Below, piece by piece: positions 1-64,000 of a stretch of DNA of 64,000 bases (positions within the stretch are counted from its first letter, which is position 1; the number at the start of each line of letters is the position of its first letter). The notes under the pieces were generated by a model. That model saw only the letters and a list, made by a program, of their open reading frames with translations, had not been told where the DNA came from and did not search any database. A program made the position numbers and the translations under genes. Origin of the DNA: Erythroxylum novogranatense (taxonomy: Eukaryota; Streptophyta; Magnoliopsida; Malpighiales; Erythroxylaceae). Where the stretch lies: NCBI GenBank assembly GCA_029891385.1, contig CM057228.1:31438214-31502213 (forward strand), written 5' to 3'.

Positions 1-27
1 AGGATTTTCATGGGTTTCATCCCAAAG

Positions 28-33
28 GTAAGA
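28..33 (+). promoter_or_regulatory. Candidate 5' splice donor in the LTR leader
   Basis: CAAAGGTAAGA matches the plant donor consensus. The same position in the other long LTRs of this window also has AAGGTAAG, which argues against chance. Confidence 0.45.
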
Positions 34-571
34 AAATGTGATTTCTTTTGAAATTTTAGATGGGTTTTAGTGAAAATAGCTTAAGTTAGGCATGGGTAAA
101 GTTAGATAGGCTTTTCTCCATGCTTTCTTCTCCTAGAAATGTTTAATTTGGGTTATCATCATGTTAATTGGCTTATTATTGCTTAATGAAGGTGATAAGA
201 GGTTAGTATAACAAGAAGCAAGATCAAGTGATCAAATTCAAGGTTAAAGGATTAAGGTGGGTAATTTCTTAATAATTGAGTTAATGAACTTGTTAAAGTT
301 CTATAATAAATGCTATTGAATGCTTTAAAATGATTTATCAATGTTGCTTGTATTTCTTGGAATAGTTTAAATATATATGAAATATGAAAATGTGTATATA
401 ATTGTTGAACAAGTGAAAAATAGATTTGAATAAGTGATTTTAGGCAATTATGTGAAGATGAATGTTGCAAGACTCATTGAGGATTAATGTGTATGAAATG
501 CATGAATAATGTGAATTATGCGATATGCATGCTTGTTTGGGTTTGTGGTGGTCCCTCATGTGTGATAGGTG

Positions 572-700
572 CACCTGTCAAAATTATAGCCTTCTCCGGC
601 TGCCCATTAGTAGCAATGGAGCTCCTCACGGACTCCTTCATGTGTTCCACGACTACATGACCGCTCTGCGAAATGTGTAGTACGTCCTGTTTGGATCCAC
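572..700 (+). promoter_or_regulatory. Conserved downstream LTR module
   Basis: It contains GGTGCACCTGTC, then ATAGCCTTCTCC and GCTGCCC, then GGACTCC. The same ordered blocks occur at 10036-10110, 45110-45245 (reverse), 53770-53860 and 56760-56880 (reverse), in LTRs that are otherwise well diverged. The function is unknown. Confidence 0.6.
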
Positions 701-2155
701 CCAAACCATCTTTTATGTGATTATGTGATATGTTTGATTAAGTTGTTTTTGTATGTTATATTGTTTGGTAATTGCCTTTGATAAATTGATAAACCACTTT
801 ATATGTGCTTATGTGATAGCTTCATGTGTGAAAAGTTTTAAATAAAAATTGCAAAGGTTTTCATCAAGGAGATATTGGCTTTGAAATCAAGGAGTTTTGA
901 TGAAGTAAAAGCATTTTGAGCAATGTAAATTGTCCTTGATAAGTTTGAAAGATTTTTATCAATCTGAAAGTTGCTTTAAAAATGAGGGAATTAAGAACAT
1001 TTTTGCTTATTTCTTAATTATTAAGCTGTTAGCCACTGAGCCGTCGAGCTCACACCCCTTTCCCCCTCCATAGGTAACGAGCGGAAACTTCGAGTTCTGA
1101 TCTTGGATGAGGCATCACTTGATGTTTCTAATTTAGAAGTCCTTTTGGAAACAAAGAGTTGGGTTGTATTTTGGAGAATTGATCCACTTTGTATTTTCTT
1201 GACTATTGATCTTTTGGTCTGTAATCGGGCTAAATGCCCCCTAATGCGTTGTAATATCTCATATTGCTAATGCAAGTACAAGACTTTTAAGAGTTAAGGT
1301 TCTTTGTGCAAATTACATGTGCTTTGTATATCATGATATTGTTGTATGGTTTGATTTTTTGGCAAAAGAAGGGAATTGCGTTTGCTGATATTTTTGAGTT
1401 AAATCATAGGTTTATATGGATGGGTTGATGATGTTGAGGATTGAAATTTGTGAATATGAAGTTTTATGCAGGTGGTGAAGCTAGGATTAAAGTTTGGCTA
1501 GTTGTATTTTCAAGAGAAGTGCTGTCAAATTTTCCAAAAATTTGATAGAAACTTCACTTAGGATTTAATCCCTTTTAGAGCTTGAATTGGATCTGGAAGT
1601 CTTCGTGAAGATTGTTGTAGAAGTTCAGAACTTTCTAAGGGTATATAATTTGTCTCATTTGGACTTAGGATGAAGAAGTTATGGTGTTAGAAACACATTC
1701 AGTTACTGTTCATGCTGATATTTTTACTGTTCCATTGGTCATTATAGGTGCAACACATTTGAGTGAGCTTTTACCACCTTTAATGATAGAATTGAGTTTT
1801 GCATCCTTAACAAAATTTGTAGAGCATCTTGTTATCTTTCCAATGAGGTATAATATGCAAGTATTGGAGTTAGGAGTAAGAATTTATGAAGATTGGAAGT
1901 AAACAGTTAAAGTCATTTTGTTGTTCATATAGCTTGTGAGGTTAAGTTAGATTTGAGGACTAAGGATTGAATTCATGAATTTGATTAACCATTTAAGTTG
2001 TAATTTGTGAATTTGGTGAGTTGAACTTGGTGTTTAAGGTGTTATAAAGTGTTTATACGTTAGAATAAATTAAGTTTGTGAAAAATGCAAGTGGTTATGA
2101 AGTTAGATTGAATGTGAGATGTTTAGAAGAGGTTTTGTAGTTGGGAAGAATGGCA

Positions 2156-2337
2156 TGTCCGTTAAACGGACATGGATGTCTGTTAAACGGACAGCCTCAG
2201 GTGCAAAAACACCCCTTGGCCTGCCCATGTCCGTTAGATGGACTTGCATGTCCATTTAACGGACATTTTCGAAGCTTTTGGGACACTTTCACCCGAATGT
2301 GTCCGTTAAACGGACATGGCTGTCCGTTTAACGGACA
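2156..2337 (+). repeat. Array of six 17-bp palindromes, twin spacing 21 bp, period 72 bp
   Basis: The palindrome TGTCCGTTAAACGGACA or close variants starts at 2156, 2177, 2228, 2249, 2300 and 2321. This makes three twins with 21 bp between members and exactly 72 bp between twins. It reads as a tandem duplication of a 72-bp unit with two palindromes, lying about 680-860 bp before the LTR 3' end. Confidence 0.92.
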
Positions 2338-3014
2338 GCTACGGGAAAGATGGTAAGTTTTCGAATTTATAGAGGCCTAATCTTGTTTTGTGGTCTTCAT
2401 TAAAGTTGTATATCTAGATGTCTACTTTCTAATGGTCAAAAACTAACGAATTCTGATTTGTGGATCAAAAGTTATGGAGATCGCGCCAAAAGAGTTTCAA
2501 ACTGTTTTAGGGCATGAACATACTTGACTCTTTGGGGCATAAATTCCCCATCCGACCTTCAATTGAGGCGAGGCTTAAACCATTATATTCCTAAGACATA
2601 TATCTTCCTATCCACAAAAATTGGTATCATTTTGAGTCAAATTGAAAAATTTTACATTAAAGTAAGTGAGAGGTCGGTTTGGAGATCATATTTGGAGTAT
2701 GAGCTCTTTTAAGATTTTTAAGCATAACTTGAGTTATACAACTCCTTTTGAGGTGATTCTTGTTGCGAAACGAACTTGAGGCATAGAGCTACAACTCATA
2801 TGAATAAGTCAACTTATGATTTTGGTGTTTAAATAGTGTACGCTCGCCACGAATATAGAGGTACAACTAAGGATCCTGTGAGGAAATAAGCACAAGGCTT
2901 TAGGACTCCGGAATTAGGCTCTGGATTTGGGTCCAATAGATGTGGAATTAAAGCTAGAATAAGAGTATTAAGTTATAAGCAGTTGGGGTCCGGTCTCTGG
3001 ATCGGGTTCCAACA

Positions 3015-3584
3015 AAATATGACCTAACACATGATTATGTTATTCCATGTAACTCTTAGTAACTAAGTTGTAAATGCATAGAAATGAATATGATAAGGCT
3101 AAAGCTTGTGCTACTCAAGGCTGAAGTTTCTATAAAGAACATGGTCTAGAACACGATTGTGTCCTAGACTGTCTCTTCTAACATTGAAGGTTTTCTAAAA
3201 AAATATGAATGTGTTCTAATCCCTATCCACTACGAAAACCCTAATTTTTATCTAGTATTTAAGGAGTGCTCCTACATAGCTTTAATTTATTTTTTATATC
3301 TTTGTTTATTAAAAGTGTGTCTTTTCATTATTCTTTATCAAACTTTAAACTTATGAAACAATTCTTTCTTTATAATGTTCTAAATACTTAATGAACTTAG
3401 TCCTTGATTTTTTATAATTAACATGTTGATTCTTTTTATTTCTGATTTAGCCTTCTTACTACAGTTCAAGCTTGTTTGTGGGTTCTCTAAGTATTTATTC
3501 CTAGGTAAGTTCATATCAATATGACACCCCATGCAAGTCCATCATTTATCTAAAATGTAATGTGTGATTGCACAAGTATGTCAT
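3015..3584. other. AT-rich stretch, probable LTR remnant
   Basis: No gene is visible. A TATTTAAGGAG box at 3256 and loosely repeated AACACGATTGTGT-like phrases near 3020 and 3150 resemble LTR promoter regions, but I could not pair it with another copy in the window. Confidence 0.3.
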
Positions 3585-6500
3585 TGATAAATGATTAAAA
3601 AATATATTGATATACTCACATTTAGTGTTTTTTGCTTTTTATTTAATAGTTTTGTAGTGTTTTTGGTACTTATTTCACTTCAAGTTTGTTTGTAGGTGAT
3701 AATTGCCTTCATAGGTCAAGAGGAGATGTATTTGAGTGAAATTATGGCATGGAATGGAAGAATTGGAGCTAGTTTGTAAACATGTGGAGCTTAAATAACA
3801 CAATTCCTACTTGTGTGGAGTTATATGCTTGTGTATCTTGATATACAAGGCTATGATTATTGTCCGTGTAAGTCTTTGTGACAGTGTAAAGTCATGATTT
3901 AAGGTATTTTTATAGATACATGATCACCTACATAATCGTGTAAGTGATCATGTATATCCCCAAAATCTTAGTTTTTACTATAAAAGGATATTATTAAAGG
4001 CTACATAAAAAGGAGGCAAACTGGAAGTTTTTTTTAGTTGTAAAAAACATAAATAAGAGACAATTATGAATAAAGGAGGAGAAAAACATGAAGATTAAGT
4101 CATAAGATCTGATAGACATAGATGAAAACATGAAGATTAAGTCATAAGATCGATAGACAACATCCTTGATCAAATTACAATAAGATTTTATTAGAGACAA
4201 AAAGGAGATATAGGTTAGGAATTTTTTATTTCTATTTGTTCTTTTGAATATTTGTTATTGGATTTATTTTCTATATATAGGAACTAAATTATTAGTCCCT
4301 AGGTGTAATGAACCTAAGTTGTGATGATAATATGATATAATATTTTATTGATGCGGTTTTATTGATGATTTATTATGATTAAATTAAGTGTTATTTTCTT
4401 GAACTAATATATCTAAAATATTATTCCAATATTTGATTTCACAATTTTAAGATTAAGAAATCGTTTTATGTTAATAGATCTACCATAATTGGAAGGATTT
4501 GCATGCAAGCGTAGAGATTGCTCAACATAAATCCTCGAATTAAGGTTAAATGATAAGTGCATATTTTCTAATATTTATGTTTCAATTATTCTTTTTTTAT
4601 TCCTCTTATTGATTTAATTATTGGGACTTAATTTGATTTAATATTTCCTTGTAGGGAATTATAATTTTTACATGATGTGGCAAATTTAACATCAAAAGGG
4701 AACGACGTGGACCAATGAATAATCAACAATCAGCCAAGAGATCATGAGGGCAAGCGTTTTTTTTCAAGGCAACATATGGAGGAAGGTAATTAAATGGTTA
4801 CAGTAGAGGCAACGTTGGAGGGATTAAGTGAAACGCAGATGGAGATGCGTTTTGGCTCAAAACGCATACACAGGGGACGAAAAACGCAGGCAAAAGGAAC
4901 AAGTAGCAGAGAGGAATTAAAAGGGTTGTGACACTTAATTGTCACGTCAATCAGCAACAGTAGAGAAGAATAAATAGGAAGCAACCATGCAGCGTTTTTG
5001 GAAGCCACAGGAACGACGACGCAGAGGTAAAAACGCAAATGTCAGCAGGCACAAGGGACACGCAACAGAAACGACGACGCTTCAGCAGACGCATAAAAAG
5101 GATTTAAGAGCAAAACGTAGCGTGGAGCAGAGAGGCTTTAGGGGTTTTACATTGACGTAGACCCTTAATTGTCTAATCGGAGCAACAGTGGACAGTGAGA
5201 GTAACAACTGTGAGTGGTGCGACACGGTGAAGAAGGAGGCGGCGGCTGTGCTCATATTTTTCGATAAAAAATCACGCAACAGTGAAAAGAAAAGAACGAA
5301 ACAGGAGAAAGCTACGAACAACGGCAATTTTGGAGAGGAACAGTGTCGGCGCGAGCTGGAGAAGAGTTTGAGCTTGAGAGGAATAACATCAGAGACTAGA
5401 AGAGGAGTGACGGTAGCAGCAGCTTCTGTGGATTCTGTCTTATAGTTTTTCTTCTTTTCCTTATTATTTAGACTATGTTAATTAATAATCTTGTTTTGTT
5501 TAATTCCGTTATGAGTAGCTAAACTGTTTTAGTCGGGAAATTCTAATTGTTATGCTTTGACTCGTGAGACCTTATTGTTCTAATTATTTGGTTTATAATA
5601 TTCGTACTGTTTCTATTTTACTATCATTGTTTATTAATTGATTCTGCGATTAGGGCCCGATTGTAGAGTCAGTTAATTTGCATATCGCCAACTGATTTAC
5701 TTGGTGGTGTTAACTAGGTGATTAATGTTTGTGGCAATTGGCACTAGGACATAATACTTGTCTGATTTCGTGTTAAGAAACTTGTGATCTAACTAGATGA
5801 AGCATGAGTCAGTGCGTAGTCAGTTAGGGTTAGTGTTTCTTTAGAGTTTAATGTTGTTAATTAATTGAATCTCGGAGAGAGTCTCGAAGGGGTTATTTGT
5901 TAATTAGGAAATAGTCTAAAGGAGTTTCTTTGATTGTTCTAAAATTAAGAAGAAACGAGGGAGCCAGAGGTAGTTGGTAACCATAGCTAACCTATTATTA
6001 AATCAAAGAAAATAATTGAGTCGATGATCGCGGTCTATGCATAATTAGGAATTTCCTGGCTAAGTTGTCGTTTATTGAGTTAATCAATTTTATTTGAGTT
6101 CTTTGCTAGTTGAATCATAGTTATTATTATTTTTTAATATTAGTTGAGTTAATAATTTATTAGTGATTAGTTTAATTAGTAGTTTTAGCAGAAAACTCCA
6201 AAACCCCCTTTTAATTAATTTCATTCGTTCTTTGGCATTTGAATAGAATCAATTTATTCCATTATCTGTGGATCGACCCTATTTACCACTGTGTGTAATT
6301 TATATTTATTTGGTGTTTGGGAATTATTTTTGGTGGATTCGACACCCATCATTAAACCTAATAGTGAAATTCACGAATCAACAATATAATATTAGGGTTT
6401 TTATCTAAAAAGAGATTTCAGTTAATCAACCGAGGATTAGTTGTTAATAGTATTGATAATTGTATTAACATAAGATAGAAATTTTCATGATCCAATAATA

Positions 6501-6817
6501 AATAATTTAATTGCCTAATAAAGGCTTAGTATTTAAGATATCTTTTGGGGATTTATTACCTAGGTACTACTTATTTGATATTGACTAATCGTAGTATTTT
6601 CTTTATCTAAATTCATTATTGTGTCAACTTTAATTTAGTTTGTTTTCTTTAATTTTCAAATAAATTTACAACCTAATTTGATGGTTAGATAATAGAAAAG
6701 ATTTAATATTAGTACTTAAAGTCTTCATGGGATTAACCCATACTTACCAATGCTAACTACAGCTGCACTATTCACTTCCAGTTAAAACTTATAAATCTTT
6801 ATAATTAAGATAATTCA
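3585..6817 (+). repeat. 5' LTR of the Athila/Tat-like element, split by a solo LTR
   Basis: It aligns with 16954-18359 across ATACTCACATTTAGTG, GGCATGGAATGGAAGAATTG and AGTATTTAAGATATCT-type blocks. Alignment breaks at 4551 and resumes at 6352, exactly where the inserted solo LTR ends. Confidence 0.85.
4551..6351 (+). mobile_element. Solo LTR, Athila-like, TSD TTAAA
   Basis: It starts TGATAAGTGC and ends CACCCATCA. The 5-bp target duplication TTAAA lies at 4546-4550 and 6352-6356, and the host LTR aligns continuously across the gap. The 1801 bp hold no primer-binding site or coding domain. Short ORFs near 4790-5445 are not supported as genes. AAAACGCA / TGCGTTTT motifs crowd 4753-5095, ahead of a TATA-like CATAAAAAGG at about 5092. 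Confidence 0.9.
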
Positions 6818-6827
6818 AGTAAGTTTT

Positions 6828-6845
6828 TGGGACCATTGCCAAGGA
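6828..6845 (+). other. Degraded primer-binding site (Asp-tRNA type)
   Basis: TGGGACCATTGCCAAGGA differs from the Athila-type TGGCGCCGTTGCCGGGGA mostly at CpG or C/G sites, as expected from methylation-driven decay. It lies 10 bp after the LTR end. Confidence 0.65.
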
Positions 6846-7093
6846 TTATAATATTAGGAAAGCCTAGCTTTTATTATTCTAACAATCTTTTGTATTTATT
6901 TATTTTTATTTTTTAATTATTGAATTATTCATTTATTTTTCTTTTAAACTTTTATATAGGATTTAAGATAGCTACAACCTATAATGGAAGGATAGAAAAG
7001 ACACTATTCTCATGGGAGTTACAATATGCCATGACATATGGCAATATCACAAACTTGGAATGAAAGGTATGGTGAAATGTATTGACAAGCTTA

Positions 7094-8218
7094 GGGCCTG
7101 TTTGTTTGCGTTTTTTTTTTCCAGTTTTTGGTTGCGGTTTTTACTAAAAATAAAACTTAACTTGGAAACATGTTTGGTTCTTATTATTGTGTTGCCGTGT
7201 TTTAAAAAACTAAAAAACTACAACCATATTATGGAAACCAAAAAATAACGTTTCCCTAATATTTCACAACAGTTTTCGTTTCTTTTTCTCGCCGACTTGT
7301 ATCTTTATTTTTTTTCCTCTTTGCGCCGACTTGCATCCTCCTCTTAGCGAGCTCCAAACCACATCCCAAACGTAGTTCCAATCTAAAATAATCTGCGAAT
7401 TAAAATCAATGGCTTCCTGTGATAAATTGCGGCAATCTTCTTAACATCGTAGTCTATTAAAGAATCGGCTTCGCGGGCGGTGAGGTCGAACAAGTAGCCG
7501 GACTTCTGGGTGAAGGAATCAACCTCGCTAGGTACCGCTGCTCGCACAGATCTCTGGGGCTTTCTGATGGTAAAACTGGAAAAGAGAGAAGAAGAGGACG
7601 AGGCGCCAAGGAGAGTAGTAACATTTCTTTTTGGTTTTGATTTGTTTAGTGAGGAGTGGAGAAAGAAGAAATGGAAGGACCCACCAAAATGATTTTTGTC
7701 TTTTGATATACACCACCAAAATGTCAACTGTTACGGGGTTTGCAAGAATTATATTTCCAAAATAATACTATTATATTTCCAAGAATTATAATATAATGAA
7801 CAATCTTTTTTGGTAATTATGCTAGACATTTTTTATTGATTAAAACGATTTAATATAATTTTAATTTATGTAATTTTATTATATATAATTAATATATAAT
7901 TTTAATAATATTTGATTAGTATATATTTAATTTTATCTATAATGACAATTAATTAATTTAAAATATAATGTATTAGATTATAAATATTACACATAATAGT
8001 ATAATTAAAAAATAGAAAAATGATAATAAAATCAAACATGTTTTTGTTTTCAGTTTTTTATTAGAAATCTCAACCAAACAGGTTTTTGTTGTCAGTTTTT
8101 ATATCACAAATCTCAACCAAACAGATTTTCGTTTTTTTAAGGAAAAAACAAAAACTAAAAACAGGAAACAGAAACCAAAAACAACAACAGAAAAACAGAA
8201 GTGAAACCAAACGACCCC
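7094..8218. mobile_element. PIF/Harbinger-like nonautonomous element carrying a gene fragment
   Basis: The termini are GGGCCTGTTTGTTTG and, at the other end, CCAAACGACCCC, whose reverse complement is GGGGTCGTTTGG. The 3-bp target duplication TTA is at 7091-7093 and 8219-8221, as expected for PIF/Harbinger-Tourist elements. Subterminal CAACCAAACAGG-type repeats occur near 8068 and 8110. It is 1125 bp long, encodes no transposase, and holds part of an ABC1-kinase gene, so it is a Pack-type element. hAT is less likely because no 8-bp duplication is seen. Confidence 0.75.
7340..7727 (-). pseudogene. Captured N-terminal fragment of a plastid ABC1/AarF-domain kinase
   Basis: The reverse strand reads a Ser-rich, basic, transit-peptide-like N-terminus followed by VRAAVPSEVDSFTQKSGYLF, then YDVKKIAAIYHRKPLILIRR. 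From memory of the family, this matches the segment before the kinase core of plant ABC1K proteins, chloroplast proteins tied to plastoglobules and prenyl-lipid metabolism. Which paralogue is not certain. Homology runs on as LF-stop-IGTTFGMWFGAR-stop: one stop at 7383-7385 sits where Gln (CAG to TAG) is expected, another at 7343-7345 where Tyr is expected. No intron interrupts the piece. The kinase domain is absent, so it cannot be functional; the open frame on the 5' side runs out into transposon sequence. Confidence 0.65.
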
Positions 8219-8221
8219 TTA

Positions 8222-8267
8222 ATGGATATCTATGATGTGTTGTGACCTTTATGGAGGTAACCATTAC
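8222..8267 (+). pseudogene. Gag zinc-knuckle fragment of the Athila/Tat-like element, part 1
   Basis: The frame reads C-C-D-L-Y-G-G-N-H-Y and continues after the solo LTR at 10937 as N-H-E-C-Q-A-P-N-Y. Joined, this is a C-x2-C-x3-H-x4-C gag knuckle whose second Cys is Tyr (TGT to TAT). Confidence 0.6.
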
Positions 8268-8620
8268 TGTTGGCCCCCAAAATTTTCTTGATGAATTAAG
8301 CATGATTTAAATGAATTATGAGGTTGATGGATTAATTTTTGGAGCTCATAATTATTGTTAAGGTTAGTATGACATAGGTTAATTGAAGTTAAGTGTAAAT
8401 GTTGTACGAATGAGAAAGCATGATGAGCATCCTTATGTATTTTGTTCTAAGCTTTGATATGTATGATGTTATGTGAGAAAAATTTGTTCAATCTCCTTGA
8501 AATTGTAGTGACATGAAGGATTGAGGCTCCTTTTGTGATTGAGTATGTTTAGCTTGTTATTAGGTTTGAATGCATGTGATTGTTGATTATTGGATGATGG
8601 ATTTATGATTTTGGAACTCT

Positions 8621-8727
8621 CGTCGCGACGAGGCTAGTGGTCGCCGCGACGAACTTCCATTGGTTCGCCGCGACGTACTGATGTGACGTCGCGACGAGTG
8701 CCCCATTTTTACGATTTCGCCGCGGCG
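8621..8727. repeat. Five GC palindromes, mostly 21-24 bp apart
   Basis: CGTCGCGACG, CGCCGCGACG (twice), CGTCGCGACG and CGCCGCGGCG are centred near 8625, 8646, 8670, 8691 and 8722. Steps are 21, 24, 21 and 31 bp. Confidence 0.9.
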
Positions 8728-8816
8728 AGGAAGGGCATTTTGGGCAAGTCACTTAAGGTTAAAAGATACAAGGCTTATATTGGAGGGCAAACGAGACATT
8801 TGATGGTTAGTAAAGG

Positions 8817-8826
8817 TATAAAAAGG
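8817..8826 (+). promoter_or_regulatory. LTR TATA box (TATAAAAAGG)
   Basis: It is followed by an AGAAGAAGAAG-rich leader and a GTAAGT donor at 8947, the order seen in the other long LTRs of the window. Confidence 0.6.
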
Positions 8827-9197
8827 AAGAAGAAAGGGTTGTTTTGGTGGAAATTGAAGAAGTCGTGGGTGAAGGATAGAAGAAGAAGAAGAAAAGAAGA
8901 GGAAAGCTAGGGTTTGAAGGACTTGAAGACCTTAAGGCTTAATCAAGTAAGTATAAGCATCGTTCTTCTTGATTCTATGAAAGAAACATGTTTTGATGTT
9001 AGTTAAGAGATGAATGGGGTATGAAAATGGCTTAATCTTTAGGGTTTGATGTTTTGTGAATGATTTTGGATTGGAATGAGCTTAGAAATGAAGTAAGAAT
9101 GATGTTTTAGGGTTAAGATGAGTTGTATTTGAAGTTTGGGAAGTATATAGATGAAGAATGTCAAAAAATAGGGTTTTGGGAGGTTTCTGGGTTTGTT

Positions 9198-9253
9198 CGC
9201 CGCGGCGAGCTCCCACATTTTTGCCGCGGCGAGCCTCTGATTTCGCCGCAGCG
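9198..9253. repeat. Second cluster of three CGCCGCGGCG palindromes
   Basis: Copies are centred near 9202, 9226 and 9248 (24- and 22-bp steps). The second and third each carry one substitution. Confidence 0.85.
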
Positions 9254-10936
9254 AGGTCCATTTTTCAGCACTGACATGCTTTAGTATTTTGGACATAACT
9301 TTTTCTGTAGAAGTCCGATTAAGGTAATTTTTGATTCATGGTAAACTAGAGACATAGGTATACAAGTTTTGTGAAGAAATAAAGTTGTAATTCAGTTTCT
9401 AAAAGTCTCAAATTTTGGATGGAAGTTGAGTATAGATTATTGTGTCAGCTTAAGGATAGCTCTAACATGTTTGGGGTATAACTTTCACATTTTTGAACCA
9501 AATTGAATGATTTTGGAGTCATTAAAAACTTAAGACAATGAGAACATTTTCCTAGAAGAAATTATTATCAAATTGCTTCATTTACTTGATCATAAATTGG
9601 AATCCCTATTGAATGGAATTTTTGGTTATTGTTAAAGGAAATCAAGGAAGGCAAGAGGAGCAAGGTATAAGGCACCTTTGAGCAAGTATTTGAACAAGGA
9701 AATCAAGGTGGGTTTCATGTTTATAATTTAGTAATGAGCCAATAATGTTTTCTCCAAATCAAGAATGATTTCAATTACTTCATGAATGTTTTTTTTGTTG
9801 CTTTTGAATGATTTGGAAAATTGCTAAATGTTTCGGTATATGAACTTTGTTGATGAAATTCAAAATAAAGATGGAAATGCATTGAAGCATTTTATGTTAT
9901 GCCTTGGAAAATTCATGGCATTTTGTATATTCGGAAAAGAAGAAAGAACATGAAAAGTATGAAAGCATTTGATAAAATGATTTGATCATGAAATGAATAT
10001 GTTCTTTGTTTGGGCAAGAGAGGAACGTTTCGTTAGTCACGTGCACGTCGACGTATAGCCTTCTCCCAGCTGCCCGCTTGAGGCCACGAGATCCTGAGAA
10101 AAATCGGACTCGTTTCGTTCACGGTATAAATTTTGGTTTATCCGTTTTGTTCCATGGAACTCTCGAGCTATTTGTTTGTGCATTGCATTTTTTGTTGTAT
10201 AGTCATGAATGGTGCATAATTGAGTGTAGTGTGATGATATTTGAATTATGAGTGGAGATTCTGATTGTGGAATTGTTGAAACTTGAGAACGAAGCGTTTT
10301 ATGAATTCATTTTGATTTTTATACGACAAATGAACATTTCAACTGTTTTGCTTATTCTTCATTATAAACTTGTTATCCAAGAGCTTTTAAACTCACCCCC
10401 TTTCCTCCCCACCTTCAGGTATTTGAGCAAGAGATGGAGTGAAAGCGAGTCAGGGCATCACTCCCAATTTGTTGATGTTGGATTTTGAGTTAGTTTTGGA
10501 TAACACAAGGATTAGTCACTTTTCAAGGAGTATTAGTTCATTGCAACTTTTGTATTTTTTAGATTTAGGATTATTGTTGTATTGAGGTTTAGAATGCCAT
10601 TAGAGCTTGCAAAATTCTATTCTTTTGATGTTAATGAGTTATGAATTATGTATGGGTGATGATGAGTGGAAATATGAATTTGTATATAGATGAGGATGAG
10701 TTCAAATTAGGTATAACATGAGTAAGTTATTGATTAGGTTTGAGACTTTAAGCTTTATGAATTGTTTTGGATTATGCTCAAGTTTTTATAACGAGCAATA
10801 ATACGCACACAGTTTATGGTCAACGGGGCCCAGCATATGTTTAGTATCAGAGTAAGAAGAGATTTCAAGGAACTACACTCAGGTATGATGGTATTTGTTA
10901 AGAGGTTGGATTCCAGAAACGGGATCCAACAATTAC

Positions 10937-11155
10937 AATCATGAATGTCAGGCACCAAACTATATGTGAGAGCATGCATACTACATGTGAAATCAACCTT
11001 ACAGTACATCATATGAGAATACTTATAATTTAAAGTGGAGTAACCCTTACACTAATGGATGGAATGATTATGCTTTAGCTAAATCTTTACAACAACAGTA
11101 AGAAGAATGTCTTGTAGATATAATAACAGAAGGCCTTTCCAAAATTGAAGTTATC
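10937..11155 (+). pseudogene. Gag fragment of the Athila/Tat-like element, part 2
   Basis: It continues the zinc knuckle (N-H-E-C) and then a Tyr/Asn-rich stretch with Y-E-N-T-Y-N and W-S-N-P-Y-T-N-G-W-N, typical of the region after the knuckle in Athila-type Gag. Two TGA stops interrupt it. It is cut at 11156 by the next insertion. Confidence 0.55.
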
Positions 11156-12329
11156 TGTTAGACCCCTAAGTCATGATAGCGGAATTATGTGGGCACTGGT
11201 GAGCATTGACCAGCATTTGACACACAAAACAATGAAAAAAGACAGACTTGTGAAAAGGCAAGGATAAAAAGGGCAATGTCAATCATTGGCATGCATTAGT
11301 GCAAATTGACGGAAACATTTGACAAGATGCAAGATTTGTATATTAGACCAAACGAAGGCTTGAGATTGACATCGAGTGGAAGGTTATTGCAAGAGTTCCA
11401 ATGTGACTTAGCAAGTAAATCAAGCATGGTGAGAGTTTTGGGAGAGTTTCAAACCTTGTATGAGTTAACTTGGATAAGGCTCAGTTCTTGATGGAATAAA
11501 GATTTAGTATGTGCTGAAGTGGACGGAACATGGCTAGTGGAGTTAGTATGGGTAAGCATTGGACAGACCAGTGTGCTGTTGGCTTAGATAACTCATCATC
11601 AATGGATAGAGATAAGGAGATATTGGATGATAAGGCAGATAATATAGCAGTGGATGAACATCAACTCTAAGAGATAAACATCATTTGGAAGGATCATTTG
11701 AAGATAGAGATCTTCATGAATATGGATAGATCATTCCTAGTAGATGTAATCTTTCATCTTGTTATTGGGATGTAGCCTAATCTTATTAGATAGAGTCCTA
11801 ATTGGATGCGGATGTCATCTATTGGTTGGCATGATGTAATCCGATAAGGATAAGATTATGATCTTAGCTAGTAGAGTTCTATTAGGATTCTAACTTAGTC
11901 ATTTAGAAGTGTCTTAGTCATCTAAAGGTGCCTATAAATAACTTATTTGTGCTTTGCACTTCTCATAGAGTGTGAAGGTCAGAGACACTCAAAGATGATG
12001 AGTGTGGGAGACATGTGTGGTAGACACTTATAGATTGATAGACTATTCATTTATATACTTTGAGGGAAGTAATGAAGGTTGGTTTTTTAGTTGTATCTCT
12101 TTCTCTTGTTCTTTTGTTTCCATGAATATTTAATTCTTTTTTAGCTTATTGTAAGGGTGTGAGAGTGAAAGACCGTGAGGGTCGTGAGGCGTTCAAGAAT
12201 AAGTAGGTTGGTCGACGATCATAGGATAAGGTTGAATCTTGCTTTGACGGAGCTAAGTGAGATTATTATGCAAAGGGGTAGGTGCATCTTGTGGGACAAG
12301 TTCATGCTTGAAGGAAAACCTTTGTAACA
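11156..12329 (+). repeat. 5' LTR of the gag-only element
   Basis: It runs from TGTTAGACC to TTTGTAACA and is 1174 bp long. A TATA box (CCTATAAATAA) is near 11931. Confidence 0.85.
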
Positions 12330-12331
12330 AT

Positions 12332-12346
12332 TGGTATCAGAGTCAT
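12332..12346 (+). other. Primer-binding site, initiator Met-tRNA type
   Basis: TGGTATCAGAGTCA lies 2 bp after the LTR end and matches the usual chromovirus/copia iMet site with a small change. Confidence 0.8.
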
Positions 12347-12354
12347 AGTTCAAG

Positions 12355-13545
12355 ATGGCGGTAGGCAACAATTTGAAAAAACATGTCAACTGAGTAAAGG
12401 CACTCATCGAGCCAATTCCTCAAGGGGAGGAGGAGGTCACATTTTACAACACTCAATTCGAGATGTTAGAGGTGCAACAATTGCAACATCAAATAACAGA
12501 GTTAATGAAGACACAAAAGGAGTCTAGGTTCGAGGTGGTGATCCTAAGGCATGTCGTCGTAATACAAGATGTTGGACAAGCGGAAAGTACTTTGGTGAAG
12601 GTGTAAGAGCCATAATTTTTTGACGGTAAGTAGAGTGGGAAGGAGCTCGAAAATCTCTTGTAGGACATGGAGTAGTACTTTGCAGCGGAAAAGGTGGTTG
12701 ACTTGAAGAAGGTGTCGATCAAAGCGTTGTACCTAGTGGAGGATACAAAATTGTGATGGAGAATGAGAACCTCTAATGATATCAGTACCGATAGACCTCC
12801 TATCGACACTTGGGAGAAGATGAAAAAGGAGCTAACGGATCAGTTCCTCCCCAACACCACTTCATGGCTCGCAAGGGAAGCTTTGAAGAGGCTAAAGCAT
12901 GATGATTCGGTGCAGGAGTATGTGAGAAAATTAATATCTTTGACGTTGGATGTGCAAGATATGTCGGCGGAGGAAAAGTTGTTTAACTTCATAAGCAGCT
13001 TGAAAAGTTGGGAACAAATGGAGGTTCGAAGGCAGAACATGAAGGACCTTCCAAGTGCGATAGTGGCTGTGGATGCCTTAGTGGATATCCAAATGCCACC
13101 ACTGATTCAAACTAGCTAGGAGGGCAAGAAGAACGATGGGATCAAGAATGGCTTGGAGAAAGGCAAAGATAAGGTGGGTGAATCTTCTCAAGGTAAGAAA
13201 CAATCAAAATGGGATATTTCTTATTTCATTTATGAAGGGCTGCATTTTTCTCAAGAATGACTAAGGCAGAAGACAAATAAGAAACAAGTGAAATTCATGG
13301 TCGTGAAGGATCAAGGAAAGGGAGAGGATGACTCAATAGAAGAATTCTACCTAAATAGTTTTGCTATATTGGGCACAATGGGCCTTGTGAAGGAGCATTC
13401 GAACAAAATCAAGGAGAAACTCAATGGAGAGGGCATATGGTACGTGGGAGATGTGCCAATAGCTAAGGATTCTTCGAGGAAACCACACTTGGAGGAGTGT
13501 CTAGAGATTATTTTGACGAGGGTGTTGATTTCTTTTAATGGGGGT
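12355..13545 (+). pseudogene. Gag polyprotein remnant of the gag-only element
   Basis: The ATG at 12355 follows the primer-binding site. The frame carries several stops up to 12760, then is open from 12763 to 13119 with W-E-K-M-K-K-E-L-T-D-Q-F, R-L-K-H-D-D-S-V-Q-E-Y-V and D-M-S-A-E-E-K-L-F, the classic retrotransposon Gag (capsid) fold signature. Near 13211-13260 a zinc knuckle survives as Y-F-I-Y-E-G-L-H-F-S-Q-E-stop: Cys to Tyr twice (TGT to TAT) and the last Cys to stop (TGA). The rest runs to the 3' LTR without protease motifs. In life it would have packaged its RNA in particles, with enzymes supplied by other elements. Confidence 0.75.
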
Positions 13546-13549
13546 GGTT

Positions 13550-14648
13550 TGTTAGACCTTTAAGTCGTAATAGCGAAATAGTGCAGGCATTGGTAAGCCT
13601 TATTGGTGCAGGCAGGCAAGGACAAAAAGAGCAATGTCAAAAGTTGACATTCATTGGTGCACATTGGCAGAAATCTTCGACGAGATGCAGGACTCGGATA
13701 TGAGACCAAAAAAAGGCTTAAGATGGACATTGAGTGGAAGGTTAGCTGGATCACATGTGTAACAGGAATATGTGAGAGTTCCAAGGTGACTTAATTAGTA
13801 GATCAAGCATGGTGCAAGTTTGGGAGAGTTTTAGTCCTTGTGCAAACTGATTTGGCTAAGGCTAAGTTCTTGATGGACTAAGGACTTAGTGTACGCTCAA
13901 GTGGATGAACCATGGATAATGGAGTTAGCATAGGTAAACATTGGACGAACCAGTGCGTTATTGGCCTAGATGACTTATCATCAACAGATAGAGATTAGGA
14001 GATCTTGGATGATGTGGCTGATAAGATCACAGTGGATGAACATCAGCTCTAAAAGATAAAGATCATATGGAAGGATCGTCTGAAGATAGAAGAGATCTTC
14101 GTGAATATGGATAGATCATTCCTAGTAGATGGACCATTCCTAGTAGATGTAATCTTTCATCTTGTTATTTTGATGTAGCATAACCCTATTAGATAGAGTC
14201 ATAATTGGATGGGGATGTCATCTATTAGTTATTATGATGTAATCTGATAAGGATAAGGTTGTGATCTTAGATAGTAGAGTTCTACTAGGGTTCTAACTTA
14301 GTCATTAGAGGTGCCTATAAATAAGTCATTTGAGTCTTGCTCTTCTCAGAGAGTGTGAGAGTCAGAGACATGCAAAGATGATGATTCTAGGAGACACTTA
14401 CAGATTGAGAGAGTATTCATTTGTATACTTTGAGGGAAGTAATGAAGATTGGCTTTTTAGCTGTATCTCTTTCTCATGTTCATTTGTTACCATAAATATT
14501 TAGTTTTTTTTTAGTTTTCTTGCAAGGGTGTGAGAGTGAAACATTGTAAGGGTTGTGAGGTGTTTGAGAACTAGTAGGTTGATTGAAAATCACAGGAAAA
14601 GGTGAAATCTTACTTTAACAGAGCTAAGTGAGATTGTTGTGCAAAGGA
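13550..14648 (+). repeat. 3' LTR of the gag-only element, 3' end missing
   Basis: It aligns with 11156-12329 but carries small indels, including an extra copy of CATTCCTAGTAGATG near 14117-14146, and stops at GTGCAAAGG. The two LTRs differ at many sites, so the insertion is old. Confidence 0.8.
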
Positions 14649-14990
14649 TGATTAAGGAAAATAAGACGAAGAAACCCTTGCCTAAGAAGAGGAAGTAGAA
14701 GTGTGGCAAAAGATGATTGAGGAAGAAGAAAAGAATGAAGCCTTTGTCCTGGAAGAGAAAGTAGAAGAGTAGAAAAACTTGATTAAGGAAGAATAATAGG
14801 AGGAGCCAAATAAGGAAACTATTGATGAATTATTGGTTGTCACCCTAACTACGGATGGCCCCCACTTCCCAGAAAACAAACGATTTGAGTCAGTCAAAGA
14901 TTTAGGGAGTTTTATTACTCCTTATTTTGTTAACAATTTGTTATCAAAAAGGGAATTAATGGAGTTAATTGATTCCTTAATTTGCTAAAC
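14649..14990 (+). pseudogene. Gag-like fragment of the Athila/Tat-like element, part 3
   Basis: One frame, broken by a few stops, reads Lys/Glu-rich segments and then T-L-T-T-D-G-P-H-F-P-E-N-K-R-F and S-F-I-T-P-Y-F-V. It resumes the outer element after the gag-only insertion. The exact function is not recognised. Confidence 0.35.
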
Positions 14991-16953
14991 TATGTCCTTA
15001 TTATTATTTTACAACATATGGTTTATTCACAGGCTACTAAACTGTTGTGTGGAGAAACTGGTGAAAGTGAACCACTTATTATAAACCTAAGTTAATATTA
15101 AATATGAAGAATATATTGAGCTAATGACTTTAAACAAGCGTCGAATAAAAGGCAACCTATAAATTAGGATAGATTTCATTTTTATTTCATTTTGTTTCCT
15201 TTTTTATGTTATCATATAAGCTTGGCAATTTTGGGTCGGCCCGACCAGGCCTAGGTTGACCGGGCCTCGAGCTTATGATGCCTTTGACCGGGCTTGATCC
15301 CAGGGTTACCAAGACCAAGCCTAGCCCGAGGCCCTACGAGTAGTGGAAAAAGATGTCATTTTGAATTTTTTTAAAAATAATAAATCAGCTCAGGCTGCCC
15401 TGGCTCAATCTGGCCCGGGCTCGGATTGAACCACTCTTGGCCTTGTTAGGCCTAGGCTGGCTACCTAATATGACTCTGTTTCATGTTATTTTATGTTATG
15501 TTATTTCCATGTTCTTTATTATCATCATCATCATCATTTTCTTTTATCTTTTTTATCTCTTATTGTTTATATTTTCGCATGGATGGATGTATCTAATATC
15601 GGATGGACCCTTTACTAAATTAAAAAATCTATAATTATTTTTATTGAGGATAGTATCAATTCCGACCCTTTCTTACTTTTGTGTTTTATTGTTATTTTAT
15701 TTTGATGTGATTCAGTTGTGTACATAAAGGACAATGTATAATTTTATGTATGGGAAGGATTTCTTAATTTTTAATAATCTTTTTATTAAATCTTATCAAC
15801 TAATACCCAAATTTTGTTAAAATTTTGTCCAAAATACTTTAGATTATTATTGATTATTGAATTGAATTAATATGCAAAAGGATGAAACTTAGAAAATACT
15901 TGCTTTTAAATTTTATATTTTAATAATCATTTAGATAATTAATTTGAATAAAAATTGCATATTATTTACATGAGACCATTTTTGTGATCTTTTGAGCCTA
16001 AAAGCAAATACATCATTATTTTAAGTTTTTTGTTCTTTCACGTGTGTTATCTTGCATAATTAGATAAATCTAGAACTTACTTTTATTATTTATATTGAGA
16101 CCACATTTGTTAAATTAGAAGCACTGAAACGATAAAGGCATTTAGATTCAATCTTATTCTATTTTTTTGATAACTATCCCGCCAAATTTTATCCTTTAGG
16201 TGTAACTAGTTTTGGAACTTAAAGTCTTTTCATTTATTATAATCACATTATTAACCTTTGCCTTACTTTTCTGGAAGCCTTTTTATAATTTTTAAATCCT
16301 GAAGGTTATTTACATTTACTTAATTGCTAGAAACTTAAAATTTCTTTAATTGTTGGTGCATGTTGAATGTTTGAAATAAAATATTGCAAGCATAATAAGT
16401 GAAATAAATGAATAAAAGCATTAAAGTTATGGTGTGAAGGACCTATATTATGAAAAACTAAGTTGCATGTAATTTTTTTAATGTAAATTCCCTTTAATGT
16501 TATCCTTTTTATTATCCCTATTGTATCCTAACCCAAGCCTCATTAAAACCTTGTATTAAGATCTTTCGATTTTTGTTTCTAGTTTACCCATAAGTGGTAG
16601 AGATATGATTTTACTGTAAACTTATGGTTAAGAATCCTTCTACACATTGATTTGAGCTTTCCTACACTTTTCACCTAAGCACTTGAAGTGCATTGAGTGA
16701 ATCATTGGTAAGGGTGTAAAAATTTGTGCTTTCAATTTCAAAAAGATTATCTATGTGATTGCTCCTAATATTGACTGATGAAGGTTAGTTCTATAATGAC
16801 TTAAATCTAATTGTATGTTAATTTGATTTATATGACTATGATTTAGAGTGTGAATGGACATGTTGAGGTTAATAAGGAATGAATATTTATAACTTTGATA
16901 ATTTAGATTATAATTTGCTTGAGGACAAGCAAAAGCTTAAATATAGATATATT
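14991..16953 (+). other. Noncoding 3' region of the Athila/Tat-like element
   Basis: AT-rich, with no supported gene. Near 16919 it ends in TTGAGGACAAGCAAAAGC, a phrase typical of the polypurine-tract region just before the 3' LTR in Athila-like elements. A (TCA)n run is at about 15522-15538. Confidence 0.5.
15224..15470. repeat. GGCCCGGGC-rich island, possible MITE
   Basis: About 250 bp rich in GGCCTAGG, CCCGGGC and GGGCTTGATCC motifs stand out from AT-rich surroundings. The ends are loosely inverted, but I see no clean target duplication. Confidence 0.35.
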
Positions 16954-18359
16954 TGAAAAACGATTAATTGACTATATTTATATACTCACATTTAGTGTGT
17001 TTTGTTTGTTATTTAATGATTTTATATTATTTTTTATACTTATTTCACTTTAAGTGTCTTTGTAGGAAATAATTTTCTTCATAGACCAAGAGGAGATGTA
17101 TTTGTGTCAAATCATGGCATGGAATGGAAGAATTGGAGCAATTATGGACTTACACAACCATGTATAATGACCATGTAAGTCACTGTAAATATATGGAGCT
17201 TTAACAACACAATTCCTACCTGTGTGGAGTTACAAGACCGTGTATATTGACATACATAAACTACCTATAGGCTATATAAGTCTTTGTGAACATGTAAAGT
17301 CACGATTTGTGGTATTTTTGGAGATACATGATCGCGTAAGTTACCATATATATCTCAAAAACCCTACTTTTCATTATAAAAGGATATTATTAAAGGTTAC
17401 ATGAAAAGGAGGCAAATTGGAAGCATTTTTTAGTCTTAAGAAACATGGAAAAGAGGCAATTATGAAAAGAGGATGAGAAAAACATGAAGATTATGTCACA
17501 ATATCCAATAGAGAGCATCCTTTACTCCAAATTACAAGAAGATTTCATTAAAGATAAAAGGGAGATACAGATTATGAATTTTTTATTTCTATTTGGTCTT
17601 TTGAATATTTATTATTGGATTTCTTTTATATGTAGGAACAATTGTTTACTGCCGAGGTGTGATGAACCTTAAGTTGTGACGATAATACGATATCAACTTT
17701 TATTAAATGTAATTTTATTGATTGATTTATTGCAATTCAATTATGTGTTATTTTCTTAAACTAATATCTTTGAAATATTAGTTCAATATTTAATTTTATA
17801 TGATTGAAATTAAGAAATTCTTTTGTGTGAATAGATCTAATATAATTAAAAGAGTTATATGCAAACCTGGAGATATATTGATATAATTCATCAAGATTAG
17901 GGTCCAACATAAAAGTAAAATATACAAATCAATAATACAATCTTATAGGTTTTAACTAGAAAGATTTTTAGTCAATTAACCGATGGTTGATTATTAATAG
18001 TCTTGCTGAAGATATTTATATAAAATAAGACTTTCTACATTTTAATAATAAATAGTTAATTGCATGTATCACAAGGTTAGTATTTAAGATATCTCAAGGC
18101 GATTCATCATCTAAGTTTTATTTATTTGATATGGACTAATCGTTGTACTTTTTTCTTTGAGTTTATTATTGTATCAACTTTAATTTTATTTTTAATTTTC
18201 AAATAAATTTATGATTTGATTCAACAGTTAAATAATAGAAAAGGTTAATACTAATATTTATAATCCTCGTATGATTAACCTATACTTGTCAGTAGTAGTT
18301 ATTGTTATACCATAAACTTACAGTTAAAACTTATAAATATTTATACGTAAAATATTTCA
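16954..18359 (+). repeat. 3' LTR of the Athila/Tat-like element
   Basis: It aligns along its whole length with 3585-4550 plus 6357-6817. It interrupts a minus-strand coding-like stretch that begins just beyond 18359. Confidence 0.85.
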
Positions 18360-20417
18360 AACAGTGATACTATTGTAATAGCGGTAGTTTGAATTTGAAA
18401 AGTAGAGATTCGAGCAGTAACATGTTGGTGAAAGGATTCTTGATTTTGGTGCTGCGACATATCAGGTGAAACAGATTTACGATAATGTTTTGTGGCTGGG
18501 AATGTGATAGTTTTTTTATTTACAAACCTACTTGAGGGTCTACTATAATATACCTCGTCTAATGTCAATTTCACTTGCCAGGTACTATAAGGTGGTCCAA
18601 ACGTGAAGTCGTATGTCTTACATGTCTGGATTGGAGAGCGCAGTTATAACTAATAGCTTTGTTTTAGGTTCTCGATTGTTGTTGGCAAAATTACATGGTC
18701 GAAACGTAAAGGTATTTGTGATGGGGGAGGAGGAGGAGGCAGGTGTGAAGATAGTTACTAACGAGGAGCGGATGAGTTATGAAGGCGGTTGTGAAAGAGG
18801 AATAAGAAAGTCTGAAAACGATATTCAAAGAAGACAAGGTGACATTATTGATTCTATCTTAAGATAAAGAAAGATGTGAGTCTGTGATACCTAATTATAT
18901 ACTATATCAAGATCAACGAGTTAGGGTCTTACTCTTACAATGAATGTCAAATAATAAATATAGATCTTTAATGTCAAAATAAATAAATATAGATCTTTAG
19001 ATTTTAAATTTTAAATTTCTTCAATTTAGATTTAATATTTGAATTATCGTATATGCTTCAAAGAGTTTTAACATTTAGTTTTAGATGATCAGATCGTGAA
19101 AATTAAAGAGAAAGAATAATATTCTAAAGAGAAAGAATCATAAATGAAAAGTAATTTCATTACTAATAATAGAATCGCTTTTATATCAACAATCATGTTA
19201 TCAAAACTTATGTTTCTGAAGTAGACTATTTTAGCATGTAGCCGGTTTCATCATGTCTTAATGCAACAAAGGATCTGAAAAGATCGTTATGTCTGGCTGG
19301 CCATGACTCATGAATCGAGCTCGTCATGATAATAACAAAACACAAATGTGGTCCGTTCCTTATTATTGGGCACCAGATCTTCTTCGTCATCGAAGATGTT
19401 TCAATTTTGTGTCAGATTATTTTTAAACACATGTTTACGAGAATCCTATATAAATGTGTGAATAATGAGCATCCGTTTCTGATTATTGTTCAATACACCC
19501 ATACAAATAACGATGGGTCGCTGGGACAAATTCGAGGATGGCAATGATACATCACATTCACGGTTCTCATCGAAATGACTTCAAACAAACCAAGAACAGT
19601 GACTTAGGTCAGTGTGAAATTGGTCTGTTGCATGGTGCAGACGGCATCGTCAATGAGACTCAGCCTCAGCCTCAGCCTCAGCCTTTGGTAGGTGCAGTCA
19701 ATACTCTTAGCGTCAGTACTGATATTATCTTTAGTGGGAGACCCACCCATCGGGATTCTACCCAATAATTACAAATTATTTGAAAGTGAACCAATCTCTC
19801 CGCCAATTTTTACTGTAAAATTCCAAATCGGTATCAAATAGAATTGAGAATTCAAATCAAGACGCTTGGGTATCGATAGCTTGGAAGTCGCTTACCCCAT
19901 CAAGAAAGCATTATTAGTACTTGGTATGTCGAATGGTGACCTCGGAAAGTGCTGACCTTTAGTCTTTGATAGTGCCGTATGGCTTAAAAGATGGAAGATT
20001 TTATTAAAATATCCAGTTCGTTTAAATAAGAAGGCAGATCATACAGTATGTCAAGTTCAAGAAGCTACCTTCATTAACCATTACAGTCCGCCAATTGGTA
20101 GCGGATCGTACCAGTGTGTTGAATTCATTACAATAATCCACCGTCCAAATTTGCACGTCTCGGACTAGAAAGTGATGAAAATATATAGCCGGGGCCCGCC
20201 TAGGGTGATGAGAGGTTAGAGATTCGGAGTGATATAATGGAGTTCTCAAGTTGGGACACCCTGCAAGTTGGGAACACAGGCCTGATGTCTATGTTCTTTT
20301 CGTCATTTCCATTTTGGGGGATAGGGAAGAGAGCAGGCTTCCAACTTTGAGTAGACGTGTCAAAAGCTATACCATCGGCAAATAAGGCATTCTATATTTT
20401 GTATATATATATATATA
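18360..20417. other. Unassigned region with decayed coding-like stretches
   Basis: None of the LTR families in the window matches it. A minus-strand stretch at about 18360-18620 reads T-F-G-P-P-Y-S-T-W-Q-V-K-L-T-L-D-E-V-Y-Y and on to the insertion border. On the plus strand a TATA-like CCTATATAAATG (19447) precedes an ATG at 19512, a (CAGCCT)4 run (about 19662-19687), and, at 19785-20170, a frame with only four stops that includes Y-P-V-R-L-N-K-K-A-D-H-T-V-C-Q. A small direct duplication lies at 18947-19000. I do not recognise these proteins. They could be an old host gene or another invader. Confidence 0.3.
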
Positions 20418-20830
20418 TGGTTCAGTCGGATTCTTGCGGGCTCAGTTCTCATTTGGATCCATGGAGTTAGGCTGCTTTTTGTAGAACGAAAGATCCTCAA
20501 AAACAAAGAAGGCACGTCGAGGATGGTGTCCCAATTAGCCCCTCCGACGCTCAAGTCAGTCCTTTGGTGAAGGTGGGATCGCTGTAAGTAGAAAAAACTA
20601 GGGTTTGTGATTACCTACCTCTGTTATGATGAAATCATACCTTATATATGGGATGGGCGCTTTAACTAAGTCTTTACGTGACTCCTACTGCATGGAAGGT
20701 TTTCTCCGCTAATGGGTCATGGATGTGGATCGGGCGGATTAACCAACCAACGTGAGACTCATCTTTGAGACCGACCGATCGGCTGCGGATTGTTGTGATT
20801 GGGTTCGGGCCCAATTAGACCGACCGACCA
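20418..20830 (-). repeat. 3' LTR of the Tat-type element
   Basis: 413 bp, aligned with 28209-28645 across GATCCATGGAGTT, CCTCCGACGCTCAAGTCAG and GGGTTCGGGCCCAATTAGAC. It inserted into an (AT)n tract. Confidence 0.9.
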
Positions 20831-21646
20831 TAAGCTCCCTACTCCTCGAGCCCGAGCAGCAGAAGAAGTCGAAGGAGTATCTAGATCCTATCACTCGTCC
20901 ACGGGACATTTCGGGGTTGGTCCGATCAGTCGAGTATTGGCGTTGTAGCTCGTCTACGAGACAGCTCGTAGTAGGCTCGATTGGTCGGGCAGTAATGTAT
21001 AGCGCGTGATTACTCGTATCGGGAGACGTTTATTGCATGATAGCTCGGAAGGAGGTCGGTCGGTCGAGCATTAAGATGCCTCGTGTGGTCGTTCGCGTCG
21101 AGATTGATCGATCGGTCGGGTGTCTTGATTGATCGGCATCTATTATTGCGAGACAACCTGTAATGGGATTGGCGCTTATTGCGCGATAGCTCGCGTCAGA
21201 GTAGGTCGGGGAGTTATCATTAGCGAGCGCGTGAAAGTACTTGGGGCATTTATTGTTTGACGACGCGTGCCCTCTGACAGAATCTGAAATGTATCGTCCT
21301 TGTAACCGTTGTGCAACTGTCCCGTACGTCCTTTCAACTGTCGCGCCACTCTGGATTTCGACCAAACCTAATTTATCTCCACTCAGATCCCGCCACGTGT
21401 TTGAGCTCGACTCGGATCTTCTCCACACGTCAGTCGTTGGTTGGAAAACCTGTTCCTCTATATATGTTCTGGACCGATGAATTGCAGGTTTTCTTCACGC
21501 TTTTGCTCCCCAACTATATTTGCATCTTCCTGCTTACAGTTTCCGGAGCTTTCCTCCAACTGTCGTACAAATATCCGACCTCATACCACTAAATGGGTAC
21601 GTCCTTTTTTTCTTATTTCCTCTTCTAAATTTCCTCTTGATGAGCA
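20831..21646. other. Spacer between 3' LTR and antisense gene
   Basis: No gene is supported; open frames on both strands conflict. GGTCGGTCGG / GACCGACC-type motifs and a loose repeat (TTATTGC-GATAGCTCG at 21032 and 21177) recur. A TATA-like CTATATATG is near 21457, about 190 bp before the antisense gene's ATG. Confidence 0.5.
21456..21464 (+). promoter_or_regulatory. Candidate TATA box of the antisense gene
   Basis: TCTATATATG in a GC-rich context, on the strand of the downstream gene and opposite to pol. It is a suggestion only. Confidence 0.4.
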
Positions 21647-23905
21647 TGTCGTCCATCGGTTCTTGAAGTGGGGTTTCTCCAAGTGATGATGTTGCCGAGA
21701 GGGCATCTAAAGTTGTGGCTGAGGCGATGGCGATGTCGAGGTTGGGAGATGTCGAAGAGATCTCGACAAGAGAGCGGAAAGATGGGCTAGTCGTAAGGGA
21801 GCTACCCAAAGGAAAATCGAGGATGTCCGCGGCAGAGTTGAGTCGGTCGATTCTTAGGAATGGTATCCCTCGGTCCTGGGAGCCTAGGCTGGCCTCGGGG
21901 AATGAAAGAATCGATAGCAGCACGAGTGGGTGGTTTGTCGTCTCTGAGAGTTTCTTCTCGGTCGGTGGCTTGAGACTTCCGTACGTCCCGATCGTTGATG
22001 AAGTGTGCGCTGATTATCAACTAAGGCCGAGCCAGATTCTTCCGAATGGGTGGAGGTTCATTAATGGCCTTGCTTTGTTGTGCCATCAGTTTGGTTGTCT
22101 GCCTTCGGTCAACATCCTGCGCCACTTTTTGAGAATGAGCCAGAGTCCGACCTCTGGGGGTGGGATTTCTTCTTTGATGTACAAGGATGCCCGGTATCGC
22201 CCAGCCGGAACGGCTTCTAAAATTACCGGTTGGCGAACGAAATACTTCTTCGTGATGCCTCCGGGATCTTACTCCGAGTCGTCGAGCCTATTTCTTTCTA
22301 GGGAAGAGCGGGAGATGGTCGGTCGTATAAAGGAGCTCGGCCAATATAATTTCGCTCGACTCATTTCGGGATACGGTGGGGGGGCCTCGGCCAACTCTTT
22401 TCTGATTGACCCCCCGCCACAAGTTAGCGAGCTAGGAGAGGGATCCGCCTCGCCTGGTTGACCCCTCATGGTTGAGTTATTTTTCATGCTTGTAGGTTTT
22501 AGTTCGATTTCTAACCTGCTTTCGTTGTTTGTGCAGCCATAGTCAAAGTTCATGCTTTCACCGGCCCTCCCAAGTCTGCCAAGGGTAAGCGTAAGGTCGC
22601 TGGGCCTTCGGAGGCCAGAGGACAGGAGGATAGGGGAGAGGCCAGTTCAATTGTTGTTCGGCCCATTGCTTCCGAGCAACGAAATGTTCCTCCTACCGTC
22701 TCCGAGCCATCTGCGGCGCCTGTTGTGGTCGTCCTGCCTAGTGAGTGCCTGGTTGTTATCGAGGAAGAGGAGGAGAGTGATCGACCTCTGAAGAGGAGAA
22801 GGGGCGCTCAAGTAGCCGACCGATCTCCTCGTCCTTTAGACCGAAGCAAGGGGAAGGAGAAAGTGGGGGATCGTGCTGCCCCATCAGCCAAGGGTAAAGG
22901 GAATAAGCAAACGGGGAGTGCTGACAAATGGGAGTCGGCGATTAGCCTTGATAGGACGGCCTCGATTGCTAACGTCGAAGTGGCTCTTCATATCGCTAAG
23001 AGGGTCATTCCTCCTTCGGACGAGGAGCGCTTTGACTCATTGAGTGTTGAGGAGTTGACGGGCTGTGCCATCCGCAATTCCGTAAGGGAGGTGGCTTTCG
23101 TTTTGTATGCGTCGGTATGACGAGTCTTTGGATCGGAGGTCCATTCTCTCCTTGAAAGGTGGATGGTTTAAAGACCGAGCTCTCGAGGCTAGAGAGGAAG
23201 GAGACTTCTCCTGGCTCGGCTCTCTTCCTTTGAGGAGGAGAAGAAGCGCTGGGAAGAGGAGCGTGGCGTCCCGAGAGCTCACCGCGCTTGGAGAGGAGGA
23301 GAGGAGCGCTTGAAAGCTCGACTCACCGCGGAGGAGGTTGAGAGGGTAAAGGCGATGGCGGCGAGGAACAAGCTGTCTAAGGAATGTCTTGATCTTCAAG
23401 AGGAAGCTGGAGTCGGAGAGAGTGCTTAGGAAAAATTCTCGAGGACTGCATGCGGCGTAAGTGGCGAGCAAAACCAAGATACGTTGAGGAGGGTGCGAGC
23501 CTCCATAAAAAGGCAAAGGGTCGAGGCGATCAGGCGATGGCAGAGGCGGTTCTTGCAGGAGGAGTGCTTAGAGTACTCCTGTGACTTGGCCCTCATGATC
23601 CTGAAGAATTGCTATGACGCCTGCGTCCCTGAGGGGTCGGACGGTCCTCCGTTCGAGGGATTTGCCGAGCCGATGCTTCCTACCGCCCTTGGCATCTTTC
23701 TGGAGTAAGTAAGGGAGAGAGCCATAGAGGACCGGGGGTCAGTCTCGGATGAAGAACTGGACCTTAGCTCGGTTGAGGGGGACGATCTTCCTTGCGAGGA
23801 TACTTCTCCGGCGGCTCCCTTGGACCCTGCTCCCGTTTCGACCTTTCCGCCCGCTTTCGAGGCTTCCCTTGGGCATCCGCCCACTTCTCCTTCGGTTGAT
23901 TTTTG
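21647..23905 (+). pseudogene. Spliced antisense gene of the Tat element (Transposase_28-like)
   Basis: It runs opposite to pol. The best start is the ATG at 21647 (MSSIGS), followed at once by a TGA where Arg CGA is likely. From 21665 the frame is open to 22456 and includes Y-Q-L-R-P-S-Q-I-L-P-N-G-W-R-F-I-N-G and W-R-T-K-Y-F-F-V-M-P-P-G, which resembles the plant 'putative gypsy-type transposon' family (Pfam Transposase_28). An 80-bp intron (22457-22536) restores the frame exactly; exon 2 has an E-E-E-E-E-S-D-R-P-L-K-R-R-R nuclear-signal-like patch. The frame is lost after 23117 by indels and regained near 23585, ending P-T-S-P-S-V-D-F-stop at 23905. Antisense ORFs are described in the Tat lineage; the function is unknown. 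Confidence 0.7.
22457..22536 (+). other. Intron of the antisense gene
   Basis: It begins GTTGAC, ends GTTTGTGCAG, and has a TTCTAAC branch-like site 27-33 bp before the end. Removing it joins codon G|CC (Ala) and continues an open frame of about 190 codons, whereas reading through meets TGA at 22459. Confidence 0.7.
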
Positions 23906-24043
23906 AAGCTCACCTGGTCGGGCTTGTGACCAGGGCGGATTCACATTAATGCAATCTTTACTTTTGCTTCATTTTTCTGAAGTCATTTTTCGTATTTATG
24001 TTCTTTACTTTCGATGTATAATAGAGTTTAATGAAGTTGCTCG

Positions 24044-24650
24044 TAGTCGACCAGCTTCGAGATCGACTTATAGTAGAGTCCGAACCGAGGTCCCAAGGAT
24101 CTCTTATTGACTACCGATCGATCGTAGTCGATCTGTGCTAATGGCGAGTAAGGGTCTCAAGGATCTTGTCTTAGCGACCCGACCGACCGTAGTCGATCTA
24201 TTGAGATGCCGAGCGAGGCGAGCGAGGATCCCAAGGATCTTATTTTGGCGACCCGACCGACCGTAGTCGATCTATGGAGATGCTGGGCGAGGCGAGCGAG
24301 GGTCCCAAGGATCTTGTCTTGGCGACCCGACCGACCGTAGTCGATCTATGGAGATGCCGAGCGAGGCGAGCGAGGGTCCCAAGGATCTTGTCTTGGCGAC
24401 CCGACCGACCGTAGTCGATCTATGGAGATGCCGAGCGAGGCGAGCGAGGGTCCCAAGGATCTTGTCTTGGCGACTGACCGACTCGTAGTCGATCTATGGA
24501 GATGTCGGCGAGGTCCCAAGGATCTTGTCTTATGACCCGACCGACCGTAGTCGATCTATGGAGATGCCGAGCGAGGCGAGCGAGGGTCCCAAGGATCTTG
24601 TCTTAGCGACCCGACCGACCGTAGTCGATCTATGGAGATGCCGAGCGATG
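24044..24650. repeat. 74-bp tandem array in the Tat 3' region
   Basis: TAGTCGATCT recurs at 24125, 24190, 24264, 24338, 24412, 24486, 24548 and 24622, so most steps are exactly 74 bp (one is 65 and one 62). Each unit holds GACCCGACCGACCG and CCCAAGGATCTTGTCTT. The array lies between the convergent 3' ends of the antisense gene and integrase. Satellite-like arrays in the 3' untranslated region are typical of Tat/Ogre elements. Confidence 0.93.
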
Positions 24651-24841
24651 GTTGATTGGATTTTTTACTCTTTGCCACATATATTGGAACTTTTTATTGA
24701 CAAGAAATCTGAAAACCCCTTTATTGATGATAATGAGGGCGTGGGCCGTTAAAAAACCTGTCTGGCAGGGACAGGAAAAAGGTTCCTACATGTTGTATAC
24801 AAAAACGGTAATAAGCAAAGATTAACTAAAATAAAACTTAT

Positions 24842-25618
24842 CTATTGGTAGAACGCCTTCAAGTTTCGAGAGCTCCAAGGCCTTGGTAGAACCTTCCCTT
24901 TCGCATCGCGTAGGATGTAAGAACCATGCCCGACTTGCTTAATCACTCGATAAGGTCCTTCCCACGTCTGTCCGAGCTTTCCAGGATGCTTCCCAGCCGC
25001 CTCGTCCTTTCGCAGGACGTACCCGCCTATCTTTACATTGCTCGGCTTTACCCTTCTATTGTAGAATTTGGTCGCTTTTTGCTTGATTGCTTCCGAACGA
25101 GCGGCTGCCCTTTCTCTGTTCTCACTGAGGAGAACGAGTTCCGCTCTGCGGGCTTCATCATTCCGCTCTTCTTCATAGCCCAACACCTTTTGATTATGCA
25201 ATGCCACTTCTAATAGAACCAGGGCTTCTGCCCCGAAGGTCATCCTGAACGATGTTTCCCCAGTGGCTCCGTTCGGTGTGATTCTGTACGCCCATAATAC
25301 TTCGTCTAATTCTTCCACCCAAGTCCTTCGTCCATCTAGGCGCTTCTTGAGCGCACTCATTATTTTTTTGTTGGTATTCTCCGCAAGGTCGTTGCTCTGA
25401 GGGTGAGCTACTGAGGTTAACTGTAGTCTTATCTTTAGTCGGTCGCAGAAGTCTCTAAACTTATCGTTATCGAATTGTCGGCCATTGTCCGTAACTAGCA
25501 CCATAGGCATCCCGAAGCGACATAGTATATTTTTCTTTACGAAACTTTCTACCTTCCCTTCGGTGATTGTAGTGACCGCTTCCGCTTCTACCCATTTAGT
25601 GAAATACTCCACTGCCAC
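24842..25618 (-). pseudogene. Integrase, C-terminal part, of the Tat-type element
   Basis: The minus strand encodes 258 uninterrupted residues from V-A-V-E-Y-F-T-K-W-V-E-A-E to a stop after R-N-L-K-A-F-Y-Q. It has the second catalytic Asp (V-T-D-N-G-R-Q-F) and the Glu (L-A-E-N-T-N) of the DDE core. The C-terminal region has K-F-Y-N-R-R-V and W-E-G-P-Y-R-V. The zinc-binding HHCC domain and first Asp are absent, because the frame is cut at 25618 by a foreign LTR. Long openness suggests the loss was recent. It would have joined element cDNA to host DNA. Confidence 0.9.
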
Positions 25619-26302
25619 TGTAGCGCTCCCTTACCGTAGAGTATACACCGGGACGCCCGTAGGTCATACTGATACATACCTTACGATGAGGGTGCACTAC
25701 GATACGATCAATCTTATAACTCTCATGGCATCAATAAAATAAAACGGTAGGATCAGATTCACTAAATTTTTAAAACCAAAAGGGTATCCTTCATTTCATT
25801 TTATAAAACCATAATTATACCATTTAGTCATATAAACAACGGTACAGATCCCAAAATAGACAGTAATAACTCCTAACTAGGTCATCCCCAAAATATCCCA
25901 AAGGATCCCCAACTGACCGACCTGTGGGCCATGCTACTCTCGCCGGCACACACACAAGCAGAAAAGTCTCACTATTCGAGCTAGAGTCACACTCTCACGA
26001 CACGAAAAATAATGCAATTTGGGTGAGTTTGCGAAAACTCAATGAGTAACCATCATCGATGGTTCACTCAATTCATGCATTACGCTAAATGCGTGCATAA
26101 AGTAACACATATCATATTTAAAATCATAATTCAGAAGTTCATAAAATCATAATCACACATTTGCAATTAATCCCATATCAAATTCACAGCATAATCACAG
26201 ACTGAATGCACAATGATTTCCAGTTCATTTTAATGTTGTGACTGGCGTCAGAATTATCCCATTGCTGGGCACAATACACATTACACAAAAATTGCATTTT
26301 CG

Positions 26303-26394
26303 GGGGTAGGAGAGCCCTCTGGGTATGCACTACTGCCTACGTGCACTAGGGATAGGAGAGCCCTCTGGGTATGCACTAATCCCTTCTCACAGTA
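26303..26394. repeat. 46-bp direct duplication in LTR
   Basis: TAGGAGAGCCCTCTGGGTAT begins at 26307 and again at 26353, and the following TGCACTA is also repeated. Confidence 0.85.
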
Positions 26395-27104
26395 ATTGAG
26401 CTTATAGCTCCAATCAGATCAGAATTGTGCTCCAGTCACAACGGTCAGTTACTGATTTCTATTCATGCCTAGCATGTGTTCACAATTCACAGTAACATAT
26501 CTCATACGAATCATTTACTCATAATCACAAATAATTCATACAAAGAATTTAACACATCAGAGATTGAGAAACCAACTAGGTTACTCACCTCTAAACTTCC
26601 GAAGCTCTTTGTGGAAGTCTACGCACGTCGAGGATCGACGCTCCACTCGAGCCTCTACAATGATCAGAATACTCGAATATTACTAATTGTATCAATTTCA
26701 GTAGTCAATGATGCAAGTATATCGAATAATTTACGTACTATGCATGTTATGACATTTCCGACCTCAAACTCGAATTATCTCAATTTCGCTCTTTTACTTT
26801 AATTCATAGCAATTTCTCATACCATAGTTCAATTGGCTAAGTTCTATATCCTCCAAAGTCAAATTCTAATACATAGGAATTATCCTTAAATCAGAATCAA
26901 ATTCACTATTCAATTGCCATCCGATTTCTAGAACCACCAAATTAAATTTCCGCAATTTCATAGTCTCCGAATTGAATTCAACCCATATCTAAATGAATTA
27001 TCAAATTCCTAAATCAAGATCAATTTATCACCCACCAATCATAACTAAAATAACCTCAAAATCATTTAAAATCAAACAACCCACCTTCAGAAATCAAGCG
27101 TCCT

Positions 27105-27350
27105 CGCCGCGGCGTGAGATCGCTCGCCGCGGCGAGACACCTTTCTTCACGTTGCGGCACACGCTCCTTTCTCCTCTACGCGGCGTCATCCTTTGTGCTT
27201 CGCTGGCGGCGCTTCGCTGTCGCTTTCGTCATGGCGTCGCCTTCGCTTCGTCATGGCGTCGAGATCATCCGCCGCCATGGCGTGCCAAGCACACGTCGCG
27301 GCGTGCAAACGCTGAATTGCTCGCCGCGGCGTGTTCATCACACGCCGCGG
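27105..27350. repeat. CGCCGCGGCG palindrome array
   Basis: Perfect copies sit at 27105-27114, 27125-27134, and again near 27322 and 27340. Degenerate CGTTGCGGCA, CTACGCGGCG and CGTCATGGCG-type copies fall between at roughly 20-26 bp steps. Open frames through this GC-rich stretch are artefacts. Confidence 0.8.
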
Positions 27351-27960
27351 CGTGCAATCTTAGATTCACGCCCGAAATCCAAAAATTCCCAGATTTTTCT
27401 GATATAATCCAATCCTTTCCCTTCTAAACACTCCTAAACCACATTCTACACTTAACACAACTCATTCCTAAGCTTCAATCCATCAAATAAACATTATTCC
27501 ATAAATACCCAAATCAAAATTCACATCATCCCTTAAAACCTAAATCATCCGAAACTTCAAATTTCTTAAACAATTTATACTCAAATCCATGCTTAAATTA
27601 AACTATATAAAGCATAAAGGAACAAGAACTTACTTGATTCAAGCTTAAACCCTTGAAGAAACACCAAGAAAACTCAAACTCCCACTCCTAAACACATCCA
27701 CGGTTTTCTCCCAAATCCACCCAAACTCCATTTCTTTCAATCCAAGCCAAAAGGATAATTGATCAAAGACACGGAAGGAATGATTTGTAAGGAAAAATCA
27801 AGAAGTAACTCCAAGCTAAGATCCACGCAAAGAAGAAGAAGAACAAAGCAATTTCTTTCAAGAGAATAGGGCAAGCATCGTGGATCATTTATTCAAAGAG
27901 AAAGGTTTAAATACTAAGGCTTGATAAGGATTGTTTGGCAATTTCATTTGCCATAAGTCC

Positions 27961-28186
27961 AAATCTTCCAAGGTTGCGCTCTGCTCTTCTTGTTCTAGAT
28001 TGAGAGGTTGCGGCTGATCATCCGGGTTCGAGGACTGCGTACGGGAAGCATGGTGTGTCGACGGCAGGGTAGCAGGGAACTGCAAACCCATCCATTGCAT
28101 CGCCAGAGCTGCGAAAGCGGCTACATCAGGGTTTGTCGCTACCGCCTGACTGATCTGTGTGTTTCTGGACGTGGTGCCCTGATGTT
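27961..28186 (-). pseudogene. Start of gag of the Tat-type element
   Basis: After the primer-binding site the minus strand reads N-T-Q-I-S-Q-A-V-A-T-N-P-D-V-A-A-F-A-A-L-A-M-Q-W-M-G and a Gln/Pro/Glu-rich stretch ending near L-E-D-L-D-L. It then enters the foreign LTR, so only the N-terminus is left. No clear start codon is seen. Assignment rests on position and the match of Gln/Ala-rich Tat Gag N-termini. Confidence 0.5.
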
Positions 28187-28188
28187 GG

Positions 28189-28206
28189 GCCCCACGGTGG
28201 GCGCCA
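28189..28206 (-). other. Primer-binding site of the Tat-type element
   Basis: On the minus strand TGGCGCCCACCGTGGGGC lies 2 bp inside the 5' LTR. TGGCGCC starts are typical of Tat/Athila priming sites; I cannot name the tRNA for certain. Confidence 0.8.
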
Positions 28207-28208
28207 AT

Positions 28209-28645
28209 TGGTTCAGCCGGATTCTGGCGGAACTGTACGTTGCCGTTTGGATCCATGGAGTTGGCTGCTTTTTGTAGAAGCTTCAACGTAAAGATCCCTG
28301 CAAAACAAAGAAGGCACGTCGGGGGTGGTGTCCCGATTAGCCCCTCCGACGCTCAAGTCAGTCCTTTGGTGAAGGTGGGATCGCTGTCAGCAGAGAAGAC
28401 TAGGGTTTGTGATTACCTACCTCTGTTATGATGAAATCATACCTTATATATGGGATGGACACTAGGGCTAAGTCTTTACGTAGACTTCTACTTCTGCATG
28501 GAAGGTTTTCTCTCGCTAATGGGTCATGGATGTGTGGATCGGGCTCGGATTAACCAATGGGTGTGAGACCCATCTTTGAGAGACCGACTGATCGGCCTGC
28601 GGATTGTTGTGATTGGGTTCGGGCCCAATTAGACCGACCCGACCA
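28209..28645 (-). repeat. 5' LTR of the Tat-type element
   Basis: 437 bp, TGGTTCAG to CGACCCGACCA on the plus strand, homologous to 20418-20830 with a few small indels. Confidence 0.9.
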
Positions 28646-29117
28646 ATATATATGATAGAATCTATGAGATAATTATACATTGCAAATAAAACTATAATTA
28701 TGATATTTATATTACATTTATGTATTATTTCTAAATATTCTTGATCATTGTTCTATTAAAATTGGAAATTAATAGAGCATAAAAAAACTACCACATATTT
28801 GGTTTTCTCTTATGAAGAAAATAGTCGATCTCATAGGCTAAAATACAGAAATACTTAAATAAATGTGTGGGTGCTTGCTAGAGAACAAGTTCACTGAACA
28901 GACATGATATGAGAAATCTATTTATAACATTATTTGTATGTCTATGAAATTTTCATTATAGTAATTATATAAGAAATCCTTTAACTTGAGGCCATCAAAG
29001 TTATATTGTATGGGGATTGATATGTTTTGATACTACTTATGATCCATTTAATCATAAGTCGTTTAATCAGTAGTCATTGGATATAACATGAATTATATGG
29101 AGATACTTGAATGATCA
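28646..29117. other. Unassigned AT-rich stretch right of the Tat element
   Basis: It is the continuation of the locus into which the Tat element inserted (ATATA duplicated). No gene or second copy was recognised in the window. Confidence 0.3.
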
Positions 29118-31149
29118 TGATAGGATTCTAATACGCTTACTTTTTTAACACCTTAATCTTAGGTTTTTGTATGTATTTTATGTCTATTTATAGCTTACTT
29201 ATCTTGTTTTGTGTTTGACAGAGTTATGGATGCATAAAATATAAAAAAGAAATAAAAGGATTGGAATTAACACAATTTTATGTTTTTGGATGATTTGACC
29301 TTCACTGTTTTGAGAATTTTTATCTCAAGATCTACAAGGTGAAAATTTGTGGGCTTACTCTAGACACATTGAGGCATCTATAGACCAAGTTTCAGAATTT
29401 TCTGGGCTAGAATTTGGGAGAAGCGAATTTTTGAAGTCAGGCTCACGTCAACATATTGTCAAACTCACAACAGACCAGGCCCTTACCTATTTTCAAGGTC
29501 GTTTCTCATAATCCGACCGTTGGATCAGGCTGAAAGTTTTTGTGATATATTCTACACATCTTGGGCTACAAAATACCAAAAATTCATCCATTAATCTTTC
29601 CTGAATTCAGAGAAAGGAATTTTACAATTCAGCCCAGAAAACCTGTCTACAGTCCAATCCGAAGAAGATGCTTGTCAAGCCCAAATCCGAACCTTTCCAG
29701 CCCCTTAACCCTAGTATTTAAACTTCTTTTAGTTTTTTATTAGCAAAATTGGTGACACACTTCTCACTTGGGCGTACATAGTAGCTTTTCTTTTCTTCTC
29801 TTTGGTTCTATGTATGCAAATCATAGACAAAGGAGTATTCTTGTTTTAATTATGCAAGGCTAAAGATTTTGGTTTGCAAGGGAGGTAAGTAGCCTTGTAC
29901 CTATATGTTCTATGAGAATTTGAGTTCTATTCATCATGTACATGCTTAGGCAAAATACGAATTTGGTGATTTCTACATGAAACAAATCATTGTATAACTT
30001 TTTCTAATGTGATAGATGTAGTATTCATGTTAAACAATTGGAACAAATTGCTAGTTAATTAAAATCGACTTATCGAAATTAATTAACGTATAGTGGCTAA
30101 GGTTTTTGTCAGTAAAAATTTATTTTTATTGATTGGAATCTAAAATCATCAAACCTAATAAATTAATTACGATTTTTTGGATTAGTGGATAGGGAAAAAC
30201 ACTTGTTTGCTTTCAATCAATTATGTATTTAGTTCATACATAGTATTATGGTGGACTTCTGCATATTTAGGGTTAGGAATGGACTTTTCTATGATTAACT
30301 AATCAAGAACAACAAGAATGAATATTTTGCCTAAGATGAACATGATGTTATCCTTTATCTTTCAATGATTAGAACACACAGTGATCGTAGGTGAAAGCTT
30401 ATCTTGCAACTGCTTTTATAATTGATTATTTAACTTCTTTTCTTTGCAGCTGCCGAATCCTTATCTAAGCCTTTGATTTTATTTATTTTCTTTATAAAAA
30501 CTCTCTCGATTTTCTTTTTATTAATTAGTCACATTCAAAAACAATCATCCATTTTCATTAATTTGGTTTGAACATAGATTAACATAGTCATAAAATAATC
30601 TTCACTAATTAACTGTCAATTGCATGGTTTTCGTGTTAGCTAGGTGTTAAAATTCTAGGTTAGTTAGGTTGCATGCTGGCAACGTAGTGTCTTATGTAGT
30701 TACTTTTTGGTAAATTAATTCTCCATGTCTAGATTAATGCGTCCTTATATCATACATTGCATGTAGGATAGATTTATAATTTTTCCCTAACTAAATTTTT
30801 GTCTACTGGTCTTCCTATACTAAAATTTTGCACTCTAATTTGCATGCATTTGGCTTTGAGGTAGGAAGTAGTTATAATTGTGATTTTTGATCTGATCACC
30901 ATCCACACTCACGTAGGAACACACTCAGGTTAGTGGCACTTGATCTTAAGTTGGTTGGATGCTTGAATTCTTTAGATTTTCTAAGCACATATAATCTGGA
31001 AGTTTGTTTGTCTTGTCTTTTTGGGTGCTGAATAGAAAATCATTGTTTGAATCATTTTTCTAGTTCCTCGTGGGATCAATCCCATACTCTATGTTATACT
31101 ACCAATTATCATTCTTAAGTTTGGGAATTAAATTTGTAGGCCCGTAACA
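29118..31149 (+). repeat. 5' LTR of the Athila-like element (borders approximate)
   Basis: It ends before the primer-binding site, probably at CCCGTAACA. No partner LTR is available to fix the start. No gene inside; the ORF near 29561-29743 is not supported. Confidence 0.5.
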
Positions 31150-31163
31150 GCCTAAAATTTTTT

Positions 31164-31181
31164 TGGCACCGTTGTTGGAGA
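31164..31181 (+). other. Primer-binding site (Asp-tRNA, Athila type)
   Basis: TGGCACCGTTGTTGGAGA equals TGGCGCCGTTGCCGGGGA with four G/C to A/T changes, consistent with CpG decay. Confidence 0.8.
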
Positions 31182-31251
31182 ACTAACAAATTTAGCTTGA
31201 TTCAAGCATGTTTGTGTACTTTGTTTAGTTTCATTGTAATTTGCAAGTTAT

Positions 31252-32960
31252 ATGTCTAATGACAGAAGACCAGTGACTAGTGAAGAGATTGAACAATTTC
31301 ATCAACTCCTTAATGAAGCACTTGAAAAGACACCTGAGTGAGAAAAAAGGTTAAGGTTTTAAAATCTTAAAGAACAACTTGAAGCATGAAGGAGGCTTTT
31401 ATTCTCATCTTTGGACGGCAAATACAGGGGAATCCAAATAACATCCCAAATCCTTAATCCTAACTTGCTAAACATGGTTCCACCTGCCCAACCTCGCACA
31501 ATCAAAGAGCTAGCAGCTCCTGATATAGAAAATCAACCTTTATGCATTAATCTTCCTAATGATGCTATTAATTTTGAGTTGAAATTTGGATTAATTCACT
31601 TACTCCCTAGTTTCAATGGCCTTACAGGTAAGGACCCCCATAAGCACCTCAGGGAGTTTCATATGATATGCACTGGTATGAAGCCACGGGGAGGTTCTAA
31701 GTAACATATTAAGTTGAGAGCTTTTCCCTTTTCTCCATTCCATCACGTTCCATTGAGTCTTGGAATGAGATGAAAAGGGCACTCCTAGAGAAATATTTCC
31801 TAGCTTCCATAGTAGCAAATATCATAAATGAGATTTGTGGCATCAGGCAAAGCCATGGAGAGATTTTATATGAGTACTAGGAGTGATTCAAGATTTTGTG
31901 CGCTCAATGTCCTCACCATCAAATTTCAGATCAACTATTAATTCAATACTTTTATGAGGGGTTGAGGCCACAGGATAGGAATATCATAGATACTGCTAGT
32001 AGAGGTGCTTTGGTGGACGAAACTTCGGAGGCTACAAGGCAATTGATAGAGAACATGGCAACCAATTCTCAATAGTTTGGCACACATGTTGATCTTTACC
32101 CTAAAAGGGTGAATGAGGTTAGGTCATGTGGAATTTGTGCTAATCTTGGACATCCATCAGACATGTGCCCTACCATGCAGGACGAGTCTTATGAGCAAGC
32201 AAATGTTGTAGGGGGTGTTTCCTAATGCTCAACAGAAGAAGTATGATCCCTTCTCCAACACTTACAATCCTGGTTAGAGGGATCATCCAAACCTTAGATA
32301 TAGAAACCATCAACAACAACAGTAAGGTAATGGTGGAACTGCACGTGTGAATCCACTTGGTTTTTAGCAACAGCCTTCCTTCTAGTCTAGACCAGCCCCA
32401 CCACAGCCCAATCCCATTTCTTTAAGGTTAGATATGGATGAGATGAAGGTTATAATGAATTCCCCAACATTTAATACATTGATCATGCGACAGAGTTTAT
32501 GCAATTTCAACAGGAGACTAGGTTAAGTATTCAGACTTTAGAGAAACAAATGGGACAATTGGCCTCTAGTGTGAGGAAGTTAAAGGCATAAGGAAGTGGT
32601 AAGTTGCCTTCTCAAGCAGTCAAACCAAAGGAGGGTGTTAATGCAATTACATTGAGGAGTGGAAAACATCTTGGAGAGCAAAGATTAAAGGAAATAGCTT
32701 TAGAGGAGGAAGAGGAATTGGTGCCTGAATGAATTCCTTAGAGTACTTTGAATCCTAATCTTGATTCCTCTGAGGCTGGACCTTCTGCAGTTGCTTCTAA
32801 GGTAAGTTTTTCTTCTCCTATAAATTCCCCTTATAAACTAACTCCGCTTTTCCATTTGTCTTCTTTTTCTTCTCAGTCTAAGAAGGAAAACAAGGATAAG
32901 GATATCTTGGAGTTGTTTAAAAGGGTTGAGATTAACATCCCTTTGATTGAGGCAATTAAA
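31252..32960 (+). pseudogene. Gag of the Athila-like element
   Basis: ATG at 31252 starts MSNDRRPVTSEE. Stops follow at about 31339 and later, but the frame shows the Athila Gag signature T-I-K-E-L-A-A-P-D, L-P-S-F-N-G-L-T-G-K-D-P-H-K-H-L-R-E-F-H (31600-31660) and a C-x2-C-x4-H-x4-C zinc knuckle (C-G-I-C-A-N-L-G-H-P-S-D-M-C) at 32127-32168. The C-terminal part to about 32960 carries Lys/Glu-rich sequence. Gag forms the particle and the knuckle binds RNA. Many stops and frameshifts make it nonfunctional. Confidence 0.8.
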
Positions 32961-33119
32961 TAGGTGCACAAGTATGTAAAATTCTTGAAAGAGTTATGTA
33001 CCACAAAAGAGCTCATAAACTTAAAGGTGTGGAGACAGTGAATTTGGGGGAAGTAGTATCTGCAGTTCTTCAGAAGAAATTGTCATTAAAATAGAAAAAT
33101 CCATGTGCATTTGCTATTC

Positions 33120-33676
33120 TCTATGTTATTGGTAGCCCTAGGTTTGAAAAGGTTCGATGTGATTTGGGGGCATCCATCAGTGTGATGCCTAAACGTATTT
33201 ATGATTCTTTTAGATTAGAGTCTTTGTTTGAAACTAATGTGCTAATCCAGCTTGCTGATAAAACTTTTATATATCCTTTGGGTGTCCTAGAGGATGTCTT
33301 AGTTAAGGTAGATGATTTGTTCTTTCCATTCCATTTTTATGTGATTGATATGGAGTATGATAGTTCACACACTAGCACTCCTACTTTGTTGGGAAGATCA
33401 TTTTTGAAAACTGCCAAGACTAAGATTGATGTTGACGCTGGAACATTGTCTATAGAAGTGGGTGACAAGGTTGCTTCGTTTAATATTAATGAGTCCATAA
33501 AATATCCATATGACAATGTATACTCTATCTCTCATTTTGATGTTATTGATGAGTATATCCAGGAAGTCTTGGATTTTAGTACGAATGATGGCTTGAGTTT
33601 GGTTTTAAGCCATGGTTTAGTTAAGCAAGTGTTAGTGGATATAGAAAGAGATGTTTGTATCCCTGAGATTGTGTAG
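33120..33676 (+). pseudogene. Aspartic protease of the Athila-like element
   Basis: The catalytic motif reads C-D-L-G-A-S-I-S-V-M-P near 33150-33185, followed by S-T-P-T-L-L-G-R-S-F-L (33380-33405), the family's second conserved block. The frame is open from 33164 to a TAG at 33676. It cleaves the Gag-Pol polyprotein. Here the catalytic Asp is kept, but flanking frames are broken. Confidence 0.85.
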
Positions 33677-33689
33677 GATTCAACTTGGG

Positions 33690-34960
33690 CTTTGCATTCA
33701 CAAGCCAAACCACTCAAGTATGGCTGTGAATTCATCAATTTACCTATTTTGCACAAAAGGCTTTTACCTTTTGTTTTGCAGGCACCAGAACTAGAGTTAA
33801 AGCCTTTGCTTGATCACTTGAAGTATGTCTTTCTTGGAGATAATAAAACTTCCTGTGATTATAGCAAAGAGCTTGACTAGTATACAGGAGGAAAGGCTAG
33901 TGAGGATCTTGAGGGATTATAGGACTGCAATTGGATGGACTTTAGCAGATATCAAAGGAATCAGTCCATCTACTTGCATGCACAGGATTCATTTGGAGGA
34001 GAATTCTAAGCCATCTAAAGAGATGCAGAGGTGATAAAATCCACATATGATGGAGGTGGTAAAAGTAGAGATATTAAAACTCTTGGATGCAGGCATGATA
34101 TATCTTATTTCGGATAGCCAATGGGTAAGCCCGATTCATATGGTTCCTAAGAAAATTAGGATCACTGTTGTTAAGAAAAAGGATGAGGAGCTTGTCCCTA
34201 CACGAGTCCAGGGTGGATGGAGAATGTGAGTGGATTATCGTCGGCTGAATTTGGCAACCAAAAAGGATCACTTCCCTCTTCCTTTTATAGACCAAATGTT
34301 AGAGATATTGTCAAGTAAATCTTTTCACTGCTTTCTACATGGATATAGTGGATATAATCAAATTGTCATTGCTCCTGATGATCAGGAAAAGACCACGTTT
34401 ACTTTTCCATTTGGAACATTTACATACAGGAGAATGGCCTTTGGATTGTGTAATGCACTTGATTTTAGATTCTGACTATGTTGAGAGAATAATTGTTTTT
34501 GATGATGGATGTAGGCAGGCTTTTGATGAGTTGAAGAGGCATTTGACTACTGCCCCTATCATTCAAGCACTTAACTGGGATCTACCATTTGAGATAATGT
34601 GTTATGCTAGTGATTTTGCTGTAGGTTCAGTTCTTGGGCAGCGGATTGATAAGAAATTACATGTGATTACCTAGGCATCCCATACATTAGATGAGGCACA
34701 GTGTAATTACCATACTACAGAGAAGGAATTGCTTTCTATCGTGTTTTCACTTGAGAAATTTAGATCTTATCTTCTTAGTACAAAGGTTATTGTGTTCACA
34801 GATCATGCAGCTCTCAAGTACCTTACGAGTAAGAAAGATTCCAAACCCAAGTTGATTAAGTGGATCTTACTCCTTTAGCAGTTTGACTTAGAGATCAAAT
34901 ATAAGAAGGGAGTTGAGAATCAAGGTGTTAATCATTTCAGTAGGTTCAAAGGTGAGATGG
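33690..34960 (+). pseudogene. Reverse transcriptase/RNase H with RT core deleted
   Basis: RT fingers are seen as I-G-W-T-L-A-D-I-K-G-I, W-V-S-P-I-H-M-V-P-K-K, V-D-Y-R-R-L-N and F-T-F-P-F-G-T-F-T-Y-R-R-M-A-F-G-L-C-N-A. Right after C-N-A (34465) the sequence jumps to D-C-R-Q-A-F-D-E-L-K-type sequence (about 34500). The block with the FMDD catalytic Asp pair and the RT thumb, roughly 130 residues, is gone. RNase H follows with M-C-Y-A-S-D-F-A-V-G, T-T-E-K-E-L-L and [11 protein letters not shown]. Several stops occur. It cannot copy RNA. Confidence 0.88.
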
Positions 34961-35998
34961 TTGAAGTTCCAGTGCAAGATTCCTTCCCATATGAGCATTT
35001 ATATGCCATTCTTCATATGTTTATTAGACCATGGTATGCTGACTTGGTAAATTTCTTAATTACCAAGGAATTTCCCTCAGGTATGCCCAAATCCCAAAAA
35101 GAAAAATTAAGAGTTGATGCACGTTATTACATTTGGGATAATCCATATTTATGAAAATTTTGCGATAATAATATCATTAGGAGATATGTACTACAGGATG
35201 AATTTGATTCTATACTTGCATTTTTTCATTCGTATGCTTATGGTGGACATTTTGGTGGCAAAAGGACAACACATAAGATCTTAGAATGTGGATTCTTTTG
35301 GCCTAGCTTATTTAAGGATGCACATGAGTATGCCAGATCTTGTGATAGGTTCCAAAGAATAGGTAACTTGACTCAAAAAAATCAAATGTCATTGGTGAAC
35401 ATTTTTGTATGTGAGATATTTGATGTATGGGGCATCAATTTCATGGGTCCTTTTCTTGTTTCATTTGGAAAATTATATATTGTGCTTGTTGTGGACTATA
35501 TCTCCAAGTGGGTGGAGGCTAAGGCCACTAGGACTAATGATTCCAAAGTTGTCTGCGATTTTGTCAAGACTCATATTTTTAACAAGTTTGGGATACCTAA
35601 GGTGATCATCAATGACTGTTGCACTCACTTCTACAACAGTTCTTTTAAGGCATTGTTGAGAAAATACCATATGCATCATAGGACCTCCACTACCTATCAT
35701 CCTCACACTAGTGGACAGGTTGACATTTCCAACAGAGAGATCAAGTCCATTTTGGAGAAGACTGTACAGCCTAGCAGAAAAGATTGGAGTTTAAGATTGT
35801 CAGAGGCATTGTGGGCTTATAGGACTACCTATAAAACACCTCTAGGGATGTCTCCTTATCAGATTTTTTATGGGAAGGCCATCTCCCAGTTGAGTTAGAG
35901 CACAAAGCATTCAAGGTAGTTAAGCAATGCAACATAAGTTATGATGAGGCTGGTGATCACAGGAAGTTGCAACTGCAGGAGCTTGAGGAGATTAGGAG
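34957..35998 (+). pseudogene. Integrase of the Athila-like element, part 1
   Basis: The zinc-binding region has [13 protein letters not shown] and C-D-R-F, where the last Cys is Phe. The core has [10 protein letters not shown], where the first catalytic Asp is Asn (AAT), then I-I-N-D-C-C-T-H-F and S-N-R-E-I-K-S with the second Asp and Glu kept. The frame at 35368-35898 is open, shifts by one after 35895, and is cut at 35998 by the solo LTR. It continues at 40333. Confidence 0.88.
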
Positions 35999-38900
35999 TG
36001 TAATATCCCGTCTCCATATTAAAGGTTAGAACCCATATTTCAACAATGGAGAAAATAGCAATGTAAGATTTAGAAAAATTTTCATTTCATGCTCAGCAAA
36101 ATGTCAGCATACATGTATGTGGATTTGAATTTTTACACACATGAAAATAATTGTACATATATTCATTGACATTCCGGGTATAATTGAATTGTCATGGGAT
36201 TAGTTGAAAATTTATGGATTCGATGTTAAATAATTTTAGATGGTAGATTGAGAATTGTGGTTATAGGAAATGAGTTGAATGAAATGGAGTAGAAAGACTA
36301 GAAATAAAAATTGAAGTGTTGGATTTTAGTGAATGGAAGTCACCTAAGAGGTTATTAGGAATAAATAGTTAAGGGAGTTAAATTTTGATCTAAAACTTCC
36401 ATGAATAAACGGCACTGATCTAGATAGATTTTGATAAAATTGTCTTCATAAAAGTTGAGATCTTTCTTCTAACTTTCTATTGATATATAGTTTGTAATTT
36501 TTGGAGTTATGGATCAAAAGATAAGGAAGTTGGAGGTTGGGTATGTGACTTTTGGATTTATAATGAAAATGCACCGTCGTGCATAAACACGACATGAATT
36601 TTGAAGTTATAGACAAAATTATGCACGACGGTGACTTTGAGGAATAGAGAAAATGAGGCTTTTTGAGTTAAATGGATTTGAGCACGATGGTGACTTTGTT
36701 GAAAAATGGCAGTTTGCACCGTTGTGCATAAGCATGATCGTGCATTTGAGGTTTTCCCCTATACTGAATAGTATTTCTTCTTTTGATTATAACTTCTGCT
36801 CTAGACCTCTAAATGACTTCGTTTTTGAACCATTGAACTCATAAGACATTGCTCTACCTCTCTACCAAAATTCATAACAATCTGAAAACAACTGAGAGAG
36901 ATTAAGTGAAATACATTGGACTGGTCTGACAGTGTATATTCTTCAACAATTTGTTTGTCTTTATCTTTCACCCTTATGAATTATTCTCTCCCCCATGACT
37001 TTTCTCACACCCATGATTTATTCTCATGGGCGTGACTTCTGCACAGGCATGACTTTCTTCACTCACGCCTGTGAGTTAATTGCAAGAGTGAATGTTTAAT
37101 TGTCTTGTCATGCTACAGTGCTCCTTAATAGTTTACTCTCTTACAAGCAGAACCATCTTGCTTCTTTCGACCATAACTTCTTCACCTAATATCTAAATGA
37201 CTTAATGCTTAGACCAATAGATTCATAAGATATTGAATTACATCTCCACAAAAAAATCATAGCTTTCTGAATTGATTTGGATAGTTAATTTAATATTGAA
37301 ATGTGATCGTGCTGAAGTATGATAATTGATAGGATTAATTTACTGAATATACTTCAGTGTTTTGATTATATCTAGAACTATAGAATTCCAAATGAAATTA
37401 TTTTTTATTTTTAGTAAACTAGAGACATAGGAATACAAATCATCTAAAGACATCAAATTGTGATTCAGTCTCTAAGATGTTCAATTTCTGGATGGAAGTT
37501 GTGATTAGTATATTGTTTTGGACAAGAGCAATCCGAAATTGTTTGAAACATATCTTTCAAATCACTAAACCAAATTGGATGATTTTGATATCAATGGAAA
37601 CATAAGACATAGGGGAACATGTTTCTAGAAGCAAGTGTTACAAAAGGACTTCAATATTGGGGTCAAAAAGAACATGTAAAGTTGACTCGAAATGATGTTT
37701 TTATGGAAAAAATCTGAAAGTGAGTAACGGGGTTGTTACTTGTGATTACAGTGGTTTTATTGAGTTATAAACTTAAGTATAAATTATACTTAAGTGAGTT
37801 TTAATATGAGAAAGTGGATAATAGGCTAAGAAATGGACAGATGTCCAAGTTTTAAAGTTAAGTTTTAATAACCTTGAAAGACAAGCTACTGTCCTTGTCT
37901 TTATCCTTCTTGAAGCTTCTTTCTCTAGTGTTTCTTCAACACAAAGTTTTTCATCAAATCTCCAACAAATAAAAATCTTGGTTTTACCTATCCACTGCCA
38001 CTCCTACTTTGTTATTTCTTTCTTCTACCCTAAGAAAAACTGAACCCTCTTTCAACTTTCAAGTTGATGTACATGGTTGCATGGGGGATTAGGGTTATGT
38101 GATTGTTGCAAATGTTAGAGCTTTAAACAAGTAAGGTTGTTATGATTATGTATTTTTGTATGAATTGAAGCATGCATCGTGAGTTCACTGTAAAATGGTT
38201 AGGAAACAGTAATATTCATATTTATTGGAAAGTGAGTGAAAAAAATTGGGGCATGCTGTATTTGTTGATTTTCTATAGATTTGATGACTGAAATGTTATG
38301 AGATAGTGTTAAACTAGTTTTGAAGTTGAAAGATCAACTAAAATGTGTATGTGATGAGAACAGAAAAATTTGGAGAAATGATTATGTGAATGCTCTATTC
38401 ATGTTGATGTTTTCACTATATATATATATATATATAGATATAGATATATTCATAAGTTTTTGAGTGTTTTTAGAGTTGATTAAAAATGAATTTAGAATTG
38501 AGAGATAAGTGTATGGTGATGTTTGGAGATGAGAATGAATGTTTTAAAATGAAAGTTTGAGGAAGAAATGAAGAAAATGCAAAAGTTGAAAAAGCAGAAA
38601 ACTTGAAGAATACATGAGTGTGATTTTTTGTTTTTGATGATTGTGAAATATGGTAGATTTGGTTTGGTTGTGATATGTTGAGCTGAAATGAAATAGAAAT
38701 AAAGAGGAAATATTGAGTTTAAAACAGAAAGTTGATAGTGATATATACATATTTATATACTTTATTTTTCCTCTTCATTAGTCACATACGGGTATATATG
38801 GGAAAATCTGTGGATGAGTTATTGATATCAAAGTACCAAAGGATTGACGTTGATGAGTGATTAAGTTATGAAATGAAAATGAGCTTAAGATATGAAATCA

Positions 38901-40327
38901 GTAAAGTACACAGGATTGTCCTTGAACATGCATTGTACATAGTCCATTTATACAATTGTACATAAATAAATGTTTATAAGTGTGCCATTATTAATGTGAG
39001 TGCAACATGTGTTTTGCATAAACAGGTTGTGCAGGTTAAAAATTCGTATTCATGCGTTTCTAGAATTTGAAAGCAAATATTAATCTGGAGCGTACTGTGA
39101 ATAGACCTAGATGGTCTCATTCATTGTTTGTTCTGTTTTGAATTTTTATTGATTGACTATTGAATGCTCATATGAATGTGAATGATTGTATTGATTTTTG
39201 GACAGAAGGTCCGATGATTGTGATGTGTGATTTGGATATTAAAGTGCTACTTATATGTGAATGAGATGAAATAAGTGTACATAATATGATTGTTAAATAC
39301 CGAGCCACGGTCCGATGATAAATATGTTTTGAACGTGCATTTGCATATGAATGAAAAATGATACTCAATTTGAATTTTGAATGCCAAACTACGGTCCGAT
39401 GATATGTGAATGTAAGTGAATGAGAATATGCAAATATGATTGAGGCATTCCATTTCATGAATGCATGAAACATAATGACAGTTATGACCAAAGTAGCCAC
39501 CAATCTGAGCTTAAAACTCAACGAGTGAAAATGAGCCTCGAGCTCAAAAATGATTAAGAGCCGAAGGCTCACTATATAAAATGAGCTCTGTATCCCCCAA
39601 ACGGATAAGGGACAGTTAGTAATGAACCCGTTATCTAATGGATACGGGACAGTTTAGGCACTCGGTCATAATAAAGTAACAAATAAAAAGTGGGTCTCAT
39701 GTGCACTACATATGTATAATATTAATGATTAAAGTGCATTGAACGTGAAGTGTGAAATGTGAATTATGTGTTATGTGACTGGGTAAGCCATCGATGATAG
39801 TCACTTATTGAGTTCCCAAAACTCACCCAAAATTTGCAAATATTTTTCAGGATTAGAAGAATGCCCCCATTAAATAAACGGGAGTATACCTACAGTATAT
39901 AAATGAGGGATAGAGGTCAAGATCAATTCGCGTCTGCATTGTATTTCTTTATTTTTTGTACTTAATTGTATATTCCACAACTTTTGTATCGAATAATGTA
40001 TTCCAAAAAGTTTTGTACAATGTGCATTTGAATTGTGTTGTAATGGAAAGACATTATGTCTAAAGTATTTGGTATTTGTGAAAGGGCCCAAATGGCTATT
40101 AAAAGTCTTGTTGATTGTATTGTTATGATTAGAAAAGTTTGCGAATAAAGTGGGCCCGAATTGAATGTTGATTTCTGCAAAAAGGTGTGTATGTTTGTTA
40201 TTGTGTTTTTTAAAAAATTGTACTGAGTTTTGACTGATTGAGTGCTCTAGCATACCACCCTCGCGGAGCACAGACTCGGATATCCCTCAGGATGTCAGGT
40301 ATGTGTCTTGTAGGAGTGGGTGTTACA
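35999..40327 (+). mobile_element. 4.3-kb solo LTR, TSD AGGAG
   Basis: It starts TGTAATATCCCG and ends GGGTGTTACA, with imperfect inverted termini. AGGAG at 35994-35998 recurs at 40328-40332, and the integrase frame resumes after it. No primer-binding site, polypurine tract or coding domain is seen in its 4329 bp, so I call it a solo LTR although it is very long. It has a splice donor (38131), an (AT)n tract (38418-38447), GCACGACGGTGC motifs (36571-36743) and three GGTCCGATGAT motifs (39208, 39309, 39393). Confidence 0.85.
36571..36743. repeat. GCACGACGGTGC motif cluster
   Basis: Copies of GCACCGTCGTGC or its reverse complement lie at 36571, 36623, 36683, 36716 and 36732, plus a decayed one near 36587. 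Two twins have centres 16 bp apart (36576/36592 and 36721/36737). Confidence 0.7.
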
Positions 40328-40332
40328 AGGAG

Positions 40333-40676
40333 GGATGCTTATAAGAACTTAGTTATTTATAAGGAGAAAACAAAGGCATTTCATGACAAAATGGTTTCTA
40401 GGAAGGATTTTCGTGTTGGTCTAAAATTCCTCCTTTTTACTCACGATTGAAGTTATTTCCTGGTAAGTTGAGGTCTCGTTGGATTGGTCCTTTTTTATTA
40501 CTGATATCTCTCCTTATGGTGCAGTGGTGGTTAAAAGCTTAGAAACAGAAAAGGAGTTCAAAGTCAATGGACACCGTCTTAAACCTTTTCATGAAGGTTT
40601 AAGTGTAGGGGAGATCGATACAGAGATAGTAGCCGAGCCTGTCGAGCTAATGACATTAAATAGCAGCACTTACTAG
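40333..40676 (+). pseudogene. Integrase C-terminus of the Athila-like element, part 2
   Basis: After the solo LTR the frame reads D-A-Y-K-N-L-V-I-Y-K-E-K-T-K-A-F-H-D and, after a frameshift near 40450, K-L-R-S-R-W-I-G-P-F. It then reads V-N-G-H-R-L-K-P-F-H-E-G, the usual end of Athila Pol, and stops at 40676. Confidence 0.8.
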
Positions 40677-41757
40677 GAGGCAACCTAATTGATCCAGATT
40701 TGCATTTTCTATCATTTCTCTTTACTTTATATTTTCATTTATCTAGCTTGCAGTGGTGTTTGTGTCTTTTCTCTTATGCTTATGCTTAACATTGAGGACA
40801 ATGTTGAGTTTAAGTGCAGGGGGTGGGGGTATGTTTTAAGTTTGTTTTAGTTGTGTTAAAAATCTTGAAATATATTTTTTTAATCTTGTTTTTGTTTATT
40901 TTCAAAACCTTGAGCATTAAATTCTATATTTTGATCTCCAATTAATTGATGAAAATAAAGGTATTATGGATGAAAATTTACTTGAAGACAGAGAATGTAT
41001 AAACCAACTGAATTGGTTTGTGTGCAATTTTTTTAAAATTTTCTTAGCATGAGGGATTGACTTTGAGAGCATGTTATGTTGATTTAGTAGTGTTTACCTG
41101 TGTGAGCTTTTGAGCCTTCAACTTGACTTTTAATGTGTGTAATTCTTTTAATGTAATTATTCTCTAGAACTTGCCTTAAATCTATTTGAGACCACATTTA
41201 TATTGCATGTTTGCATGAAAATGATTAAGGCATTAGGATATGAGCCATTTGAGCCAAAAAGCCAACCTAAAGCATGTATCCATTAGTGAGGCTTTTTGAG
41301 CTTATTAACCTTTTCTTTGCTTTATCCATGAAAAACCTTAACTTATTATATGTTTTTCTTTGCCCTTGGCTAAGGAATTTTAGAGCATATGCATGTTGAT
41401 GATTTCTTATGGGTTATGGTTAGATTGCATAAGCATGTGGTTTTATATTGGAGTTTGGAGGTCGAATTATTTTTTAGCTGGTTTCACCTAAAAAAACATA
41501 AAAACAAACAAAAAAGTGAAGGCCAAATCTAACCTAGTAGAAAAGAAAGGGAGAAAAGTTGTTCCATTATGTTGTGAATGATTTCTATGTCTTGGGAATA
41601 TGAATTCAAAAGGAGCTTTTAGTTTATACTTTAATGCTAGATGAATTTGTATAAGTGCACGTGTACGAGTTCATTATTGTCTTTGATGTTCTGCTTCCAT
41701 TGGTTGTTAACTTTTTCTTGACTTTCTTTTACCTTACCTATACCTCAACCCTATTAC
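40677..41757 (+). other. 3' noncoding region with polypurine tract of the Athila-like element
   Basis: TTGAGGACAATGTTGAG followed by GCAGGGGGTGGGGGTATG (40818-40835) is the purine-rich landmark after Athila Pol. The rest is AT-rich with no gene. The sequence is cut at 41758. Confidence 0.6.
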
Positions 41758-42148
41758 TGTTGGACCCTAAAATTTTTTATTATTATTGATTTTTTTTAGT
41801 TGAGTCATTAAATTAGCAAGTATGAATAGAAATTAGGAATTTGAAATTAGAATGAAGTGTTGGAATTAAGTTAGAATTAATATGGTGTTTAATGGGTTAA
41901 GAGAGTTAGTAGGCTTGTGTTAAAAGAAAGAAGGGGTAAATATTGAAAGACAAGTTTAATGAAGGGTAAAATGGGGAGAGAGCCTAATAAAAAGGGGCTT
42001 AAAAATAAGAAGAAGAAGAGAGAAAACATGGGAAAGAGAGAAGAGAAGAGACAAAAACGTGAGAGAAGAAGAAGGAAAGAAGAAAATCGTGGGAGAAGTT
42101 AGGAAAGGGAGAAAAGAAGAAGAAAAGAAAGGAAGTCATCTTGTCAAG

Positions 42149-42420
42149 GTAAGTTTATCTTCTTCATCTTGCTTTGTTAGAGAAAGAGTTAGAGAGAAAA
42201 AGAATTTTGTGTAGAGAATGGGTGTTGTATTGGATGAAGATGATTTAAGGGAACCCATTTGATTTTAAAGTTTCTAAGCTAGGTTTTGGATTTTCTAACT
42301 TAGATAGACCATGGGTAAGTTAATGCTAAACCCAATTTAACAATTATTTCATTTATTGTGATGTTGAAGTTTTAGGGGTTTTATTAAATTGGAATTTAAC
42401 GAAGAATTGGTTTGTTTTAG
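42149..42420 (+). other. Candidate intron in the LTR leader
   Basis: Donor CAAG|GTAAGTTT and acceptor TTTGTTTTAG|GA are both kept in the 3' LTR copy (53155-53422). The leader before it is almost pure A/G. Confidence 0.45.
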
Positions 42421-42765
42421 GAAATCAAGAAAATCCTACCCAAGAGTAAGGGGAAGGGCCAAATTGAGTTTGGATTTTCAAGAGTTATAAGGTAGGTAAT
42501 TTATTTATAGTTATTGTGTAATGAGAAAAATGTCTTGTGTGTGTATTATGTACTAAAATGCCTTGCTTTGAAATGTTTTGATGTGAAAATTGCATTACGA
42601 TGTATGATATTTGATAAAAATTGAATTGTAAGTATGATTATGTTATGCCTTGGAATTGTATCATGGCATTTTGATTAAATGGAAAGAAGAAAAAGCATGT
42701 GAATATAAACTTGTGATTGATGGAATTGAGAATGAGATTTGATTGTGTTTGAGCGAGAGAGGAAA

Positions 42766-45700
42766 TGTTGGAACCCCTCCCAGGTGCATCATACGTCTGA
42801 TGTCCCACGTGACATCTGGACGCGCAACCCACGAGGGAGGGATTCCTCACCACGATGGAAAACTTGTTTCGGCATTAAATCTGCGAAATCATGAACCTTG
42901 TGCTCATAACCTTGCAGGGTCCTTAGATGTAACTCCACATTCGTGGCGAGCGCACACTATTTAGTCACCAAAATCATAAATTGACTTATTCATATAAATT
43001 GTAGCTTTATGCCTCGAGTTTCTTTTGAAACAAGAATCACCTCAAACGGAGTTATATAACTCAAGTTATGCTCAAAAAGCCTAAAAGAGCTCATACTCCA
43101 AATATGATCTCCAAACCGACCCCTCACTTATTTTAATGGAAAATTTTTCAATTTAACTCCAAATGGTTCCAAGTTTTGTGGAGAGAACTATATATGTCTT
43201 AGGAATCTAATGGTTCAAGTCTCACCTCAATTGGAGGTCGGATGAGGGATTTATTCCCAAAAGAATAGATTATGCTCACACCCTAAATCAATTTGAACCT
43301 CTCTTGGCGCGATCACTATAACTTTAGATTTATAAATCTGATTTCGTTCGTTTCTAGACCATTTGAAAGAAGACATCTAGATATACAATTCTCATGAAGA
43401 CCACAAAACACTATTCGGCCTCTAACAATTTCGAAATTCAACATCTTTCCTGTAACTGTCCGTTAAACGGACATCCATGTCCGTTTAACGGACATGTACG
43501 GGTGAAAGTGGCCCAAATGATTCAAGATTGTCCGTTAAAAGGACATTCAGGTCCATCTAACGGACATGGGCAGGCTAAGGGGTGTTTTTGCACCCGAGGA
43601 TGTCCGTTTAACGGACATTGGATTTTCCAAAACCCCAATGCCTCTCCCAAACCTCTCACCTTCAACCTAACTTCATAACCATTTATACACTTCCCAAATT
43701 TACTTGTTCTAGAGCCTAAACACTTCATAACACCTTCAACTCCAAGTTCAACTCACCAAAATCACAAATTACAACTTAAATGGTTAATCAAATCCACAAA
43801 ATTTCAATCATTAATCATCAAAGTTATCATAAACACAAACCATATAACCAGCATAATGTACAGTAACTGTTATCTTCCAATTCCCATAACTTTTTACTCC
43901 TAACCCCAATACTTGCATATAATACCTCAATGGAAAGATAACAAGATGCTTTAAAACTTTAATGAAGGATGCAAAATTCATTTCCATCATTAAAAGAGGT
44001 AAAAAGTCACTCAAAGGCACTGCTCACATAAAGACCAAATGAAACAGTAACATAGCATTATGAACAGTAACTGAATGTGCTCCCATCCTCATAACTTCTT
44101 CATACTAATTCCAAAAGTGACAAATTCTATATCGTTGGAAAGCTCTCAAAAAATAATATAATCTTCAAGAAGACACCTCAATTCAATTCAAACACTAAGA
44201 GGGTCTAAAACCTATGTGAAGTTTCTGTCAAATTTTGCAAAAATTTGACAGCACCTCCTTTGAATATTCAACTAGCCAAACTTCAATCCAAATACTATCA
44301 CCTGCATAAAACTTGATATTCACAATCTTCAATCTTTCAACTACCAACCGAATCCAAAAATCCCACAACTACTCAAATGGCAGCAAACGCAAGCTTATAT
44401 CTCTACTCGTTCTCAATCCATAAAGCAAGCCTCAACCCACTCTATTTACCAATTCAAACCATACAATGATGCATTTGTATAAAACATATGCAAAGTACAT
44501 GAATTACATTAAAACCCAACACCCTTGCATTACATGAACAATATGAGTTCTTACAAAGCTTTAGAGGGAATTTAGCCCGATTACAACCCAAATAACCAAA
44601 AGTTAAAATACAAAGTGAATCAATTCTCCAAAATGCAACCTAATACTTTATTTCCAAAAATGACTTCTAAAGTAAAAGCATCGGGGTGATGCTTCAATCC
44701 CAATATCAGAACTCGGTTTCCGCCGTCACCGTGGAGGGAAAAGGGATGTGAGCTCGACTGCTCAGTGGGTAACAGCTTAATAATTAAGAAATAAGCAAAA
44801 ACATTCTTTATTTATCATTCTCAAAGCAACTTTCAGATTGGTAAAAACCTTTCAAAATCATCAAAACTTGTCACAATTTCATTTCATCATTCATTTCCAA
44901 AGCGAAGATCACATTGATCGAAATACTTTCAATTTATCAAAACCTCTTGTAAAACTCATTTCATCACACCAATTACACATCAAAATCACATATGCACAGA
45001 GAAAGTGGTAAATCAATTTATCAAAAGCATTTACAAAACAACATAACATACAAAAACAACTTAGACAAGCATATCACATAATCACATATAAGTTGGTTTG
45101 GGTGAGTCCATCGGGACGTACTACACATTTCTGCAAAGCGGTCATGTGTAGTCGTGAACACATGTGGGAGTCCGTGAGGAGCTCCATGGCCACTAGCGGG
45201 TAGGCGGGAGAAGCCTATAATTTGACAGGTGCACCTATCACACATAAGGGACCACCACAAACCCAAACAAGCATGCATATCACATAATTCACACAATTCA
45301 TAAACATTAGCCACAAATGGCTCTTGCAATTATTCACTTTCACATTATTTCCCAAAATGTCATTTTTCCGAAATCAAGTATCCAAACTTTTTCACTTCAC
45401 AAATCATTTCACAATTATTTCCAAAATGTAAAAACATCTTATACAAGTTCAAACCATTACAAAGAATCATTTATAAAACTTTATAAATCATTTGAAAGTA
45501 TTAGATAACATTTATTTCAAAATAATTGAGTAGCTTATTATCTCAATCATTGTAATACTACCCACCTTAGTTCCTTTAGCTAGGAGCTTGAACAATTGGC
45601 CTTTCCTTTCACTTCAATTCCCTCTCTTAACCTTCATCAAACATAAAATCCCATAGGAAGCATGAGATGTTAAAATTGGCCATTCTAAGGAGATGAAAAC

Positions 45701-46395
45701 ATGAAAATTAACCCATCTAACTTTACCCATACCTAACTTAAGCTATTTTCACTAAAACCCATCCATAATTCCAAAAGAATTCATATTTCTCTTACCTTAA
45801 AGAGAGACCCACGAAAATCTACTCTTTGCTTCTAATGGAGGATTTCCCTTTCCTCTTCCTTTTTCCTTCTTAAAGGACTCTCCAATCTCTTCTAAAAAGC
45901 AAGAAATAATAAATCTCTAACCTCTTTTCTTCTCTCTTCTTCTTCTTGTTCTTCTTCTTCACCAACGAAAATCCCCTTTTTCTTTTCTTCCTTCTTGAAA
46001 TTTCGTAGGCCACCCTCTTAAAAGACTTAACTCATTTGCTTTATACTTAAAACCTAGCCTAAAACGACGTAGTTTTACTCATTCCCTTTAAACAAGTAAT
46101 TCTTGTATTCTTTCCTAACCTATACAATCATAAGCTTGGTCTTCCATTTAACTTCCTTCTTCATGTTTTAAAACAAGCTCAAAAGACCAATTTAGCCCTC
46201 CCTAAAAACCTTGAGTCTTTAAAACATAGATGATATACCTAAATTGCCCTCAAGCCATTTTATTCCTTTTAATTTCTAACAATTTACTCCACTCAAATTT
46301 AAACTTAATCCCTCATTTAATTTCCATTTCTTAAGAGCTAACACCTCAAAATAAGTTGGACAATACCTCAAAATAATTTAGACATGCTTAAATAA
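42766..46395 (-). mobile_element. LTR inserted in the 5' LTR of the chromovirus
   Basis: It is the reverse-oriented relative of 1-3014. The plus-strand left end is TGTTGGAACC. The right border is near 46343 (GAGCTAACA) or up to about 46395. Compared with the intact copy at 53756-53785, about 27 bp of target are missing and no TSD is visible, so the junction was altered. It has a TATA box (46039-46045), a donor (45790-45796), the conserved module (45110-45245) and a palindrome array (43457-43617). No coding sequence. Confidence 0.8.
43457..43617. repeat. Palindrome array, five copies
   Basis: 17-bp units start at 43457, 43478, 43529, 43550 and 43601, again 21 bp within twins and 72 bp between twins. 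The sixth expected site (43622) is lost. Confidence 0.9.
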
Positions 46396-47302
46396 ATAAA
46401 GCCTTCTCCTAACTAGTCGTTTGTGACACACGAGATCCAAAAAGTGGACTCGTTTCGTTCACGGTATAAACTTCGATTTTTTCATTTTATTCTACGGAAC
46501 CCTCGAGCCATTTGTTTATGCATTTGCATTTTGATGTGTTAAGTTATGATGAAATTAAGTATTATTCTTTGATATTAAATTATATTCGATATGTTTTATG
46601 TGATGATGTATTGAACTATAAGTTGTGAATGTTGAACTTACATTGTTGGATCAAGATAAGATGAGTATGCTTAGATGAATAGATGCATATATGTTTGATT
46701 GTGTGGCTCATTTCCAATGACTATAAATATATTAACCACTGAACTGTGTAGGTCAACCCATCATTTTCCCTCCTCAGGTGCAGAATGAGAAGATTAACGA
46801 TCCTTGCAAGGCATTCAGAAACTCCAATATAGCTAGAAATCTTTTGTACTAAGTTAGTGACTAATTTGGATAGCTTTATAGGCATATCAAACATGAGCAT
46901 CCTTTTGTATTTTGTATTAAGTTTGATGTGTGTGTTGATATGTAAGTAAAGCTTGTTCAAACATTGATTTTTTTTAGAAATGAGAATGAGAACTTGCAAC
47001 GTTACTTTTTCAATGACTATGTTATTTTTAAAGGTTAAGTATGATGGATGTACATATTCTTCTTTGATGAGATTGCCAATTATTGCTAGTATTATAATAG
47101 CATGTTAGAGTTGAAAAGATTGTATGTGATGAATATTTTGAGTTGAGATTCAAGAGTTAATAAGATGTATTTAGTAGTTAAATGGATATGAAGTGATATT
47201 GCATTATAAGGGGTGAATTTGGGGAGGTTATGAGAGAAAAATGATGCTAGAATGGATGTTGGAAGTGTTGGAGAGCCTTTGAAGGGGTTTGGGAATTCCC
47301 CA

Positions 47303-47482
47303 TATCCATTAAGTGGACATTAAGTCTGTTAAATATACCTTTTGGAGTCTAAAAAGACCCCCAGCCCAGTCCATGTCCATTAAATGGACATTAGGTCTGT
47401 TAAATGGTCCTTCTCAGGTCTGGAAAGCATCCCAGGCCTGTCTATGTCTGTTAGACGAACATGTATGTCCGTTTAACGAACA
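47303..47482. repeat. Palindrome array in the chromovirus 5' LTR, six copies
   Basis: Units start at 47303, 47323, 47374, 47394, 47445 and 47466. Twin spacing is 20-21 and the period 71 bp. Symmetry is eroded in several copies by C-to-T type changes. Confidence 0.85.
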
Positions 47483-47912
47483 TTCGCAGGATAGCTACAA
47501 TAAATTATGATTGTAACCTTCTAGAGGTCAAATCTCATTTAAGTTCTTCACAAAAGTTGTAGATCTAAAAGTCCTCTTTCAAACTATCTAAAAACAACAT
47601 CAATCCGACATCTGTAGTGAAAGTTATAGCAATTGCACCAAGACAGGTACCATGCAATTGAAGACATAAACATGTCGGATTCTTTTGGGCATAACTTCAT
47701 CATACGGCCTCCAAATGAAGTGATTCTTGAAGCAATGAATTCCTAACTCATTTTTTACCTTTTCACAAAAATTGATAGCCTTTGGTGTTAAATTGAAGAA
47801 GATTGATTCCAAGGAAATGATGGTTCATTGTAATAACCCTGCAAGGAAACTCGCTCACGTTTTATGACTCCGAAACAATTGTTGGGCTCTGAAAATGGAG
47901 CTCAACATCTTG

Positions 47913-47930
47913 TGGTATCAGAGCTAGGGC
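47913..47930 (+). other. Primer-binding site, initiator Met-tRNA
   Basis: TGGTATCAGAGCTAGGGC lies 5 bp after the LTR end, the standard chromovirus site. Confidence 0.9.
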
Positions 47931-48119
47931 TTTAAAGAGTCCTAGGCTTAGAATAAGTTGTGCTATGCATTATTGTGATATGTGATAAATTGGATGCATT
48001 GTGAATTGATTATTTGCATTAAGTGACATGCATATCATGCATACATATACAAAATAGGATTGAAATAAAATGTAAGCTAATCGTTAGTGTTTCTATTGAC
48101 GGAGTGAAATTTCACCTCA

Positions 48120-49371
48120 TAAAAGCACACGAGGAGTTTTGCAAGGATTGGTTGCACCTGAACCTCCACTAAGAGAGGACATTACGAATGAGTCTAGAGC
48201 CTCAGAACATGTTAAGGCTTCTGTAGGGCACAATATTGGGCCCTCTCGATCATAGACGCGGGAGTTGTTTGTTATGCCAGAAAAAATGTTTACCTTGGCC
48301 CTAAGATTATTTCAGGTATTTACTCATGCCTTTGTCCAAGCTATGGATCAGATGCCGCAAACTTCTGCTCCAGCCCCAGCTAAGAAGGGGAAACAATTTA
48401 ATAAGCTGAGGAAGTATAGAACAATGAACTTCTATGGAACCACGGATCTCAAGGAAGCTAAAACATGGTTGAGAAAGATGAAATGAATATTGGAGTAGAT
48501 GGATTGTGAAGATGACAAGAAGGTTGAATATATTGCGAGTTTGCTACAAGGGGATGCTCTGCATTGGTGGGAAAGTGTCCCGAGAAGTCAGATGAAGCCA
48601 GCAGTGTTGGCATAGAAGGACTTCCTGGTTGTTTATAAGAAGAAGTATCTGTCTGAAGTGTACATCCAGCAAAAGCATAGAGAGTTTTTGAGCCTCACCC
48701 ATTGGGAGATGAAGGTGACCGAATATGAGTGTCGATTTACACAATTGGCCCGATATGTAGCTGAGTTAATGATGAGCGAAGCAACTAGGTGCTGAAGATT
48801 TGAAGCAGAACTATACTTGGACGTCAGTGAAAAAGTGGTAGCACAGAATTTCTGCGACTTCCAACAGCTGGTTGAAGCAACATTGAGAGTAGAAAATGTT
48901 GAGAACATCAAAAGTGCGGTGAACAGAAAGAGAAAAGGGAGAGAATAGCTTAAAAGGGGATATGGTGCTCCTATGTCAGAGAGGAGTGTCAGGACTTTCC
49001 CTGCATAGTATGAGGAGAGAAGTAGTGGAGCAAGCAGGGCTAGAAAGATGAAAACTGTCTCACATCAAGTCTCAATGGCAGGAGGCAACAGGAGGGGAGA
49101 TGGGGATAAACCACCCATTCCTAAATTTGATCACTACAGAAGGTTTCATAGAGGGGAATGTTAGCGACTGACTGGAGCGTGCTTCAGTTGCAGGGTGAAA
49201 GGACATATAGCAAAAGAGTGCCCTCAAAATGCAAGACATGAGAGAAGTTAGATGCAAGTTTCAAAGAGGGCTGAGACAGTGGGACATAGGGTAATAATGG
49301 AAGTGGGCAGTTCTGAGGTAGTTAAGAGAGTAAACCCTCATGGGAGATTGAGGGGATAAGCACCAGCTAGA
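48120..49371 (+). pseudogene. Gag of the plus-strand chromovirus
   Basis: One frame with repeated stops reads F-N-K-L-R-K-Y-R-T-M-N-F-Y-G-T-T-D and W-L-R-K-M, then L-L-Q-G-D-A-L-H-W-W-E and Y-E-C-R-F-T-Q-L-A-R-Y, the capsid part. It ends with a C-x2-C-x4-H-x4-C knuckle, C-F-S-C-R-V-K-G-H-I-A-K-E-C, near 49177-49218. It forms particles and binds genomic RNA. The exact start is unclear; 47931-48120 looks like leader. Confidence 0.85.
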
Positions 49372-49935
49372 GTGTTTGCTATGATAAAAGAAGATGCAGA
49401 AACAGCTACGCAAGTCGTAACTGGTATGATTAAATTATTTGATAAGGATATTGTTGTTTTGGTTTATCCGGGTTCCACCCATTCGTTTATTTCATCAAGT
49501 AGAATAATGAATGGTAGAGAATTGACCCCATTGGATACTCCTTTTATGGTAAGTACTCCAATCAGCCAATTTATTATTATTAGTCAAGTCTATAGAGATT
49601 GTGAGATATATATTGGGGGAGAACAATTAGTGGTGGATTTGATGCCATTGAAGATGGGAGGATTAGATGTAATTTTGGGTATGAACACGTTAGAGAAGTA
49701 AAATGCTAACTTGGATTGCAGACAAAAGATTGTGGAGTTCAAAATTGGCAATGGTAATAAGGTGGTGTTTATGGGGGACAGGAAAGCAAGTCCGCCAAGA
49801 ATTGTTTCGGCTCTGACAGCAGAGAAGATGATGAGGAAAAGATGTGAGGCATTTTTGGCTTATGTGGTAGACACGAAGGCAGATAAAGGGAAGTTAGAAG
49901 ATATACTAGTGGTCATGGAATTACCGAATTTCTTT
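49372..49935 (+). pseudogene. Protease of the plus-strand chromovirus, active Asp lost
   Basis: The active site reads V-L-V-Y-P-G-S-T-H-S-F-I-S. The Asp expected before S/P-G-S is Tyr (TAT at 49465-49467), so the enzyme is dead. The second block G-L-D-V-I-L-G-M-N-T-L (49663-49695) is normal. A stop at 49699 and a frameshift near 49930 separate it from RT. Confidence 0.88.
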
Positions 49936-51390
49936 TCGAGGAGTTACCAAGACTACCGTCACCTAGTGAAATTGAATTTTCCATTGAGCTTCTTCCGAGA
50001 ACAATGCCAATCTCGATTCCACCTTATAGAATGGCTTCGAAAAAATTAAAAGAACTTAAGGAGAAATTGGAAGATTTATTGGAGAAAGGTTACATTAGGC
50101 CTAGCTCTTAACCTTAGGGAACTCTGGTCCTTTTTATGAAGAAGAAAGATGGATCGTTAAGAATGTGTGTGGACTATCGGAAGCTCAATCAGGTCACTAT
50201 CAAGAATAGATATCCGCTCCCGCGCATAGATAATTTTTTTGATCAGTTACAAGAGGTAAGAGTCTTTTCTAAGATAGATTTGAGATCAGGTTACCACCAA
50301 TTGAGGATAAAGGAGTCTGATGTGTCAAAGACTACTTTTAGAACACGTTATGTCCACTTTGAGTTCTTGATCATGCCTTTTGGGTTAACAAATGCACCTA
50401 CAGCCTTCATGAATTTGATGAATAGAGTTTTCAAGCCTTTTTTAGACCAATTTGTCATAGTCTTTATTGATGACATATTGGTTTATTCCAAGAATGACAA
50501 GGAGCATGAGGAGCATTTGAGGCTTGCTTTGAAGACATTGAGGAAGGAAGAGTTATATGCCAAATTTGATAAGTGTGAATTCTGGATAAGGGAAGTAGTG
50601 TTCCTTGGACATCTAGTTTCGAAAAAAGGAGTGCATGTGGATCCGAGAAAAATAGAAGCAGTTATGAAATGGGAAGCACCCAAGAATGTAGCCGAAGTGA
50701 GGAGTTTCTTAGGTTTGGTTGGATATTATAGGAGGTTTGTGGAGGGTTTTTCTATGATAGCAGCTCCATTTTCCAAACTGACAAGGAAGAATCAAAAGTT
50801 TGTGTGGACAGATGAATGTCAGAAGAGTTTTGAGGAGCTTAAGTGCAGATTGACGAGTACACCAATTTTGACTTTTCCTTCAAGTAATGATGGATACATA
50901 ATGTATAGTGATGCATCGAGGAAGGGATTAGGGTGTGTGTTGATGCAAGGAGATAAGGTGATTGCTTATGCTTCTAGGCAATTCAAGTCTTATGAGATAA
51001 ACTATCCTACACATGATTTGGAGTTGGCTGCCATAATTTTTTCATTGAAGATTTGGAGAGATTACTTGTATGGAGTCACTACTAGGGTGTTTACAGACCA
51101 CAAGAGCCCTAAGTACCTGATGAGCCAGAAAGAATTGAATTTGAGACAGAGAAGATGGTTAGAGCTCCTTAAAGATTATAATTTGATGATAGACTACCAT
51201 TCAGGAAAAGCGAATGTAGTAGCGGATGCACTGAGTAGGAAATTGGCTATGGCACATGTGGGGACAGTGTATCTTCCTTTGCTGAAGGAATTAACCAAAC
51301 TTAGGGTGACATTAAAACAAGCCGAATCTGGTTGTGTATTAGAAAATTTTAGAGTAAGGCCAACATTGAATAAGAAGATCAAGGAGTTGT
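49936..51390 (+). pseudogene. Reverse transcriptase and RNase H of the plus-strand chromovirus
   Basis: From 50136 the frame is open for 418 residues: [28 protein letters not shown], the catalytic F-I-D-D (50463-50474), and C-E-F-W-I. RNase H follows with Y-S-D-A-S, H-D-L-E-L-A-A, F-T-D-H-K-S and A-D-A-L-S-R, all acidic residues kept. Upstream, R-P-S-S is followed by stops at 50109. This is the best-preserved enzyme in the window; a TAG at 51390 separates it from integrase. Confidence 0.93.
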
Positions 51391-52502
51391 AGAAGCAAGA
51401 TGAGTATTTAAGCAGGCTTAGAAAAGAGATTAAAAGTGGTAAACCTTCTGAAATAAAGGTAAGGGAAGATGGATTGATGGTGATAGAAAACAGACTATAT
51501 ATTCCTGATATGCAAGAGTTGAAAGACAAGATTCTTGATGAGGTACATAATGCACCTTATGTAATGCACCCAGGAAGTACGAGAATGTATAGAGATTTGA
51601 AGGAGCATTTTTGGTGGAAAGGAATGAAGAAAGAAGTTACAAAATATGCTAAAAGATGCTTAGTGTGTCAGCAAGTCAAGGTTGAGCACCAAACACCTTC
51701 AGGCAAGCTTAAACTTTTATCGATTCCGGAATAGAAATGGGAGAAGATTACAATGGATTTTTTGATGGAATTGCCGAGGACTAGCAAGAAGCATGATGCA
51801 ATATGGTTGATTGTTGATAAGTTGACTAAGTCAGCACATTTCTTGCTAGTTAAACAGACAGATTTTTTAAATGCTTTGGCCAAAAAATATATAGATGAGA
51901 TAATTAGACTTCATGGGATCCCGAGTTCTATAGTCTCGGATAAGGATCCCAGGTTCACCTCTAGGTTTTGGGAAAGTTTGCAATAGGCTTTGGGCACAAA
52001 TTTACATTTTAGCACGACTTTCCATCCAAAAACTACATGGAATGATCACCTGCCTTTAATTGAATTTGCTTATAATAATTCCCATCACTCGGAGATCCAG
52101 ATGGCACCTTATGAAGCTTTGTACAACAAGAGGTGCAGAACTCCCATTTGTTGGGATGAGGATGGTGAAAGGAGGCTTTTAGGGCCTGAGTCGGTACAAA
52201 TCACAGTTTATAAGATTAAACTGGTGAAACAGAGACTTCAAGCAACTCAAGATAGAATGAAGAGCTACACAGATGTGCATAAAAAGGAGATGGAATTTGA
52301 AGTTGGAGACAAGGTGTTTCTTAGAGTTTCTCCATGGAAAGGAGTTTTGAGATTTGGTAAGAAGGGCAACCTTAGTCTAAGATACATAGGCCCATATGAG
52401 ATCATTGAAAAGATTGGGCCTTTAGCTTACAAGTTAGCTTTGCTAGCGGAATTGTCTAAGATTCACAATGTCTTCCACGTATCGATATTAAGGAAGTACT
52501 GA
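51391..52502 (+). pseudogene. Integrase of the plus-strand chromovirus, catalytic Glu deleted
   Basis: The HHCC domain is intact (H-N-A-P-Y-V-M-H-P-G-S, C-L-V-C-Q-Q; 51540-51675). The core has I-T-M-D-F and I-V-S-D-K-D-P-R-F, but near 52035 F-H-P-K-T runs straight into W-N-D-H-L-P-L-I-E-F. About 28 residues, among them the DDE Glu, are missing. Stops lie at 51732 and 51984. The C-terminal part (R-T-P-I-C-W, V-G-D-K-V-F-L-R-V-S-P, G-P-Y-E-I) is open to 52500. Confidence 0.9.
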
Positions 52503-52763
52503 TCAGATCCTTCATACATAGTTCAACCTTCAAAGGTTCAGTTAAGAGAGGATTTGCCATATGAGGAGCAACCATTGAAAATCCTAGATTCGAAGGAAAA
52601 TGTTTTGAGAAACAAGATTGTAAAGCTGGTTAAAGTCTTATGGAGGAACCATTCGACAAAGGAGGCAACATGGGAGCCTTTGGAAGCAATGAAGGAGAAG
52701 TATCCACACCTCTTCGTAGACTTAAGTAAGAATTTCGAGGACGAATTTTTTTTAGGGAGGAGA
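52503..52763 (+). pseudogene. Chromodomain of the plus-strand chromovirus
   Basis: The frame reads L-V-K-V-L-W-R-N-H-S-T-K-E-A-T-W-E-P, then K-Y-P-H-L-F and ends in acidic residues before the polypurine tract. Known role: it binds modified histones and steers integration to heterochromatin. A TGA at 52501 separates it from integrase. Confidence 0.85.
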
Positions 52764-52764
52764 A
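52754..52764 (+). other. Polypurine tract
   Basis: AGGGAGGAGAA directly before the TGTTGG start of the 3' LTR; primes plus-strand DNA. Confidence 0.8.
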
Positions 52765-52765
52765 T

Positions 52766-54801
52766 TGTTGGACCTCGAATTTTTTTATTATTATTGATTT
52801 TTTTAGCTAAGTCATTAAATTAGCAAGCATGAATACAAATTAGGAACTTGAAATTAGAATGAAGTGTTGGAATTAAGTTAGAATTAATATGGTGTTTAAT
52901 GGGTTAAGAGAGTTAGTAGTCTTGTTTTAAAAGAAAGAAGGGGTAAATATGGAAAGCCAAGTTTAATGAAGGCCAAAATGGGGAGAAAGCCTAATAAAAA
53001 GGCGCTTAGAAATAAGAAGAAGAAGAGAGAAACGTGGGAAAGAGAGAAGAGAAGAGAAAAAAACGTGAGAGAAGAAGAAGGAAAGAAGAAAATCGTGGGA
53101 GAAGCTAGGAAAGGGAGAAAAGAAGAAAAAAAGAAGGGAAATCATCTTGTCAAGGTAAGTTTATCTTCTTCATCTTTCTTTATTAGAGAAAGAGTTAGTG
53201 AGAGAGAATTTTGTGTAGAGAATGGTGTTGTATTGGAAGAAGATGATTTAAGGAAACCCATTTGATTTTAGGGTTTCTAAGCTAGGTTTTGGATTTTTTA
53301 ACTTAGATAGACCATAGTTAAGTTAATGATAAACCCAATTTAACAATTATTTCATTTGTTGTGATGTTGAAGTTTAAGGGTTTTATTGAATTGGAATTTA
53401 ATGAGAAATTGATTTATTTTAGGAAATCAAGAAAATCCTACCCAAGAGTAAGGGGAAGGCCAAATTGAGTTGGATTTTCAAGAGTTATAAGATAGGTAAT
53501 TTATTTATAGTTATTATGTAATGAGCAAAACGCCTTGTGTGTGTATTTTGTGCTAAAATGACTTGCTTTGAAATGTTGTGATGTGGAAATTGCATTATGA
53601 TGTATGAAATTTGATAAAAATTGATTTGTGAGTATGATTATATTATGCCTTGGAATTGTATCATGGCATTCTGATTAAATGGAAAGAAGAAAATGCATGA
53701 GAATATAAACTTGTGATTGATGGAATTGAGCATCAGATTTGATTGTATTTGGGCGAGAGAGGAACTATTTCGTAGTCATGTGCATGTCGACATAAAGCCT
53801 TCTCCTGGCTGCCCGTTTGTGGCACACGAGATCTAAAAAATGGACTTGTTTTGTTCACGGTGTAAACTTCGGTTTCTTCATTTTATTTTACGGAACCCTC
53901 GAACCATTTGTATGTACATTTGCATTTTGATGTGTTAAGTTATGATGAAGTTGAGTATTATGCTTTGAAGTTAAATTACATCCAATATGTTTTATGTGAA
54001 GATGTATTGAACTATAAGTTGTGAATGTTGAACTTACATTGTTGGATCAAGATAATATGAGTATGCTTATATGAATAGATGCATATATGTTTGATTATGT
54101 GGCTCATTGCCAATGGCTATAAATAGATTAGCCTCTGAGCTATGTAACTCAACCCATCATTTTCCCTCCTCAGGTGTAGAACGAGAAGATTAACGATCTT
54201 TGCAAGGCATTCAAAAACTCTAAGATAGTTATAAATCTTTTGTACTAAGTTAGTGACTAATTTGGATAGCTTTATAGGCATATCAAACATGAGCATCCTT
54301 TTGTATTTTGTATTAAGTTTGATGTGTATGTTGATATGTAAGTAAAGCTTGCTCAAATATTGATTTTGTTTAGAATTGAGAATGAGAACTTGCGAAGTTT
54401 CTTTTTGTATGACTATGTTATTTTTAAAGGTTAAGTATGATGGATGTACATATTCTTCTTTGATGAGATTGCCAATTGTTGCTTGTATTAGAATAGCATG
54501 TTAGAGTTGGAAAGATTGTATGTGATGAATCTTTTGAGTTGAGATTCAAGAGTTAATGAGATGTATTTATTAGTTAAATGGATATGAAGTAATATTGCAC
54601 TAGAAGGGGTGAATTTGGGGAAGTTATGAGTGAAAAATGATGTTAGAATGCATGTTGAAAGTGTTGGAGAGGCTTTGGAAAGGTTTGGGAATCCCCTATG
54701 TCCGTTAAACAGACATTAAGTTCATTAAACGGACCTTCTCGGGTCTAAAAAGATCCCCAGCCCAGTCCATGTCTGTTAAACGGAAATTAGGTCTATTAAA
54801 C
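52766..54801 (+). repeat. 3' LTR of the plus-strand chromovirus, truncated by insertion
   Basis: It aligns with 41758-42765 plus 46396 to about 47400. It stops inside the fourth palindrome of its array (54790-54806 expected). Its conserved module is at 53770-53860. The Lys/Glu-rich open frame at 52966-53265 is the purine-rich leader, not a gene. Confidence 0.9.
54699..54801. repeat. Palindrome array interrupted by the next element
   Basis: Units start at 54699, 54719, 54770 and 54790. The last is broken after TTAAAC at 54801, where the next LTR begins. Confidence 0.85.
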
Positions 54802-55404
54802 TGACGGACCCCGTTCCCAAAGCCCAACTTTCGTATTCCTGAAACCTTGCGCTTACTACATTGCAGTGCTATATGCTGTTGTTCCATAACAATGATGAGC
54901 GCACACTACCTAAACATCAAAATCACATAATGACTTGTTCATATCAATTATAGCTTAAAGCCTCACGTTCGTATAGAGGCAAGAATCACCTTAATCGGAG
55001 TTATATAACTCAAGATACACTCCAAAAACCTAAAAGAGTTCATACCTGAAACATGCTCTCTTAACCGACCCCTCACTTACTTTAATGTAAACTTCCTTAT
55101 TTCAACTCCAAATGATACCAAACTTTATGGAGTGGAAGTTATATGTCTTAGTAATCTATTGGTTTAAGTCTCACCTCAATTGGAGGTCGGATGAGGGAAT
55201 TATTCCCAAAAGGGTGGACTATGTTCATACCTAAAATCGAATTGAAACTGTCTTGGCGCGATTACCATAAAGTTTTATATAGATGTTGGATTAAGTTCGT
55301 TCTTAAACCATGAGAAAGAAGACATCTAGATCTACAACTCTCATGAATACCATAAAACGAGATTCGGCCTCTAAATAAGTCAAAAATCACCATTTTCCCG
55401 TGGC

Positions 55405-55586
55405 TGTCCGTTAAACGGACACACATGTCCGTTTAACGGACACGTTCTGGTGAAAGTGTACCAAATGCTTTGAAATTGTCCGTTAAATGGACATGCAAGT
55501 CCGTTTAATGGACATGGGCAGGCGAAAGAGTGTTTTTGTACCTGAGGCTGTCTGTTTAATGGACATTCATGTCCGTTTAACGGACA
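55405..55586. repeat. Palindrome array, six copies, period 72 bp
   Basis: Units start at 55405, 55426, 55477, 55498, 55549 and 55570. The 21-bp and 72-bp steps have no exception. Confidence 0.93.
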
Positions 55587-57703
55587 TCGAGTTTTTCCAA
55601 AACTCCACATCTTCAACCCAACTTCAAAATCACTTGTAACTATCACCTTTCAAAACTCATAACTTCTTATTCCTAGCTCCAATATGTGCATACTATACCT
55701 CCATGGAAAGATAACAAGATGAACTACAAATCTCATGAAGGATGCAAAAGTTAACTCCATCATTTATCGAGGTAAAAACTCATTCGAATGCACTGCTCTG
55801 ACAATGACCAATGAAACAGTGGAAAGACTACATGAACGATGAATCGATATAGGTTTTACCCCATAAGTTTTTACACCTAACTCCAAATGAGGCAAATCAT
55901 ACACCATTGGAAAGGTCTAATCTTAAGCAACAATCTTCAAGAAGATCTCTCAACTCAATTCAATCTCTAAGAGAGTCTAAATCACCAACAAAGGTTTGTC
56001 AAATTTTACCAAAAATTTGACAACACCTCCTTTAAAAGTTCACTATCCAAACTTCAATTCAATTTGATCCAACTCAAGTACCTGCATCAAAACCTCTATC
56101 TTCAATCTCTCACAACACACACCCATCCAATATCCCAAAAGATCAACTTCAATAGCAACAACACACTCCTAGCATTCTAATCATATCCAAACTATAACAC
56201 AATTACATTTCCCCCTTTCTTGTCAAATTCAAACCATACAATGATGCAATTGTTTTAAAACATGTATGAATTGTACAAAATACATTAGAACTGAACATTC
56301 TTGCATTCATATGAAAATATGAGTTATTACAAGGCTTTAGAGGGCATTTTAAGCCACTACATCAAATCCCAAAATACAAGCTTGCAAAAGCATCACTTGC
56401 CCAAAATGCATCTAAAGCATTGATTTACAAAAATTAACTTGAAATACAAAAATTATCCATTTCTGGAGCAATGCCTTTAAGCTCGATGGTCGATCTCGTG
56501 CTCCTCACCTGGAGATGGGACGGAGTTGGAGGGGATGAGCTTACGCTCGTGGGTAACATGTTTATATTTATGCAAATAAGCTGAATTTATTTCATTATCC
56601 ATATTGCTAGCAAATCTCTCATTAAACAGTCATACAACTTTGCATTCATAAATTCATCAAGCTAAAAGCATAACTTTCATGATTCATGCATCTATCATTC
56701 TTGCAAATACATGCTAACACATAAACAAATAGCTAATGGTTCGGTAAGATAAGTCCACAATAATTGACGAACTACACAAGTGTAGTCGTATGCTGAGGAG
56801 TCCAAAAAGGAAAATCCTTGCCACAATCGGGCAGGCGAGCAAAGCCTATACTGGTCAACGTGCACGTGACTCTGCTGGGTGGACTTAATTACCCACATAA
56901 CACAAATTCATGCATCAAAATCTGGACTTTTCTTGTCCACTGGCTGATTTCTGAAAATGGTTTTTTCATGCATCCAAATAGCTGATTTTTGAAAAATGTA
57001 TTTCATGCTTAACTCACATTTCATGATTTCACTAATATTCATCCTCATTCCATTCATGAACTTGTCAAGCAATATCAAGCAATGTCATATACTGTTCAAA
57101 CTCTCACATAATGGCAATCATAAATCAATTTATACACAATCAAAGCTCAATCAATGCTCATCCCAAGGTAGTTGGAAAATATTAATTTCATTAGTTGAGA
57201 TAGTATTTAAAACTTACTAACATAAAGATAAAAATGAAACCCACCTTATATCTTGCTTAATCCTTGCTTAGGAGTGCTCTTCTCCTTGCTCTTGTCCTCT
57301 CTCTTGCTCTACTTCAAGAGAAACAAAAACCCATTTCAACATAACTTCAATTGAAAATCTACATAACCTCTTACATGAAATTAACTTCAAAATCACTAAA
57401 CCCACTTCATTTCTAAGCTTTCTACACCATAACCTAACTAAAAGCTAACACTTAAAATCATGACTTACCTTGGTTCTTGACTCAACCAAAGAGTTTCTTG
57501 GTTCAAGGTGTAGCTTAGCTCTTCCTCTACACTTTTCCTTCTTGAACTTTCTTCAAACACTCACTTAATCTCTTGGAAACTCAAGACCTAGCCAAACTCT
57601 TCCTTTTTCTTCTTCTCCCTTCTCCTTCCACGAATTCTCCCTCTCTCCCTCTAAATTTTCGTAACTTCCCTCTCTTCTTCTACTAACCCACTTAATTCCT
57701 TCT

Positions 57704-57711
57704 CTTTTATA
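57704..57711 (-). promoter_or_regulatory. LTR TATA box (TATAAAAG)
   Basis: It precedes a purine-rich leader on the minus strand and the GTAAGT donor. Confidence 0.55.
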
Positions 57712-58004
57712 CTACTTACTAACTTACTTAAGCCTATAGGCCTAAAGCCCAACTCACTTCTTCTTCCTTCCTTCTTATATTCTCTTTAAACTACTCAAGC
57801 CCTTTTATCTTTTAAGCCCATCTTATTTCCTTTCCTTTCCTACCTCATTAAGGCCCAACTAACATATTTAATCTCATTAACTCACCACCTAACTCTTTAA
57901 TGCTATCACATACTAATTAATGTCAACTCAATTAATGCTAACATAACTTACTCAATTAATCTAATCATGCTTAATTTTAAAAAGAAAAAAATTTGGGGCT
58001 AACA

Positions 58005-58034
58005 TTTCTCCCCCCCCCCCCTTTAAGAAATTTC
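58005..58034 (-). other. Polypurine tract
   Basis: On the minus strand AAATTTCTTAAAGG leads into an uninterrupted G run and GAGAAA, directly before TGTTAGCCCC. Confidence 0.9.
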
Positions 58035-58180
58035 ATCCTCGAAATTCTTACCTGATTCATTGAAGAGGTGTGGATACTTCTCCTTCATTGCATCCAAAGG
58101 TTCCCACGTCGCCTCTTCAACTGCATGATTTCTCCAAAGGACTTTAACTAGCTGAATTGTCTTGTTCACGAGAACTCTCT
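58026..58180 (-). pseudogene. Chromodomain of the second chromovirus
   Basis: The minus strand reads Q-L-V-K-V-L-W-R-N-H-A-V-E-E-A-T-W-E-P-L, then K-Y-P-H-L-F and ends N-F-E-D-E-I-S-stop at 58026. This stretch is intact; upstream frames are disturbed. Confidence 0.88.
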
Positions 58181-59640
58181 CCTTGCTATCCGAGGTGCCA
58201 CCGGCATCTCCTCATAGCTCGATCATCACTCACCGAACCTCCGAGGTCTCAATAATGTGAGAAGGATCGATATGTACCTTCTCAACATGGAAACATGAAA
58301 ACATCATGGATCCGAGACAACTCGAGGCAATGCCAACTCAGTAAGCTAACGGCCCGATCCTCTCTAGAATCTCATACGGACCCACATACCGAGGACTTAA
58401 CTTGCCTTTCTTGCCAAACCTCATGACTCCCTTCCATGGAGACGTCTTCAGGAATACTTTGTCACCTATTGCATACTCCATCTCCTTCCTGTGAGCATCT
58501 GCATAACTCTTCATTCTATCCTCGAAATGCTTTTAAGTCATTTGCTGATCAAACTAACCTTATCCATTGTCATCTGAACCAATTCTGGTCCTACTAGTTT
58601 CCTTTCACCTTCTTCATCCCAACATATTGGAGTCCTGCATCTCCTGCCATACAGCGCTTCATAAGGAGCCATCTGGATGCTCGAATGGTACGAATTGTTA
58701 TAGACAAATTCGACCAACGGCAAATGTTCATCCCATGCTCTTTTGAAGTCCATGACACACGCCCGAGCATTCCTCTAGGTCTGAATGGTCCTCTCGGTCG
58801 ACCATCCGTCGAGGATGAAATGTCAGTCTTGAAACTCAACTTAGTCCCTAGAGCTTCTCGCAACTACTCGTAATCTCGACGTAAATCGAGGATCCATCGG
58901 ATACTATAGAATCTGAACTCCATGCAACCTCACTACCTCATCAATGTATTTCCTTGCTAACACCGCAACGAATCATGCATTTAATTGCCAAAAATGGGCC
59001 GACTTGGTTAACCGATCTCTGATAACCCATATGGCATCATGCTTCCTACTAGTTCTGGGTAAACCCATCAGAAAATCCATAGTGATCCTTTGCCATTTCC
59101 ATTCAGGAATGGACAATGGCCTTAACAAGCCTGAAGGTGCCTGGTGTTCAGCCTTGACTTACTGACACACTAGACATCTGCTCACATATTCTGCTACATC
59201 CCTCTTCATGCCTTTCCACCAGAAATGCTCCTTCAATTTCCTGTACATCCTGGTGTTGCCTGGGTGTATGGAATAAGGCGCGTTATGTGCCTCATCCAAG
59301 ATCTCATCCTTGACTTCCTTAACATTCGGAATACACAATCTACTTCCGACTACCATAAGTCCATCATCTCTCACTACCACTTCAGACTGCTTGCCATTCT
59401 GGATTTTCTCACGAAGCTTACTCAATTCTGCATCCTGCTCCTGCAACTCCTTGACTTTCTCTCTAAGTATCGGCCTCACCCTGAATTGAGCAAGAATGCA
59501 TTCTGGCTTATCCTGCTTCAAGCTTATCTTAAGCTTAGCCATCTGTTCCAACAAAGGCAAGTAAACTGCCTGGACATGAGCTACGGATGACTTCCTACTC
59601 AATGCATCCGCTACTACATTTGCCTTGCACGATGGTACTC
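58181..59640 (-). pseudogene. Integrase of the second chromovirus
   Basis: The HHCC region (H-N-A-P-Y-S-I-H-P-G-N, C-L-V-C-Q) is intact up to 59159, where Gln became a stop (CAA to TAA). The core is broken by frameshifts, but S-E-R-T-I-Q-T with the catalytic Glu is still visible near 58800, and W-D-E-H-L-P-L-V-E-F and R-T-P-I-C-W-D-E are clear at 58600-58730. The C-terminal part toward the chromodomain has several small indels. Confidence 0.88.
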
Positions 59641-60860
59641 AATCATCAAATCATAGTCCTTAAGTAACTCAATCCACCTTCTCTCGCCTCAAATTCAGCT
59701 CTTTACGCTCAAGAAATACTTAAGACTCTTGTGATCCGTGAAGATCCTAGTCTGCACCCCATACAAATAATGTCTCCAAATTTTCAGGGAGAAAATTACT
59801 GCTGCTAGCTCTAAATCATGAGTAGGATAATTCAACTCATATGGCTTCAACTGTCATGAAGCATAGGCTATCACTCTGTCGTTCTGCATTAACACACAAC
59901 CTAAGCCTTTTCTCGAAACATCACCGTAACACACAACCTACGCCTTTCCTCAAAACTCTTCTGACATTCTTCGCTCCAGATAAACTGATGATTCTTCCTT
60001 AACAACTTAGTTATCGGCGCAGCTATCATGGAGAATCCCTCCACAAATCTCCTGTAATAACCTGCCAGGCCTAGAAAACTCCATACCTCTTTTACTGTCT
60101 TAGGCTCTTGCCAATTCACCACTGCTTCTACTTTTCTCGGATCAACATGGATCCCTCTACTGGAGATCACGTGTCCTAGGAAAACCACTTCATGCAGCCA
60201 AAATTCACACTTGCTGAATTTGGCATATAGCTCTCTTTCCCTTAATCTTTGCAACACTATTCTGAGATGCTTTGCATGTTCCCCTTCATCCTTGGAATAG
60301 ACCAGAATGTCATCGATAAATACTATGACAAACTGATCTAAAAACTCCTGAAAAACCCTGTTTATAAGGTCCATGAATGCAGCCGGAGCATTGGTCAGTC
60401 CGAATGGCATGACCCTGAACTCATAGTGCCCGTAACGGATCCTGAAAGCCGTCTTGCTAACATCAGACTCCCTGATTCGGAGTTGATGATAACCTGACCT
60501 GAGATCTATCTTCGAAAAGACCCTTGCTCCCTGCAACTGATCAAACATATCATCTATCCTGGGCAGAGGATACTTGTTCTTAATCGTCACCTTGTTGAGT
60601 TTCCTGTAATCAATACACATCCGCCATGTTCCATCCTTCTTTTTAACAAATAGAAATGGCGCTCCCCAAGGTGATGAACTTGGCCTGACAAATTGCTTTT
60701 CTAATAATTCCTGCAATTGCTCCTTAAGCTCCCTCAACTCAGTTGGAGCCATCCGGTATGGTGGTATTGAAATGGTCATGGGTCCGGAATCAAGTCAATT
60801 GCAAACTCAATTTCCCTCACCGTGAAGCAAACTCGTAACTCTTCCGAAATACTTCTGGGA
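59641..60860 (-). pseudogene. Reverse transcriptase and RNase H of the second chromovirus
   Basis: RT is open from 60779 to about 59960: [33 protein letters not shown], the catalytic F-I-D-D (60309-60320) and [10 protein letters not shown]. After C-Q-K-S-F-E-E about 35 residues, with the first RNase H Asp, are replaced by a short duplication (near 59910-59945). RNase H then resumes with G-L-G-C-V-L-M-Q-N and T-H-D-L-E. Confidence 0.9.
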
Positions 60861-61420
60861 ACTCCCTCACTATAGGGTAATCCTCCAACCTTCCTACTTT
60901 CACCTCTGGATCCACCACATGTGCCAAAAAGGCCTCACCTCCCTGGCCCATCATCCCGTCACCAGCAAAGCGTAAATGATCCTCGGTCTTTGGCATCTTC
61001 CCGTCCCCTTAAAGACCACTTTCTCTCCATTTCCCGTGTCAAACTCCACTTCCTTACGGCCACAATCTAACTTTGCCCTAGATTTTCCATGGCATCCATA
61101 CCTAGTATGACATCTAGTCCCTTTAGGTCAGAGGTAACAAGTCTACTACCAATCTAGCACCATCGATCTTCGAGCTCGCACTTCTTGTAGACTAAATCGA
61201 TCACCACCTTACTCCCTAAAGGAGTACTAACAACCGAAAATTATCCATAATCTCGTGGATTCACAAGATGCATATTCGGACTTGAGGACACAAATGAATG
61301 TGTAGAGCCAGATCAATCGTAACATAAATCAATTAAATAATTGAACCATACCACTATAACTCCGGAGCAACAAGGCGTCTTCCCCGGTCATAGCAAATAC
61401 TCTAGCCGGTGCTCGACCTG
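60861..61420 (-). pseudogene. Protease region of the second chromovirus, strongly decayed
   Basis: On the minus strand P-A-R-V-F-A-M-T near 61390-61410 marks the usual gag/protease border, and E-A-F-L-A-H-V-V-D near 60930 the border to RT. No clear catalytic D-S/T-G motif remains; many indels. Confidence 0.6.
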
Positions 61421-62600
61421 TTCCTTGGCCTCCTGCAGATTTGCCTTCCTCATGCCTCTGAATCGCCTACTTCAGAATCGGGTCTAGTTCCTGCTGTTTC
61501 CATCTGCCTCTGGACTTAAAATTGAGAGCCCTCTTGCCTTGACTTCTGAGGACAATCTCTCATCATGTGCCCCTTCTCTCCACATTGGAAACAACCACCA
61601 AACTCCCTGAGACACTTCCCCGGGTGAAACTTCCCACATTGACCACACTAAGAGTTTGTATACTTGCCTTTCCATGTCTTCCCTGGGCCTCCCACATTAG
61701 AGACCCGCCGAAACTGCCTTGATCACTGGCTCTTGGCGGGACCACTCTGCCTATACCACCACGAGAATGAAAAGTCCTGGTGCTCCTTTGGTCTTGGAGC
61801 ACTCACTCCCTTCTGGAAGATCTCCTGGTCTTCCTCTTTACATTACCTCGATTTGATGTTCTCAACTTTTCGCTGGAGAGCAAGATCTACCAACTGTTGG
61901 TAGTCATGGAAATTATGGATCAAGCACCTTCTTCCCGATCCCTAAGTGCAATCCACTCTCAAACTTGCAAAGACTTATCCTCTTGATCCGCCACAATGTT
62001 TCTCATACCGTGACAAATGTAAGTGAACTTCACTCATACTCACTCACGCTCGGCTCCCTTTGTGTGAGGCTCGAAACTCCCCGTCCTTCTCTTGGGCGTA
62101 AACCCTCGAAGTACTTCTTCAAATACTTCGAAACTCCTCCATGTCAAGACCGAGTTATCGCCGATCATGGCACCGACTCCCACCAAAGGCAAAGGCATCC
62201 CCGCAATAAACTAACTGCATATTCTAACCTCTCCTCATCTAAGCACTTCATCGATTCAGACCCTCTCGGTCCGCTTCACCATGCTTGATTTCCTAGGATT
62301 AGTAGTCCCATGAAATCGACAAATTTCATACTTAGGAGCTTGTCATACCGCCCGCTCCGATCTGCTGAAGTTGGCATCGAGTTTGCATTCCTCGCCCCGT
62401 GGCATAAGTGAAAGCTCAGGCGAAGGCCCGAAAAGAACTGGGATCTACTGGATTTACTTGAGGCATAGGAGGGGCCGGAGAGGCACTTCACGCCGCACAC
62501 TTGGTGCCTCTAAATCAAACAGGATGGTCCACGCATCACGGGAATATGGGATTCATCCGCACTTCCCATTGAGAGCTGATCGAGATTGAGCTCCTCGAGT
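61421..62600 (-). pseudogene. Gag of the second chromovirus
   Basis: The zinc knuckle C-F-Q-C-G-E-K-G-H-M-M-R-D-C is clear on the minus strand near 61550-61595, preceded by a second Cys-rich motif C-G-Q-C-G-K-F-H-P-G-K-C. Farther upstream the capsid part is broken by frequent frameshifts. The plus-strand ORFs in this area are shadows. 62601-62806 looks like leader. Confidence 0.7.
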
Positions 62601-62806
62601 TCTTCTTCGAGACGATATTACTCCTTTAAATGAAAACCATTTCAAATCTTTAGCTCATGCTTTGTGAAACCAGTTCAAATCATGTAAAACAATTCAAAAC
62701 CAATAATGCATGATCAGATTTAAAACAATGCATAGGTTTATGTAACATGATGCATGCTTGACTCTACCTCGAGGCTACCCACTAGGTTCCTAGGAAATCA
62801 TAAACC

Positions 62807-62824
62807 TAGGGTCGCTCGATACCA
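62807..62824 (-). other. Primer-binding site, Met-tRNA type, altered
   Basis: On the minus strand TGGTATCGAGCGACCC lies just inside the 5' LTR; the usual TGGTATCAGAGC has lost one base. Confidence 0.75.
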
Positions 62825-62829
62825 CAAAA

Positions 62830-63167
62830 TGTGGGGACCCGTTCCCGAGCCCAACTTCCGTATTCACAAACCTTGCGCTTACTACATTGCGGTGCTATAT
62901 GTCGTTGTTCCATAAAAATGATGAGCGAACACTACCTAAACATAAAAATCACATACTGACTTGTTCATATCAATTATAGCTTAAAGCCTCACGTTCGTAT
63001 AGAGGCAAGAATCACCTAAATCGTAGTTATATAACTCAAGATACACTCCAAAAACCTAAAAGAATTCATACCTGAAACATGCTCTCTTAACCGACCCCTC
63101 ACTTACTTTAATGCAAACTTCCTTATTTCAACTCCAAATGATACCAAACTTTATGGAGTGGAAGGTA
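62830..63167 (-). repeat. 5' LTR remnant of the second chromovirus
   Basis: 338 bp homologous to 54802-55141; alignment ends sharply at 63168. Confidence 0.9.
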
Positions 63168-64000
63168 TGTAACATCCCCACTCCTATAGGAAGGGTATTT
63201 TGGTAATTAGGTTGGGTTCGGGATATGTAATTATATCTCGGCATGCGCATACAGCATATAGCCTCTATAATTACTGATTGGTTGCACATGCACGTAGTAT
63301 ACATGCATTCATGTCATTTTCCTACTTAGGTTGAAATTGAACTCTTGTGTGAAATTAATGGGGTAATTGAGTTTGGAAAATTATTTGGACTGTGCCATAA
63401 ATCGTTTTACATTTTTAGGGATTTTTAGGAATTTTTCTGGATTTTTCCGGAAACAATTCCTGGACCGATAAAATCGCCAATTGGCGAATCGGTCAATTCT
63501 CGGTAGCAAAGATCGCTACCCAGTGGCACAGTAATATTGGGTATATTATTTTGGGACTGAAAGTAGGGTCATTAGAGTTAAATGGAGTAAAACTTTGACC
63601 GGATTAAATAAATATATTTTGACTTTTCTTTAAGTAAGAACCTATTATAAGTTGCCATTGAAAAAGGCATCATTAAATGCCTTTCCTCTCAATTCTCGGA
63701 TATGTATTGTTTTAAAGAAGAAGATGAATTGTTAGGCTATTTAAGGAGCCATCCGAAACACAAAACACCAACCCTTCATTTGCAACCATCGATTTTTGCT
63801 TTCCTTTTCTATTTTTCTCCATAGCTTTAAGCTCATTTCTTTGGTCTCATCAAAGCTAGATGATGAGTATGTTATATACTTGAGAAGGAAAAGGTGGTAG
63901 CTTGGTATAAAGGTTAGAAGGTAAAAGTTGGAAGTAGAAGCTTTGAAGGAGAATTGTGTTAGGTAAGTTTCATTTAAGTATTTGAGTTTAATGATGTCTT
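63168..64000 (+). mobile_element. Start of another long LTR, continues past the window
   Basis: It starts TGTAACATCCCCACTCC, close to the termini of the 35999-40327 solo LTR. It has a TCGCCAATTGGCGA palindrome (63476), a GGTAGC/GCTACC stem (63503-63521), a TATTTAAGG box (63739) and an AGGTAAGT donor (63962). It interrupts the 5' LTR of the second chromovirus. It is LTR sequence with no gene. Confidence 0.7.

Follow-up and report, generated by a model that had tools for sequence, protein, structure and literature searches.

What does an element gain, if anything, from carrying ordered sets of short palindromes in its long terminal repeats (LTRs)? The stretch of DNA analysed here (the window, 64,000 nt) contains five arrays of the palindrome TGTCCGTTWAACGGACA, all in LTR sequence of related Ty3/gypsy elements. 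A palindrome scan allowing at most three mismatches returned 41 strand-matches, equal to 22 separate sites, most of them matched on both strands, whereas 100 dinucleotide shuffles gave a mean of 0.08 matches and a maximum of 2. A chance origin of the matches is thus excluded. Array A1 (2156..2337, + strand) consists of six 17-bp palindromes in three twins, as the initial annotation had described, starting at 2156, 2177, 2228, 2249, 2300 and 2321; three of them are perfect, and the remaining ones depart from the consensus by 1, 3 and 1 changes. The scan also confirmed the arrays annotated in four other LTR locations. These are A2 (43457..43617, −), with five palindromes and a first twin that lacks one member; A3 (47303..47482, +), with six heavily decayed palindromes starting at 47303, 47323, 47374, 47394, 47445 and 47466; A4 (54699..54802, +), with three complete palindromes and the beginning of a fourth; and A5 (55405..55586, −), with six palindromes in three twins. 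The copies do differ in orientation, as had been remarked, but this mostly reflects the orientation in which the LTRs inserted.

A1 lies in LTR A, of which the 3′ part was placed at 1..3014 (+) from its match to LTR B and from junctions, its 5′ end being unplaced; its terminus near 3014, in TTCCAACA, resembles the end of LTR B. LTR B carries A2 and belongs to an insert at 42763..46395 (−), clearly bounded on the left and approximately on the right, that lies within the 5′ LTR of element 1. This 5′ LTR, split by the insert, runs from TGTTGGACC to CTCAACA (41758..47907, +), contains A3 and is followed at 47913..47924 (+) by TGGTATCAGAGC, which we take to be the element 1 primer binding site. The element 1 pol pieces (50118..52745, +), broken by stops, comprise reverse transcriptase, RNase H, a Tf2-1-like SH3 domain and a chromodomain, and the 3′ LTR with A4 extends over 52767..54802 (+) as far as the insertion of element 2, which cuts A4. 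A5 lies in an element 2 LTR. The element 2 pol (57978..61049, −) matches that of element 1 and shows reverse transcriptase and an integrase zinc-binding domain in two open pieces. Domain matches were RVT_1, RT_RNaseH and SH3_Tf2-1 for element 1 and RVT_1 and Integrase_H2C2 for element 2, with reverse transcriptase before integrase (order taken from coordinates), and the element 1 chromodomain (PF00385) scored 27.5 bits against a cut-off of 25.1. By their gypsy pol and the element 1 chromodomain, the elements are Ty3/gypsy elements of the chromovirus type; with their long LTR and chromodomain they may be Tekay-like. The relatives of one pol piece were flowering plants wherever a species was given, among the 120 of 7990 scored relatives listed. 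LTRs A and B have no pol inside the window. The LTRs bearing A1, A2 and A5 match one another at 71–81%, and element 1 matches LTR A at 65%.

Some further features of the window were recorded along the way. The end of the element 2 LTR falls inside the fourth A4 palindrome (54798-54807); nested insertions are described as having little preference for LTRs and a weak one for palindromes (PMC6911290). The match of the other element 2 LTR ends near 63168, where a sequence starting TGTAACATCCCC begins (63166-64000), perhaps another insertion. Window GC is 37%, which, like the plant relatives of the pol piece, gives the window the look of flowering-plant DNA. A GC-rich tandem array of 7 copies with a 74 bp period is found at 24143-24648.

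The spacing of the palindromes was central to the initial annotation, which described exact 21-bp twins repeated every 72 or 71 bp. Measured start to start in LTR orientation, the intervals are 21, 51, 21, 51 and 21 bp in A1 and A5, giving a twin period of 72, and 51, 21, 51 and 21 bp in A2, where the lost member of the first twin aligns as a 21-bp deletion. The intervals in element 1 are 20, 51, 20, 51 and 21 bp (A3) and 20, 51 and 20 bp (A4), with a period of 71. The exact 21 bp therefore holds for A1, A5 and A2 and is not general, because the first two twins of element 1 are 20 bp. Both twin periods are as annotated, the value of 71 arising from the 20-bp twins, while the between-twin interval is 51 bp in nine of nine cases. 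The spacing indeed hardly moves; as evidence, however, it is uninformative, since adjacent LTR DNA has equally few indels. Within the array we counted 0, 1 and 1 indels for A1-A5, A1-A2 and A2-A5, compared with 2, 1 and 1 in about 507 downstream flank columns and 4 for each pair in about 460-650 upstream columns. Between the A1/A2/A5 group and element 1 there are 2 array indels in each of the three pairs, and about 310 downstream columns hold 4, 3 and 3. The check that had been named for the spacing claim, a comparison with flanking DNA, thus showed no extra constraint on the array when run within the window. At 10.5 bp per turn, 21 bp corresponds to 2.0 turns; successive twins are out of phase, as 72 and 71 bp correspond to 6.9 and 6.8 turns. 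Finally, the caution against counting five independent cases was well placed: A3 and A4 are one array copied, so that the sample, the LTR copies within the window, represents no more than four histories, which share a common descent.

The palindromes themselves were then compared with the surrounding DNA among A1, A2 and A5, a test that covers three LTRs and treats columns as independent. Palindromes differ at 2/85 (A1-A2), 6/102 (A1-A5) and 5/85 (A2-A5) sites, array spacers at 13/76, 13/80 and 17/76, and flanks at 218/1161, 245/965 and 244/966 (19–25%). With CpG columns dropped, the palindrome counts in the same order become 2/67, 3/82 and 3/67 and the flank counts 201/1107, 225/913 and 226/914, and palindrome and flank still differ (p = 3.9e-4, 1.5e-6 and 3.4e-5). 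For spacers against flanks the difference is small (p = 0.25, 0.03 and 0.18). Of the columns shared by all three LTRs, 80/85 are invariant in palindromes, 56/76 in spacers and 649/965 in flanks; palindrome 2 was left out of this count, as A2 lacks it. When the palindrome layout was slid across the flanks, none of the 601 overlapping placements exceeded 72/85 invariant columns. No invariant run is longer than the two of 19 bp at palindromes 1 and 5; that at palindrome 6 follows with 18 bp, tied with one flank run at 1825. When the three arrays are each paired with the decayed A3, 22/101, 22/101 and 18/85 palindrome sites differ, against 41/79, 45/79 and 36/75 in spacers and 104/310, 105/310 and 104/311 in downstream DNA.

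Homogenisation within arrays was not seen: palindromes at the same place in different arrays show on average 0.93 differences per 17 bp (14 comparisons), compared with 2.11 per 17 bp between palindromes inside one array (36 comparisons), the first palindrome of A2 being left out. Since the spacers have diverged, whole arrays are unlikely to have been exchanged recently. Not every palindrome is needed, because A1, A2 and A5 all have imperfect copies in third and fourth place, and A2 has lost one member.

Element 1 offers a decay control. The two LTRs of one LTR retrotransposon are identical at insertion, and the differences between A3 and A4 therefore represent decay. They amount to 17/63 in palindromes, 4/40 in array spacers and 79/908 in the upstream flank, a palindrome decay about three times faster than that of the flank (p = 4.7e-5). 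Fifteen of the 17 palindrome differences are transitions and 12 fall at palindrome CpG positions, while a stricter label, CpG still present in one copy, fits 4 of the 17; one copy keeps the consensus base in all 17. These decay counts differ from the between-lineage counts with p = 2.3e-6 (A1-A5) and 5.3e-8 (A1-A2). Judged by such comparisons, the palindromes are hot spots of change within a dead copy, yet across lineages no other part of the sequence is better preserved. This combination points to purifying selection having acted on the palindromes in the past, if not on all of them.

The claim that changes often hit the CpG was borne out, as 22/42 changes in 26 palindromes (the partial fourth palindrome of A4 left out) fall on positions 5, 6, 12 and 13, which are the two CpGs. 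A1, A2 and A5 contain 5.5-6.2 CpG per 100 bp, compared with 0.8-0.9 in the upstream LTR and 2.4-3.0 downstream, and the decayed A3 contains 1.7. The CpG changes look like decay after insertion, and methylation of the CpG and CCG in the arms would account for the decay of the dead copy. Compensatory change between palindrome arms, which had also been suggested as a mark of function, was not in excess: of the position pairs with changes on both arms, 4 still pair and 2 do not, and a further 30 changed on one arm only. Shuffling among the 26 related palindromes gave an expectation of 2.57 for the first class (P = 0.23, low power).

Sites for dimeric DNA-binding proteins typically look like this, with paired palindromes and two half-sites. 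We lean, with moderate confidence, towards the arrays being cis-regulatory, each 17-bp palindrome docking one dimer of a host transcription factor; the factor would act on LTR transcription and switch the elements on or off. The initial annotation had proposed paired sites for a dimeric factor, and this is still the best reading, although it now draws on palindrome conservation, taken as a sign of past selection for protein binding, while the arguments from spacing and compensation fail. A packaging or recombination role, the other suggestion made at that stage, is possible.

In A1, A2 and A5, GTC is kept in 34/34 half-sites, TGTC in 31/34, TT in 32/34 and the intervening CG in 25/34; the corresponding counts in element 1 are 11/18, 8/18, 16/18 and 6/18. 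The site for MYB proteins is CCGTT/AACGG. As a candidate it is weakened, as CCGTT is intact in 25/34 half-sites of A1, A2 and A5 and in 4/18 of element 1, compared with 34/34 and 11/18 for GTC; CpG mutability may be another reason for the low CCGTT counts, which keeps a chance for MYB. An auxin response factor (ARF) is our first candidate, because TGTC is kept while the next two bases vary, and inverted TGTC half-sites with 5 bases between them form an IR5 (TGTCNN-N5-NNGACA). We name it as a candidate, not as a conclusion. ARFs, which bind as dimers, favour TGTCGG and the spacings IR7/8; AtARF5 also binds IR5, IR6 or IR9 at lower affinity, and promoters with IR5/6/9 were weakly inducible in carrot cells (PMC10690724). 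The arrays thus resemble the auxin response elements described there in their inverted TGTC half-sites, their variable next bases and an IR5 within the AtARF5 range. They differ in having TGTCCG and a spacing of 5 instead of the preferred TGTCGG and IR7/8, and in a TTWAA that is conserved between the half-sites. The conserved TT beside the half-site is not explained by TGTCNN, and the low number of intact TGTC half-sites in element 1 counts against an ARF. Variation at the NN bases could come from CpG mutability alone, which, together with the kept TT, leaves other factors open.

In a more specific version, to which we give little credence, the array would be an auxin switch: up to 12 TGTCCG half-sites in three twins (IR5, 4 bp, IR5) would load an activating ARF, and methylation would silence and erode it. 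If true, the ARF would load inside the transcribed part of the LTR and the element would wake in auxin-rich or dividing tissue, and the methylated CpG and CCG bases would first shut the switch and then erode it.

Several other explanations have to be weighed against binding of a dimeric host factor. The array might act as RNA, forming hairpins in a long leader for packaging, dimerisation or translation control, which we consider unlikely though deserving of some weight. Compared with dinucleotide shuffles, the arrays fold strongly (z = -10.7 for A1, -7.9 for A5 and -4.3 for A3; A2 was folded without a z-score), but strong folding is expected of any palindrome array, and the whole-array folds predicted for A1, A2, A3 and A5 are not alike. 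A TATA-like CTATAAATA in the element 1 5′ LTR (46721..46729, +) stands 582 bp upstream of A3 and recurs at 54117, 582 bp upstream of A4 in the 3′ LTR (pattern only in both cases), and the array would therefore be inside the element 1 transcript. LTR A and the element 2 LTR have weaker TATA-like strings on both sides of the array, including downstream ones at 2828 and 55281, respectively, and a leader position is thus uncertain. Moreover, C>T changes on the sense strand, which would keep G-U pairing, are no commoner than G>A changes (12 and 13), and the lack of excess compensation between arms also speaks against a function as RNA.

A tandem repeat spread by duplication and without function, its sameness due to shared ancestry or homogenisation, seems to us improbable. 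All arrays share a common ancestor, the first two units of element 1 appear re-duplicated (TRF period 71), and spacing is no more constrained than in the flanks, all of which would fit. On the other hand, the palindromes are kept while spacers of the same units diverge, place-specific variants persist across arrays, and palindromes decay fast in the dead copy.

Could the array be mainly a target of silencing, with hairpins feeding small RNAs that direct methylation? Such a role has been proposed for the palindromes of maize Sireviruses (Bousios 2016, as summarised in PMC10760457), and the strong folding, the CpG-rich arrays and the decay at CpG positions after insertion would agree with it. 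However, a purely silencing site should not be retained by the element, and PMC10760457 itself supposes a cost of palindrome loss; we regard this explanation as very improbable. A coding repeat can hardly be entertained: both 21 and 72 are divisible by three, and A1 and A5 are crossed by frames open for 71 and 89 codons, but the 20- and 71-bp intervals break the frame in element 1, and when three translations of the arrays were used in a protein search, none of the 330 candidates sharing words with them reached E <= 10.

Placing the putative factor-binding arrays beside known systems, the closest design is that of the RM boxes, the LTR palindromes of Sireviruses. These are family-specific and number 8-32 per element; nearly all have CGG-CCG as their core, and they lie in CpG islands, some 37 bp ahead of the TATA box (PMC2829016). 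Both systems have short, multi-copy, CpG-rich LTR palindromes with CGG/CCG in the arms, and several RM boxes contain GTCCG or CGGAC (PMC2829016), as does the palindrome described here. Sireviruses, however, are Ty1/copia elements, whereas the present arrays belong to Ty3/gypsy elements with gypsy pol and a chromodomain. The order here is CCG-CGG in each palindrome, with CGG-CCG found only across a twin, and the RM boxes are just upstream of TATA, whereas the element 1 array follows its TATA-like string. The description of the RM boxes in PMC2829016 includes no twin layout. The arrays are thus not a Sirevirus motif, since superfamily and core order differ, and position may differ as well; we see them as resembling the Sirevirus arrays in design, but in another superfamily and with a paired layout. 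The rice element Retrosat2 is similar in its very long LTR, an early predicted TATA and an LTR that is mostly predicted R and U5; its tandem repeat is CTTTTT, and the main text of PMC3485330 does not mention palindromes. The 8 papers containing any of four palindrome strings included none, by title, on plant retrotransposons. No paper joined retrotransposon, LTR, auxin response factor, binding sites and TGTCGG in the literature covered, to which subscription papers mostly do not belong.

The twin pattern was also searched for in viral and prokaryotic DNA. The strict twin pattern gave 0 matches in viral_contigs, and the twin pattern gave 0 matches in genome_contigs; these collections are viral or prokaryotic. 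An element 1 pol piece gave 5 pattern matches in viral_contigs, 0 of them confirmed. The single 15-bp palindrome occurs in 15 contigs of viral_contigs, two of them with clustered copies: three exact copies of GTCCGTTWAACGGAC in L005 (8572-8641) and four near copies, one exact, in L004 (7021-7097). Each cluster lies within an ORF whose ends look by eye like a phage replication initiator, and the clusters are perhaps origin iterons, a convergence. A third contig, L012, has five scattered near copies (at most three mismatches, one exact) at 1682-5917 of an 8.4-kb stretch.

Plant gypsy elements have fast-evolving LTRs, in which the parts that an element needs are mostly unmapped. Comparing conservation between families with decay between the paired LTRs of a single insertion is a simple test for functional LTR sites, and it is usable genome-wide. 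If a host factor is found for the palindromes described here, gypsy and copia elements would both have built palindrome arrays with related half-sites, and the tissue in which these elements wake would be indicated.
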